From the NCBI GenBank assembly GCA_020912385.1, contig CP087223.1:558001-622000 (forward strand): a stretch of DNA of 64,000 bases. Direction: 5' to 3'. The notes under the pieces are model-generated. The model saw only the letters and a program-made list of their open reading frames with translations, ran no database searches and was not told the origin of the DNA. Source of the DNA: Neofusicoccum parvum. Taxonomy: Eukaryota > Ascomycota > Dothideomycetes > Botryosphaeriales > Botryosphaeriaceae. Of this stretch, positions 1-64,000 are shown piece after piece. Made by a program: the position numbers and the translations under genes. Within the stretch, counting starts at the first letter, position 1. Each line of letters starts with the position of its first letter.

Positions 1-2640
1 AGATATTTTCTTTATTTTAACCGAGTCTTTTTAACTCTAGTAGACTAGGCCTTCTTAGCTCTAGTAGCTCTCAGTGGTGGGCTTCCCTATGCTACGTTTC
101 GCGCTTACTAAGTGACGTTTATATGCTTTATCTAGGAACGTAATCTCGTTCGTTCCCTAGTAGATATAGGGCTCGTGTGTTCTAAGCTAGGGTATACCTA
201 GGATGATATTATATTCTAGTATTTTTATAATATCGAGGTTGATTCTTTCTTAGTAATTATTAATAGTGACCGTTAACTAATCTATTTCTATCCTAATCCA
301 TCCGTCGCTATAGTCTATAGCTGATCTATCTATAGTTAAGAGGCGATAGGGCTCGCTCTTAATAGCGTAGTATAGGCCGTGCTTAATAATAAAAGTGTGG
401 CTAATAAGGTTTACGCTTACTCTACTATTAATTATAGCTCTAGCTAGCTTATTATTAATTTATATAGGGACTATAAGTTGTCTCTATAGATCTAGTCTAG
501 TGAGTGATGTGCTATTCACTATGCGTAATACCTAGTTAAGGGATCTATCCTCCGGCCCCTCCTATAGGTCCTAATATTTAGGGAGGCCGTCTAGTTTTTT
601 AACTACTAGGAGTCTTAAGCTGGGTATTCGCCTTCTAGAACCTAGATCTATTTAGTACGTATGCTATCTTAGTGGGAGTGCTATTCGTAGGGCTTATTAT
701 CCCGGATTTCCTATTCGACTATATAATAGTCCTTGATATCGATACCTAGGATCTATATCCCTTTAGCTAGGTTGCCGTTTTTAGTTAGAAGCTTCTATAT
801 AAGGCCTCAGTTACTAGCTTAGCTAAGTATCGTATTAAGGAGTTCTTCTTTCTATAGGGGCTTCTTCTATTCCTTAGTTTCTAGATTTTCCTCTGGTTCT
901 AGGGTGCTATTATATATTTCCCCTATATCGCTGTTGACTAGTTCTTCGTCCCTTAGGAAGTTATTAATAAAGTTATCGATCTCTACTACCTCCTTATTAT
1001 AGGTTACTAGTGTAATCTACCTCTTTCTAGGCTTCTTTAGGTACTATCCGGTAGCGTCCTTATTGCTTTAGTAGGTCTAATAGTTATTATTATAGTATGC
1101 TATCTAGCTTAGTGAGTTATAGTTATCTAGTTAGTATACTATTATCGTAGTTTTTTAGTTTACTACGGAGGGGTTCTTCTCCTTTTAGTTTTACGGGTTT
1201 TATAGGTAGTTATAGCTGTACTTCTAATCTTTACTATAGTAGATATAGAGCTTATTCTTAAAGCGTTACTTCTATTCTTCTATTTATTCTAGGCGTGGGC
1301 CTTGGCTTTTATTATTCCTATTCTTACTCTAGCGTTAGTTCTAGTTGCCTTCTCGGTTAGTATTATTAATTTCTATAGCGTCTCCTTCTTCCTACGTATT
1401 TCGTAGGCGTGCTGGCTGTATTATATTAGTAGGGTAGTACTTAGAGCGTCTTTCCTAGAAGCGGTTATTAAGTCGCCTAGTGAGTTTAATTATATCGTCA
1501 AGTTTCTTAGGGTAGGAGTAGAAGGCTATAGCGTCTTTAATATTTAGCTTAAGTCCCTTATAGAAGTAATCCCTTTATACTTAGTCTAACTATCCTTTAA
1601 GGAAGGCGGCTACTTACTTAAAGTTAGAGGTATAGTCGGCTACTAATTCCTTCTATTAGATTTCTATAATCTTCTAGGTTGCCTGTTAGACTTTATTAAC
1701 GTCGTTAAAGGCCTGTTTTAGGTGGGTTATGAATTTACCGTAGTTGTTAAATATATTCTTAGTAGTCTAGGACTCTACCGTCTTGGATTTATAGAGATGT
1801 TTATTAAGATAGGGTTTAAACTATCATTCTACTATTCCGCGTAGGTAGGTTAAGGTGAAGAGGACCTTGTTTTCTTTATACTTAAATTAGTCGCTATAGA
1901 TCCTAATATACTGTTTAAGTTAGAATACGAAGCCTTATAGCTTCTAATAGTTCCTATTAAAGGTATTAGGGTTTCTAATTTTAATCTTACGTGTTTTTAG
2001 TGTTGCTTATTCTTCTTAGAGCTCCTAGAGTTACTTAAGGCGGCCTTTAAGAGCCTTAATTATAGTAATAAGATGCTCTATTATTAGCTATAGAGCTATT
2101 ATATTATCGTCCTACTTATTAGTTTGTTTTTATAGGGATATACTTCTCTTTCCTAATTAGGTTTAGTTTAGTACGGGTTGATCTACTTAAGGCTATTAAC
2201 CTATCTTATTTTCTTAGCGCTAACCTTCTTAGCGGACCTTCTTAGTAGAACTTAAGTACTAAGACGGTCTGTTCTTCTCTTATAAGGAGGGTGGTTAAAG
2301 TGTAATAGAGTACCTTCTACTACTCGACTTTAAAGTTATCGGGTAGGAGTTAGGTAACCGAAGGGTTTACCTTAAAGATAAGAGTAGGTAAGGATAAGTA
2401 AGAAAAGAAGTAGAATATTTATATAAGAATAAGAATATACGTAATAAGACTTATTACTAGTAATAAATAAGATTACTACTTTAAGTTAACTATAAAGGGT
2501 TAAGTATCTAGCTAAGTGAGTGTACTTATATACTATAGGAAAGCTATAATAATCTAGATGCCTCTTATAGATATAAGAGTTAGATAGCCCTCGTGGATAT
2601 AAGAGTTAGATGGCCCTTATAGATTTAAGGGTTGGATCTA
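1..2640 (-). repeat. RIP-degraded Gypsy remnant
   Basis: This stretch has no usable reading frame, is rich in TA and CTAG, and is poor in CpA/TpG, the usual look of RIP-mutated DNA. Read on the minus strand around 1441-1500 it gives DDIIKLTRRLNNRF-stop-ERR, which resembles the end of a Gypsy Gag domain ahead of its zinc knuckle. The Gag part therefore lies roughly at 1300-2150 and the pol side lies to the left, running off the window edge. The right end near 2640 is approximate. I see no intact gene in it. Confidence 0.6.
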
Positions 2641-2764
2641 TTCTGATCTAATATAGGTCCTTATAGAGCTGTACGTAGTACTATACGTAATATCTTCCTT
2701 AGTATTTATTCTTACGCCTATAGTCTACGCTTCCCGTCTTCCCTTATCTCTATTAGACTAGGGT

Positions 2765-2890
2765 TCGTAATAATCTTCTTAAGGGGTTTAGTTACTATCC
2801 TTCTCTATCCTAGGGTACCCTCTAGCGTGTGCTATATACTACACCTATAGGTAAGGACTGGCCTTACTATAGCTGTATAGATATAGCGCG
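2765..2890 (-). repeat. LINE A relic, piece 1
   Basis: A RIP-mutated fragment of a Tad1-like LINE on the minus strand. It aligns by eye with the LINE C copy around 30040-30150. It is continued by 9138-9231 and then 28632-28721, so it was cut twice by Gypsy family A insertions. The last five bases (2886-2890, gcgcg) are the target duplication of Gypsy A1. The left edge is approximate. Confidence 0.65.
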
Positions 2891-3239
2891 TGTGACGATT
2901 CAGACCGTCAACTTCTCTTTCTCTAGGTAAGAAGGGAGTGCCGGCGCCGAGACCTTCGGCAGGTCGATGGAAACGGGCAGAAGGACCTGTAGAAAACTAA
3001 GCCTAATCGGGCTAAGGCACTTTTCTAAGACAAAGATGTCTAAGACACGGGGTTTGCTAAGAGCAAACGCTTAGCAAAAACGCACTAGAGAGGGAAGCCT
3101 AAGACCGGCTATTTAACTGTCTGGATATATAAGTCCTCCTCTTCTCTTCTTTATTCTTTTTTCCTTTCTCTTTCTTTTCTCTAGCTTAGAAACTTTAGTC
3201 AATTTCGAGAATCTGACTTGTTCTTCTTGAGTCGTGACA
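2891..3239 (+). repeat. Gypsy A1 5' LTR
   Basis: The LTR starts TGTGACGATT and ends GAGTCGTGACA. A TATA element (gatatataag) lies near 3124-3133, followed by a pyrimidine-rich tract and then AGCTTAGAAA at 3183-3192. That last segment is the likely start of the R region and is complementary to the primer-binding candidate just outside the LTR. Confidence 0.93.
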
Positions 3240-3241
3240 CT

Positions 3242-3251
3242 TTTCTAAGCT
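3242..3251 (+). other. Gypsy A1 candidate self-priming PBS
   Basis: TTTCTAAGCT starts two bases after the 5' LTR and is the exact reverse complement of AGCTTAGAAA at 3183-3192, about 50 nt downstream of the LTR TATA box. It does not start with TGG as a tRNA-primed site would. In Tf1-type elements the mRNA 5' end folds back on the PBS to prime minus-strand DNA; this arrangement fits that mechanism. The transcription start itself is inferred. Confidence 0.6.
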
Positions 3252-3520
3252 CTCCCCAATCACTTCGGCTTACTCTTACTCAACCATCAGCTGGCTTGCC
3301 CTGATTTCCGAGAAGACGAAGTCACCCCACCACTCACCTACCTACCCACCAAGTCAGATGACCCGCTCTCTGATCATCAGGTAAGTATCTACACTGACCA
3401 GCCGGCTTGCCCTGGTCACTTCTCATCACTTCTCACCACTTCTCACCACTTCTCATCAACCCCCCCCTTCGTTCAACTTCCAGCAGGCTTGCCCTGGTAA
3501 CGAGCGTTGGGCCATCCACC

Positions 3521-4927
3521 ATGTCGACTCCTGGATCGAGCGCACGCGGCGCTAGACGTACCAAGGAACTAAAAGGAAAAGAAAAGGAGCAAGACGCTCC
3601 TGAGGCAATTGAACAGCCACCCCCAGTAACCTCAGATGATGTGCTCTTCCAGTACACACCCCACAACCACCCGGGTGGAGGAGACATTCAAGACTTCACA
3701 ATGAACCCCTTCCAGCATGGAAAGATCTCCCTGTTCAATGTGCTGAAAAATGAGGAAGAAATGGAGATCCTCTTCCAGGATCTAGGAAAAACAAAGTACC
3801 TAATAGGAGATCTTCTCCAGTATATTCAGCAAGAGCAAGGAAAGAAGACAGAGGCCGCTGTTGAGTTCAACGAGCTTCTTAGTAACTTTAAGAACCTTGA
3901 AGAAAGAAGCACGCAGATCTACCAGGAGAATAAGGAGCTCACTACAGAGCAAGGTATCCTCAAGGCTGAACTAGAGCGCGCTAGACGACAGGACAAGAGC
4001 CTCAGGGAGCCGAACGTCACTTTCAGCTACCGGCCCACCACAGGACGTCAATCCCCTGGAAACCAGTCCGAGCTGAGCTCCGTTCCTGACAGTCAGCCAA
4101 CTATGGAAACCCTAGTCCGCTCCCTAATATCTCAGCATCAGGGAGGACGTTCCGCGAAGCTATCTGATCCTCCACAGTTTACTGGAGAACCCGAGAAGGA
4201 GCCTTCCTTTAGGCACTGGAAGGCCGAGATGTACAACAAGCTGGAAGTTAACGCGGACCACTACAAGACTGAAAGGGCCAAGATATCCTACATCTTCTCA
4301 CGCACCACTGGGACGGCCTCAGACACCATCAGGCCGAACGTTCATGAGGGACCCGCTGCCTTCCAGACGGCCGAAGAAGCCTTTGTTCTTCTTACCTCCG
4401 TATTTGACGACCCCCACTTCCTCCAGAACAAGCGCCAGGAATTCCGCCGCTTCTACCAGAACACGACGCCTTTCAACTCCTTCTACGCTAAGTTCATTGC
4501 CCTCGCCACGGAATCCGAGCTTCCAAGGGACCAGTGGTTTGAGGAGATGTGGACCCGCCTTTCAGGAGGACTTCGCCATGGACTGGCGCCCGTTAAGGAC
4601 TCCCTGAACTTCAGCTTCCAGGATCTAACGGCTCGTGCCCGTACGCTGGACAGGGAACTCCAGAACGATGTTAAGGCGGCAGAGAAGAAGAAGGAGCGCG
4701 CTAATAAGCTCCTAAAGAATACCAAGCCAACGGTGGAGCATACCACCTCTGGGCAGGAACAGAAGAAGTCACTGACGGCTGAGGAGCGGGATTCTCACCG
4801 CAAGGAAGGCCGCTGCTTCCACTGTCATCAGAAGGGACATATGGCTAACGTCTGCCCTGCCAAGGCGGTTACTATCGCCAATGCTGAGCCGGACTCTGGA
4901 TCAGCTGAAGACTCGGGAAAAGAGTAA
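3521..4927 (+). CDS. gag: Gypsy A1 Gag
   Basis: Gag capsid/nucleocapsid protein of 468 aa that packages element RNA into cytoplasmic virus-like particles. I chose ATG 3521 because it has a CCACC context and is the counterpart of the ATG at 22996 in copy A2; the frame is open upstream to 3407 but only from a TTG. The N-terminal part is charged and predicted coiled-coil. The middle (about residues 200-400) is the retrotransposon gag region. A CCHC zinc knuckle, CFHCHQKGHMANVC, lies near the C terminus. The frame ends in TAA at 4925-4927, one codon after a canonical -1 slippery heptamer, so a minority of products should continue into Pol. Confidence 0.9.
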   Translation: MSTPGSSARGARRTKELKGKEKEQDAPEAIEQPPPVTSDDVLFQYTPHNHPGGGDIQDFTMNPFQHGKISLFNVLKNEEEMEILFQDLGKTKYLIGDLLQYIQQEQGKKTEAAVEFNELLSNFKNLEERSTQIYQENKELTTEQGILKAELERARRQDKSLREPNVTFSYRPTTGRQSPGNQSELSSVPDSQPTMETLVRSLISQHQGGRSAKLSDPPQFTGEPEKEPSFRHWKAEMYNKLEVNADHYKTERAKISYIFSRTTGTASDTIRPNVHEGPAAFQTAEEAFVLLTSVFDDPHFLQNKRQEFRRFYQNTTPFNSFYAKFIALATESELPRDQWFEEMWTRLSGGLRHGLAPVKDSLNFSFQDLTARARTLDRELQNDVKAAEKKKERANKLLKNTKPTVEHTTSGQEQKKSLTAEERDSHRKEGRCFHCHQKGHMANVCPAKAVTIANAEPDSGSAEDSGKE

Positions 4928-4953
4928 CTCCTGGCAAAGACGCGCCTAGGAGT
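4915..4953 (+). promoter_or_regulatory. Gypsy A1 -1 frameshift site
   Basis: In the gag frame the bases read tcG GGA AAA gag taa. The heptamer GGGAAAA (4915-4921) fits X XXY YYZ. A 5-nt spacer is followed by an 8-bp stem, ACTCCTGG (4927-4934) with CTAGGAGT (4946-4953), containing one G-T pair. Shifting back one base enters the pol frame, which is open across the gag stop. The same heptamer and both stem arms persist in the damaged copy A2 (24396-24434). Confidence 0.8.
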
Positions 4954-7900
4954 AAGGAACAGGCTTTGTTCACGGAAGTACAGGTGACTTCCCTTTGGCA
5001 CCCCAACCCAGAACCCATTATTGCACACTGTACATTATCTGGTCAAGGAAAGAAAATACAGGTTGATGCAATGGTTGATACTGGAGCACTTGTATACGCC
5101 ACCGTGAGCAGGAGCCTCGCGCACCAGATAATAGAAGAGCTTGGAATTATACCTATTCCCCTCTCCAAGCCGATCCCTTACACCGTTGCGGACGGGCGAA
5201 GCGGAAAGCCCATCACCCATAAGATCTGCCCACACCTCCAGGTCAAGAATCACTGGGAAGCCACCTCTCCCTTGCTCATCATGGACCTTGGGAACCACGA
5301 CATGCTGCTAGGAAAGGGCTGGTTGCAGGCCCATGGCGCGTTGCCAGACGCAAACAGCAACTCAGTCGCGTTCAAGCCGAACTTCTGCACGCACCCCGGT
5401 AGGCCCGCCGCGGCGGAGCCAAGAAAGCTTAATCCAACGACGCCTCCCAAGGTAGAACCATGGCGACCCCAGGGAATCATTACTAGAAACTCCTTCCAAG
5501 CGGACATGAAGGAATCCCTAAAGGAAATGAGAAAGGAACTAGCTAGGAACGAGGAGGAAGGACCTCCTCCGCCTAGGAAGAAAGTACCAAGGCGGGATAT
5601 GCAGCTTGTGACTGCAGAAGGATTCCTGCGTTCACTGAAGCAAGAGGGCACTGAAGTGTACCACCTCCGCCTCTGGGAGCTACTCGAAGAGGAGGAGCAG
5701 GCTAGGATCAACGCCTTTCAACAGCAGCTGCCTGAAGAGCTAAAGGAACTCACCCCTCAGTTACCTGAATGGCTGCAGGACCTGGCAGAGAACTTCTCCA
5801 AGCAGAGATCAGACGAGCTCCCCCCATCAAGGCCTTGTGACCATAAGATTGAGCTCAACCAGGACCCGGAGCTACGCACGCCGCCTCTATACCGCATGTC
5901 CGCTGACGAGCTCGCGGCTGCAAAGGACTACATTGAGGAGAACCTAGGAAAGGGGTTTATTGAAGCGAGCAGGGCACCGTTCGGTTCACCCATCCTCATG
6001 GCAAGAAAGGCTAATGGGGGATTCCGTTTCTGTGTGGACTACCGACGCCTCAACGCCGCCACAAAGAAAAACAAATACCCGCTCCCACTGATTGACGAGA
6101 CGCTAGCCCGGCTTACTGGGGCGCGTTACTTCTCCAAGATTGATGTCAGACAGGCATTCCATAGGATCCGGATGCATGAAGACTCCAAGGACCTTACAAC
6201 CTTCCGGACGCGCTACGGATCATACCGCTACAACGTCCTACCCTTTGGATTGTGCAATGGACCTGCCACCTTCCAGCAGTACATGAACGAGGTTATGATG
6301 GCCGGATTGGACGACTTCTGCTCAGTGTTCATGGACGACATTCTGGTCTACAGTAAGACGAGAAAAGAGCATAGAGAACAGGTACGACTGGTCCTCAAGA
6401 AACTCAGAGAAGCAGGCCTTCAAGCGGACATTAAGAAATGCGAATTTGAGGTTACCGAGACTCGCTTCCTTGGCCTCATCGTTGGGCGAGACGGAATCCG
6501 GATGGACCCCCAGAAGGTTGCAGCCATCCTGGAATGGAAAGCCCCAATCTCTCTCCGAGGAGTACGCTCATTCCTAGGCCTCTGCAACTACTACCGCCGG
6601 TTTATCAAGAACTACTCGAGGATTGCAAAACCACTCACCGACCTGACCAAGAACAAGGTGGCGTGGGCCTGGACACCGAAGTGTGAGGCCGCCTTCCAAG
6701 CACTAAAGGACGCCGTCCGCTCAGACCCAGTACTTCGACATTTCGACCCGGCGAAGCCCATCTTCCTCGAAGTAGACTCTTCTGACTACGTTAGTGGGGG
6801 AGTTCTCTCACAGAAGGATGAGGAGGGAAAGCTTCATCCAGTTGCCTACTTCTCCAAGAAGCTCTCTGATACGGAATGCAATTATACCATTTACGATAAG
6901 GAACTCTTTGCTATCGTCCGCGCCTTTCAAGAGTGGAGCCCCGAGTGCCGGAGCGCCCAGGAGCCGATCCAGGTGTTCACTGATCACGAGACCCTAAGAA
7001 CGTTCATGACCAATAAGCAACTCTCGCGCCGCCAGATCCGATGGGCGGAGGAACTCGCGGAGTACGACTTTAAGATTGTCCCTATCGCGGGAAAGAAGAA
7101 CGAGAGGGCCGATGCTCTCTCCCGTCGGGAACAGGACCTACCGGCTAACGAATCCGACTCTCGCCTTACCTCTATGAACCGTACAGCTCTCCCCCCAGGA
7201 AGCTTTACCCTCGCTCCCCTCGAGCCACTCGAAGACCCAGACCTCCCCACGGAGCTACGGACCGCCAACCGGGCGGATGACGCCTTAACAGCTATCCGTC
7301 AGGACGTTAGCAAGCACCCTGAATACTCAGTCCGCGACGGCCTACTTATCTTCCAAGAGAACCGCCTCGTAGTGCCCCAGAACGACCGCATTAGGCTGAG
7401 GCTTATCCAGGCTGCTCATCGACCCCCAGCAACGGGACATCCAGGCATCCAGCGCACCTGGGAGCTCTTAAAAGAGAGGTACTACTGGAATGGTATGAAA
7501 AAGGCAGTGAAGCGGTACGTACAGAACTGCCACTCCTGTAAGAGGGCCAAATACAAAACGGAATCCTATAACGGCCTGCTTAAGCCGCTCCCCATCGGGG
7601 ACCAGCCCTGGAAGCACCTATCCTGTGACTTTGTCACCAAGTTGCCAAACTGCAGAGGATTCACCGCCGTCCTAGTAGTGGTGGACCGGTTCTCAAAAAT
7701 GCGGCACTTTATTCCCTGTCACGATACCACCACCGCGAGTCAAATGGCGCAGATCTTCAGAGACAATATCTGGAAGTATCATGGCCTACCGGACACTATC
7801 ATCTCAGATCGAGGACCTCAGTTCATTAGCGAATTCTGGCAGGGACTCTGTAAGCTCCTACAGATTGATCACCGCCTCTCAACAGCCTACCACCCGGAGA

Positions 7901-8745
7901 CAGACGGACAGACGGAAAACGCCAACAAGGAAATGGAAATCTACCTCCGTCATTACGTCAGCTACTACCAAGACGATTGGGTAGACTGGCTTGCCTCCGC
8001 AGAATACGCCGCTAATGGAAACATCTCCGCCTCGTCTACAGTGAGCCCCTTCTTCGTGGTCTATGGATACGAACCCCGTCTATCCTTCGACTGGACACCT
8101 ACGCCTCCGGCCCCTACCGCCGCGGCCACCTGGAGCAGAGAAAGAGCCAACGAGATGGCAGATAAGATGCAGAAGGTCTGGGAATTCACAAAATTCCACC
8201 TGCAGCAATCCCAGGAGAAGCAAGTAGAGTTCGCCAACCGTCACAGGAAGGATGTGTCCTACGAGGTGGGAGACAAGGTGTTTATCTCTACCAAGGACAT
8301 GGATTTGGACCGACCCTCACGGAAGCTAGGATGGACGCGGATTGGACCATATCCCATTATCGAGAAGGTGGGAACCGCTTATCGTCTCCAGCTACCCCCA
8401 GGCACCAATCGCGCCAACGTTTTCCATCCAAACAAGCTTACAAGGGACGATGGCAACCCTCTCCCCGGCCAAATACCAGAGCCACAGCCTGCGGTGCAGG
8501 TGGACAACAAGGAGGAGTACGTAGTGGAGTCCATTCTTGACTCACGCTTTACTGGTAAAGGAAAGAAACTCCAGTATAGAGTCCAGTGGGCGGACTGGCC
8601 ACCTGACCTCCAATGGTATCCCGCAGCCAACTTCAACCACGCGGTAGGAAAACTCAAGGAATTCCACGACTCCTACCCGGCGAAACCAGGACCACCGAAG
8701 GAACTTCAACGGTGGATCCAGGAAAACAACGAGGCTGTCGAGTGA
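4921..8745 (+). CDS. pol: Gypsy A1 Pol (protease-RT-RNase H-integrase-chromodomain)
   Basis: Polyprotein of about 1274 residues made by -1 frameshifting from gag; the frame has no ATG near its start. In order it shows an aspartic protease (VDTGAL, about 5076), reverse transcriptase with FMDD at about 6328, RNase H (EVDSSDY, about 6770), an integrase HHCC zinc region (about 7415-7545), and a DDE core with CDFVTKL, SDRGPQF and [12 protein letters not shown]-terminal chromodomain (about 8515-8670, EYVVESILDSR then YRVQWADW) follows. The chromodomain normally directs integration to marked chromatin. No nonsense codons are present. The stop is 38 bp before the 3' LTR. Confidence 0.95.
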   Translation, partial: RVTPGKDAPRSKEQALFTEVQVTSLWHPNPEPIIAHCTLSGQGKKIQVDAMVDTGALVYATVSRSLAHQIIEELGIIPIPLSKPIPYTVADGRSGKPITHKICPHLQVKNHWEATSPLLIMDLGNHDMLLGKGWLQAHGALPDANSNSVAFKPNFCTHPGRPAAAEPRKLNPTTPPKVEPWRPQGIITRNSFQADMKESLKEMRKELARNEEEGPPPPRKKVPRRDMQLVTAEGFLRSLKQEGTEVYHLRLWELLEEEEQARINAFQQQLPEELKELTPQLPEWLQDLAENFSKQRSDELPPSRPCDHKIELNQDPELRTPPLYRMSADELAAAKDYIEENLGKGFIEASRAPFGSPILMARKANGGFRFCVDYRRLNAATKKNKYPLPLIDETLARLTGARYFSKIDVRQAFHRIRMHEDSKDLTTFRTRYGSYRYNVLPFGLCNGPATFQQYMNEVMMAGLDDFCSVFMDDILVYSKTRKEHREQVRLVLKKLREAGLQADIKKCEFEVTETRFLGLIVGRDGIRMDPQKVAAILEWKAPISLRGVRSFLGLCNYYRRFIKNYSRIAKPLTDLTKNKVAWAWTPKCEAAFQALKDAVRSDPVLRHFDPAKPIFLEVDSSDYVSGGVLSQKDEEGKLHPVAYFSKKLSDTECNYTIYDKELFAIVRAFQEWSPECRSAQEPIQVFTDHETLRTFMTNKQLSRRQIRWAEELAEYDFKIVPIAGKKNERADALSRREQDLPANESDSRLTSMNRTALPPGSFTLAPLEPLEDPDLPTELRTANRADDALTAIRQDVSKHPEYSVRDGLLIFQENRLVVPQNDRIRLRLIQAAHRPPATGHPGIQRTWELLKERYYWNGMKKAVKRYVQNCHSCKRAKYKTESYNGLLKPLPIGDQPWKHLSCDFVTKLPNCRGFTAVLVVVDRFSKMRHFIPCHDTTTASQMAQIFRDNIWKYHGLPDTIISDRGPQFISEFWQGLCKLLQIDHRLSTAYHPETDGQTENANKEMEIYLRHYVSYYQDDWVDWLASAEYAANGNISASSTVSPFFVVYGYEPRLSFDWTPTPPAPTAAATWSRERANEMADKMQKVWEFTKFHLQQSQEKQVEFANRHRKDVSYEVGDKVFISTKDMDLDRPSRKLGWTRIGPYPIIEKVGTAYRLQLPPGTNRANVFHPNKLTRDDGNPLPGQIPEPQPAVQVDNKEEYVVESILDSRFTGKGKKLQYRVQWADWPPDLQWYPAANFNHAVGKLKEFHDSYPAKPGPPKELQRWIQENNEAVE

Positions 8746-8766
8746 GGACATCGCCAGAAGCTCTCG

Positions 8767-8783
8767 CTTAAGAGGGGAGGTAA
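8767..8783 (+). other. Gypsy A1 polypurine tract
   Basis: A purine run (ttaagaggggaggtaa) directly before the 3' LTR, the expected plus-strand primer for reverse transcription. Confidence 0.7.
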
Positions 8784-9132
8784 TGTGACGATTCAGACCG
8801 TCAACTTCTCTTTCTCTAGGTAAGAAGGGAGTGCCGGCGCCGAGACCTTCGGCAGGTCGATGGAAACGGGCAGAAGGACCTGTAGAAAACTAAGCCTAAT
8901 CGGGCTAAGGCACTTTTCTAAGACAAAGATGTCTAAGACACGGGGTTTGCTAAGAGCAAACGCTTAGCAAAAACGCACTAGAGAGGGAAGCCTAAGACCG
9001 GCTATTTAACTGTCTGGATATATAAGTCCTCCTCTTCTCTTCTTTATTCTTTTTTCCTTTCTCTTTCTTTTCTCTAGCTTAGAAACTTTAGTCAATTTCG
9101 AGAATCTGACTTGTTCTTCTTGAGTCGTGACA
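8784..9132 (+). repeat. Gypsy A1 3' LTR
   Basis: 349 bp, identical by eye to 2891-3239. It is followed at 9133-9137 by gcgcg, the second copy of the target duplication. Confidence 0.93.
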
Positions 9133-9137
9133 GCGCG

Positions 9138-9231
9138 CCTTAGTAAAGGAAGCGCCCTAGGTTAATATAGTAAGCCTAGTAAGAGATATATACTATCTAG
9201 TAGCTTTAGTATTAGTTTTCTTAATATATAG
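9138..9231 (-). repeat. LINE A relic, piece 2
   Basis: RIPped continuation of the LINE A fragment between Gypsy A1 and A2, matching LINE C near 30150-30240. Its last five bases, tatag (9227-9231), are the target duplication of Gypsy A2, repeated at 28627-28631. Confidence 0.7.
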
Positions 9232-9481
9232 TGTGATGATTCAGACCGTCAACATCTCACTCTCTAGGTAAGAAAGCAGTGTTAGCGCCAAGCCCTTCTA
9301 CAGGTCGACGGGATTAAGCAGGTCGACCTGTAGAAGACTAAGCCTAATTAGGCTAAAGCACTTATCTGAGACAAGATGTCTAAGACACGGGGTTTGCTGA
9401 GAGCAAACACTTAGCGGGAACGTACGGGAAAGGGAAGCCTAAGACCAGCTATTCAACTTCTAACTAGTATCTAGGCTGGAT
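9232..9481 (+). repeat. Gypsy A2 5' LTR, left part
   Basis: Starts TGTGATGATT (one transition from the A1 start). It ends in the LINE B target duplication tatctaggctggat (9468-9481). It contains 15-bp inverted arms at 9295-9309 and 9322-9336. Confidence 0.88.
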
Positions 9482-9511
9482 CCTCATCTCTTATCGGACT
9501 GGGGTGAAAAC

Positions 9512-11008
9512 ATGAACATACCAAAAATCCGACCTCAAGCTACGGCTACGGAAGAAACCCCTAGGGGCTCTTCCAGGCCTCAAAACCCTAGCAACACCCT
9601 TCCCAGCAGCTGCAGCAACGTGGTGGTTGGAATTGAGACTATGGAAAGGGCTGAACAACCCCTCCCAGTACCCACCTCTACCCGCCCCCAGCAGACACCT
9701 AAAAGCCTGCAGCGTGGCCAAATCAGCGTAGAATATGTCCAGAGAGCTGCCACAACAGCAGATGCCATCCTACAAGCCCTCCAGACAATTGCTGGTAGAC
9801 CTTCAGCCCTCAACAGCCAGATAAAAAATTTTCTCGGCGCCGCCAAGGAAATCTTCCAGGACCACATTACCCTCCGCCAGGAGGCAGCAGCCAAGGAACC
9901 AAACCTGAAGGATATCCTAAGGGAAGTCAAGCAGGTCCAGAAAACAGTCAGCCGTATCCAGGCAGCGCCTACACCAACTAGCCCAAGCTGGGCACATATC
10001 GCAGCCCAAACAGCCCCAAAGCCTCCCACCCCGCCCACCACCACAGAAATCACCCTCCACCTTCCAGATGAAGCAAACAGACAGGAAGTAGCAAATCTCC
10101 CAAACGAAGCCATCATTCAAAAGATCCAGGCAGGAAAAGGCCTAGCCTGTAAAAGGGTACTCGCTGCTAGAAAGCTCCCTAGTGGGGATATCAGGATCTT
10201 TATTCCGGACACACAAACAAGGACAGCCCTTCTCCAGGACCAGGAGTGGACCACTGGACTCGGAAACGAGGTCCGCCCAAATCAACAACTATACTCAGTA
10301 CTGGTCCACAACGTCCCTGTCAAGGGAATTAACACCACGGATCCCCAGGCCACCAAGGCCCTACAGGAGCAAAACCTGGTCTTGCATCCAGGACTGCACA
10401 TTAGCAAGCTAGCCTGGCTGAAGAAGAAGCTCCCAGAAGGGAAAACACACTCCGCAATCATCCTCAGTACCATAGACCCTGAGATAGCCAACCAGATTAT
10501 AGCTAAAGGACTAATCTGCAACTTTGCCCTACACACAGCAGAGTACTATAGTGCGAACTTTACAGTAACCCAATGCTTCAAGTGCCAGGCATATGGCCAC
10601 ATTGCCACCCACTGTAGGAAAGAACAAAAGTGCGGTCAGTGTGCAGGCAGCCACGATACAAGAGAGTGCGGAAAGGAGAAAACGCAGTGTGCAAACTGCT
10701 CCCAAAAACATACAGCCTGGAGTAACCTATGCTCAGCGCGCAAGGCCCACCAGGCTAGAGCAACTCAAGCTCGACTGGCCGCGCCAGGAAACTACAGGGA
10801 ACAACCCCAAGCAGCCCAAAAGCCAACACAGAATGGATGGACCCTGGTAGGGTCCCGGAAGAGAATAAGGGAAGAGGAACCCAGGAGAAGAAAGCCAGGG
10901 CTTAACAGCTCCCAACACGCAGCCGAGGTCGAGAACCAGGAAGACCCCCACATACAGGTGGAAATACCTACCACTCTACAGGCAGACACAGAGATGGAAG
11001 GAAACTAA
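9512..11008 (+). CDS. LINE B ORF1 (nucleic-acid-binding protein)
   Basis: 498-aa Gag-like protein of a Tad1-type LINE, expected to bind element RNA in the retrotransposition particle. The C-terminal third has a row of zinc knuckles: CFKCQAYGHIATHC (CCHC), then CGQCAGSHDTREC and CANCSQKHTAWSNLC. The N-terminal half is proline- and glutamine-rich with a predicted helical part. The ATG is 30 nt from the element 5' end. Its stop overlaps the ORF2 start in the pentamer TAATG at 11006-11010, so ORF2 may be translated by termination-reinitiation. No nonsense codons. Confidence 0.88.
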   Translation: MNIPKIRPQATATEETPRGSSRPQNPSNTLPSSCSNVVVGIETMERAEQPLPVPTSTRPQQTPKSLQRGQISVEYVQRAATTADAILQALQTIAGRPSALNSQIKNFLGAAKEIFQDHITLRQEAAAKEPNLKDILREVKQVQKTVSRIQAAPTPTSPSWAHIAAQTAPKPPTPPTTTEITLHLPDEANRQEVANLPNEAIIQKIQAGKGLACKRVLAARKLPSGDIRIFIPDTQTRTALLQDQEWTTGLGNEVRPNQQLYSVLVHNVPVKGINTTDPQATKALQEQNLVLHPGLHISKLAWLKKKLPEGKTHSAIILSTIDPEIANQIIAKGLICNFALHTAEYYSANFTVTQCFKCQAYGHIATHCRKEQKCGQCAGSHDTRECGKEKTQCANCSQKHTAWSNLCSARKAHQARATQARLAAPGNYREQPQAAQKPTQNGWTLVGSRKRIREEEPRRRKPGLNSSQHAAEVENQEDPHIQVEIPTTLQADTEMEGN

Positions 11009-14000
11009 TGATAAACACAAGCTACCTCTCGATTTTACAGTACAACGTAAATAAAAGTGCAAAGGGGGTAATGCTCCCACTCTTTCAGGATATCAGTCCA
11101 ACAGCCCACCACATCCTCGCAATCCAGGAGCCATGGAGGAACCCAAGGACAAAAACAACAGTAAAACACCCGGCCTACCACACAATCTTCCCCCAGGAAG
11201 GAATAGCAAGGACCTGCTTCTTCGTAAGCAAGGCCATTGCCGTAGAATCTTGGCAGACGACAATCCACTCTCCAGACCTCATTACCCTCTCCCTTACCAC
11301 TGCAACCAACGTTATCCACATCCATAACTACTACAACCCTCCCTCTACCCACACAAGCACGGAACTAGGGACCCTATCTATTCTGCCAAGAGCCCTTGCT
11401 ATGCAGGGGCAACATATCCTTCTCGGAGACTTTAATCTCCACCACCCCCTCTGGGGAGGTATTACCTCCCCTACACACTATACTCTTGCGAATCACCTAA
11501 TCGAAACTGCAACTGCAGTAAACCTAAACCTAGCCCTCCCAAGAGGCACTATCACCAGAAGAAGAGGTAATAGTGAAAGCACTCTAGATCTCATCTTCAC
11601 TTCCCAGTGGATAGAGGAAAGAATTATAAACTGTGGAGTTAGCTATGAACTAGAGTCATCATCTGACCACCTACCTATTCTCACAACACTCGACGTCACC
11701 CCAACACCTACACTCCCCCAAACTCCAAGACCTCAATGGAAAAAAGCGGACTGGAAGAAGGTAAACATAACACTCCAGATGAAGCTTAGGAGCATCAGAA
11801 CAAGCCAACCAAGCACTGAGATAGAGCTAGACGCCGCCGTCGAACAGATACAGAAGGCCATTCAGGACACCATCCAGGAAACCATCCCAGCTGCAAAACC
11901 CTCACCCTGGGCATCTATCCAGTGGACAAAAGAGTGCTCAGAGCTAGTCCACCAGGCTAGAGCAGCTAGAAGAAAATGGACCAATACAGGAAAGGAGGAA
12001 GATTGGATTGCGTATCAAACTACCGTCAACAGAAAGAAAAGACAAATTAGAAGAGACAGAACAAAAGCATGGCGAAGAACAGTAGCAGAAATTACCGCCG
12101 ACCCCTCAGCAATCTGGAAACTGGCGAAGTGGGCCAGAACTAAAGCACTAGAACCATCAACCCCGCCGCAATTCCCACCTCTACAAGGGACAGACCAGGT
12201 CCTGCGTTATGACAACCCCTCCAAGGTAGAAATCCTCGTAAACCAGTTCTTCCCTCCTCCTGAAGCCGCCGATCTCTCCGATATCAATGGAACCATCTAT
12301 CCAGAACCGGTAGAAATAGTCCAGGATCTCACCCAGGAACAAATCCTTAATGCCATCAAGCGGCTTCCCCCCGATAAGGCGCCAGGCCCAGACAAAATAG
12401 TTAATAGATTCCTAAAACAGTGTGCGCACACACTAGTAAAGCCCCTCACCAACGTATTCCAGGGATGCCTCACACTCTCCTACCACCCTAGACAGTTCAA
12501 GTGCTCAACCACAGTTGTCCTAAAGAAGCCACAAAGAGAAGACTACACCAAAGCTAAGGCATATAGACCAATTGCCCTACTCAACACGCTTGGCAAACTA
12601 CTTGAGAAAATCGTAGCGGATAGGATCTCCCAGGCAACTGAGATGTATAGCCTACTCCCTGACCTACAAATGGGTGCAAGAAGAAACAGATCTGCTGTAG
12701 TAGCACTTAACCTCCTAACGGAACAAATCCATACAGTCTGGGCACAGGACCAAAGACTGGTGGCTTCAGTACTTAGCCTGGACATAACCGGGGCATACGA
12801 CCGGGTCTCCCACAAGAGGCTCCTCCACAATATTAGAATGGCAAGGCTACCAGTCTGGATAGAGAGATTCACCCGCTCCTTTCTACAGAACCGCACCACA
12901 CAATTATCCTTTGGAGACTTTACCAGCCCGCCAATTAAAACCTCAAATGGTATCCCACAAGGATCCTCATTATCTCCAATTCTCTACCTCTTCTTCGCCT
13001 CCAACCTTCTTACCAAGCTACGCAGGGGCAGCACATTTCCCCTAGGATTCGTTGATGACACCAACATCCTTACATTTAGTAGATCCACAGAGCAAAACTG
13101 CAGAACGCTAGAGGAAGCGAATAAAACATGCATACAATGGGCGGCAACCCACGGATCAACATTTGCACCCGACAAGTACCACCTTACTCACTTCACAAGA
13201 AGGCCAAAGAAATTCAATATGAATGCAAAAATCCGCATCCCAGGATTTGGAGGAAAACCGGAACCAACAGTAAAGATCCTAGGAATTCACGTAGACAGCA
13301 AACTACGATGGGGACCCCACATAAAGGAAACTGCCACAAAGGCTGCTAAACAGTATACCTCTCTATCCAGGCTTGCAGCATCCACCTGGGGGGCCTCTTT
13401 CGCGAAAGCTCGACATATCTACACAGCAGTAGTCAGGCCAGTCCTCACCTACGGCTGTGGGGTGTGGCATACCCCAGAGGGAACCCCAGGATGGCGTAAA
13501 ACGGCAAGCAAACCACTAGAAAAGATCCAGAACACGTGCCTCCGCAACATCTCTGGAGCGTATAAATCCACCAACACCAAAGTCCTAGAACATGAAACAG
13601 GAATCCCCCCTCTCCCACTATATCTGGATGAACTTGCCCTCACCCAGGCACTCCGCGCCAAGGAGAATCCGGTAGCTAAAGTAACAGAGAGGACATGCCA
13701 GGACATCAAGGACATAGCCAAAGCGGTGCTAAAGGCTAAGGGCGCAGCTGGCCCAGCCAGGAGAGTACGACTTCACAAGAGAATCAACTCCCTTATAGAA
13801 AGCAGCAAACCCAACACCAGGAAGCTCCCTGAGAAAGCCAGAATCCACATGGCATTTAAGGAAATATGGAGGGAGCAATGGACCACGCATATCAATCAAG
13901 AAAGAAGAAACAAGCCAGTAGCCCTGAACACGGATTGGACCCCAAGGCTTAGAGACCTACACAAGGAGCTATCTAAACCACTCAGCACAATCGCCATCCT

Positions 14001-14082
14001 ACTACGTACAGAGAATATTGGACTGGAGGACTTTCTCTTCAGACGCAAGGTACCGGGACACCCCAGCCCAGCCTGCCCGTGT
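11008..14082 (+). CDS. LINE B ORF2, main part (endonuclease-reverse transcriptase)
   Basis: Starts at the ATG overlapping the ORF1 stop. An apurinic-type endonuclease occupies about residues 1-230 (ILQYNVNKS, LAIQEPW, LGDFNLHHPLWGG, STLDLIF, SSDHLPI). The reverse transcriptase is central, with DITGAYDRV (motif A), GIPQGSSLSPILYLFFASNL (motif B) and FVDDTN (motif C). I find no RNase H domain. The frame is interrupted at 14083 by Gypsy B, right after the first cysteines of the C-terminal zinc motif, so this copy cannot make full ORF2 protein although every remaining part is undamaged. Confidence 0.9.
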
Positions 14083-14540
14083 TGTTACGGCACAGCCTCC
14101 ATGAGGTGAGGAAGTTGGGGGATTGCCCCGCAGTAGGCGAAGAACACAAAGAGATGTGGGTCAAGAGTCACGTGACTCCCGCGATCAGCTAGGACCCACC
14201 CGCTCAGTAACTGAGCCGGCGGTCTTAACTGAGCCACCCGCTCAGTTGGAGCCAGGCGCTCAGGGCGTGAGCATCACCAACTCACTGAGCGTATAGATTG
14301 ATAGAACTTTCCTACAGTATATAAACTACACTCCTTAGTATAGCTTTGACCTTCGTGGTCAACTTCAATAATCAATCTACACCATTGATTAGTAACACGG
14401 CCTTCGCACGCAGTGCTCAGTCACGTGTATTCGTTCACACTTGTTCTCTCCCCCTACCTTGTACCCACTCAAGGTAAACCCTACACGGCTTACCACCCTC
14501 TTTGGTGTTTGATCCTTGGAGGCAGAGGCCCGCCGTTACA
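14083..14540 (+). repeat. Gypsy B 5' LTR
   Basis: Starts TGTTACGGC and ends GCCGTTACA. U3 holds a 14-bp perfect palindrome with a CACGTG core (14165-14178) and six GCTCAG/CTGAGC hexamers between 14202 and 14290. A TATA element (gtatataaac) lies near 14317-14326. A small inverted repeat, ttgacc and ggtcaa, lies just downstream of it. Confidence 0.93.
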
Positions 14541-14619
14541 CTTTGACCACCATCCTTGCAAGGAAGGGTAAGAGAACATCGGGTAAGGTATCACCCCCTA
14601 ACGAGTTTAGGAAACAGCA

Positions 14620-16593
14620 ATGAGTACGGTCAATATGGAGGACGTTAGCGCAGGACAGGATCGTCTAGCGATTCCTCAGACACCGGCTCAAGAGGCCGCT
14701 CAGCCTGCTCACCAGGAGCAAACGGAGCCTACCATGAGAGAACTCATGCAGATGATCCAGGAGCTGCGAGACGAGAACCGCATCCTGAAGAACCGACAGG
14801 ATCAGGCCACCGGGCCAGATGCCGCAAAGAAACCATCCACCCAGGTCAAGGTGCCGAAGCCGGACCTTTACCATGGAGAGCGTACCAAGACGCAAAGCTT
14901 CCTCATGCAGCTAGAGGACTATCTACACTTCGCCAAAGGACAGTTCGGCAACGACGCAGATAAGGTTCGCTACGCTAGCACCTTCCTCCGAGGAGCAGCA
15001 GAGAAGTGGTTCAGGCCCCACAAGAGAGAGACTCAGGAGAAGCCGCACTGGCAATGGTCGCCTCAGACTCAGGCCATCTTCTCCGACTACAGGACCTTCG
15101 CCAAGCAGCTCCAGGAAGCGTTCAACGCCATTGACGAGGCCAAGCGTGCCAACCAAATCCTCTTCAGGATCCAGCAGAAGAAGTCAGTACTCGACTACAC
15201 GGCTGAATTCCAGGAAGCAGCCTACGTCGCCGGAGAGCACTCAGACTACACACTCCGACAGCTGTACTACCGAGGCCTGAAGGACGAAATCAAAGAGGCT
15301 ATGTCTTACCACGACGAACCCGAAACGCTCTCGGAACTAGTCCGCCTAGCCACCGATATGGATAGGAGGCGCACCAACAGGTGGTTCGAGAAGAAGGGTG
15401 GCTACCAAGCAAACACGAACAAGCCACGCCGCGAACGTACCACGCTGGAAGGAGGAGACGCCATGGCTCTCGACGCCGCCAACCGTCAGGACAAGAAAAA
15501 GGATAACAAGGGCCGGAACAACTACAACAAGAAGCCTAAAGGCCCGAATCCGAACTGGACAGACGAACAGAAGCAACGCTACAAGGATCGACTCTGCATT
15601 ACCTGCGGTAGCGACAAGCATTTCTCGCCTACGTGCCCGCAGAACCCTCGTAGGAAAGAAGGGAAGCAGACCTCAAGCGCTCAACGCGAAGCATCGGCCG
15701 TATCTCGCCAGGAGGACCACGACGCGCTAAGCTGGACGGCCTGCTTCAATGACGACTGTCGAACCCATCAAAGCGACAAAGACGCTACAGGATGGTACCC
15801 GAAGAAGCCAAGAGGCATCGCCATGCTTACCAGGAACGAGGAAGTACTCGACCTCGACGATATCATCGAGTCATTCCCGCACGACGACGAGATTGTCAAC
15901 AGTGAGAATGGCGAATTCTACGATAGTACAGAAGCCGAAGAAGACAGCTCCGACGAAAAGGACCTCGCACAAGTGGAGGAGAGCCCATTGGCAGGCGCTA
16001 TTAATAGGCTCCTTGAGAAAGTAGAGGAACACGGCATCATCGCTAAGATTCCCTTCCACCACGGCGAGTCGGAGCAAGGCATTTGGATCCCAGACAACCA
16101 GCCAGGACTCGCGTTAGTCACCTGGCAGGTACAGGAGGATCAGCTGTGGGAGACGCGTGTCTATGAGGATCGTCACACGGAGACAGACGAAGTCACTCCT
16201 GAAGATAATCTAGCGACCCAGAGGACACTCGCCCAAGAGGAAGAAAGGGCAAGGATGTTTCCTAGTATGGAAATAGCTGTTCCAGGCCTTAAGTGGAAAG
16301 CCCTCCGACAGATCCCAAGGCCGAGTCACCAGATCCTCCCAGAAGACGACGAACGCCTCAACCCCCGGCATAAGAAGCATCGGCAGATTGCATGGATCTC
16401 ATGCATCGACCATCAGTGCAGGACGCACAGGCGTCAGAAGAATGAAAACCATTGGTTTCCGGTACGCGTACAGCAAGATGGGACGCACCGAGTTATCGAG
16501 GAATGGGAAATAGAGGGATGGGGACCAAGCGGATGGACTCGCAACAACCTCTTCCTACTCTGGGAAGGCCAAAGGCACCAGTCAAAAAACTAG
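14620..16593 (+). CDS. gag: Gypsy B Gag
   Basis: 657-aa Gag. The N-terminal part has a glutamine/arginine-rich helical stretch, then the retrotransposon gag domain (about residues 85-250), then a CCHC knuckle CITCGSDKHFSPTC near residue 327. The long C-terminal extension is acidic and holds two copies of a C-x4-C-x2-H motif followed by W-(Y/F)-P: C375/C380/H383 and C595/C600/H603. The frame ends with tcA AAA AAC tag, so the slippery heptamer touches the stop. The ATG is 79 nt after the LTR. Confidence 0.9.
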   Translation: MSTVNMEDVSAGQDRLAIPQTPAQEAAQPAHQEQTEPTMRELMQMIQELRDENRILKNRQDQATGPDAAKKPSTQVKVPKPDLYHGERTKTQSFLMQLEDYLHFAKGQFGNDADKVRYASTFLRGAAEKWFRPHKRETQEKPHWQWSPQTQAIFSDYRTFAKQLQEAFNAIDEAKRANQILFRIQQKKSVLDYTAEFQEAAYVAGEHSDYTLRQLYYRGLKDEIKEAMSYHDEPETLSELVRLATDMDRRRTNRWFEKKGGYQANTNKPRRERTTLEGGDAMALDAANRQDKKKDNKGRNNYNKKPKGPNPNWTDEQKQRYKDRLCITCGSDKHFSPTCPQNPRRKEGKQTSSAQREASAVSRQEDHDALSWTACFNDDCRTHQSDKDATGWYPKKPRGIAMLTRNEEVLDLDDIIESFPHDDEIVNSENGEFYDSTEAEEDSSDEKDLAQVEESPLAGAINRLLEKVEEHGIIAKIPFHHGESEQGIWIPDNQPGLALVTWQVQEDQLWETRVYEDRHTETDEVTPEDNLATQRTLAQEEERARMFPSMEIAVPGLKWKALRQIPRPSHQILPEDDERLNPRHKKHRQIAWISCIDHQCRTHRRQKNENHWFPVRVQQDGTHRVIEEWEIEGWGPSGWTRNNLFLLWEGQRHQSKN

Positions 16594-16628
16594 ACGGCCC
16601 TGCAGCCAAGGGACAACAGCAGGGGCCG
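16584..16628 (+). promoter_or_regulatory. Gypsy B -1 frameshift site
   Basis: A AAA AAC (16584-16590) in the gag frame directly precedes the gag stop TAG. Four nucleotides later a stem of nine pairs with one bulged G can form: cggccctgc (16595-16603) with gcaggggccg (16619-16628). A -1 shift continues as Leu-Asp-Gly-Pro into the pol frame. Heptamer and spacing match well-known -1 signals; efficiency cannot be judged here. Confidence 0.82.
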
Positions 16629-19600
16629 CAGTCTAGGTCCCTCAATATGGTATCACGCACCTCGAACACGGAAGCTCTCACCGGACCAAACCTATGGAAA
16701 CAATTCAAGACACAAGGGACACTTAACGGAGTGTCTATCAGGATCCTGATCGATACAGGATCATGCGGGAACTTCATTCACAACGAGCTTGTACAGAAAA
16801 TGAACATCCCCTACCATAAGAAACAGGAGCCCTACCCTCTTAGCGGGTTTGATGGCTCCCAAGCAGCCTATGGAGAAGGCTGGGTAAATATAGAAACGGA
16901 GGAAGCAACCCTCCAGATAGGGAACCATCAGGAACGGATTTCCCTCGACGTCCAACGCGTCCCCGGGCATGATATCATTCTAGGAATGCCCTGGATTAGG
17001 ACACAGAAACCAATCTTCGACTTTGGAAGAGGAGACTCCATCATCTTTCAAGAGGACCTTGAAAACCTCTTACGAAAACAAGGGCTGGAGAAAGAAAACG
17101 GGTTGTTGGATACCCTAAGGAAACTCCTAGCAACATCAACACGGGAAGTAGCCAGTGTAAGGCCTGAATGTGGCAACTGTGTAGGCAACTCCGACAGCGG
17201 TATAAGTCAGGACCAGGACTGCGACGCAAGTAGCGAAGCCTCCTCGGTAAAATGCAGCCCATCGGCGGGAATAAGCCCTACTGAGCGAAACGATACCCCC
17301 ACCAGTACGGTCAATCAGGATGGCATAAGACCCGGCGACGGCAACATCAACGGCCACCTCGAGGACGGAATAAGTCAGAACCAGGATAGCAATGAGGCCT
17401 CCTCGGTAAAATGCAACACCTCGAGCGGAGTAAGACCAACCAGGACCGACACTTCTCAGGAACTAGAAGTACAACACACGACACGAAGGACTACGAGGAA
17501 GCGGCGTAAGGCTAAAAGTAAGGCTTCGCGGAAGCAATTAGCAGCCCTAGAACCTCAAACCGACGTCCAGATAATCTCAGGAGAGGCATTTAAGCGTATG
17601 AGACGCCAAGGACATCAAGTCTGCCTCCTATACATCAAACCCTCACCGGCAGCACAACAGAGAGCACTGGCCAAAGCCCAAAGAGAAAGGCTAAAGAATG
17701 AGGACACTCCCGCTCCTCTAGGAGGAGATGATCCCGCGAGGGTCGTAAAGGGACAACACGGCAGTCTGGAAATATGGAACAACCCGTATGGATATCCTCC
17801 GATACCCGAAATGGAAACGGTACCCAGCGAGTACTGGGATCTACAGGCCGTTTGCCAGGAAAGAGGAAAAGGAGACTTGCCTAAGCATCAGCCGTGGGAC
17901 CACGAAATCCCACTCAAACCAGGCACGAAGCCAGCCTACAAACCCATCTACTCCTTATCAGAGAAGGAGATGACAGCACTCAGGGACTATATCGAGAAGA
18001 ACCTTGAACGAGGATATATCCGACCTTCGACGTCATCAGCCGGATACCCAATCCTCTTTGTCCCGAAAAAGAATGGCAAGCTACGCCTATGTGTCGATTA
18101 CCGACAGCTAAACGATATCACGATCAAGAACCGGTACCCTCTCCCTCGCATCGACGAGCTCCAGGACAAGTTAAGGAAAGCAAAGTACTTTACGAAGCTG
18201 GACCTCCGGGAGGGATACCATCTAGTTAGGATCAAAGAAGGGGAAGAATGGAAAACAGCCTTTAGAACGAGGCTAGGACTCTACGAGTACACGGTAATGC
18301 CATTTGGGCTTACTAACGCTCCAGCAACATTCCAGAATCTCGTCAACGACACACTGCGAGAATACCTGGATATCTTCTGCATGGCCTACCTTGATGACAT
18401 CCTCATCTTTTCAGAAACCCTTGAGGAACATAAGAAGCATGTAAGAAAGGTCCTAGAAGCCCTCCAAGCAAAGAACCTCTCCATCGCACCCGAGAAGTGT
18501 GAATGGCACGTCCAAAGAACGGAATTCTTAGGCTTCATCATCACCCCAGGTCACGTCGGCATGGACGACTCGAAACTGGATTCCATTAGAGAATGGCCAG
18601 TACCAAAGACGATCAAGGAAGTACAGTCCTTCCTAGGATTCGCGAACTTCTACAGGAAGTTCATCTGGAACTACTCCGGAGTCACGGAACCTTTAACTAG
18701 GCTTACGCGAAAGGAGCATGGCTTTAAATGGGAAGACGATCAGCAACGGGCATTTGACTCGCTCAAGCGGATGTTTTGCGAAGCCCCAGTGCTCGGGATA
18801 TACGATCCCGACAAGCCCACTGAAGTGGAAACTGATGCGTCAGGATTCGCCCTTGGAGCATGTCTCAGCCAGCCTGATGAAGAAGGCAGATGGCACCCAG
18901 TCGCGTTCTACTCCAGGAAGTTCACCCCGGCAGAGCTCAACTACGACATTCACGATAAGGAGCTTCTAGCCATTGTCGCAGCTTTCAAGCAATGGAGGCA
19001 TTACCTCGAAGGAGCAAGCCACCAGGTGGTAGTACGCTGTGATCATCAGAATCTCACACGCTTCACCACGACCAAAGAATTGAACCGACGGCAGGTTCGC
19101 TGGTCAGAAGAAATGGCCTCCTATGACTTCAAGATCACCTACAGAAAGGGATCTGATAACGCCGCAGCTGACGCGCTCAGCCGAAGAGTGGATTATATGG
19201 AAGGGAAAACCAAGCCGCACCCTGCAATCTTTGCAGAGGATAGCGATGGATCGCTCCTCCTTGCCAGACAAACACTACCCATGCTACGCATCGAGCCGAA
19301 CCCATGGCACCAGAAGATCCGAGAAGCATACGCCCAGGACTCCTTCGCGCAGGAACTTTTAGCGCTTGAGGACGATCCGCGTATTGCTCGAGACAGAGAA
19401 GGAACGCTTCTCTTCAAAGGACTCATCTATGTCCCAACACGGTTACGAGAAGCACTGGTAAAAGATATCCACGAAGCCCCAGCACACGGACATCAGGGCA
19501 TCGACAGGACAACAGAAAGAATCACGAGGAACTACTACTTCCCAGGACTAAGGAAAACCGTACAGCGTGTAGTCTCGCAGTGCGATCTTTGCATCAGAAG

Positions 19601-21434
19601 CAAGGCCGCGACACATGCACCTTATGGCCTCCTACAGCCGCTGGAAGCACCAAAGCGACCATGGCAGTCCATCACACTGGACTTCGTCACCAAGTTACCC
19701 AGGTCGAAAGATCCCCTTACAGGAGTCTCGTACGACTCGATTCTCGTCTTCGTCGACCGACTCACGAAGTATGCGTACTTCCTGCCCTACCTCGAGGCAT
19801 CCAACGCAGAACAGCTCGCCTACACGTTCCTCCGAACCATCTTCGCGGACCACGGAATGCCGGAAGAAATGGTGTCGGACAGAGACAAGCTCATGGCCTC
19901 CGAATTCTGGCAAACAGTTATGCGCCAACTAGGAACGAAGAGTAAGCTTGCTACCACAGCACACGCGCAAACAGATGGTCAAACGGAACGAATGAACCGG
20001 ACTCTTGAACAATACCTCCGCTGTTATATCAACTACCCACAGGAAAACTGGGCAGAACTATTACCCATGGCCCAATTCGCTTACAACAGCTCCAAACAGG
20101 AATCCACGAACGAGTCACCGTTCTTCGCCAACTACGGGTTCGAACCGGAAGCCTACAGGGAAACGATCCCAAGTAGAAAGCTAGCGCAAAGTGGTATCCT
20201 TAAAGCCGAGCAGCTGAAGGAACTCCACAAGGCTATCAGCCTTGACCTCGAATACGTCCGAATCATGATGTCCAAATACTACAACAGACGGCACCAGGCG
20301 GCACCGAACCTGAAGAGGGGGGATAAGGTCTATCTCCTCAGGAAAAACATCAAGACCAAACGACCAAACGATAAATTGGATTTCAAAAAAATTGGCCCAT
20401 TCAAGATTGAAGAGAAACTCGGAGAAGTCACCTATCGACTCAAACTATCAAACACGAGGATGAACTCCACTTTCCACGTCTCACTGCTCGAGCCAGCACC
20501 CGAGAACGCCAACATCCCAGAAACTCAAGAAGAAATTGTACCAGAGAACCCGGACGCCGAGGAAAAACAGTACCCGGTAGAGAAAATCCTAGACTGCAAA
20601 CGGTTCGGTCATCAGCTTAAGTACCTGGTCAAATGGGAAGGATACGGGAATGAGGATAACCAGTGGATACCCAAGGACGACATACATCCAGAACTGGTCA
20701 CAGAGTTCCATCGCCAGAACCCTGACCTCCCACGGAAACGAGGTCGCCCTCGAAAACAAACAACGGCAAACCCTCAAGAAGCACAGGATCGAGAACCAAG
20801 CGAGCGGAATCCACCAACTCAGAGGAATGAGGAGACCTTGCACCCGTCACGGGCTCACCGGCAGACCCGGCAGACTCAGCCGACTGCGGCACAGCAGGAC
20901 CCACCGCCTCGTGACGTGGCCGTTTTGACGCGGACGGACCCTCAGAACTCTCAGGGTCAGGAGCGTACCCCTCATCCTCGGCCAACGCCGCCAGCAGCTC
21001 CTCCGCCTCTCGACGATCATGCTCATCCAACGCGGCCAAGCTACCAGACTCAGCGAGAAGAGCCTTGTAGCCACGCTCCTCTAATAAACGCTGATTCTTG
21101 CGTATCCGCTCCAGGCGAGCCGCGGCGGTTCCCAGCTCTTTCTGTTGCAACCGCAATGCCTCTTGCAGACGATCCATCTCCGCTAACGACGCCCGAAATC
21201 TCTCTTGAGCCTCTACCTCCTTCGCCTTCAACTTCTCCTGTTCCCGTCGCAAGCTTTGGGCTAAAACCAGTCAATAAAGGAACCTTGGAAAGAAGCCGCC
21301 ACATACCTCCGGCTAAAGACAAACCCTTAGCGTCACACATCGTGGACCCCTTCAAAATACAAGAACCACAGCGCTCCCGACCAGGAACTACCTTGCAGAC
21401 ACTTCCGTTCAAGTCGCAATCGAAACAAGGATGA
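16590..21434 (+). CDS. pol: Gypsy B Pol
   Basis: About 1614 residues after the frameshift. Protease (LIDTGSCGNF, about 16747); a serine-rich linker with a degenerate repeat (SxISQxQD...EASSVKC); RT with YLDDILIF (about 18388); RNase H (EVETDASGFALG); integrase zinc region (about 19487-19600); DDE core (TLDFVTKL, SDRDKLMASEFW, TDGQTERMNR); chromodomain (about 20572-20710, YPVEKILDCKRF then YLVKWEGYG). About 240 proline-, glutamine- and threonine-rich residues follow the chromodomain and overlap the antisense gene. That tail may be open only because the antisense frame is constrained; whether it functions in Pol is unknown. Confidence 0.92.
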   Translation, partial: LDGPAAKGQQQGPQSRSLNMVSRTSNTEALTGPNLWKQFKTQGTLNGVSIRILIDTGSCGNFIHNELVQKMNIPYHKKQEPYPLSGFDGSQAAYGEGWVNIETEEATLQIGNHQERISLDVQRVPGHDIILGMPWIRTQKPIFDFGRGDSIIFQEDLENLLRKQGLEKENGLLDTLRKLLATSTREVASVRPECGNCVGNSDSGISQDQDCDASSEASSVKCSPSAGISPTERNDTPTSTVNQDGIRPGDGNINGHLEDGISQNQDSNEASSVKCNTSSGVRPTRTDTSQELEVQHTTRRTTRKRRKAKSKASRKQLAALEPQTDVQIISGEAFKRMRRQGHQVCLLYIKPSPAAQQRALAKAQRERLKNEDTPAPLGGDDPARVVKGQHGSLEIWNNPYGYPPIPEMETVPSEYWDLQAVCQERGKGDLPKHQPWDHEIPLKPGTKPAYKPIYSLSEKEMTALRDYIEKNLERGYIRPSTSSAGYPILFVPKKNGKLRLCVDYRQLNDITIKNRYPLPRIDELQDKLRKAKYFTKLDLREGYHLVRIKEGEEWKTAFRTRLGLYEYTVMPFGLTNAPATFQNLVNDTLREYLDIFCMAYLDDILIFSETLEEHKKHVRKVLEALQAKNLSIAPEKCEWHVQRTEFLGFIITPGHVGMDDSKLDSIREWPVPKTIKEVQSFLGFANFYRKFIWNYSGVTEPLTRLTRKEHGFKWEDDQQRAFDSLKRMFCEAPVLGIYDPDKPTEVETDASGFALGACLSQPDEEGRWHPVAFYSRKFTPAELNYDIHDKELLAIVAAFKQWRHYLEGASHQVVVRCDHQNLTRFTTTKELNRRQVRWSEEMASYDFKITYRKGSDNAAADALSRRVDYMEGKTKPHPAIFAEDSDGSLLLARQTLPMLRIEPNPWHQKIREAYAQDSFAQELLALEDDPRIARDREGTLLFKGLIYVPTRLREALVKDIHEAPAHGHQGIDRTTERITRNYYFPGLRKTVQRVVSQCDLCIRSKAATHAPYGLLQPLEAPKRPWQSITLDFVTKLPRSKDPLTGVSYDSILVFVDRLTKYAYFLPYLEASNAEQLAYTFLRTIFADHGMPEEMVSDRDKLMASEFWQTVMRQLGTKSKLATTAHAQTDGQTERMNRTLEQYLRCYINYPQENWAELLPMAQFAYNSSKQESTNESPFFANYGFEPEAYRETIPSRKLAQSGILKAEQLKELHKAISLDLEYVRIMMSKYYNRRHQAAPNLKRGDKVYLLRKNIKTKRPNDKLDFKKIGPFKIEEKLGEVTYRLKLSNTRMNSTFHVSLLEPAPENANIPETQEEIVPENPDAEEKQYPVEKILDCKRFGHQLKYLVKWEGYGNEDNQWIPKDDIHPELVTEFHRQNPDLPRKRGRPRKQTTANPQEAQDREPSERNPPTQRNEETLHPSRAHRQTRQTQPTAAQQDPPPRDVAVLTRTDPQNSQGQERTPHPRPTPPAAPPPLDDHAHPTRPSYQTQREEPCSHAPLINADSCVSAPGEPRRFPALSVATAMPLADDPSPLTTPEISLEPLPPSPSTSPVPVASFGLKPVNKGTLERSRHIPPAKDKPLASHIVDPFKIQEPQRSRPGTTLQTLPFKSQSKQG

Positions 21435-21514
21435 ACAGCGGGTAGAGGAACTGACTCTACCAAGGCCGCTAAACGATGGCGCTCCTTAGTCGTATCCCGC
21501 TTACGCTTCGACAT
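20698..21514 (-). CDS. Antisense spliced gene in Gypsy B: six-cysteine plus coiled-coil protein
   Basis: Two minus-strand exons, 21514-21307 and 21260-20698, are joined by a 46-nt intron with a consensus donor GTATGT, a branch-like TTGAC and acceptor TTTTAG; the join is phase 1 and yields 256 codons plus stop. Exon 1 has an N-terminal basic SKRKR and C30-x2-C33-x6-C40-x8-C49-x2-C52-x7-C60, matching the fungal Zn2Cys6 (Gal4-type) spacing. Exon 2 starts with a strongly helical heptad-like segment (about residues 72-135), then an acidic, serine-rich tail. This layout suggests a nuclear DNA-binding, dimerising regulator, but I do not recognise the protein. It lies wholly opposite pol and stops inside the chromodomain code. 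The alternative is a chance open frame; the precise splice makes that less likely. Confidence 0.68.
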
Positions 21515-21598
21515 GATGAACTTACGGGGAAGGAATGTATCCAGGTAGCAAGACTTAAGAAATAAGCTGCACGGAAGAATCTTCGGGCCGAAGATCCT

Positions 21599-21613
21599 AA
21601 AAGGGGGGGATAG
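21599..21613 (+). other. Gypsy B polypurine tract
   Basis: aaaaggggggga followed by tag abuts the 3' LTR, the expected plus-strand primer. Confidence 0.7.
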
Positions 21614-22071
21614 TGTTACGGCACAGCCTCCATGAGGTGAGGAAGTTGGGGGATTGCCCCGCAGTAGGCGAAGAACACAAAGAGATGTGGGTCAAGAGTC
21701 ACGTGACTCCCGCGATCAGCTAGGACCCACCCGCTCAGTAACTGAGCCGGCGGTCTTAACTGAGCCACCCGCTCAGTTGGAGCCAGGCGCTCAGGGCGTG
21801 AGCATCACCAACTCACTGAGCGTATAGATTGATAGAACTTTCCTACAGTATATAAACTACACTCCTTAGTATAGCTTTGACCTTCGTGGTCAACTTCAAT
21901 AATCAATCTACACCATTGATTAGTAACACGGCCTTCGCACGCAGTGCTCAGTCACGTGTATTCGTTCACACTTGTTCTCTCCCCCTACCTTGTACCCACT
22001 CAAGGTAAACCCTACACGGCTTACCACCCTCTTTGGTGTTTGATCCTTGGAGGCAGAGGCCCGCCGTTACA
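21614..22071 (+). repeat. Gypsy B 3' LTR
   Basis: 458 bp, identical by eye to 14083-14540; followed by the second cgtgt. On the minus strand it lies about 100 bp upstream of the antisense gene start and could supply that gene's promoter. Confidence 0.93.
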
Positions 22072-22076
22072 CGTGT

Positions 22077-22358
22077 GGGTGGCAGAGGCAGACCCCAAAG
22101 CACATCCTTCTCTTCTGCCACCACTTCCAGCAGGGAAGGGCACAAATGCTACAAGAGGCGGGAACTACAGACTACCACTCCCTCCTCTCCACAAAGAAGG
22201 GGATTAAGGCAGCGACAGTATGGTTCCTGCGCACGGGGCTTCTAAACCAGTTCAGCCTAGCCAGGGAAATGTTCCAGGAGGACCACCAGGAGGATCACCA
22301 GGAAGACCATCAGGAGGACCACCAGGAGGACTACCAGGAGGACTGGTACGAAGACTGA
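22077..22358 (+). pseudogene. LINE B ORF2, C-terminal part
   Basis: The remainder of ORF2 after Gypsy B, resuming in the interrupted C-terminal zinc motif (the CGWQRQTPKHILLFC region). It ends in a run of QEDH-type repeats coded by a 15-bp tandem repeat (about 22276-22345). It is called broken only because of the nested element. Confidence 0.85.
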
Positions 22359-22572
22359 AAGGGTACACTAGCGATTGAATGAAGGGCTGCCACAGCAGCC
22401 ACTACTGGTAAACAGGAAAAACGGAATAAGGAGAGGAAGACATACCTGAGTAGAGAGGAGGGGTTTTTGCCTGGTGAACATGGTTTTCCCCCTCATGTAA
22501 AATAATTGCAGATAGCCAGCCCCGCATGGACCCGTAAGGGAGCTATATCGGGAAGAAATGAATTTATCTATC
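22359..22572 (+). other. LINE B 3' UTR and tail
   Basis: Non-coding 3' end shared with LINE C (reverse complement from 28974) and LINE D (from 41806). It ends in tttatctatctatct. A short TATC repeat rather than poly(A) is the element tail. Confidence 0.8.
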
Positions 22573-22586
22573 TATCTAGGCTGGAT

Positions 22587-22698
22587 ATATAAGTCCCCCT
22601 CTATCCTCCTCTATTCTCTTTCTTTTCTCTTTCTTTTCTCTAGCTTAGAAACTTTAGTCAATTTCGAGAATCTGACTTGTTCTTCTTAAATCGTGACA
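22587..22698 (+). repeat. Gypsy A2 5' LTR, right part
   Basis: Resumes at atataagtcc, immediately after the 14-bp duplicated target (22573-22586), and ends TCGTGACA. It is followed by the same TTTCTAAGCT self-priming candidate as A1 (about 22701-22710). Confidence 0.88.
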
Positions 22699-22995
22699 CT
22701 TTTCTAAGCTCACCCAACCACTTCGGCTTACTCTTACTCAACCATCAGCTGGCTTGCCCTGATTTCTAAGAAGATGAAGCCACCCTTTCACTTATCCTAC
22801 TCGCTCACCAATCAGATGACCCGCTCTCTAACCACCGAGTAAGTATTACCACTCTATCAAACACCCATCTGACCAGCCAGCTCGCCCTGGTCACTTCTTA
22901 TCACTTCTCATCACTTCTCATCACTTCTCACCAACCCCTCCTTCGTTCAGCTTCCAGCAGGCTTACCCTAGTAAACGAACGTTGGACCTACCACT

Positions 22996-24408
22996 ATGTC
23001 GGCTCCTGGATCGAGCGCTCGCGGCGCCAGACGTACCAAGGAGCCTAAGGGAAAGGAAAAGGAAAAGGAGCAAGACGCTCCTAAGGCAATTAAACAGCCA
23101 CTCCCTATAACCTCAGATGATGTGCTCTTCCAGTACACACCCCACAACCACCTAGGCGGAGGTGAGATTCAGGATTTCACTATAAACCCCTTCCAACACG
23201 AGAAGATCTCCTTGTTTAGCATCTTAAAGAACGAGGAAGAGATGGAAGTCCTCTTCCAGGACATAGGCAAGGTCAAGTATCTTATAGGAGACCTCCTCCA
23301 GTACATTCAGCAAGAGCAAGGAAAGAAGACAGAGGCTGCCGTTGAGTTCAACGAGCTTCTTAGGAACTTTAAGAACCTTGAAGAAGGAAGCGCGCAGATC
23401 CGCTAGGAGAATAAGGAGCTTACTGCAGAGCAAGGCATCCTTAAGGCTGAACTAGAGCGCGCTAGACGGCAGAACAAGGGCCTTAGAGAGCTGAACGTCA
23501 CTTTCAGCTACCGGCCCACCGTAGGACGTCAATCCCCTAGAAACCAGTCTGAGCTGAGCTCCGTTCCTAACAGTTAGCCAACTATGGAAACCCTAGTCCG
23601 CTCCCTAATATCTCAGCATCAGGGAGGACGTTCCACGAAGCTATCTAATCCTCCACAGTTCACTAGCGACCCTGAGAAGGAACCATCCTTCAGGCACTGG
23701 AAGGCTGAGATGCACAACAAGCTAGAGATTAACGCTGACCATTATAAGACGGAGAGGGCCAAGATCTCCTACGTCTTTTCTCGTACCATGGGAATCGCCT
23801 TAGACACCATCAGGCCGAATGTTTATGAAGGACCTACTGCCTTTCAGATAGTAGAGGAAGCCTTTACCCTTCTCACCTCCGTGTTTAACGACCCTCACTT
23901 CCTCCAGAACAAGCGCCAGGAATTCCGCCGCTTCTACTAGAATACGACGCCCTTTAACTCCTTCTACGCGAAGTTTATTGCCCTTACTACGGAATCTGAA
24001 CTTCCAAGGGACCAGTGGTTCGAGGAGATATAGACTCGCCTCTTAGGAGGACTTCGTCATAGACTAGCGCCCGTTAAGGACTCTCTAAACTCCAGCTTCC
24101 AGGACCTTACGGCTCGTGCCCGTACGCTGGACAGGGAACTCCAGAACGATATCAAGGCAGCAGAGAAGAAGAAGGAGCGTGCTAATAAACTCCTAAAGAA
24201 CACTAAGCCAACGGTGGAGCGTACTACCTCTAGGCAGGAACAGAAGAAGTCACTAACGGCTGAAGAGCAGGATTCTCACCGTAAGGAAGGCCGTTGCTTC
24301 CACTGCTATTAGAAGGGACATATAGCTAACGCCTACCCTACCAAGGCGGTTACCATCGCCAATACTAAGCTGGACTCTGGATCAGCTAAAGACTCGGGAA
24401 AAGAGTAA
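22996..24408 (+). pseudogene. gag: Gypsy A2 gag, RIP-inactivated
   Basis: Counterpart of the A1 gag from ATG 22996 to TAA 24406-24408. In-frame stops are scattered, for example in ATCCGC-TAG at about 23403, where A1 has CAG. Most changes are C-to-T or G-to-A. The zinc knuckle is damaged (a stop falls inside it near 24308). The frameshift heptamer GGGAAAA (24396-24402) and its stem survive. Confidence 0.88.
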
Positions 24409-27400
24409 CTCCTGGCAAAGACGCGCCTAGGAGTAAGGAAAAGGTTTTGTTCACTAAAGTACAGATTACTTCCCTTTGGCACCCCAACCCAGAACCTATT
24501 ATTGCACACTGTACACTATCTAGTCAAGGAAAGGAAATACAGGTAGATGTAATAGTGGATACTAGGGCCCTTGTATACGCTACTGTGAGCAAAAACCTCG
24601 CGCACCAGATAATAGAAGAGCTTAGGATTGTACCTATCCCCCTCTCCAAGCCAATCCCTTATACCGTTGCGGACGGACGAAGCGGAAAGCCTATCACCTA
24701 TAAGATCTACCCACACCTCCAAGTCAAGGATCACTGGGAGGCTACGTCTCCCCTCCTCATCATGGACCTGGGAAACTATAACATACTACTAGGAAAGGGC
24801 TGGCTGCAGGCTCATAGTACACTACCAGACGTAAACAGCAACTCAGTCACGTTCAAACTAGGATTCTACACACACCCTGGTAAAACCGAGGCAGTGGAGC
24901 CAAGAAAGCTTAATCCAACGACGCCTCCCAAGGTAGAACCATGGCGACCCCAGAGAATCATTACTAGAAACTCCTTCCAAGCGGACATGAAGGAATCCCT
25001 AAAGGAAATGAGAAAGGAACTAGCTAGGAACGAGGAGGAAGGACCTCCTCCGCCTAGGAAGAAAGTACTAAGGCGGGATATACAGCTTGTGACTGCGGAA
25101 GGATTCCTACGTTCACTGAAGCAAGAGGGCACTAAAGTGTACCACCTCCGCCTCTAGGAGTTACTCGAAGAGGAGGAGCAGGCTAGGATCAACGCCTTTC
25201 AACAGCAGCTGCCTAAGGAGCTAAAGGAACTCACCCCTCAGTTACCTGAATGGCTGTAGGACCTGGCAGAGAACTTCTCCAAGCAGAGATCAGACAAGCT
25301 CCCCCCATCAAGGCCTTATAACCATAAGATTAAGCTCAACCAGGACCCGGAGCTACGCACGCCGCCTCTATACCGCATGTCCACTGACGAGCTCGCGGCT
25401 GCAAAGGACTACATTAAGGAGAACCTAGGAAAGGGGTTTATTAAAGCGAGCAGGGCACCGTTTGGTTCACCCATCCTTATGGCAAGAAAGGCTGATGGGG
25501 GATTCCGTTTCTATGTGGACTACCGGCGCCTCAACGCCGCCATAAAGAAAAACAAATACCCGCTCCTACTGATTAACGAGACGCTAGCCCGGCTTACTGG
25601 GGCGCGTTACTTCTCTAAGATTAACGTCAGACAAGCATTCCACAGGATTCGGATACACGAAGACTCCAAGGACCTTATAACCTTCCAGACGCGCTACAGA
25701 TCATACCGCTACAACGTCCTACCCTTTGGATTGTGCAATGGACCTGCCACCTTCCAGTAGTACATGAACGAGGTTATGATGGCCGGATTGGACGACTTCT
25801 ACTCAGTGTTTATGGACGACATTCTGGTCTACAGTAAGACAAGAAAAGAGCATAGAGAATAGGTACGACTGGTCCTTAAGAAACTCAGAGAAGTAGGCCT
25901 TCAAGCGGATATTAAGAAATGCGAATTTGAGATCACCGAGACTCGCTTCCTTGGCCTTATTGTCGGGCGAGACGGAATCCGGATGGACCCCTAGAAGGTT
26001 GCAGCCATCCTGGAATGGAAAGCCCTAATCTCTCTCCAAGGAGTACGCTTATTCCTAGGCCTCTGTAACTACTACCGCCGGTTTATTAAAAACTACTCGA
26101 GGATTGCAAAACCACTCACTGACCTGACCAAGAACAAGGTGGCGTGGGCCTGGACACCGAAGTGTAAGGCCGCCTTCCAAGCACTAAAGGACGCCGTCCG
26201 CTCAGACCCAGTACTTCGATATTTCAACCCGGCGAAGCCCATCTTCCTCGAAGTAGACTCTTCTAACTACGTTAGTGGGGGAGTTCTCTCATAGAAGGAT
26301 GAGGAGGGAAAGCTTTATCCAGTTACCTACTTCTCCAAGAAGCTCTCTGATACGGAATGTAATTATACTATTTACGATAAGGAACTCTTTACTATCGTCC
26401 GCGCCTTTCAGGAATGGAGCCCCGAGTGTAGGAGTGCCCAGGAGCCCATCTAGGTGTTCACTGATCACGAGACTCTTAAGACATTTATAACTAACAAGCA
26501 GCTCTCCCGTTGCCAGATCCGTTGGGCAGAGGAGCTCGCCGAGTACAACTTCAAGATCATTCCTATTACTGGAAAGAGGAATGAGAGGGCAGATGCTCTC
26601 TCTTGCCGCGAGCAGGATTTACCGGTGGATGACTCCGACTCGCGCCTAACTACGATGAACTGTACCGCTCTTCCACCTAGGAGCTTCACTCTATCTCCCC
26701 TTGAGCCGCTTGAGGACCCGGATCTCCCTATGGAGCTGCGGGCAGCTAACCGGACGGACGACGCCTTGACGGCCATCTGCTAGGATATTAGCAAGTACCC
26801 TGAGTACTCAGTGCGCGACGGCTTGCTCGTCTTCTAGGAGAACCGCCTTGTTATGCCATAGAACGACCGCCTTAGGCTGAGGCTCATTCAGGCTGCTCAT
26901 CGACCCCCAGCAACGGGGTATCCAGGCATCCAGCGCACCTGGGAGCTCTTAAAGGAGAGGTACTACTGGAATGGTATGAAAAAGGCAGTGAAGCGGTACG
27001 TGCAGAACTGCCACTCCTGCAAGAGGGCTAAATATAAAACGGAATCCTATAACGGCCTGCTCAAGCCGCTCCCCATCGGGGACCAGCCCTGGAAGCACCT
27101 ATCCTGTGACTTTGTCACCAAGTTGCCAAACTGCAAAGGATTTACCGCCGTCCTAGTAGTGGTAGACCGGTTCTCAAAAATGCGGCACTTCATCCCCTGC
27201 TACGACACCACCACCGCGAGTCAAATGGCGCAGCTCTTCAGAGACAACATCTGGAAGTATCATAGCCTACCGGACACTATCATCTCAGATCGAGGACCCC
27301 AGTTTATTAGCGAATTCTAGCAAGGCCTCTACAAGCTCCTAAAGATTGACCACCGCCTTTCAACAGCCTACCATCCAGAGACGGACGGGCAAACAGAAAA

Positions 27401-28226
27401 CGCTAACAAAGAAATAGAAATCTACCTCCGTCACTACGTCAGCTATCATTAGGATGACTGGGTAGACTGGCTTGCCTCCGCAGAATACGCTACTAATGGA
27501 AACGTCTCCGCCTCCTCTACCGTAAGCCCCTTCTTTATGGTCTACGGATATGAGCCCCGCCTATCCTTTAACTGGACGCTCACCCCTCCAGCGCCCACCG
27601 CCGCGGCTACCTGGAGCAGGGAAAGAGCCAACGAGATGGCAGATAAGATGTAAAAGGTCTGGGAATTTACGAAATTCCACCTACAGCAGTCCCAGGAGAA
27701 GCAAGTAGAGTTCGCCAACCGTTATAGGAAGGATGTGTCCTACGAGGTGGGAGATAAGGTGTTTATCTCTACTAAGGACATGGATTTAGACCGACCCTCA
27801 AGGAAGCTAGGATGGACGCGGATTGGACCGTATCCTATTATTGAGAAAGTGGGAACCGCTTACCGCCTTTAACTACCCCTAGGCATTAACCGTGGCAACG
27901 TGTTCCATCCAAGCAAGCTTACAAGGGACGACAGTAACCCCCTTCCAGGCCAGATACCGGAGCCGCAGCCCGCGGTGCAGGTAGACAATAAAGACGAATA
28001 CGTAGTAGAGTCCATTCTCGACTCCCGTTATACTGGCAAGGGGAAGAGACTCTAGTACAGGGTTTAGTGGGCAGACTGGCCACCTGACCCTCAATGGTAT
28101 CTAGTAGACAACTTTAACCACGCAACTCAGAAACTCAAGGAATTTCACGACTCCTACCCAGCGAAGCCCGGTCCACCAAGGGAACTCAAACGGTGGATTC
28201 AAGAAAATAATAAAGCTATCAAGTGA
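24402..28226 (+). pseudogene. pol: Gypsy A2 pol, RIP-inactivated
   Basis: Collinear with A1 pol through protease, RT, RNase H, integrase and chromodomain, but interrupted by many TAG/TAA stops replacing CAG, CAA and TGG codons. Open pieces remain at 24447-25157, 25377-25760 and 26976-27320. The protease reads VDTRAL where A1 has VDTGAL. Both strands were hit (CAG-to-TAG and TGG-to-TAG), as expected of RIP. Confidence 0.88.
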
Positions 28227-28264
28227 GGTCATCACCAGAAGCTCTCGCTTAAGAGGGGGGGTAA

Positions 28265-28626
28265 TGTGACGATTCAGACCGTCAACATCTCACTCTCTAG
28301 GTAAGAAAGCAGTGTTAGCGCCAAGCCCTTCTACAGGTCGACGGGATTGAGCAGGTCGACCTGTAGAAGACTAAGCCTAATCAGGCTAAAGCACTTATCT
28401 AAGACAAGATGTCTAAGACATGGGGTTTACTGAGAGCAAACACTTAGCGGGAACGTACGGGAAAGGGAAGCCTAAGACCGGCTATTTAACTTCTAACTAG
28501 TATCTAGGCTGGATATATAAGTCCCCCTCTATCCTCCTCTATTCTCTTTCTTTTCTCTTTCTTTTCTCTAGCTTAGAAACTTTAGTCAATTTCGAGAATC
28601 TGACTTGTTCTTCTTGAGTCGTGACA
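28265..28626 (+). repeat. Gypsy A2 3' LTR
   Basis: 362 bp, starting TGTGACGATT and ending GTCGTGACA. It has 15-bp perfect inverted arms (28328-28342 and 28355-28369) in U3 that are much degraded in A1. Followed by tatag (28627-28631). Confidence 0.9.
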
Positions 28627-28631
28627 TATAG

Positions 28632-28721
28632 GCCCTATCTTAGCTTGCTATTAATATGGATGCCTAGTATCTTAATTAGTGGCTCTGGGTTTCCCTTAAA
28701 GCTAGGAATTACTAATATATA
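28632..28721 (-). repeat. LINE A relic, piece 3
   Basis: Last piece of the RIPped LINE A, matching LINE C near 30240-30330. It stops near 28721 where a minus-strand Gypsy A relic starts. Confidence 0.65.
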
Positions 28722-28973
28722 TAACTTACCTAGTAGTTAAAGAGTAGATTATCTAACTAGTAAATAAGCTTAGTAAGTTAGAATAGCTTTATCTCTTTAG
28801 AAATCAGGGTAAGCCAGCTAATAATTAAGTAAAAATAAGCTAAGATAGTTAAATAAGCTTAGAAAAGTATTACGACTTAAGAAAAATAAATTAGATTCTT
28901 AAAATTAACTAAAGTTTCTAAGCTAAAGAAAAGAAGAAGAAAAAAAAAAATAAAGAAGAAAGAAGAAAGTTTA
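28722..28973 (-). repeat. Gypsy A3 relic, leader and right half of LTR
   Basis: On the minus strand this is the family A leader (matching 22745-22850), the PBS region (agcttagaaaag) and the LTR 3' half, all with RIP-type changes. The other half of the LTR is at 41397-41790, separated by LINE C. Confidence 0.75.
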
Positions 28974-31900
28974 TATAGATAGATAAATTCATTTTCTTCC
29001 CGATATAGCTCCCTTTCGGGTCCATGCGGGGTAGGCTATCTGCGATATTTTACATAAGAGGGAAAACCTGGTCTCCTAGGTGAAAAACCCCTCCTTTCTT
29101 CTTGGGTTGGTTGCCTCTTCATATTCCGTTTTTCCTGCTTACTGGTAGAAGCTACTATAGCAGCTTTATATTAGCTAGGTATTAACCTTAGCTCTCTCTT
29201 TCTCCTATGTCCTGGTGCTGGTCCTCCTGGTCAAGATCCTGGTTCTCCTGGTAGTTCTCCTAGTGGACCTCCTTGGCCTCCTGGTCCATCTCTCTTGCCA
29301 GACTAAATTGGTTTAGCAGCCCTAGGTGTAGAAACCACTTTGTTGCTGCTTGGACCCCTTTCTTTATTGATAGAAGGGTGTGGTAGTCTATGGTTTCTAC
29401 TAGTTGTAGCATCTGTGCTCTGCCTTCTTGGAAGTGTGGGCAGAACAGGAGGATGTGCTTTGGTGTTTATCTGTGCCAGCCACATGGGCAGGCTGGGCTG
29501 GGGTGGCCTAGTACCTTGCGCCTGGAGAGAAAGTCTTCAAGGCTAATGTGTTCAGTGCGCAGCAGGGTGAGGAGAGTGCTTTGTAGTTTAGTGAGTTCAC
29601 TGTGGAGCTGCCTGATTTTTGGATTCCAGGATACGCCCTGGGCCACTGGCTTGTTTCTCCTCTCCTATCTAGTTTGCTTTATCCACCTCTCCTTCTATAG
29701 CTCTCTGATTGCCGTACGAAGCCTGGTTTGCTCTGGGAATTTTTGACTTGTAGGGGGGCAGCTACTGAGGAGGGAGTCTAGTTTTCTCTCTAGTAGTATT
29801 CTCCTAGATGGGCCAGAAGCTCCCTTGGTATTCAGTGTGGCCCTAGTAATCATCTTGATGTCCCTGTATGTGTTCTTAACTATTGTGGCTACCGGTCCCT
29901 TTTTGCTTCTAATTGTATGTGCCAGTGTAAGCTCATCCAAGTAGAGTAAGAGGGGGGCAATCCCAGTCTTATGCTCTAGTGTTTGGGTGGGTGTTGACTT
30001 GTATGCTTTAGAGATGGCACGCAGGCACTGGCTTTGGATTTTTTCTAGGGGTTTGGCTGCTGTCTTTCTTGCTCCTAGGGTCCCTTCTGGGGAGTGCCAC
30101 ACCCCACAGCCATAGGTGAGAACTGGTCTTACTACTACAGTGTAGATGTGGCGTGCCTTTGTAAAGGAGGCTCCCCAGGTAGATGCTATAAGTCTGGAGA
30201 GAGAGGTGCATTACCTTGTTGCCTTAGCAGTAGTCTCCCTGATATGGGGTCCCCACCTGAGCTTGCTGTCTACATAGATGCTAAGTATCTTAATCTGTGG
30301 TTCAGGGTTGCCCTTAAAGCCGGGGATTTGAATCCTAGCCTTCATGTTGAATCTTTGTGGCCTTCTGGTGAAGTGAATAAGGTGGTACTTGTCTGGGGAG
30401 AATGTAGAGCCATAGGTGGCTGCCTACTACTTATAAGTATTGTTGGCCTCCTCTAGTGCTCTGTAGTTTTGTTCTGTTGACCTACTGAAGGTAAGAATAT
30501 TAGTGTCATCTACGAAGCCTAAGGGGAAGGTGCTTCCCCTTTTTAGCTCCGTAAGGAGGTTGGAGGCAAAGTAGAGGTAGAGGATTGGTGAGAGCGAGGA
30601 TCCCTGGGGGATCCTAGTGGGGATTGAGATCTGTGGGCTGATGTAGCCGCTAAAGGAGAGCTGAGTGGACCTGTCCTATAGGAAGGAGTGTATGAATCTT
30701 TCTACCCAGCTTGGTAGCCTTGCTGCTCTTATATTGTGGAGGAGCCGCTTATGGGAGATATAGTCATAGGCTCCTGAGATGTCCAAGCTGAGCACTAAGG
30801 CTATAAGGCCTGGATCCTATGCCTAGATAGTGTGTATCTATTCAGTGAGGAGTTCGAGAGTTGTGGCTGCTGATCTATTCCTTCTGGCTCCTATCTGGAA
30901 GTCTGGGAGTAGTCTATGTGTCTCAGTTGCCTGGGAGATTCTATCTACTATAATCCTCTCAAGCAGTTTCCCCAGCGTGTTAATTAGTGCGATTGGTCTG
31001 AAGGACTTGGCCTTAGTGTAGTCGTCCCTTTGTGGCTTTCTGAGTACTACAGTGATGGAGCACTTGAACTGTCTAGGGTGATAGGAGAGTACTAGGCACT
31101 GTTGGAATAACCTTGTAATGGGTTTGCTTAGTACCTGGGCGCACTGCTGTAGGATCCTGTTGATAATCCTGTCTGGCCTAGGAGCTTTGTCTGGGGGGAG
31201 CCTCTTAATGGTATATAGGACCTACTCCTCGGTAAGGTCCTGTGGTATTTCTACTGGTGCTGGGTATGTAAATCCAGCTAGGTCTGAGAGGTTGGCATCC
31301 TTTGGAGTGGGGAAAAACTGGTTCCTGATGATTTCTGTCTTGGACAGGGTATTATAGTGTAACTGCCCATCTGAGTCCCTTAGGGGGGGAAACTAGGGTG
31401 GAGCTGGTGGCTCTAGTACCCTTGTTCTTGCCCACTTTAATAGCTTCCAGACTGCGCTTGAATCTAAGGTGATATTAGCTACTATTATGCGCTATGCCTT
31501 AGTCCTATCCTTTCTGATTTGCCTCTTTTTACTGTTGGCTATAGTCTAGTAGGTGATCCAGTCCTCCTCTCTTCCTATAGTAGTCCACTTCCTCCTAGCA
31601 CCTCTGGCTTATTAAACTAGTATGGAGCTTTCCTTTATCCACTGTATAGAAGCCCAGGGTGATGGCCTTATAGTAGGGATAGTATCTCGGATGGTGTCTT
31701 GGATGATCTTCTAGAGCTATTTAGTAAAGTGGTTTAAGTTCTCTACTATTGCTAATAGGAGGCCCTCTAGGCCTTGGATCCTAAGCTAGAGTGTTCTATT
31801 AACCTTTTCCCAGTCCGCTTTCTTCCACTGAGGTCTAGGGGGTGGTTGGGTTACTAGGGTAGGGGCGGTGTTAAACGTGGTGAGGATGGATAGGTGGTTA

Positions 31901-32944
31901 GAGGAGGATTCAAGCTCTAGGGGGATTCTATAGTGTAAGATTCTCTCTTCTAGCTAGTAAGAGGTGAAGATAAGGTCTAAGGTACTTTTACTATTCTTAG
32001 TTCTTCTGGTAATAGTTCCCCTAGGTAGCGTAAGGTTAAGGTTGGCTGTTGTAGCTATTCTAATTAGGCTGTCTATAAGGCTGTAGTGTGTGGGAGAGGT
32101 GATGCCTCCCTAGAGGGGGTGATATAGGTTGAAGTCTCTAAGAAGGATATGTTCTTCTTACCTACTAAGGGCTCCTAGAAGGAGGGAGAGCGTTTCTAGA
32201 GAGGTGCTAGTATAGGAGAGTGGTACTGGGTTATAGTAGTTATATATGTAGATGCTACGTGACTTGGTGATAATAGTGAGGGTAATAAGGTCCGGGGAGT
32301 GTATAGTTTCCTGCTATAATTCTAGAGCTAGAGCCTTACTTATAAGGAAGTAGGTTCTCGCCTCGCCCTTCTAGGGGAAGACTGTATAGTAAGCTAGGTG
32401 TCTTACTATGGTTTTAATCTTTAGATTCCTCTAGGGTTCCTAGAGAGCTAGGATATAGTGGGTTTTTAGGTCTAGCTTCTTAAAGAGGGGAAGTATGACT
32501 TTATCCTTGCTCTTATTTACGTTGTACTATAGGATAGAGAGTGTATTTATCTCTATTATTAGGTTTCATTTATTACTGTATTAGGCTATATAGGGTTGGG
32601 TGTGCTATCTTAAGTAGTAGGAGTAGTTTCCCTAGGGTTTCCTCTATCCGTATGTTGGGAGCTGCGTAGTCTAAAGCTAGTAAAGGTTAGCTAACTAGGT
32701 GGAGGGGGTTTACTAAGGTCCCTTAGTCTTCCTAGGCCTCTCTTAGGCTCCTCCTTCCTTGGTCTCTTTCTAGGCTTTACAAGGGTCCAGCCTTCCTATA
32801 CCTACTATTAAGTAGCCTAGGGCCTCTCTCTATATTCTCCTAGGTTTATAAGCTGGGTCTGAGTAGCCCTAGTCTAATTTACCTTACAGGTGGGGTAGGA
32901 GTTACTCTATATAGTGTACTTTTAGTTGTAGTTAGCACACTAGG

Positions 32945-33125
32945 TGTCAGGGCTCAACCTTAGGATGATCACTGAAAGGTTTATTGCGCTATGTACGTTA
33001 AGCTAAGACTTAAAGAGAAGAAGAAGAAGAAGAATAAAGAAGAGAACTTAAATACAAAGAGGGCTTGGTATCACGTGACTGCCGATGATCCTCTGAGGCT
33101 TCTCCTGAGGCTTCAGACTCTAACA
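32945..33125 (-). repeat. Gypsy C 3' LTR
   Basis: 181 bp; on the minus strand it starts TGTTAGAGTC and ends CCCTGACA. It contains TCACGTGA in U3 and a TATA-like gtatttaag. Just upstream in element direction is a G-run polypurine tract (33126-33150). Confidence 0.92.
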
Positions 33126-33603
33126 TCACCCCCCCCCCCCTTCCCCTCTTTCCGTTTTTAGACAGTGTCGGGTTCAATTCTCAGTGGGGGCGGATCTTCT
33201 TCCATTATGGAGGGGTATACAAGGTGAAAAAGCGAAGGACTTTGACATCAAACGGCTACATGGCGTAGTTGGAAACTTGGCTGACCGGCAGCATGCGACG
33301 GTGGTACGTTACGTTGAGGTGGTGACATCTCTCAGTTGATAGGCTGTTACAGGCTTGTCAACTGGCTGTCGAATTGAGGGCCTGTCTGTTGACAGGAAGA
33401 GGGTTCTCCGGCACTGGCGGATTCCGTCCAGTGGTCTGTAATGCCCGACCAGGTGACCTAGTACTGTCGTCTCGCAGTTCACTGCTGGTTCATAGGAAGG
33501 ATCAATGTCACCTGGATCGGGCTCGGCTTCGGCCGGGCCAAACCGCTTGTCTTTTTGCTCACTGCCAGTTCTCGTTCAGTTGCCTGTCAGTCCAATCTTG
33601 GTG
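33126..33603 (-). other. Gypsy C 3' untranslated segment and polypurine tract
   Basis: 478 bp between the pol stop and the 3' LTR with no supported gene. It ends, in element direction, in a run of purines (gaggggaagg then about 12 G) directly before the LTR. Confidence 0.6.
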
Positions 33604-36600
33604 CTAGAGTTCCTGTGGGGTTCGTTGCTGGTTCCTTTGTTCCAGGTAGGAGTCCAGCGCTGCTGTGTCCTTCAGTGCTGATGCGGGTTCCCATGTTGGC
33701 CGAGCATACCCTTCCCATTTAACTTGATACTGTAGCTGGCGCCTTTGTTGACTCGGTCTTTTTGCTATTCTCTCGCCTAGGATTGCCTCTACTACCCATT
33801 CGTCCTGGCCGTCTACTTGGACTGGTGGGGGTTGATAGTCGTCCTGTACTTGGCTTGGTAGTGGGTCCATTCCTGCCGGCCGGAGGAGGTCTACGTGGAA
33901 GACATTGTGTACTGCTCCAGGGATATCCAGTTTGTAGTTGTGAGATCCAACTACCTCAATGATAGTGAATTTTGCTGCCTTATCATCGAGTTTCTTGCTT
34001 GGCCTATCCGTCTTCAGGTTCCGTAGGTGTAGCCAGACCTTGTCACCTACTTTGTACGCAGGTGAAGGGTTTCTCTGCCGGTTGGCTTGCCTCTCTTGTT
34101 CCTGTTGAGCCTCTGCCATGGACATCTGCGCCCAGTCCGTGACTTCTTTGATCTTGGCTACAATTGCCTCCGCTCTTGCCACTGGGGAGTCCCTGTGGGG
34201 GTCATTGGGTTGAATATCCTCAAGCAGTTCCAGTGGCTCGAGGTGGAACCCATGGGAGAGGAAGAAGGGGCTTGCCTGAGTCGTTGTTGACGTTCTTCCA
34301 TTGAGGGCCAGCTGAACAACCGGTAACCAGTCCGCCCAGTCTTGCTGGTGGTGATCCACAAACAATGCGAGTTTCCTTGCTACTTCAGTGTTCATTCTTT
34401 CCGTTGATCCATCCGTTTGGGGGTGGTAGGCCGTTGAGATACGTCTCTTGATCTTAAGCAGTTGACAAATACGTTGCCAAAGAAGGCTCACAAATTGCGT
34501 TCCCCTATCAGATACGATTGCTGCTGGGACACCATGATTCCGGTAGAAGCATCCAATGAACAGCCTTGCAATGGTTTCCGTTTCAGTATTTGGGCAGGCC
34601 TCAAGGATTACTCCTTTTCCTAGGCGGTCGGTTATTACCATAAGCATTTCGCAACCGTTACTAGATGGCAGTGGCCCAGTAAAGTCAATAGAGATCTCTC
34701 TCCATTGACGGCTTGGTACTGGTAACGGCTTGAGCAGCCCTTGCTTCCTGTCCCTCCAGACCTTGGTCCTTCCACAGACATCACAGTTCCGGCAGAACCT
34801 CCGGACATCATTGACAAATCCTGGCCAGAAGAAATGCCTTGCCACGAGAGAGACTGTTTGGATACGTCCAGGATGTGCTGAGAGGGGGGAGTCGTGCATC
34901 TCTTGAATGATTCTCGTTCGCAGTGGCTCAGAGTCTGGTACCCATTTCCTATCCCTGAAGAGGAGGCTCCCTTGGTTGTCCAGTGAGCACTCAGTGATTG
35001 AGACCTTGAACTTTGTAGCAAACTCTAGGGGAAATGTTCTTTCTCCTTGCTGTACTGCTTCTCGGAGTTGCCTTAACGTCTGGTCCTGCTGGAGTGCCTC
35101 TTGCCATTGATCCTCTAGGGAAGGAGGTTCTCGTACCTGTTGTCCTGGTCGTGCTTGTCGAGGTTTAACTGCCATGGCTTCTTCAGATAGAAGTGACTCT
35201 TCATTGCTCCATTCTTGTTCTTCAGGGTCCTCTGGTGATCCAGTGTTGAGGACCAATCCGTGGGGTATTAACTGAAGCAATTGAGCCGTTCTTTGTTCAA
35301 GTCTCTCATCCATATCTGTTGTAGGCAAGTCTTGGTCCCTTCTTGTCAATGCGTCTGCCAATCCATTAGTTTTCCCTGGGGTATATTCAATGATAAAGGA
35401 GAAGCGGCTAAGCTCTCTCCACCATCGAATCTGCCTTTCAGAAAGCCTTCTTGCTGTGGTAAAGTATTCCAGGTTCTTATGATCAGTGAAAATCTTAAAC
35501 TGATGAAGTCCTTTTAGTTCGGCATCCCACTGGCGTAAACACTTAACCACCGCAAGTAGTTCCTTGTCATAGATCGGGTAGTTGCATTCTGCTGGGAGAT
35601 TCTTCTTTGAAAAGAACGCTACTGGTCGTAGAAAGCCGTCGTTATCAAATTGTTGGAGCACTCCTCCTGTGCAGTAACCAGATGAGTCCGTTGCGAGGAT
35701 TGTTTCTCGCTCTGGATCGAATTGTATAAGGACTGGTGCAGTGATAAAGGCCTTCTTTAGTTTCTCAAATGCGGCATTGGCCTCTTGACTCCATTGGAAA
35801 ACGGTGTTCTTTCTTGTTAGGGAGACCAGGGGAGATACTAGGTTTGAAAACCCCTTGATAAACCTTCGGTAAAAATTGGCAAAGCCGAGGAACCCAAGTA
35901 CCCCCTTTGCAGTCGTTGGGGCTTTCCATTCTTGAATTGCTCTAACCTTCTCTGGATCCATGCGGATGCCTTGTCCGGCCTCGATGATGTACCCAAGATA
36001 CTTAGTGGACTGGACTTCAAATTCGCATTTCTTTAGGTCAAGTTGTAGGCCTGCAGTGTCCAGCTTCTCTAGTACCTTGTTCACCTTCTCGCGGTGCTCC
36101 CGGCGCGATCCATCCGTAAAGATTAGGATGTCGTCAACGTAAGCTGAGACAAAGTCGTCTAGGAAGTCCTTTAGGGTCCAGTTGATATACCGTTGAAAGG
36201 TGCTTGGCGCGTTTACCAGTCCAAATGGTGTTACCAGCCATTCAAAGAGCCCAAAGCGTGTTCGGAATGCCGTTAACCACTCGCTTCCTTCCGCAATTCG
36301 TATCCGGTGGAAGGCAGCACTCACGTCGAGCTTCGTAAACCACTTAGCCTTACTAATTCGATTAAGTGTCTCCTGGATCAGTGGTAGGGGATAGCGGTCC
36401 TTTCTTGTAATCCGATTAAGAGCCCGGTAGTCACAGCAGAAACGAAGGCCTCCTCCAGGTTTCTTTACAAAGAGGACAGGTGCTGCTGCTGGCGAGTTGC
36501 TTACACGGATAAAGCCTTTATCTAGTAGCTCGTTAAGAGTCTTCCTTAGTACAAGAAGCTCATCACGAGACATATTATATAAAGGTCCCCATGGGGCATC

Positions 36601-37356
36601 AGGTGTCTTGCCGTTGGTATCCTTTTCCAGTTCAATTTGATGGTCAATTCCAGGTCGGTGCGGTGGGAGTTTTTCCGCCTCTTTCTTGTCAAATAGACTG
36701 ATCCGTTTAGGGTCTACCCAGCTAGGTAACTGGCTTCGGAAATCCATAAGGGGCTTCTCCTGTAAGGCCTTGTTGATATCCGCGAGGCTGGCTGTAAAGA
36801 TCTGATATCCTTTCTTTTTTCCAAGCCTCATAAGGTGGCAAAAGGCAGCAGCTCCAATTAGCTTGCCTTGAGACTTAGGGAGATCAGTGTCTTGCTTTAC
36901 AGTCAATCCAGTATCCTTGAAGGTGATGGTTCGTTCGCTCTGGTCAAGTACTGCTTTTTCTTGCACCATCCAGGGGCTCCCTAGCATAAGATCGCATCCA
37001 GAGAGTTTTGGGACGATATAGAAGAACATACGCTTTTGATGATGACCCCCAATGTCGACTTCAGCCCAGGCAACTTCATTGATCTTCCACCCAGTTGGTG
37101 TCAGTCCATCCAGTGTCCTTGGTGAGATTTTAATACGCGGGAGGTTACAGCGTTCAGCGAATTTATAGCTCATTACAGCGTAGAATTCACAACCAGTATC
37201 AGCAAGAGCTTTTCCAAAAGTCTCTTTATTGATCATAACTGAAGTGAGAAGTGAATCCTGTTCCAATTTAGGTTGCTGTTTACGCCATTCATCCTGTGCT
37301 TCCTGCTTTTCCTCCACTGTTAGCTCCTGCCTGCGATTTCCAACAGGAGCTTTCAG
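33604..37356 (-). CDS. pol: Gypsy C Pol
   Basis: About 1250 residues after the -1 shift. Protease (LADTGCEFYAV), RT with YVDDILIF, RNase H (ATDSSGYCTGG), integrase zinc region (HPGRIQ then CRNCDVC), DDE core (SIDFTGPL, SDRGTQFVSLLW, QTDGSTERMN) and a C-terminal chromodomain (DEWVVEAILGERI then YQVKWEGY). No ATG exists near its start, which fits synthesis only as a Gag-Pol fusion. No nonsense codons. Confidence 0.94.
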   Translation of the reverse strand: MKAPVGNRRQELTVEEKQEAQDEWRKQQPKLEQDSLLTSVMINKETFGKALADTGCEFYAVMSYKFAERCNLPRIKISPRTLDGLTPTGWKINEVAWAEVDIGGHHQKRMFFYIVPKLSGCDLMLGSPWMVQEKAVLDQSERTITFKDTGLTVKQDTDLPKSQGKLIGAAAFCHLMRLGKKKGYQIFTASLADINKALQEKPLMDFRSQLPSWVDPKRISLFDKKEAEKLPPHRPGIDHQIELEKDTNGKTPDAPWGPLYNMSRDELLVLRKTLNELLDKGFIRVSNSPAAAPVLFVKKPGGGLRFCCDYRALNRITRKDRYPLPLIQETLNRISKAKWFTKLDVSAAFHRIRIAEGSEWLTAFRTRFGLFEWLVTPFGLVNAPSTFQRYINWTLKDFLDDFVSAYVDDILIFTDGSRREHREKVNKVLEKLDTAGLQLDLKKCEFEVQSTKYLGYIIEAGQGIRMDPEKVRAIQEWKAPTTAKGVLGFLGFANFYRRFIKGFSNLVSPLVSLTRKNTVFQWSQEANAAFEKLKKAFITAPVLIQFDPERETILATDSSGYCTGGVLQQFDNDGFLRPVAFFSKKNLPAECNYPIYDKELLAVVKCLRQWDAELKGLHQFKIFTDHKNLEYFTTARRLSERQIRWWRELSRFSFIIEYTPGKTNGLADALTRRDQDLPTTDMDERLEQRTAQLLQLIPHGLVLNTGSPEDPEEQEWSNEESLLSEEAMAVKPRQARPGQQVREPPSLEDQWQEALQQDQTLRQLREAVQQGERTFPLEFATKFKVSITECSLDNQGSLLFRDRKWVPDSEPLRTRIIQEMHDSPLSAHPGRIQTVSLVARHFFWPGFVNDVRRFCRNCDVCGRTKVWRDRKQGLLKPLPVPSRQWREISIDFTGPLPSSNGCEMLMVITDRLGKGVILEACPNTETETIARLFIGCFYRNHGVPAAIVSDRGTQFVSLLWQRICQLLKIKRRISTAYHPQTDGSTERMNTEVARKLALFVDHHQQDWADWLPVVQLALNGRTSTTTQASPFFLSHGFHLEPLELLEDIQPNDPHRDSPVARAEAIVAKIKEVTDWAQMSMAEAQQEQERQANRQRNPSPAYKVGDKVWLHLRNLKTDRPSKKLDDKAAKFTIIEVVGSHNYKLDIPGAVHNVFHVDLLRPAGMDPLPSQVQDDYQPPPVQVDGQDEWVVEAILGERIAKRPSQQRRQLQYQVKWEGYARPTWEPASALKDTAALDSYLEQRNQQRTPQEL

Positions 37357-37362
37357 TTTTCC
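37322..37362 (-). promoter_or_regulatory. Gypsy C predicted -1 frameshift site
   Basis: On the minus strand the gag end reads tcG GAA AAC TGA. GGAAAAC (37362-37356) touches the stop as in Gypsy B, but its first three bases are not identical, so it is a non-standard heptamer. Four nucleotides later comes a perfect 8-bp stem, AGCTCCTG (37351-37344) with CAGGAGCT (37329-37322). The -1 frame is open into pol. Confidence 0.65.
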
Positions 37363-38519
37363 GACTGCTGGGAGGAGGTCTTATTATCCTCCATGTCTTC
37401 CAGTTGCGGTCCCACGTGTCCCTCCTGCTGAGCAGGCCTTGCAAAGCGTGTAGGTCTCCTTGGTGGTAGCCAGGGGCATTGGGCAATTAGATGCGTTGAG
37501 TCGCCGCAGCGTAGGCAACGGTATTCCTCCTTTCGTTTCTGCATCTCTTGATCATTCACCCACTTGACACGGCGCCCTTGGGCTGCCTTAGCTGGCCCAG
37601 TAGGTTCCCAGTCCATGTTGTCGTGTTGGGGCGTCGTTGTTTTTGGCTGCTTGGACCCTGGCTGCCTGCTAGTGGACCCTGCCGAGCCAACCTTATTCTG
37701 ACCACGCCACCACCCTTCCTGCCAGCCCTGTTGGGCTTTCTTGCCATTATTACGCACATGAAATGCCTCCAGTTGATCACTAACGCGTTTCAGCTCAGTG
37801 CAGTAGTCCTCAAAGGACTGGCTTGTACTTCCAAGGCCAATCATGCTGTGCTGAAGCTCTTGACTGAGTCCTGCTTCTAAGTAAGCTTTCAGGATCTCAT
37901 CTGGCCAGTGGGTGCCTCCTGCCTCCAGTACCAGTTTGCGAAACTCGGTAAAGTGTTCCATGAAAGGCTTGTTGGTTTGGCGTAGCTTGTGCAGCTTGCG
38001 CTGGGCCTTTTCTTGTACATGGGGGTCGCCAAATGATAGGCGTAGTTGGTCCAGTAGGCACTGAGCAGTCATATTACTTGTGTTGGTGGTGGCTTGTATC
38101 CAGGGCTGTAGCTGACGCGCTGCCTCGCCTCTGAGTCGATTGTGGAGCATGAAGAACTTGGTTGCCTCGTTACAGTTATTGTAATCTACGGAGAGCTTTG
38201 CCAAGGCCTGAGAGATCCAGGGTTCGAGTTCATCCCTATTGCCTGAGAACTCAGCGAGGGGGCCAAGGTTCTTAGTAGGCTTGTTATTCTGAGAGGAAGG
38301 CGCGTGTTCTTGGGGCTGGGCTGTGGCCTGTGCTTGGGGAGGCTCGGTCGGTTGTTGCTCGGAAATTACAGTTCCAGTTTGGGACGTCTGTTGCCCCTTT
38401 TCCAGCTGTTCCACCTTGCTATTCAGTGCGCTCATCTGAGCCATCATCTGCTGTAGCATCTGCTTCATTTCTTGGGATTCTTGAGCCCGTTGCTCCTCCT
38501 CATACTGTGGGTTAACCAT
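37353..38519 (-). CDS. gag: Gypsy C Gag
   Basis: 388-aa Gag starting at ATG 38519 (MVNPQYEEEQ). The same frame is open upstream through a GIT-coding 9-bp repeat but has no ATG there. The gag domain lies at about residues 90-260. A CCHC knuckle CLRCGDSTHLIAQC lies near residue 335. The stop TGA is at 37355-37353. Confidence 0.9.
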   Translation of the reverse strand: MVNPQYEEEQRAQESQEMKQMLQQMMAQMSALNSKVEQLEKGQQTSQTGTVISEQQPTEPPQAQATAQPQEHAPSSQNNKPTKNLGPLAEFSGNRDELEPWISQALAKLSVDYNNCNEATKFFMLHNRLRGEAARQLQPWIQATTNTSNMTAQCLLDQLRLSFGDPHVQEKAQRKLHKLRQTNKPFMEHFTEFRKLVLEAGGTHWPDEILKAYLEAGLSQELQHSMIGLGSTSQSFEDYCTELKRVSDQLEAFHVRNNGKKAQQGWQEGWWRGQNKVGSAGSTSRQPGSKQPKTTTPQHDNMDWEPTGPAKAAQGRRVKWVNDQEMQKRKEEYRCLRCGDSTHLIAQCPWLPPRRPTRFARPAQQEGHVGPQLEDMEDNKTSSQQSEN

Positions 38520-38550
38520 TCTGAGAATCCCTCGCTTCGTGTTGCTTCTA

Positions 38551-38641
38551 GTGATTCCAGTAGTTCCAGTGATTCCAGTGATTCCAGTGATTCCAGTGAT
38601 TCCAGTGATTCCAGTGATTCCAGTGATTCTAGTGATTCCAG
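38551..38641 (-). repeat. 9-bp tandem repeat in Gypsy C leader
   Basis: About nine copies of gattccagt (plus strand) between the 5' LTR and the gag ATG. It lies in frame with gag and would code Gly-Ile-Thr repeats if translation began upstream. Confidence 0.8.
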
Positions 38642-38688
38642 TGCGAGACTGTGCCAATAATCCAGTTCCAATAAGTCCAGTGGGTTTG

Positions 38689-38699
38689 AAGTCTTAGCT
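38689..38699 (-). other. Gypsy C candidate self-priming PBS
   Basis: On the minus strand AGCTAAGACTT lies two bases after the 5' LTR and is exactly complementary over 11 nt to AAGTCTTAGCT at 38768-38758 in the LTR, about 40 nt downstream of a TATA-like element. Eleven pairs at the RNA 5' end is the Tf1 arrangement. Confidence 0.68.
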
Positions 38700-38701
38700 A
38701 T

Positions 38702-38882
38702 TGTCAGGGCTCAACCTTAGGATGATCACTGAAAGGTTTATTGCGCTATGTACGTTAAGCTAAGACTTAAAGAGAAGAAGAAGAAGAAGAATAAAGAAGA
38801 GAACTTAAATACAAAGAGGGCTTGGTATCACGTGACTGCCGATGATCCTCTGAGGCTTCTCCTGAGGCTTCAGACTCTAACA
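38702..38882 (-). repeat. Gypsy C 5' LTR
   Basis: 181 bp, identical by eye to 32945-33125; followed on the plus strand by ctagg (38883-38887), where LINE C ORF1 resumes. Confidence 0.92.
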
Positions 38883-39874
38883 CTAGGTTTCCTCTTTATT
38901 ATAGTCTCTAGTGTTATAACTGCTAGTACACTAGCCATACTTAGGCTCCTTCCTATAGTGCTTTACTATGTATCTATAGGCCTAGTAGTTGTAGCACTAG
39001 GTAACTGTAAACGCAGGGCTATAAAACTCTATAGTATAGAGGGAGAAGTTATAGAGCACTCTCTTTTTAATAAGCTAGTTAGCTACCTCTAGGTTAGTAG
39101 TACTAAGGATTACTACTAAGTATATCTTTTCTTTAGGTTGCTTCTTCTTTAGCCAGGCCAGCTTGGCGATCTATAGGTTAGGGTGTAGTATTCTATTCTA
39201 CTCCTAGAGGGTACTGGTAGCCTATAGCTTAGTAGGATTAATTCCCTTAAGAGGGATATTATATACTAGGACTGAGTATAGCTGCTGATTTAGTTAGATC
39301 TCCTAGCCTAGCCTAGCTATCTACTCCTAGTCTCCGAGTAGGTCTGCCCTAGTTTGTGTATTAGGTATAAAGATCCTAATATCCCCACTGGGGAGCTTCC
39401 TTATAGTAAGAACCTTCTTATAGGTAGGATTCTTACCCGCCTAGATTGTCTAGACAATGGCCTGGTTTAAGAGTAGGGCAACAGCCTCTCTAGTGGCTGG
39501 TTTAGAGAGGTGTAGGGTGAGTTTAGTAGTAATAGAGGGTATAGAGGCTTTTAGGGGGGACCGGGCTATAATCTATGACTATTTAGGTATAGTAGGCTAT
39601 AGTAGCTAGTGTACTACCTTCTTTACCTGCCTAATCTCATCTAGGATATCCTTAAGGTCTAGTTCCTTAGCCTCGGCCCTTTGGATAGTAGTAGTATAGT
39701 CCTAGAAGATTATCTTAGCAATCCTAAAAAAATTTTCCAGTTAGGGAGAGAGAGCTGGAAGGTCACTACCTAGCGTCTATAAGGCTTAGTTAAGGTTGTC
39801 TAGTGTCTTAATAGCTCTATTAATGTATTCTATACTGGTTTAAGGTCCTCTATTAGTCTTAGGAAGGTGTTATA

Positions 39875-41217
39875 CAATCACATGACAAAAGTCTGAGCGC
39901 GTTAAGCGAAATCGCGTAAATTCGCGTCGCGCGCGCGCGCACCTCCCATCTTGCAACCCTCAAAATGCCCCCCCAACGTACCTCTCTCAAGGAGCTCTTT
40001 GGCCCTCATACTCCCAATCACCAATACTCTCCATTCCAGCGCGGTATGCTGCTTGCCTACTCTTCAATGGGCAAGAAACCAGCCTGGTTTCGCAAGGAGC
40101 TTTCTGTGCCAAAATCCTCTGTCAAAACCACCACCTTACGCGCGCCACTACGCAACGACGGGCGTACGCAACTACGAACTGGTCGGCCAAAGTGTCTTAC
40201 AGATCAAGACAAAAGACATATTCTTCGCGTGGTACGAGCCAATCCGAAGGCAACGTATAAAGACGTCAAAGAAGCCACAGGCGTGGTCTGCTGCGCTCGG
40301 ACAATCTCACGACTTCTGGACGTCTACAACATCAAGAAATGACGCGCGGCTGGGCGGCCAGAACTCTCAGAGCAACATGCTGCCATTCGGCTTGCCTGGG
40401 CACTTGAGCATGTTGACTGGACTGACCGCCAATGGGCCAAAGTAGTCTGGTCAGATGAGTGCTCTGCGGAGCGTGGAAAAGGCGAGTTGAGAGAATGGGT
40501 TTTCCGCACACCATGCCAGAAATGGGACCCAGATATGGTTCAACCATACAAAAAAGGAAGGGACATATCAGTTATGGTATGGGCAGGCTTCTCTGGCAAG
40601 CATGGAAGGTCACCTCTACACGTAATGGTGCGTGATTTAGAGGCAAAGAGGGGGGGTTACTCTGCGAACTCCTACCTAGAGGTTCTAGAGGAAAACATAC
40701 CAATTATCTACCGCAGAAGCATGTGGTTTATGCAGGATAATGCACCCATTCATACTGCAAATAAAGTTAAGGATTGGTTCAAGGCAAAGCGTGTTAAAGT
40801 CATTGAATGGCCACCCTATAGTCCAGATCTCAATCCTATTGAACACCTCTGGTTTCATTTGAAAGCTAAGGTCTTAGAGCTTTACCCAGAGCTTAGCGAA
40901 GTACGTGGTGGGGTAGAGCATATACAAGAGAAGCTTGGGGAGGCACTGCAAGAGGCATGGGAGGCGTTAGATCAGGACTTATTTGATAATGTATTAGATA
41001 GTATGAAAAGGAGGTGTGAGGCAGTAATTACTGCAGGAGGCTGGCATACTAAGTATTAATAAAAAACTAATACTATAAGCTTTCTCTTTATTCAATTCTG
41101 ATCTACTAGCATCTTAGAATAAGCTTTAAGAAGCATGCGTTGAGAAATAGTGCTTTGATGGGGTAGGAGGGTGATCGCCTCGGTTAGCACCGTGCGCAGA
41201 CTTTTGTCCGAGTACTG
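39875..41217 (+). mobile_element. Tc1/mariner DNA transposon
   Basis: 1343 bp, flanked by TA (39873-39874 and 41218-41219), with imperfect terminal inverted repeats of about 24 bp sharing GACAAAAGTCTG near both ends. It carries one DD34E transposase gene with a single internal stop. It is inserted in RIPped LINE C ORF1 and is not itself RIPped, so it is a later arrival. Confidence 0.88.
39965..41059 (+). pseudogene. Tc1/mariner transposase with one in-frame TGA
   Basis: A 365-codon frame with one TGA at 40340-40342 (codon 126); both sides are in the same frame and otherwise undamaged. The N-terminal part has a helix-turn-helix region (about residues 60-125). Catalytic residues: D164 (WSDEC), D258 (QDNAPIH) and E293 (NPIEH), with 34 residues between the last two, giving DD34E. 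The stop may be CGA-to-TGA, which would be a CpG rather than a CpA change. A functional readthrough is possible but unproven. Confidence 0.82.
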
Positions 41218-41396
41218 TAGGTGATTATTAGGGGTAGTCTAGGAGAGGTTTCCTTCTCTTTCCTAATCCTCTCCTTCCACCACGGCGCTACTACAGCTAT
41301 TAGGAGTGCTACTATAAGATTCGTAAGGTCTAGAAGAGTTCCTAGGGCCCTCTCCTATTACCGTAGCTTGAGGTTGATTTTTTAGTGAGGTTATGT

Positions 41397-41790
41397 TTTT
41401 TTTTTAAAGTTTATATATATAGTCTAGATACTAGTTAAAAGTTAAATAGTCGGGCCTAGACTTTTCTTTCTAGTACGTTCTAGCTAAGTATCTTCCCTTA
41501 GTAAATAGGCTACGGTTTAGTATTTCTAGTTTATATAATAGTTCAACCCTAGGGTAAGTACTAAAGAGTTAGATTCTATCTATATAAAGGCTAAGCTAGA
41601 GATAAAAGAATATATATCCTTAGTAACTCTATATAAGCGAAGACTAGTACTATATATAACTACTATAGATCCTCTAAGGTACTATTATAGGTATAAACTA
41701 TAATAGTTTAAAGTTAAAGTTTCTCCTTCCTTTACCTCCCTATTACCTAGAGAATAAGATATTAACGGTCTAAATTATTATAATAAACTT
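41397..41790 (-). repeat. Gypsy A3 relic, left half of LTR, with a Gypsy C-type solo LTR
   Basis: On the minus strand this is the 5' half of a family A LTR, starting near 41785 (a mutated TGTGACGATT) and running to the TATA region next to LINE C. Positions about 41540-41710 do not belong to it; they resemble the Gypsy C LTR on the plus strand (ttcaacc..., ...ctaagctaga..., ...gatcctctaagg) with many RIP-type changes, so this looks like an old solo LTR of that family. Edges are approximate. Confidence 0.6.
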
Positions 41791-41805
41791 TATCACCCTA
41801 ATAAA

Positions 41806-44800
41806 TATAGATAGATAGATAAATTTATTTCTTCCTGATATAGCTCTCTTACGGGTCTATACAGGACTGGCTATCTGTAATTATTTTATATAAGGGGGAA
41901 AACTATATTTACTAGGTAAAAATCTTTTCTTTCTACTTAGGTATATCTTTCTCTCCTTATTCTATTTTTCCTATTTACTAGTAGTGGCTGCTATAGTAGT
42001 CCTTTATTTAATTACTAGTATATTCTTTTAGTCTTTATACCGGTTCTCCTAGTAGTTCTTCTAGTGGTCCTTCTAATAGTTTTCTTAGTAATCCTCCTAG
42101 TAGTCCTCCTAGAGCATTTCCCTAGCTAGGCTAAACTGGTTTAGAAGCCCTATATATAGAAACTATACTATCGCTACCTTAATCCCCTTCTTTATAGAGA
42201 GGAGAGAGTAGTAGTCTATAGTTTCTATCTCTTATAGTATCTATACCCTTCCCTGCTGGAAGTAGTAGTAGAAGAGAAAGATATACTTTAGGATCTATCT
42301 CTACTACCTATATAGATATACTAGACTAGGGTGTTCTAGTACTTTACGTCTAAAGAGAAAGTCCTCTAGTCTAATATTCTCTATACGTAGTAGGATAGCG
42401 ATTATACTAAGTAGTTTAGATAGCTTTTTATATAGGTCTTTAAGCCTTAGGGTCTAGTCTATATTTATAGCTACTAGTTTATTTCTTCTTTCTTAATTAA
42501 TATATATAGTCTATTACTCCCTCTATATTTTCTTAAACGCTATATAGATTCTAGCTTTCTTAGGGAGCTTTCTAGTGTTAGGTTTACTACTTTCTATAAG
42601 GAAGTTAATTCTCTTATAAAGTTATACTCTTCTAGCTAGGCTAGCTACGCTCTTAGCCTTTAGTACTACTTTAGCTATATTTTTAATGTCTTAGTATATC
42701 CTCTCTATTACTTTAGCTACCGGATTCTCCTTGATACGGAGTACCTAGGTGAGGGTAAGTTCATCTAGATGTAGTAGGAGAGGGGGAATTCCTATTTTAT
42801 ATTCTAGGACTTTAGTATTAGTAGATTTATACGCTCTAGAGATATTATAGAGGTATATATTCTAGATCTTTTCTAGTGGTTTACTTACTATTTTACGCTA
42901 TCCTAGGGTTCTCTCTAGGGTATACCACGCCCTATAGCTATAGGTGAGGACTAGCTTAACTACTACTATATAGATATATCGAGCTTTCGTAAAAGAGGCC
43001 CCCTAGGTGGATACTATAAGCCTGGATAGAGAGGTGTACTATTTAGTAGCCTTTATAGTAGTTTCCTTTATATAGGGTCCCTATCGTAGTTTACTATCTA
43101 TATAAATTCCTAGGATCTTTACTATTGGTTCTGGCTTTCCTCTAAATCCTAGGATGCGGATTTTTATATTTATATTAAATTTCTTTAGCCTTCTTATAAA
43201 GTGAATAAGGTGGTACTTATCAAGTATAAATATTAATCCGTAGGTTACTACCTATTATATATATGTTTTATTCGCTTCCTCTAGCGTTCTATAGTTTTGC
43301 TCTATGGATCTACTAAATGTAAGGATGTTAGTGTTATTAATAAATCCTAGGAGAAATATACTGCCCCTACGTAGCTTAATAAGAAGGTTAGAGGCGAAGA
43401 AGAGATAGAGAATTAGAGATAATAAAGATCCTTATAGGATACTATTTAAGGTTTTAATTAGCGGGCTGGTAAAGTCTCTAAAGGATAATTATATAGTACG
43501 GTTCTATAGAAAGGAGCGGGTGAATCTCTCTATCTAAACTAGTAGCCTTACTATTCTAATATTATAGAGGAGCCTCTTATAGGAGACCTAATTGTATATC
43601 CTAGTTATATCTAGGCTAAGTACTAAAGCCACTAGTCTTTAGTCCTATACCTAGACTGTATAGATTTATTCTATTAGAAGGTTAAGTACTACTATAGTAG
43701 ATCTATTTCTTCTTACACCTATTTATAGGTTAGGGAGTAGGCTATATATCTTAATTACCTAGAAGATTCTATCCACTACGATTTTCTTAAGTAGTTTACT
43801 AAGCGTGTTAAGTAGGATAATTAGTCTATATATCTTAGCTTTAGTATAGTCTTCTCTTTATAGCTTCTTTAGGACAACTGTAGTTGAGTACTTAAACTAT
43901 CTAGGGTAATAGGAGAGTATAAGGCATCCTTAGAAAATATTAGTAAGGGGCTTTACTAGTATATACGTATACTATTTTAGGAATCTATTAACTATTTTAT
44001 CTAGGCCTAGCGCCTTATCGGGGGGAAGCCGCTTGATAGTATTAAGGATTTATTCCTAGGTAAGATCCTAGACTATTTCTACCAGTTCTAGATAGATAAT
44101 TCTATTAATATTAGAGAGATCGGCGGCTTTAGGAGGAGGAAAGAACTAGTTTATAAGGATTTCTACCTTAAAGGGGTTGTTATAACGTAGAACCTAGTCT
44201 ATTCCTTATAGAGGTAGGAATTATAGTAGGGTTAATAGTTCTAGTACTTTAGTTCTAGTCTACTTCGCTAGTTTCTAGATTGCTAAGGGGTTAGTAGTAA
44301 TTTCTACTACTATTCTTTACTATGCTTTTATTCTATCTCTTCTAATTTGTTTTTTCTTTCTATTAATAGTAGTTTAATACGTAATTTAATCTTCTTTCTT
44401 TCCTATATTAGTCTATTTTCTTCTAGTTACTCTAGCCTAGTAGACTAGCTCTGAGCACTCTTTTATCTACTAAATAGATACCTAGGGTAAGGGTTTTATA
44501 GTTAGGATGGTTTCCTAGATAGTATCCTAAATAGCCTTCTATATCTATTTAATAGTAGTGTCTAGCTCTATCTTAATACTCCTAAGCTTTATCTAGAGTG
44601 TTATATTTATCTTCTTCTAGTCCGCTTTTTTTCATTAAGGTCTTAGAGTTTAGGGGAGTGTAGGTGTTAGGGTAATATTAAGTATTATAAGAATAGATAG
44701 GTAGTTAGATAATAACTCTAGTTTATAGCTAACTCTATAGTTTATAATTCTTTCCTCTATCTACTAGGAAGTAAAGATAAGATCTAGAATACTTTTATTA

Positions 44801-44865
44801 TTACTTTTTCTTCTAGTAATAGTACCTCTTAGGAGGGCTAGGTTTAGGTTTACTGTAGTTATTGT
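41806..44865 (-). mobile_element. LINE D, RIPped and 5'-truncated
   Basis: A third minus-strand copy of the LINE B family. It has the 3' tail at 41806 and 3' UTR to about 42100. ORF2 remnants run up to about 44865, where alignment with LINE B stops near its position 11511 (endonuclease region). The frame is destroyed throughout by TAG/TAA stops. It marks the right edge of the repeat-dense block. Confidence 0.85.
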
Positions 44866-46315
44866 GCGGACGGTGCACCCGTTTCCGGAAGTGTACGCTA
44901 CCATTTCGGGTCATACGCCCCCACTCGCTCACCCCTGTCGATGCCAAGACCTCATCACCACCTCAGCACATAAAAGGCCGCTTTCCCTCGCCGTTTTAAC
45001 CATCCCGCCATCTTCTCCTTTCTACTGCAGCATCCGAGCGATCCTTCGTCCGGCGCCATCACGCCACGCAATGAGGCATTTTTCTCACACATCCTTGTCG
45101 TGCGCTGCGCCGCTCGATAGCCCATTTCTACCGAGCTGATACAGCTCCGCCGCTATTATCTCCTACCTCTTTAGGCTCGCAAGCCTCGATATTGACGCTG
45201 TTCCGTGCAGGGTCACTAGCGTTGTGCCGCGTCGTCACGCCCAAGGGTGCGGTCGCCAACTCATCGGTGGTCGCTTATTGGTGTCATAGGTTCAGCTGCT
45301 TCTCTTTCTAGCCCCACGCCGAGGAGGGTCAACACATGATGTCTGCAGCATAGCCCCATCGGTCTGGCCACATTTCGGAGATTGGCTCACGCTAGTAGAT
45401 GTCTTACAAGGAACTCTTCCGTATCTCCCCCAACTTTCGGCGTCACCGCCTATTGGTGGTATGAAGGGTGCTTCTTACGGTTGCCGTCATCCGCTATTGC
45501 CGCTAAACGTAGCCCGAGTCAGTCGTCGTAAGCTGTATCGGTAATGTGCCCTGTTTGTTACATCTAGGCGGAGGTTCAGCCAGCCACATTGTTCAGCAAA
45601 TCCCAATTTTGGTCCAGGCAATCGGCCATGGATATCATGGACGAATGGTACAGCGCCAACACAGTGAGGCTTCATAACTCCTTCCGACCGGAAATACTCA
45701 CTACTTCCATAGCCGATCCCCCACGCTGTATACAACCTTCTAGGGTCTCTCTGCAGCCACCTAGAGGCTACCAATGTTACAATGCAATGTTGTAATATTG
45801 ACGCCTATCACTTCTCCGTAGAGTCTAGGCTAAGGACAGTGCAACCGACCCTCTTATCAGTACCCATGCCTTTGATCACAGCATTCCTCCACCGGAAAGA
45901 CCAGTAAATCAATTCGCGTAGCGCCATGTGACGCCGCTGCAAACCCCGCAGTTATCCGATTGGGCCATTGCTCCAGAAACGGCCGCCAGCGGTTACCAAC
46001 TGCTGTACGCGGTATCACATCTTTCAGCCCGAGGACATCAAGTTAGATTACGGCCTATAGGATCGATCCACGTCTACTAGCCTCTGCAGTTATCCCGAAG
46101 CATCCTCGTATCGCAAGCAGCAAGGCCGTGTTACGTCTTAGGAAGGTGCAGAGGGCCGGAACGGTATGAGGAGCGGTCTGCTATGTTACCAAGGGTTTCG
46201 ATTGCTTTCTCCCGAAGGCGATGTCTATTTAAATCTAGAATACTCCCACATCTGCTGAGACCGGTAGCCTTTAGCAACCATACGCTCTTTCAATATCCCA
46301 TTCTTCCACGCAACG
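44866..46315. other. Unassigned non-repeat segment
   Basis: Base composition changes abruptly at about 44866 from RIPped to normal. Small open frames exist (44864-45139 plus, 45487-45774 minus), but none shows a domain or splice pattern I recognise. The last 100 bp (tatttaaat at about 46227) probably form the promoter of the next gene. Confidence 0.4.
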
Positions 46316-47977
46316 ATGTCAAATTCTTTCAGCTCTTTTACCATTACGCCCCAGACAACGCGTCCACTAAGCTTCGTGCACTATGATGGACCTAAGTCAA
46401 TCGATAGGTCCGTCTCGTCTACGCGAGCAGCGAGTGGTCGTAGCACCGGTTTCGCTCTAGATGAGAGCCCGGCGGCGAGTGCTCCCGCAGCAAACATAAA
46501 TTCGGCTGAGCCGCTCCTCGAGCCCCATGGTATGTTCTTTAGCAGCTTTTTCAGAAGCGAGAGCGCCTCTTACACGACCTCTAGCTGTAACGAATCTATA
46601 CGAGCCGGAAGAAGGGGTTTTTACGGAGCCCCTTGATCGACAGCAAGCGTTAGTAGACACCATTCAGGGAGACAAGACTCAGAGTACGTTGATTAAACCT
46701 TGTCTGGAACCTTCAGTCGTGGTTAATTGTTCTTTGCATATCCAGGGGATCAGGTATCCTCCTCCTCGAGGAAACCTGCTTCGCCAAAGACAACTCCGTT
46801 ACGAGCTTTTTTAGCAGCAGACAACACCACTCTCGATGATTTTATCACGGATTCCTACGAGATCCCCGAGACTACCCCGACGAACTATTCCGGCAAGAGA
46901 GAACACAACGTTTTTGGTCAAACCGATTCCGATATGGACATGCCAGATTCCAGCTCTGAGCGATCTGCCTTTCACCAGCGACCTAATAAGCGTAGTAGAC
47001 AATCACATCGATCGGATCGTGATGAGTTCTCCTGTGACCAAGACCCCAGCAAAGATCACGACGCTACAGTACGAGCGACCCTCGTAGTTGAAGAAGAGAC
47101 GGATCATGCTTGGGATGACGATTACCTATTCGAAGAACCCATGATATCCGGTCGCTCAGAGCGCACGATGTCCCCAAGTAAGAAGGATAAACGTGCTTCC
47201 GAGCACGTGCAACAAGATACCATCACAAGTACACGACAGACGAGGCCACACCAATATAACCCAAAACGCTCTCTGGAACCCTATCGACTTCGCGCCTCAG
47301 GGGTCATGTCTCGCCAGAAGAGACGAACATCAGCATGTAATTCGCCCCCAAGGAAGAATGGAGCACGATCTAGTCCTCCCGCATGTAAGCAACCTGCCTC
47401 GCGAAATTCGAAGGTCTTAGAAGCCTGCGAAATCCTACCTATACAGTTACGTTCAGCTAAATTACCTATTGAGCAAGTAGACTCGCACGAAGTCTCTATA
47501 CAACCAGTATCCTCGGATCTCTCGTATCTCGTCGCTGTCCTACCTAGTCTTGCAAGCGTGCAGGCTTTTCTAGCAACCGATCCCAGGTTCTCTAGTGGTC
47601 TAGAAAAAGTCGTCCTTAAGCAGCTACAACCAGCAATGTGGCTTCTTACGGGAATATTACGGAGTTCACCTAGCGGAAGCTTCGTAAGTGCGGCCCCCAA
47701 AGACGACTATGCTGGCCCTTTCGACCGAGAAGGTCAGGGTTCAAGCTGTGACGAAGCAACATCGTATGATTCCAGAGATGAGTCTGAAGAGCAGTTTTCG
47801 GCGAAAAATCAGCGTTGGTCTTCAAAAGATGACCGTCTTCTTTGCGAATGGGTTCAAGCTGGTAAGCCGTGGTTGTGGATAATCTCGAGATTTCCAATGC
47901 GAACGCCCGGCTCAGTTCGTACTCGATATTCGGTGCTACGGCGTAGGTCTGGTCGCGTAAGTAGTATTAGAGGTTAA
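46316..47977 (+). CDS. Three-exon gene with C-terminal Myb/SANT-like domain
   Basis: Exons 46316-46529, 46585-46683 and 46746-47977, joined by introns of 55 nt (donor GTATGT, acceptor CTCTAG) and 62 nt (donor GTACGT, acceptor ATCCAG). Both joins are phase 1 and give 514 aa with no stop. Most of the protein is low-complexity, serine- and arginine-rich with basic clusters, as in nuclear proteins. The C-terminal segment (about residues 458-505: RWSSKDDRLLCEWVQ then RFPMRTPGSVRTRYSVLRR) matches the fungal Myb-like pattern W-x-x-x-(D/E)-D with R-T-P-G-x-(V/L)-x-x-R-Y. It is probably a DNA-binding nuclear protein; target unknown. The splice model is my inference. Confidence 0.68.
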
Positions 47978-48282
47978 GAATACACGATCTTAGACGTTGA
48001 CACCTTAATCCCTTGCACATTGTCGTCGTTGGTATACATCATGTCTTTTTATTGTTACTACAACTCTAACTCTGGCTTTCTTCAATGTCTCGTACTACGT
48101 CGGTTCTTCCTCACTTTTCATTTTATCAAGATGTAGTACTTCATATTACGGAACTGTAAATTGATATTACTAATTGTGATGACTGGAGTTTTTGTGTTTA
48201 GGAAAATTCTACGACAAATGATACTGCTATTTCGCTGCCTTTTGTTCTCTTTTCGGTCTACTCTCTACCTAATAGTGTTGAT
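47978..48282. other. AT-rich gap, nothing recognised
   Basis: No supported gene or repeat. Probably the Myb-like gene 3' UTR and the worn 5' part of the chromodomain relic. Confidence 0.4.
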
Positions 48283-48489
48283 ATGACTAGAAAACTATGT
48301 ATTTATTTAGTTGGAACATCCGAGCTGGTAAAATATTTGCTCGATCGTCGAATTCTGCAATCCGGTAAGAGGAAACTCATTCAATATCTTGTTGAGTGGG
48401 AAGGCTATGGTCCCGATCATAATAGTTGGGTTTACGAGAGGGATGTTCATTACGGCCTTATTAAAGCGTTCAATGCGTCTTCTGTTTAA
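48283..48489 (+). pseudogene. Lone chromodomain frame, probable Gypsy pol remnant
   Basis: 68 codons carrying a chromodomain (YLLDRRILQSG then YLVEWEGYGPDHNSW). In Gypsy elements this domain ends Pol, and a purine run (cggggggaagg, 48518-48528) and an LTR-like sequence follow downstream. No integrase is detectable upstream. I read it as the surviving end of a retroelement; a small independent chromodomain gene is possible. Confidence 0.55.
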
Positions 48490-48567
48490 GTCGGAACCCA
48501 TAATCTTTCGGTATAACGGGGGGAAGGTTACTCTCATTTCTAACGTCACAACTTTTTAATCTGAAAT

Positions 48568-48746
48568 TGTCACGAACTGACATTCACTCTGCTGCTGCCT
48601 GGCCATTCACCTCCTCGCTTAGCGCCGCCCACATGTATATTAGTTTCTTCTGCCTCCGCTCCTCCTCCTCTCCTTCTTCTTCTTTAGCTTAGGAACTTTG
48701 TCAGTTTGGTACCCATCTTGATCGTGCATCGATGCTGGTCGTGATA
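48568..48746 (+). repeat. LTR-like remnant
   Basis: Starts TGTCACGAAC and ends GGTCGTGATA, close to a mutated ...TCGTGACA end. It contains ttagcttaggaactttgtcag, similar to the family A R region. It abuts the broken end of the NLR pseudogene. Boundaries are tentative. Confidence 0.5.
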
Positions 48747-49739
48747 AATGTCGCCAAATCTTCCCTCGACAGGCTCCCGTTGCGATTGGAAGAAGACAGC
48801 AATAGACACATATTTCTTCCTTTCCTAGTTTCGGTTGATGAACACCCGTCGCGCGTCTTGGTAGAACTTCAAAATGTCACTATATACAGCTGCCAGAGTG
48901 GTACAGATCAGACTGTGATCGCGTGCAGTCTGGGCATATTCGGCGAGCACGTCTAGGAGGTCATCGACTTCAGCCATCATCCTGGACAACCGGTCGAAGA
49001 AGGAAGTAAAGTCTTTCGTAAGGTCGACAAGTAGACGCATACTACCGACGACGAGCGAAGATACATCGGGACTCTGCTGGATAGCAATCCCGACGCCGCC
49101 GAGGAACCGATCAAGAAGACCCAAGAATTTAGTAAGAGATTCCGAATGCCTCCGGAGCAACGAGCTTTGCATATAGTCATCGCCTAGACCCTGAAGATCA
49201 TGTAGGATATTCGTCTCATTGGTGCCCCTGCTAGCATGCTGAAAGGCTGCCTTCTGATCCTCTTTAAGCCTATTAATATGCTCCTGTAGCGCCTGAGCGA
49301 AAGCTACATCGCGCGGTGGTTCTGTAGAATTACTTGGAGATAGAGAAACGATTACCGAAGGCACGGTCGTTGTGTCCGACCTTTGTGGGCCGCAGCTGGC
49401 GAGAAGAGTGGGTGGTGTTTCTAGTGTAGACGTGCGCGAGATCGAATGTTGCAGTCCTGGAGCCGTAGATGTTGTGGCTGAAATAGTTACTCCTAATCTG
49501 CTGAGAAGGACCTCTTGCGATTTCTGCTTGTCTGGGGATCTACTGTCTGGGGATCTGCTGTCTGGGGATCTGCTGTCTGGGGATCTGCTGTCTGGGCCTC
49601 CTTAGTAGGCGATAGCTTCGGTCGGTCCCTATCGCGAGGCTGGCTCGTTTGGTGTCTAAGGCCGCGAGGACTCTTAGCGAGAAGGACTCCTATGGAGGAA
49701 ACTCTTTAGACGACTGTTTAGACGGTCGCGTGTTCTCAT
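48747..49739 (-). pseudogene. NLR N-terminal-domain gene, inactivated
   Basis: Read from ATG 49739 the frame gives a basic start (MRTRDRLNSRLKSFLHRSPS), an SPDSR repeat, a proline/threonine linker, then a helical domain (AFAQALQEHINRL, AAFQHAS, FLGLLDRFLGGVGIAIQQSP, YSDILKFYQDARRVF) of the type found at the N terminus of fungal NACHT/STAND proteins. Five in-frame stops (49676, 49658, 49631, 49604 and 48827, given as first base on the minus strand) all could derive from CAA or CAG by C-to-T. Homology continues past the last stop (VSIAVFFQSQREP) and ends at the LTR remnant; no nucleotide-binding domain remains. Confidence 0.7.
49530..49600 (-). repeat. 15-bp minisatellite in the NLR pseudogene
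   Basis: About four to five copies of tctggggatctgctg (plus strand), coding Ser-Pro-Asp-Ser-Arg units on the minus strand. Confidence 0.85.
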
Positions 49740-50329
49740 CGTATCGGATATGGTGTGCATGACCGGTCAGTTGAACGAGTTTGCTGAGAAGGAGCGGAGG
49801 AGGGCTCACAATCAAGAAGAGGCTTGTTGGCTAAGCCTTCCAGCTATGACGTAGGCAAGGCGCATTTGCTTGCGCCGTATAGACTGTCGCCTATCAGCGC
49901 TTCCGTTTCGGTAAGACGGTGCGCTCACCTGGTTAACGCAATGTAACAACGGCTCTTAGCAGTATAGGGGCCAGTTTTGTGGCTCACTCGTTCACTGTCA
50001 GGCCCTCAGGCGAGCCTCAGCTCCGCCGGGTGACGACCCGGCGACGGACAGGCATAGGCCGGACAGATGGGGGCACGTACCACCGCGTTCACCCAGCTCT
50101 AAAGGTTACACGCACATAGACGAGGATAAATTGTCAACCTAGACCGTTCTTTCTCTCTCCTCCTTTTCTCTTTGTACTTAGATTTCTAGTTAAAAGTGAT
50201 AGAATTCGCGCTTGACCGGTCGGAAGCGATGAATGAATGGCTTGATTGCTTGGTTGCTGAGGCGCTTGTGGTCTTGATCCCCAAGACGTCTCAGAACGAA
50301 TGACTAAGCTAATATACTATCCAATAACA
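49740..50329. other. Intergenic, nothing recognised
   Basis: No gene seen. Contains a perfect 8-bp inverted repeat (cgccgggt / acccggcg, about 50025-50044) of unknown meaning. Confidence 0.4.
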
Positions 50330-50343
50330 GATAACGGAGGTGA

Positions 50344-52607
50344 GTTGAGTTGAGTTGAGTTGAATTCATTTACCCTGACCCGTCGCCCTAAGCGATATGC
50401 AGGCTACAGACTATTCAAAGTGTTTCTCTAGTAATACATTGGTGTGTGACAAATTGGGAGGATGGAAGGATGGATAGGGAGGGCGGATAGTAGGTAGAAG
50501 GGATTATTTGTAGGGAGTTCTCTACTCCATGGTTTCGTCTCTATTTATGAACCGGTGTGTTTCTTTTGCAAAGCTTAGCACGGCCTGTAGCTGTTTACCA
50601 GATATCTTCCACTTCTTTTCTTTTCCTTGTCTGGGATCAGTCTTGTTTGGAGGTTTCCCACCCAGCAAGGCTGATAAGCTGTTCTTCTCAAGTCTACTAT
50701 CTTCGTACATCTTTTGTCGGCCTTGTTGTAGCAACGGGCATTCGAGTAGGACGTGAGAGACTGATTCGACTTCTCCACATTCGCACTTATCGTTGTCTAT
50801 CCGGCCCATCCGCCTACGGTGTTGGTTGAGCCAGCAGTGGCCGGTGCGTAGTTGGGCGAGAAGGCCGGCTTGGTTCCGTGGGAGCTTGTCATAGAGATGA
50901 CGGACGTGTGGTCCTGGCTGTGCTGTGTCGATGTTGCGGAGGTGTTGGCCTTTCTCTAAGTTCTCCCACTGTGTTGCCCATTGTCTGTGTGCCCTTTCCT
51001 TGGCCGCCTGGACTTGGAGATGTGCTAGCGGTTGGTGGTCGTGTTCCCTGAGGCGTGTGGTTGCAGCTTTAGCTAGCTTGTCTGCTTCTTCGTTTCCTCG
51101 AAGTCCGGTGTGGCTAGGTATCCATTGGAGGGAGAAGGTGATTTGAAGGCTCTCTTTTAGAGACTGAGCTGTTATTAGGATAGACCTGATTAGGCTTTGT
51201 CCTGTCTTTCGCTTGTAGGGGCTGGCCAACGCTTGGAGCGCTGCTCTGGAGTCACTGTAGATTATATAGGCGCTCGGTCCTTGGCTGTTCTTCTCAAGTT
51301 GTTGTTCGGCTGCCAGTTCCATGCCGGTGTTAATAGCAATAAGTTCTGCAGCTGTGACGCTGTAAAACCTGCTAGAGCCTACTCCTTTCTGAGTCTTCCT
51401 ATGGACTCTCTGGACCTGATTGAGGATTACTGCTGCTGCTCCTAGTTGACCCTTTACCTTTGACGCGTCCGTGAATACTTTTGTAGTAGGGTCCTCCTGT
51501 AGCTCTTGATTGAGAGCTGCTGTGTCGTTCGTACAGGGAGGCTCTAGTTGAATACTTTCCAGCGCGAGCGGTAACCATGGTGGTAGCGGGCAGGTGTCGA
51601 TTGTCTCTACCTCCTCAGGTTGATTTAAGTCTTGCTTGAGAGTTGCGTTTAGAGGGCTCAGGGAGCTTGCTGCCGGACTGAGTGTTGTAGCTGTCTTATT
51701 AACTAGCTTCCTGCACGGATGTGAGGCTGGAAGTGTTCGAAGATTTATTACCACTCTTGCTGCTCTAGTCTGGAGACGTAGCTGTGTCGGAAGGAGGAAG
51801 TTCTCGTAGTCTAGCGTTTCTGTTGCTACTGTTCGGAATGCTGAAATAGCCTTGGTTGTTGCAATTCTTTGGATCCTTGAGAGCACTGCTACTTGCCATT
51901 TACACCTCTTGGGAGAGTGCCAGACCAACGAGGCATAGTCCATCTGGGGGATAACACAGGCTTGGTAGAGTTGGCGTATCTGTTTTGGTCTGAGGTGTTT
52001 CAGCCTGCCTATAGCCAGGCAGGTCTTTGTAGCTCGCTTAACTGCTCTCTGGACATGAGCTCTCCACCGAAGCTGTTGATCAAAGATAACTCCTAAGAGC
52101 TTTACTTCAGTCTTCGGCTTCACTTCGTGTTTGCCCATTGTCACCGTTGCTGGGCACATCTGGTCTGGGATTCTTGTAAAGTGGATGAGTTCTGTTTTGT
52201 CGGCCTCAAAGCATGATCCAGTTTGCTTTGCCCATCTTTGCATCCGTGGGATATCTTCTTGTTGGAGGGCTTTCAGGTTCTTCTGGACCGATAGGCTTGT
52301 CCTCCATCTGAAATAGTCGTCGATGTAGGCAGATGCCCCTCCAGTAAAATTGACTGGCTGGTCTATAAGATCGGCGTTGTAGAAAGCGAATAAGATAGGG
52401 GAGAGAGGTGAGCCTTGCGGGAGTCCTGGGTGCTCTAGAATCGTGGCTGGTTTGGTATAGCCGTCGAAAGACACCGAAGCAGTCCTATTATCCATAAAGC
52501 TCCGGACCCATCTTCTTATCTCGGCTGGGATTCTCCGTTCTCCTAGGACATGGTCTAAAACATTCTTGTTGACTGCGTTGAAAGCGCCCTTCAGATCAAA
52601 AGCCATT
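50344..52607 (-). mobile_element. LINE E, 5'-truncated non-LTR element
   Basis: 2264 bp, minus strand, flanked by a perfect 14-bp target duplication gataacggaggtga (50330-50343 and 52608-52621). On the plus strand the left end is a run of gttga, i.e. a CAACT-repeat 3' tail. It is of a different family from LINEs A-D because ORF2 carries RNase H. It is not RIPped. It lies about 100 bp past the NLR stop codon. Confidence 0.9.
50522..52606 (-). pseudogene. LINE E ORF2, RT (partial) and RNase H
   Basis: A 694-codon open frame that begins at RT motif A (FDLKGAFNAV), so the endonuclease and RT fingers are lost by 5' truncation. The ATG at 52606 is simply an internal Met. Motif B is GLPQGSPLSPILF and motif C is YIDDYF. 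The RNase H domain (about residues 370-500) shows FTDASK, YSDSRAAL and WIPSHTGLRGNEEAD. A C-terminal CxC/H/C cluster follows (CECGEVESVSHVLLEC). There are no nonsense codons. Confidence 0.87.
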
Positions 52608-52723
52608 GATAACGGAGGTGATTGAGCTCATTTTCCATCAAAAAGCAATACGAACAGTTCGGACTTTGCTGCCTCACATCCTACAAGAGATAATAGGCGT
52701 ACTAGTTGATAGATAATAATGAG

Positions 52724-55700
52724 CTAATGTTTTATAACTTTCGTTTGCCACCGATCTAACGCTGAGAAAGAGGAAATAGTATACGGATGGTTAGATCCTA
52801 AGGCTAATTCCCGTAAATGGCTACACTGTTGCATCAATTCTATTGCTTCAGTATCCCGTTCTTGAGATTTGAGTGTCCATGCAAGGTTGGCCATGCTGTT
52901 TAGCGTGTCTGGATGCTCCTCTCCAAGCACCCTCTTCGTCGTCTCCATCACTTGCACCTCTAGCTCCTCGGCCTCCTTCCACCGTCCCTGACTCCAGTAC
53001 GTCGACGCGAGGCTGGCCATGCTGTTCAGCGTGTCTGGATGCTCCTCTCCAAGCACCCTATTCCTCATCTCCATTACTTGCACCTCTAGCTCCTCGGCCT
53101 CCTTCCACCGTCCCTGACTCCGGTACGTCGACGCGAGGTTGGCCATGCTGTTTAGCGTGTCTGGATGCTCCTCTCCAAGCACCCTCTTCGTCGTCTCCAT
53201 CACTTGCACCTCTAGCTCCTCGGCCTCCTTCCACCGTCCCTGACTCCGGTACGTCGACGCGAGGCTGGCCATGCTGGTTAGCGTGTTTGGATGCTCTCCA
53301 AGCACCCTCTTCGTCGTCTCCATCACTTGCACCTCTAGCTCCTCGGCCTCCTTCCACCGTCCCTGACTCCGGTACGTCGACGCGAGGTTGGCCATGCTGG
53401 TTAGCGTGTCTGGATGCTCCTCTCCAAGCACCCTATTCCTCATCTCCATTACTTGCACCTCTAGCTCCTCGGCCTCCTTCCACCGTCCCTGACTCCAGTA
53501 CGTCGACGCGAGGTTGGCCATGCTGGTTAGCGTGTCTGGATGCTCCTCTCCAAGCACCCTATTCCTCATCTCCATCACTTGCACCTCTAGCTCCTCGGCC
53601 TCCTTCCACCGTCCCTGATTCCGGTACGTCGACGCGAGGTTGGCCATGCTGTTTAGCGTGTCTGGATGCTCCTCTCCAAGCACCCTCTTCGTCGTCTCCA
53701 TCACTTGCACCTCTAGCTCCTCGGCCTCCTTCCACCGTCCCTGACTCCGGTACGTCGACGCGAGGCTGGCCATGCTGGTTAGCGTGTTTGGATGCTCTCC
53801 AAGCACCCTCTTCGTCGTCTCCATCACTTGCACCTCTAGCTCCTCAGCCTCCTTCCACCGTCCCTGACTCCGGTACGTCGACGCGAGGTTGGCCATGCTG
53901 GTTAACGTGTCTGGATGCTCCTCTCCAAGCACCCTATTCCTCATCTCCATTACTTGCACCTCTAGCTCCTCGGCCTCCTTCCACCGTCCCTGACTCCAGT
54001 ACGTCGACGCGAGGCTGGCCATGCTGGTTAGCGTGTTTGGATGCTCTCCAAGCACCCTCTTCGTCGTCTCCATCACTTGCACCTCTAGCTCCTCAGCCTC
54101 CTTCCACCGTCCCTGACTCCAGTACGTCCACGCGAGGTTGGCCATGCTGTTTAGCGTGTCTGGATGCTCCTCTCCAAGCACCCTCTTCGTCGTCTCCATC
54201 ACTTGCACCTCTAGCTCCTCAGCCTCCTTCCACCGTCCCTGACTCCGGTACGTCGACGCGAGGCTGGCCATGCTGGTTAGCGTGTTTGGATGCTCTCCAA
54301 GCACCCTCTTCGTCGTCTCCATCACTTGCACCTCTAGCTCCTCAGCCTCCTTCCACCGTCCCTGACTCCGGTACGTCGACGCGAGGTTGGCCATGCTGGT
54401 TAGCGTGTCTGGATGCTCTTCTCCAAGCATCCTATTCCTCATCTCCATCACTTGCACCTCTAGCTCCTCGGCCTCCTTCCACCGTCCCTGACTCCAGTAC
54501 GTCCACGCGAGGTTGGCCATGCTGGTTAGCGTGTCTGGATGCTCCTCTCCAAGCTCTACCCTTCTTGTCTCCCATACTTGTTCCAACCAAATCTCTGCCT
54601 CAGAGTATCTTCCATCCTCAAGAAGACATAGCCCAATCTTATTTCTCAAAACTTCCATATTGCTGCACCTACTCACAGGCTCATCCGTTTCAATCACATA
54701 TAGACCGTGTGGCAAATAAGCCCTCCATAGAGGTCGATTACGATGGTGGCGTTGAGGAAAGATGTCTGCCATTCTTTGAAGCACAGCTTCCTTCTGTTGC
54801 TTGAATTGCGCGTTTTCTTTCAACCAATTGCGTGTCGCAAGATGAACCAAACGGTGCATATCGAAATACTCGTCGCCTTGCTGCTCTCTAAGGGGTAGCT
54901 TTGTGATGAAAGAATAGGCGGTCAACGTCCCAAAGGCTTTCTTGGTCTTGAAGTCTGGCTCTTCGCTCGGTAGTACTGATTTTGGAATCTTCTTCGGATT
55001 GAGACATGACATGAACCGGAGGTACTCTATTGCCAGCAGGTCTTGACGTTGAATCTGCTCAAAAGATATCAACCAAGTCCTCGCAACAGCGTTCGTTGAA
55101 TGCGAATATCTTCCTTCTGATTCGAAGTGCTCGCTTAAAGCTAGCACTACTTCTTGCTCTGACTTAGTCTTCAAATCCAACAGGGAAAGGTATTCCGACA
55201 AGGTCGTGTCGTTGCAGTTGATGTATGAAGCTGCCTGTTTGATAGCAAGCGGCAAGAAGTCTAGCTGGGTAAGGAGTTCTGTTGCGGTATTCTGGTCTTC
55301 TAGCAACTCCGTTGCTACTAGAGACTTGCGCAAGAGCTCTTTTGCAGTGTCATGGTCCATAAGCCCGACTTCGATGATGCTACTTCCGGTCATAGCAACA
55401 GCAAGTTTACGGTCTCGGGTTGTGATGAAGATAGATCCTTGACTGCTGTTCGGCAGGTACTCGGCAAGGCGAGCTGAGTTGACGCTGGCCTTAGACTCGG
55501 GAAACCACATGTCCGAGTCATCGGCGTTATCAATGATCAGCAGCCATCTGCCAGCACGCTTGCTGCTAAGATGCTGCCGCACAATGCCGAAAACATCTTC
55601 GTTAGAACCGTCCAGTCCCGGGATCTCCAGCTGCTGGGAGATTTCGAGATATCCTTGTCGGACCGCCTCATGGTTGGTTGCTTGTATCCAGAAAACAGAG

Positions 55701-55995
55701 CAATCGGAATCGTTCGCCTTAGCTCGATATGCGTACTCGAGGGCGACTTGAGTTTTTCCAACTCCTCCCAGCCCAAATAGCGCGACCTGTGCACACGAAC
55801 CCGTGGGTGCAAGCGCTTTCTCGACTTGCTGGAGCTCGGTATCACGGCCTACAAAGTCTTTGTTCTTTCCCCAAGGGACTGTCCAGCGGGCTGTTCCGAT
55901 GAAGACTACGTGATTTCTTAGCTCGAATATATTGTACAATTTCTGGGAACCATACTTTTCTCGTATTTCCTGAAGACCTGTCTTTCGCCAAAAGC
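52724..55995 (-). CDS. NB-ARC-TPR part of an NLR (3' exon)
   Basis: A STAND-type signalling ATPase. NB-ARC: P-loop GLGGVGKT (codons about 56-63 counted from 55939), Walker B WLLIIDNADD, and LPLAIKQAASYI as the GLPL-like motif. A winged-helix region follows, then a TPR array of 42-aa units ending at 52724. The open frame has no ATG before the P-loop, so it must be spliced to an upstream exon. An acceptor at 55996 (branch-like CTAAC, then GCTAG) gives phase 1 and fits a GTGTGT donor at 56264 inside the patatin gene, making a patatin-NB-ARC-TPR protein of 1441 aa, a known fungal NLR architecture. The donor is weak, so the join needs RNA evidence. Confidence 0.85.
52866..54500 (-). repeat. Thirteen near-identical TPR-coding repeats
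   Basis: 126-bp units (123 bp where one Glu codon is lost) coding GRWKEAEELEVQVME plus variable positions (MRNR or TTKR; GEEHPD or GEHPN; T/N; N/S; S/W; R/W). One diverged unit flanks each side. A triplet order MRNR, TTKR-41, TTKR-42 recurs three times, showing block duplication. Confidence 0.9.
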
Positions 55996-56238
55996 CTAGC
56001 GTAAGTCAAGCGGTTAGTTTTCTTTAATTCTCAAGTCAAGATATACGACGTCATGTGTACGAGTATACAGGATAGAGCTTGAACAGGAGTATTCGTGGTC
56101 TCGAATATGACTGCTTGCAGCTACGCACGAGCTTGTCCCGCTGAGATTTCATATAGAGGGGAAACACTTACTTCAAATTCATATTGAAGACTAGTCGATG
56201 CCTTGCCTAACAATAATCAGTATACTCTAGTTTACAGC

Positions 56239-57508
56239 CTAAGCAAAGTCCTCCATGTACACACTTTGCTTCTGTTTGAGGTTTGAAACACAGTCTCGGA
56301 GACGGAACTTCTGCCCCTGCTCTTCGAGATACTCTTCAGTGCTCGCCTGAATAGTACCTTCTTTCTTGTACTCTTCGAGACTAACTCCTTGGAGTCCCTG
56401 TTCGACGTTGAAGCGGAAGTAGCGTTTTTCGTCATAGTGTTGGCGCCAGCGCTGCGCGAACCTCTCCGCCGTAGCCTCTGTCTCCGTTGCGATAGCCACC
56501 AATGTCTCAGCCAAAAATTTGGACACGCTCTTCTCGATCGCTTTCTTCCCAGGATTGCCAGTCCCAATTGAGATAAAACATTTAACGAGGGGCTTCAGGT
56601 CGCCTTTCTCGGGAGACCAGATATTCGACGCTTCGTTCTCTACCTCGTCGACCGGATTATTTGCCCCCAGGCCACCATCGACGAACTTGCGTGAGCCTAT
56701 GGTTACGGGCTCAAAGAAGGAGGTCGCTGCTGATGTCGCAAGGGCAGCCTCGCAGATCGACGCTAGGGTATTCGCGTCGCCGTCTACAGCATAGCTTCGA
56801 AGACGCGTGGTTCTCTTGGTTTCGTTGGCGGTTGCGCAGGCGAATCTAAGTGACTATCAGCTTATTCCTTGGCTGAATAATGGGAAGATGGTAGCTGCGT
56901 ACATCCTACATCCGCGTTCCTTCCCATCATCGAGACGGTCCGTTTCCGAATGTTCACCCTTTCCAACCACGTCTTTGATTGCGTCTGCAAGCTTTCGAGA
57001 GTCGAACCGAGCTTCCACTTTGCCTCTTAAGCCGAATGGTAGTTTTCTCGATTTTTTAGCAAAGATCTGCTTGTTGAGTTCGCGATAGGCAGAGATGCAT
57101 TCATCGACGTCCATCTCAAGCCGGCCGAGCATGATGGCGATGAGCCTGATCAGATTAGAGAAAGATAGGATCGATGACAGATTCGACCTACCCGCCGGTG
57201 CTTGTTCCGCCAATAAGATCAAAGATCTCGCACGGCTTAACGGGACCCAAGGCTTCTTGTTTGCGTGCATGATTGAGCCTCATCATGATGCCTTTCAAGA
57301 TGTAGAGTGTCGACAAGCCGCGAACGCCACCGCCATCTGATTCTCAGTCAACATGGGCAGAAATGAAGAATAGTATCCTACGGGGACGGATATGCCTGTA
57401 GTTATTTATCCTGAAAGACATACCAAGAGAGAGAAGACAGAGACCTGTTAAATCGAGAGGGTCTGGCTCTGCCCCTGTCCGTTCCACTGAGTCCTGCTGT
57501 TGTTCCAT
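56239..57508 (-). CDS. Patatin-like phospholipase (5' exons of the NLR, or separate gene)
   Basis: Exons 57508-57424, 57336-57192, 57145-56903 and 56845-56239, with introns of 87, 46 and 57 nt. Translation gives 359 aa ending in TAG at 56241-56239. The first intron interrupts the oxyanion loop code DGGGVRG. The second falls within the nucleophile motif GTSTGG (catalytic Ser). The catalytic Asp is in VDGGLGANNP. All active-site elements are present, so it is probably a working acyl hydrolase. It may end here as a free enzyme or splice at 56264 into the NB-ARC exon. An in-frame upstream ATG at 57595 is an alternative start. Confidence 0.83.
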
Positions 57509-60284
57509 TACTTCTGAGATCACGGTGTAGACTGCTGTTCTCCGCGCGAGGCTCCAAATTCTAGGACAGGTGTGCGCGGTTAGAGCTGATAACACTCTTA
57601 ACCACGCGCGGCTGATTGTGCGGGGCTGGTAGTACCTAATAATGTCAGCTTACGTGGCAGCGGCTAATAAGTCGGGCTGCATCTCAGCTCATGCAATGTA
57701 CTATTTTCGAATAATTGGTGTAACCATCGATAAGACGCTTAACTGCTCAGAGAACTTTTAGCCGAGAGGATCGTTTCAGAAACGGAGAATGCATCGATTT
57801 CACCTCTAAATCTGTATTATTCAGAGCCTTGCAAAAACATAGAGCAATACAATAAGTTCTAGTGCTGGCTCGGAAACAACTTCCAATAATCAAAGGATAT
57901 TAAGCATGACGGAATTGGTTGAGAAAAATGCGGACGTGGAGCGGGCAAATGAAAACAAGGCTCGCTCCCAGACTTATTCCTGTATTGCTTGATCCTTAAG
58001 TAGATCCGAGCTTAGTTACGGTGTTGCGCTTAGCTACTATAGAGCGCTTGGATTTGATAGTAATTAGCTGGAATTCGTGGCCGCGTTAGCGTGTCTACCT
58101 CTTACGGCTGAGCGCCCGTTGGCGAAGAGTGCACGACTCGGGTTACCTCTGAACGGCTACGTTTTCCCGTCTATACAAGAGTTCGAAAGATGTTTCTAAA
58201 GCAAAAGTCGAGCAAAGTTCTATTTACACATGTTTAGCAGGTTCGACAAAAATAGAGCGATGTAAAGTGATATTAGCATCAGTGGGTTGTCTATGACAGT
58301 TATTCTTTGGGTGTCGGTGGTACGGGTAGTGTGGGTGGCGCAAGCAGAGGACATGCCCGACCGCCCAGGCGGCCGCTGCCGCCCGCAACGGATTATCCGT
58401 CTGCCGGCGCGACGTGGCTCAGGGAGCCACAATCCAGGGCGGTCGAGACGCCGACGCATCAGTGCCCTGCGGTGGCTGTCGGGCAAGGCGCGCGGTCAGA
58501 AGCGCGAAACGAGAGTAGTTGTTAGAGAAGGCCAGGAGTAGCTGACGTCACTTGGTCGTGCCGAAATACCTGCCTAGGGTCGGTTAGATCCTTATCCAGC
58601 TAATTTCGAGTCGGACATGGGCCGCGCGCATCCGCAAATCTTAAAACTTATTGTTGGAAATCACGTGTACGTTAGTTGCTAGATTAGGTATAGTACCGTG
58701 TTTGAGGATAAGTCGGGCACCTCTCCTGCCCCCCCTCACACGGCATGCCAAGAATCGTACTACATTCTGCACCGCGCCAATTTTCAACACTTATTGTCGA
58801 AGTTCGGGTGGACCTCTTGGTCCGTTTATGATGAGGTCGGAAGGAAGAGTCGAATTTCTACCTATGTGTTTCCGCCTGTCCCTTAGAGAGAGGCTTGCTT
58901 AAATACAAAAAGGAAAGTTTACGAACAGGTGATGCTATGTCATATAGTTAAGGTCGATAACATCGTGTTGCCTACGCTCACTGTTTACCAGTTCATCCCG
59001 TTCTCTCCGTGCTCTATACTCTTCCATATATGTTTCTGTCGAACGGTGCGAGAAAGAAGACGCCGCTTCTCTTGTAAATTAAGGCTATCTAAGCTAACTA
59101 TACTATGCGTCAGTATGGCCACCTACCCGCTGGACGTAGCCCCCCGGATTTAGCCATTTCACTCGAAGGTAATTCTCGGTAACTGTTAAATATTTGCATG
59201 GACGGCTAAATGAGTTAATTCTTAGCTAGTGGAGATGGGGGTGGAGAAGGCGCTGGCTCAGATTTGCCGCCCGTAAAGTTTACCACACGTGATACCAACG
59301 TGACGCCTGCTCCAGGTCGGTCTACTTCTCGCATTCGCGACGATGCAAGGCGCACCTTATCGGTAGGTAATACTTCTACTTTTGTGCTTCAACATCACTC
59401 TAGGGAAAGTTCGCGAATTGGCTGCGTACACGAAGAAGCATGCAGTCATTTCCAAAAGGGGGCTTATGAGATCATGCTATGACGTGTTCTACTAGCATAC
59501 ATCATCTTGAGCCGAAGCTATTATAGCGAGATGGAGTATTTTATCTCAAGCCGTACGCAGTGCAACAATTATTCTTCTAGAGGAATAAACTTCAACTTCT
59601 TACAATTTATCGTTCTTACCCCACCGTCAATTCGATAAAGTGAATAACGCATCCCTCTACCCCGCCTGGATTACTTTTCCGCACACGCCTGCCAGCCAAA
59701 TCAGTCGCATCACGAGAGATCAATAAACCAAGGAAAACGCACGTGAGTTACTCTCACGTTTAAAATGATAGATCCTTACTTTCCAGTCTTTCCAATCCTA
59801 TAATGTGTGTTCGAGAAGTCCACACAAATGTCTATACCTGCGGGCACACCAAAACGACATATAAGATGTTGCCATGCGGATCACCTTGCACTGAAATTCC
59901 AGATCGCCATATGGGATCAACAAGGAAGCGAGTGCCGTGCGATGCGTGCCTAGCGTAGGGTTTGTAGAATCCTTGCTCTGTGTGTGAGTGAGAGAGAGAG
60001 TTGGTTCAATATGCTGAATAGGTCTTCTTCTACAGGAGTGTAGCTTGAGCTATCACATCAGAGAACTTATTCGTAACTTTGCACCCATCCTAGGTGGTTA
60101 GAAATTGATACGCATTTCTGAGTATTTCATGTTTAGAGTTCTAAAGCCGTGTGAGGGCTTGCACCCGGTGTACTCGCGGAAATGCATTGGCATACTTCTA
60201 CAAGAAGACTAAGCTAAGGAGAAAAAGAAAGAAAGGTTATGAGGAGCGAAAGGTCGTTAATAAATACCCGTTGCTACGCATAGA
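57509..60284. other. Long intergenic region, nothing recognised
   Basis: No transposon, conserved domain or convincing splice structure found. A GC-rich arginine-coding patch at about 58340-58520 has open frames on both strands with no recognisable product. A short GA run lies near 59990. Confidence 0.45.
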
Positions 60285-61178
60285 TCAACCGTTGCGAGGA
60301 GCAACCGCTTCGCTTTCTTCTCGCATGCGCTTCGCCGCAGGATCATCCAAGGCACTTAACGGGTTTAAGCCGTCACAAGCCATCCCCGTCCTATGCCAGT
60401 GTGTACCAAGGTCGTAGACGATATCAGCGGCGCTATTATATTGTTGCTTCCAGCATTGTTGAATTATTGATCCCCAAGCAATGGCAGTTGTGTCCGGAAA
60501 TTCACCCATGCTATAGCGGTTTGTCACCTCAGATTCCTCAAGCTGAGCAAACGGCTCGGCACCAATCATGATTGTGTACATGAGAGTTCCAAGGGCGAAT
60601 ATATCTGTAATCTCGTTTGGCGCACAGGCCGCCTCTCGTGGGAGGAAGTAACGAGGACTTTCCATAGCGTACCCATCAAGATTTCCGAACACACCTTGAA
60701 AATCGGAGAGGAGGACATCGAGTTCGGCATCTAGAAGAAGGTTGTTCGGGTGAAGGTCGCAATGGATAACTCCTCTAGAATGAATAAAATCTAGGGCCTC
60801 TGCAGTTTGTAGGCACCATTTCGTTCGAGTTCGACTAGACGGTCCAGGCCGCTTGCTGAGATGATCTGCGACACTTCCCTGACGGGCGTATCCCAAATTG
60901 AGTCCATAATCCGTGATACCAAGGCATGGAACTATCCTCTTGTGATCCCCTAGGGCATCATAAATTGCCTTCTCAATGGTGAGGATCTCCATGCCCTCAC
61001 CCTTTACTAGAGGATATTTTAGGACAGTCCCGTCTTCCAGCAATCCCACTACACATGAGTTGCCCCCGCCGATACGTCTGACCACCCCAGGAGGCGTGTA
61101 GTCCCGAATATATCGAAAAAGGTGCCCGGGGTTCTTGGAATCTTCTGTCCATGTGCAGTCCGTTTCGACGGAGGGCAT
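60285..61178 (-). CDS. Compact protein kinase-like gene
   Basis: 297 aa, single exon, essentially just a kinase fold. Gly-rich loop GGGNSCVVG, Lys in LKYP, catalytic loop IHCDLHPNNLLLD (HCD instead of HRD), metal-binding DFQG instead of DFG, and the Asp of DIFALGTLMYT. The DFQ variant is common in a fungal family of small kinase-like proteins, some of which sit near NLR genes; activity cannot be judged. The short basic C terminus has no added domain. It shares a 481-bp upstream region with the divergent FunK1 gene. Confidence 0.8.
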   Translation of the reverse strand: MPSVETDCTWTEDSKNPGHLFRYIRDYTPPGVVRRIGGGNSCVVGLLEDGTVLKYPLVKGEGMEILTIEKAIYDALGDHKRIVPCLGITDYGLNLGYARQGSVADHLSKRPGPSSRTRTKWCLQTAEALDFIHSRGVIHCDLHPNNLLLDAELDVLLSDFQGVFGNLDGYAMESPRYFLPREAACAPNEITDIFALGTLMYTIMIGAEPFAQLEESEVTNRYSMGEFPDTTAIAWGSIIQQCWKQQYNSAADIVYDLGTHWHRTGMACDGLNPLSALDDPAAKRMREESEAVAPRNG

Positions 61179-61659
61179 CGTGGAGATTGACTAGACTGTG
61201 GATGTCCGCAATGCCACAAAGCGAAAGCGTTTGTTGTTATGAGAGGCGTAGAGCGCGTCGTGCAATCGATGGTGCGTTCGTTCGTGGTACGTTGATCCGG
61301 CGTAACGGAGAGCGGGCTCTGATTTTAGACGGTGTTGTTTGCTGGAATCTGAAAGACATCGTTACCCCGCGTTTTTGTGCCGTCTATAAGCAGTTTAGCT
61401 TATCTCTAGACTGACCACGTGCTAGTAGACCGGCTTTTTACCGATCCGACCTAGTGTGGTAGGGAGCGCTAAGCTTGTTTAGCACTAAGCCGAGCGATTC
61501 TAAGGTGCAACGCGTCGACGCGTCCTCCTTTCCCTTCCTAATGGTGTACTCCCCAGGGCTCGCAACACTCCTCTCGCCTAACGGCCCCGTCCACCCATCT
61601 CAAAACCTCTTTGACTCCGTCAAGTACCCCGTATCGTCGAGCAGCTGAGGTCCGCCGCC
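61179..61659. promoter_or_regulatory. Shared divergent promoter region
   Basis: 481 bp between the two kinase start codons, transcribed outward in both directions. It contains cgcgtcgacgcg (about 61510), a perfect 12-bp palindrome. No TATA box was identified with confidence. Confidence 0.4.
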
Positions 61660-64000
61660 ATGGCACAGCTCTCGGAGAGCCAGCTCGCCACCATCAGAGA
61701 TCATCCGATTGGAGATGCACTCGACTCATTTCGAGCTGCGTTCGGACCGAACCTTCCTCGCGTAGACCTTCGAGGCGTAATAGGTCGTTTCGAGCAGTTG
61801 GTTGCTGAACCAAGTGGGTGCGACTCTGAATGCAAGTGGTGTAAGCTAACAGATGTAGCGAGGAGAAGCATTGTGCTCAGACTCATAGGAACCCTTCAGC
61901 TACAACCCGCTACTTCATACCTTCCATCCTATGACGAAAAAGGCCCTCTGCTTAGCGACCTCGCTCTGCTAACCTCTCGCCTTTCCACAAATGAAACGGA
62001 CTTCAAGCACACCGCTCAGCTCGTGCAACACGTCGTAGCTGGGAAGGACGATCCCACGATATGGACAGCCGTTTACAACCTCATCCGCCAGACGAAGCCC
62101 GCCCTTCCGACATTTCCTCTCCCGACAGCCCCTACCTCAACAACTCGACCGATAACTCCACAACACACTCCATCCGCCACTCATTCGACCAAGCAGACCC
62201 CGAACACGCGCGCTACAAGTACCATTATCGACTCCTCTGAACATAGGAAATTCTTCGACGATGTGCTCAAGGCTGAGCTGGATGGCTCTTTGTTCATTGG
62301 AGTGCCCAACTTCTTCGAGACGTTCTTCGGCGAAGTTGAAAGCCTCGAGCAAACCGCTGAAACTGTCTTCCAGAAATGCACCGAAGGAAACAACCCGCTA
62401 TACACGATAAACCATGGCTGGCGTAATTGGCCGGAGAGTCCGACGCAGAGAAACGTGTTGGGTTGGTTTATAGGGCTGGTAGGCCAGCTAAGAACACTCG
62501 CAGAAGAACACTGCTCAACTGGGAAAATCCAACGGGGGACATTTGCGCAGCCTGATCTACCCTTTGAAGGATCCGTAGCGGAAAGAAAGATGGATCTCGG
62601 TTTCGTGGATGCCACGGTACATGGACGGCCTCGCTGGTCCCAGATACTCGTCGTAGGAGAGCTCAAGAGCAACCATGATCTGGACAGGAGCTCGCAAACT
62701 TGGCGCGACCTCGCAAGATACGCGAGGGAGGTCTTCACTGCCCAAGACACCCGTCGTTTCGTCCTCGGCTTCGCGCTGTGCGGGTCCACTATGCGGCTGT
62801 GGGAGTTTGACCGAACTGGAGGGATCGCATCAGCAGCATTTGACATCAACGAAGATGGCCTGCAGTTTGTTTCAGCGATTCTGGGATATCTTCTAATGGA
62901 TAGCACACAACTTGGCTTCGATCCCACAATCTTGGAAGCGGACGGCAAGCGGATGGTGGAAATCAGGCGTGACGACCAAACGGAGCGCCTGGTCTTGGGC
63001 GAGATAATCAAGCGGGCCCCGTGCGTCGCTGGTCGGGCGACTACCTGCTGGAAAGCTTACCGTGAAGGGGACAAGTCACGAAGGCCCTACGTGGTCAAGG
63101 ACTCGTGGCAGTATCCCGAGCGCGGTGAAGAGGGTGAGTTGCTGGAGGACGCAACGAAGAAAAAGGTCGTCAATGTGGCACGGCACTATTACCACGAGAC
63201 AGTTCGCGTGGCCGGCACAGAGGACGATATCTACAACAACATCCGCAAAGGGCTGGACATTTCAGAGGCGACCAATTACCGGCCGGGCGAGTCTATGCCA
63301 CCTCCGATCACATCCGGGACCGTGCGAAACACCCGAAGTACTAGTTCAGCGGCGCAGAAGAGGTCATCCAGCCATATCGATGCATTAGAGCCAGCCAGAA
63401 AACGAATCTGCTCCGACTCGCAGCTTGTAATAAGAGGCGAGCTCCCGAAGAACCGTGTACATCGTCGCGTGATCCTGCACGATTACGGAAAGCCCATCTA
63501 CAAGGCGAGCTCTCGGGCAGCTCTCCTTACTGCGATGGAAGGATGCATTAAGGGGCATGAGTCTTTGTACAACAAGGCTGGCGTGCTCCAGCGCGATGTG
63601 TCTAAGAACAACCTCATGATTAACGAGGATAACAATCATTCCTGGGAAGCGTTCTTGATTGATCTGGATCTTGCGATTAGAATAGAGAGGGATGGCGTGT
63701 CGGGGGCCCGAGGCATGACCGGCACATTGGCATTCATGGCAATTGGAGTGCTTCTAGGCGAGAAGCATTCGTTTATGCACGACCTAGAGTCATTCTTCTG
63801 GGTGCTCTTCTGGATTTGCATTCATTACGAAGGTCCAGGTAAGGGGAGAGTGGTTGAGCGATTTGACAAGTGGAACTATATGAACCCAGAAGAGCTGGCG
63901 GGGATGAAATTGGGAGTTGTTGCGAACAAAGGAATTTTTTGGAGGACAATAACTGACCACTTTACTAAGTATTATCAACCACTAATCCCTTGGATTGATA
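61660..64000 (+). CDS. FunK1-type protein kinase, runs off the window
   Basis: Open from ATG 61660 (context gccgccATGgc) to the window end, 780 codons with no stop. The N-terminal 180 residues are helical. The middle part has FEGSVAERKMDLGF and, after it, ILVVGELKSN (about residue 333), a D...E-x-K arrangement like PD-(D/E)xK folds. The kinase part has VLQRDVSKNNLM (Asp about 646; Gln replaces the usual His), LIDLDLA, TGTLAFMA and HSFMHDLESFFWVLFW, diagnostic of FunK1. FunK1 genes are expanded in Pezizomycotina; function is mostly unknown. The 3' end is missing. Confidence 0.88.
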   Translation, partial: MAQLSESQLATIRDHPIGDALDSFRAAFGPNLPRVDLRGVIGRFEQLVAEPSGCDSECKWCKLTDVARRSIVLRLIGTLQLQPATSYLPSYDEKGPLLSDLALLTSRLSTNETDFKHTAQLVQHVVAGKDDPTIWTAVYNLIRQTKPALPTFPLPTAPTSTTRPITPQHTPSATHSTKQTPNTRATSTIIDSSEHRKFFDDVLKAELDGSLFIGVPNFFETFFGEVESLEQTAETVFQKCTEGNNPLYTINHGWRNWPESPTQRNVLGWFIGLVGQLRTLAEEHCSTGKIQRGTFAQPDLPFEGSVAERKMDLGFVDATVHGRPRWSQILVVGELKSNHDLDRSSQTWRDLARYAREVFTAQDTRRFVLGFALCGSTMRLWEFDRTGGIASAAFDINEDGLQFVSAILGYLLMDSTQLGFDPTILEADGKRMVEIRRDDQTERLVLGEIIKRAPCVAGRATTCWKAYREGDKSRRPYVVKDSWQYPERGEEGELLEDATKKKVVNVARHYYHETVRVAGTEDDIYNNIRKGLDISEATNYRPGESMPPPITSGTVRNTRSTSSAAQKRSSSHIDALEPARKRICSDSQLVIRGELPKNRVHRRVILHDYGKPIYKASSRAALLTAMEGCIKGHESLYNKAGVLQRDVSKNNLMINEDNNHSWEAFLIDLDLAIRIERDGVSGARGMTGTLAFMAIGVLLGEKHSFMHDLESFFWVLFWICIHYEGPGKGRVVERFDKWNYMNPEELAGMKLGVVANKGIFWRTITDHFTKYYQPLIPWID

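What the first reader, a model, noticed from the sequence alone, without database searches (positions are those of the whole stretch)
20698..21514. Antisense, spliced Zn2Cys6-like coiled-coil gene inside a Gypsy element
Seen: a GTATGT...TTTTAG intron of exactly 46 nt (21306-21261) joins two minus-strand frames in phase to give 256 codons. Exon 1 holds six cysteines with Zn2Cys6 spacing; exon 2 codes a coiled coil. Known: Gal4-type regulators pair a C6 zinc cluster with a coiled-coil dimerisation segment. Inference: an intact retrotransposon carries its own antisense regulator gene, which could control the element or the host. I know of no named description of such a gene in chromoviruses, though similar lone hypothetical proteins may exist in fungal databases.
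Basis: partly seen in the sequence, partly recalled or inferred. Interest (0 to 1): 0.88.

Follow-up and report, generated by a model that had tools for sequence, protein, structure and literature searches.

The report
Antisense zinc-cluster gene in fungal retrotransposon
A jumping gene of a fungus carries, on its opposite strand, a small spliced gene for a probable DNA-binding protein, and relatives of the element that are otherwise almost identical carry very different versions of this gene together with differently patterned promoters, as if each version reads its own switch.

Summary
Minus strand 21514-20698 encodes 256 aa in two exons around a 46-nt GT-AG intron, inside a Ty3/Gypsy chromovirus (14083-22072) with identical 459-bp LTRs. 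It is not chance: representatives of seven diverged subfamilies in the same genome keep the gene at the same place, an intron of 44-48 nt and all six cysteines. Between F1 (window) and F2 the antisense frame has dN/dS 0.16 overall, 0.08 in the N-terminal part of exon 2, where the open pol frame has 2.3. Predicted folds match Zn2Cys6 regulators, weakly.

Two patterns point to function. (1) Among six subfamilies gag, RT-IN and R-U5 are 85-100% identical, but the gene's cluster/coiled-coil part and the LTR's U3 change together and mostly cannot be aligned. (2) Most U3s carry their own short inverted-repeat array before the TATA box (F1: seven GCTCA/TGAGC sites spaced 10/18/10/18/10/18); five of eight types pass two shuffle tests, three do not. 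I infer a dimeric zinc-cluster regulator of its own LTR; binding and transcription are untested.

Antisense genes before the 3' LTR are known (fungal brtn, plant Grande, Retand), function unknown. This is a new variant that makes their function testable.

The parts
14083..14541 (+). 5' LTR (459 bp, identical to 3' LTR)
14202..14290 (+). U3 array in 5' LTR: seven GCTCA/TGAGC sites at 14202+,14212-,14230-,14240+,14258+,14268-,14286- (spacing 10/18/10/18/10/18)
14169..14174 (.). CACGTG box in U3; also present in 6 of the 7 other type representatives (not F3)
14318..14324 (+). TATATAA, sense promoter TATA-like box
14620..16593 (+). gag ORF (657 aa; Retrotrans_gag, Ty3_capsid)
16452..21434 (+). pol ORF (protease, RT, RNase H, integrase parts, chromodomain, then a tail that overlaps the antisense gene)
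20574..20714 (+). chromodomain of pol; its end overlaps the end of the antisense gene
   Evidence: residues 1375-1421, converted to window coordinates
21307..21514 (-). antisense gene, exon 1 (ATG at 21514), contains the C6 cluster
21335..21427 (-). C6 cluster codons C30-C60 (CX2CX6CX8CX2CX7C)
   Evidence: predicted fold
21261..21306 (-). 46-nt intron GTATGT...TTTTAG, branch-like TTGAC with its A 10 nt from the 3' splice site
20698..21260 (-). antisense gene, exon 2 (coiled-coil region about 21255-20974 by comparison with homologue P0022, then basic patch and acidic/aromatic tail)
21579..21595 (.). palindrome ATCTTCGGGCCGAAGAT between antisense ATG and polypurine tract; symmetrical changes in other subfamilies
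21599..21613 (+). polypurine tract region next to 3' LTR
21614..22072 (+). 3' LTR; its U3 (21614-21848) lies upstream of the antisense gene and is the presumed antisense promoter
   Evidence: promoter role inferred
21733..21821 (+). U3 array in 3' LTR, same seven sites; CACGTG at 21700-21705

Best explanation
The gene is a real, spliced protein-coding gene of the element, transcribed leftwards from the region of the 3' LTR. Shown from sequence: conservation, purifying selection in the antisense frame, conserved intron and cysteines, same position in all subfamilies examined. Inferred: transcription and splicing themselves; that the protein has a Zn2Cys6-type cluster, dimerises through its coiled coil and binds the inverted-repeat array in the U3 of its own subfamily, between a CACGTG box and the TATA box. 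It would thereby control gag-pol from the 5' LTR and, from the same U3 in the 3' LTR, its own gene. I favour an element-specific transcriptional activator (about 60:40 over repressor) because the array lies where an upstream activating sequence would and the protein ends in an acidic, aromatic tail. Gene and U3 form a cassette at the 3' end of the RNA that could be exchanged as one unit by a template switch in the shared 3' part of pol, so elements with near-identical machinery carry different regulator/operator pairs.
For: Gene real: representatives of seven subfamilies with all six cysteines and an intron of 44-48 nt at the same junction (7 of 7 GT-AG). Antisense dN/dS F1-F2 0.15 (exon 1), 0.08 (N-terminal part of exon 2), 0.32 (C-terminal part), 0.16 overall; F5-F6 0.18, 0.40, 0.26, 0.32 overall; the open pol frame over the F1-F2 exon 2 parts has 2.34 and 0.64. 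Annotated homologues P0001, P0003 and P0006 of B. dothidea and M. phaseolina run across the same exon junction. Fold: all 12 PDB matches of a homologue's model and at least 18 of 20 of the window's exon 1 model are Zn2Cys6 proteins. Own U3: gag 98-100% between F1, F2, F4 and F6 (copy L028), but genes F1, F4 and F6 have no blastn match with each other and U3s share only patches; gene type and adjacent U3 type agree in 24 of 24 further copies. Sites (shuffles of 2000 that reach the observed value): top 5-mer 2 (F1), 6 (F2), 0 (F3), 1 (F4), 34 (F6), 21 (F7); same-spaced inverted pairs 0 (F1), 0 (F3), 0 (F4), 0 (F6), 4 (F7). F1 and F2, with related genes, both have seven GCTCA sites although spacings differ.
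Against: No RNA or binding data. Zn_clus is below Pfam's cut-off: none for the window protein (typed with a faulty junction), 3 of 6 subfamily members with best E 0.19, where unrelated families such as Mis12 (0.023) score better; homologues P0019 0.003 and P0022 0.010. PDB fold matches are individually weak (best E 0.084; 1.4 for the window's own exon), and the top VIA row for P0022 is an unrelated ribosomal helix. The loop between Cys2 and Cys3, basic in Gal4-type proteins (recalled), has no basic residue in F1 (DLNGSV) and one or none (histidine apart) in F2-F6. Three of eight types fail at least one U3 test: F4b both (710 and 1883 of 2000), F5 the pairs (77 and 1984), F2 the pairs (6 and 1989). 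F4 and F4b have related genes but different sites, and CCCTCA occurs in F7, F4 and F6. Gene and U3 are about 100 bp apart, so joint change can be mere linkage. Two donors are unusual (F2 GTCGGT, F7 GTTTGT); F7's intron is 48 nt and could be read through. In exon 1 the pol frame also has a low dN/dS (0.31), as its wobble positions coincide with the antisense ones.
Confidence: 0.68

Rival explanations
1. The gene is real, but the protein acts elsewhere, for example in nuclear import, chromatin targeting of integration or as a nucleic-acid chaperone; U3 variability reflects passive linkage and drift or escape from host silencing.
For: Gene and U3 are about 100 bp apart, so one template switch moves both. 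U3 hypervariability is known in Tnt1 (PMC1838419, passages). The basic loop of Gal4-type DNA recognition is missing in F1.
Against: Ordered, subfamily-specific inverted-repeat arrays are not expected from drift, and the same site with different spacing in F1 and F2 suggests selection for a site. None of eight control segments has a repeated inverted pair.
Confidence: 0.25
2. Variant nested within the best explanation (its odds are part of the 0.68): the protein is a repressor of its own U3 that limits copy number, so that a new cassette escapes repression by resident copies.
For: Same site evidence; long-lived cassette diversity (dS about 1.3 between F1 and F2 in exon 1 and the N-part of exon 2, on a backbone with gag 100% and RT-IN 98%) would follow from an advantage of rare cassettes.
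Against: The acidic/aromatic tail (F1 LDPVLLEGLPLFVFEGDLV, F5 WMDPSFWD) looks more like an activation domain, by inference only.
Confidence: 0.27
3. The functional product is the antisense RNA (interference, double-stranded RNA), and the reading frame is secondary.
For: Antisense transcripts of retroelements can act without protein (discussed in PMC7264820 section 8).
Against: Antisense-frame dN/dS of 0.08-0.15, invariant cysteines in the representatives and a frame-restoring intron show selection on a protein.
Confidence: 0.05
4. Coding artefact: an open frame opposite to a pol tail, joined by a chance intron.
For: The pol frame is open over exon 2, and sense and antisense open frames can coincide by codon composition.
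Against: Pol-frame dN/dS 2.34 versus antisense 0.08 in the same stretch; seven subfamilies with conserved intron and cysteines.
Confidence: 0.01

Closest known systems
brtn of Boty-like elements, Botrytis cinerea (Zhao et al. 2011, Virology 417:248; original not held; seen as citation and passages in PMC7264820, PMC8365987, PMC4227169, PMC5987419)
   Same: Extra antisense gene between pol and the 3' LTR of a fungal element; PMC4227169 gives its gag-pol a chromodomain.
   Different: Whether brtn has a C6 cluster, an intron or a coiled coil could not be checked.
Plant antisense aORFs: Grande gene23, RIRE2, PvRetro13, Retand TRP28 (PMC7264820 abstract and sections 5-8; PMC11963269 abstract and passages)
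   Same: Antisense, between pol and 3' LTR, conserved, suspected nuclear or DNA-binding role, function unknown. Retand elements also carry family-specific tandem repeats in that region.
   Different: The word 'zinc' does not occur in the text of PMC11963269. In what I read, no paired U3 arrays or gene/U3 cassette exchange are described.
HTLV-1 HBZ (named in PMC11963269 passages; HTLV antisense promoter in PMC7264820; splicing and bZIP type recalled)
   Same: Antisense gene read from a 3' LTR promoter, spliced, coiled-coil nuclear regulator.
   Different: HBZ is a bZIP protein; here a C6 cluster. No homology claimed.
Gal4-type Zn2Cys6 regulators (Put3, Hap1, Leu3, Gal4)
   Same: C6 spacing, predicted fold, following coiled coil, inverted-repeat sites (the last recalled for the family).
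   Different: Below Pfam's cut-off; no basic Cys2-Cys3 loop in F1; encoded by a retrotransposon.
Tnt1 superfamily (PMC1838419, abstract and passages)
   Same: U3 hypervariable while the coding module is conserved, called modular evolution there.
   Different: No element-encoded regulator that changes with U3 is described in the passages read.

Membership tests
Zn2Cys6 (zinc cluster) regulators | six cysteines spaced CX2CX6CX5-12CX2CX6-8C (pattern recalled) | tested here: met
   F1-F6 fit, e.g. F1 CX2CX6CX8CX2CX7C; F7 has a longer C2-C3 stretch
Zn2Cys6 (zinc cluster) regulators | Pfam Zn_clus above gathering score | tested here: not met
   no match for the window protein (faulty junction); 3 of 6 members listed, best E 0.19; homologues P0019 18.0 and P0022 16.4 bits versus cut-off 21, P0016, P0020 and P0024 none
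Zn2Cys6 (zinc cluster) regulators | zinc cluster fold | tested here: inconclusive
Zn2Cys6 (zinc cluster) regulators | basic residues between Cys2 and Cys3 for DNA contact (recalled) | tested here: not met
   F1 DLNGSV none, F2 ELNGRP and F3 LLNDRV one, F4 LEHESE none but a histidine; homologue P0019 RRSKRD does
Zn2Cys6 (zinc cluster) regulators | specific DNA binding | not testable with these tools
   only indirect: U3 arrays
antisense aORF between pol and 3' LTR (aORF-3R) | antisense to gag-pol, next to the 3' LTR, in most copies of the family | tested here: met
   32 distinct copies with gene and adjacent U3, gene start about 100 nt from the LTR; degenerate copies included
brtn | sequence homology to BRTN | not testable with these tools
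   paper not held, sequence not available
HBZ-like antisense LTR gene | bZIP domain | tested here: not met
   C6 cluster plus coiled coil instead; no bZIP family among the 17 weak Pfam families listed
HBZ-like antisense LTR gene | transcription from the 3' LTR and splicing | not tested
   intron conserved in 7 of 7 representatives, no RNA data
Ty3/Gypsy chromovirus | gag, protease, RT, RNase H, integrase parts, chromodomain in pol | tested here: met
   Pfam matches above cut-offs

The most novel reading that the evidence does not exclude
These retrotransposons form recognition groups, like phage immunity groups: each carries a private dimeric zinc-cluster regulator and a matching U3 operator array, and the regulator/operator cassette is kept as many old, mutually unalignable alleles (idiomorph-like) on a backbone that recombination keeps uniform. 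New groups arise by cassette exchange and co-evolution of site and protein (sites F1/F2 GCTCA, F3 GTTCA, F6 TGCTC, F5 TGATC). Self-specific control, not host silencing alone, would then decide which copies are active.
Probability: 0.33. Interest if true: 0.92.

Novelty: new variant of a known kind. Interest (0 to 1): 0.78.

Why it matters
The function of antisense genes next to the 3' LTR is stated to be unknown in the two papers I read on them (PMC7264820, PMC11963269). Here the gene comes with a candidate target: a short, ordered, subfamily-specific array in its own promoter. One gel-shift or yeast reporter matrix (proteins by U3s) can decide whether such genes are self-specific regulators. 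If so, LTR retrotransposons would have element-encoded, swappable transcriptional recognition systems, which would change how one thinks about competition between copies and about U3 diversity.

Tried and rejected
Chance ORF and pol-constrained reading were rejected. A host-gene origin within this genome found no support: the matches of three further protein searches (only best candidates are scored) appear to fall in these elements, but two places (C9:10029, C16:491267) were not fetched and are assigned only by their scores. My recollection that similar proteins are widespread in ascomycetes was not borne out: three database searches gave 8, 7 and 19 hits, the named ones only from Botryosphaeria dothidea and Macrophomina phaseolina, the others without a named organism; the tool finds only relatives that share 5-residue words. 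The two other Gypsy elements in the window (2891-9132, 22568-28626) showed no such gene when I read the translated 3' ends by eye. The exon 1 model has low confidence (pLDDT 67), and its matches alone would prove little. Paper searches listed no paper whose title or abstract start describes a zinc-cluster antisense gene in a fungal LTR element; the library is open-access only and Zhao et al. 2011 could not be read, so BRTN may be of the same family. PMC4522978 (Mycosphaerella TEs) does not contain the word antisense.

Weak or negative results kept in view: F4b, F5 and F2 in the U3 tests; with 6-mers, internal windows reach the F4 count in 103 of 587 and the F6 count in 3 of 587; k-mer length and motifs were chosen after looking and P-values are not corrected; F3's U3 boundary is uncertain and was cut at 240 nt; F3 is not in the matrix, and F6 is represented there by L028 for the backbone, while L027 is 84-98% to F1 over gag. 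Many copies in the linkage count are near-identical and not independent; the eight type representatives agree by construction and are left out of the 24. Degenerate copies lose features: L010 lacks two of the six cysteines.
Full report
What is there. The window lies in an unnamed 44-Mb genome (18 contigs), probably of a Botryosphaeriaceae fungus, since all named homologues are from Botryosphaeria dothidea and Macrophomina phaseolina. A Ty3/Gypsy chromovirus occupies 14083-22072: two identical 459-bp LTRs, gag 14620-16593, pol to 21434 with protease, RT, RNase H, integrase parts and a chromodomain, GTGT on both flanks. It sits in a LINE-like element (ORF 11008-14109). The antisense gene runs from ATG 21514, 99 nt before the 3' LTR, to 20698; the exons join in phase to 256 aa.

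It is a real gene. With its DNA and its protein I found relatives in the same genome (61 DNA matches; 38 protein matches) and hold 38 loci, some overlapping. Representatives of seven subfamilies (F1 = window, F2, F3, F4, F5, F6, F7) give complete two-exon models of 196-278 aa. All six cysteines are present in 7 of 7; introns are 44-48 nt, 7 of 7 GT-AG, 5 of 7 with a GTRNGT donor, with a branch-like A 10 nt (9 in F7) before the 3' splice site. In 6 of 7 the intron length is not a multiple of three, so exon 2 joins the same protein only after splicing. An eighth type, F4b (L024), has a stop in exon 1, a stop in exon 2 and an insertion in exon 2. An intron is expected to persist in a retrotransposon only if it is antisense to the genomic RNA, which fits expression from the DNA copy (inference).

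Which frame is constrained. In exon 2 of F1 the antisense third position is the pol second position. Between F1 and F2 the N-terminal part of exon 2 has 12/11/44 substitutions at antisense positions 1/2/3; antisense dN/dS is 0.08, the open pol frame 2.34. Exon 1: antisense 0.15; here the pol frame also looks constrained (0.31) because its third positions coincide, so exon 1 discriminates less. C-terminal part: 0.32 against 0.64, few changes. F5-F6: 0.18 (exon 1), 0.40 and 0.26 (exon 2). The most distant pairs (e.g. F1-F4 exon 1, F4-F5) show no position effect, as expected from saturation but not informative. The pol tail is best seen as open by by-product.

The cassette. Identity between representatives: gag F1/F2/F6 100%, F4 98%, F4b 92%, F5 88% to F1 (85% between F4b and F5); RT-IN 93-98%; R-U5 92-100%. 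But in the first 450 nt of the gene only three of 21 pairs have a blastn match (F1-F2 74% over 64%, F5-F6 77% over 48%, F4-F4b 82% over 14%), and U3s share only patches. F7 is a more distant lineage (backbone 71-75% where aligned). F3 was not in that matrix; its copy L018 aligns to F1 only in the 3' part (83-95%). Along the element, identity drops sharply at the gene and recovers after the TATA box. The C-terminal part of the gene is shared between F1 and F3 (96% aa identity against 41-43% before it), so an exchange point lies inside exon 2. Gene type and adjacent U3 type agree in 32 distinct copies; eight of these define the types, so 24 of 24 are informative. Not counted: L026 (degenerate, gene F4-like, U3 F4b-like), L034 (gene only), L038 (U3 only). 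L015 has an F3-like 5' U3 but an F2 gene and 3' U3, probably a recombinant copy.

The arrays. Each U3 begins with TGTTACG and 7 of 8 types have one or two CACGTG boxes between positions 76 and 116 (not F3), then the variable part, then TATATAA. The variable part holds repeated short sites: F1 GCTCA x7 in the order + - - + + - - with spacing 10/18/10/18/10/18; F4 GTGCC, three dyads 15 apart with 13 between them (a seventh site lies outside); F7 CCCTCA, two dyads 12 apart (a fifth site lies outside); F3 GTTCA x8 and F6 TG[CA]TC x8, both as two units of two sites, a gap of 20-21, and two inverted sites; F5 similar but irregular; F2 GCTCA x7 with other spacings. A motif-by-U3 count is strongest on the diagonal, with F1/F2 sharing, and CCCTCA also 3 times each in F4 and F6. 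Test results are under Best explanation; five of eight types pass both tests, F2 one, F5 marginally one, F4b neither. Windows inside the elements never reach the F1, F4, F6 or F7 5-mer counts (0 of 587 each), but do for F2 (13), F4b (89), F5 (110) and F3 (8 of 387); with 6-mers F1, F7 and F3 stay at 0, F6 3, F4 103, F2 111, F4b 99, F5 122. Of eight control segments none has a repeated inverted pair; one, a 181-bp repeat, has an enriched 5-mer (3 of 1000 shuffles).

Interpretation. All subfamilies live in one nucleus and nearly all share the CACGTG box, so a reader of the differing arrays should differ between elements; the antisense gene is the obvious candidate, being the main coding difference between F1, F2 and F6 copies (gag 100%, RT-IN 95-98%). 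Related genes have related sites in two pairs (F1-F2 same site; F5-F6 TGATCTG/TGCTCTG) but not in F4-F4b. This is inference. Linkage alone could explain joint change, but not the ordered arrays. Direction of control is open.

Known and new. Antisense genes at this place are known in plants and in fungal Boty (brtn); U3 hypervariability is known in Tnt1. New, as far as the held papers show, are the zinc-cluster type, the conserved intron and the coupling with subfamily-specific U3 arrays.

Noticed in passing
21579-21595: Perfect palindrome ATCTTCGGGCCGAAGAT beside the polypurine tract; other subfamilies carry symmetrical changes (F5 GTCCTTC/GAAGGAC, F6 GTTCTTC/GAAGAAC, F7 ATCGTC/GACGAT), so a hairpin or a dyad is kept.
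   Followed up: partly
L015 (G000:C7:14200-23600): Copy with an F3-like 5' U3 but F2 gene and F2 3' U3, probably a recombinant between subfamilies.
   Followed up: partly
52724-55939, minus strand: 1071-aa NB-ARC plus TPR protein with about 13 nearly identical 126-bp repeats (93% matches), as recalled for fungal NOD-like receptors with high internal repeat conservation.
   Followed up: no
11008-14109 and after 22072: LINE-like element interrupted by the Gypsy insertion; LINE-like coding sequence seems to resume after the 3' LTR, with GTGT on both flanks.
   Followed up: partly
L010, L031, L023, L029: Copies with stops in the antisense frame and, in L010 and L031, many C-to-T type changes, as expected from RIP; the exact F1 sites in L010 are reduced from seven to one.
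   Followed up: partly
L024 (G000:C10:1195000-1204300): F4b copy with an insertion within antisense exon 2 and stops in both exons.
   Followed up: no
window 2891-9132 and 22568-28626: Two further Gypsy elements, 88% identical to each other, in which I saw no such antisense gene and whose LTRs have no repeated inverted pair.
   Followed up: yes
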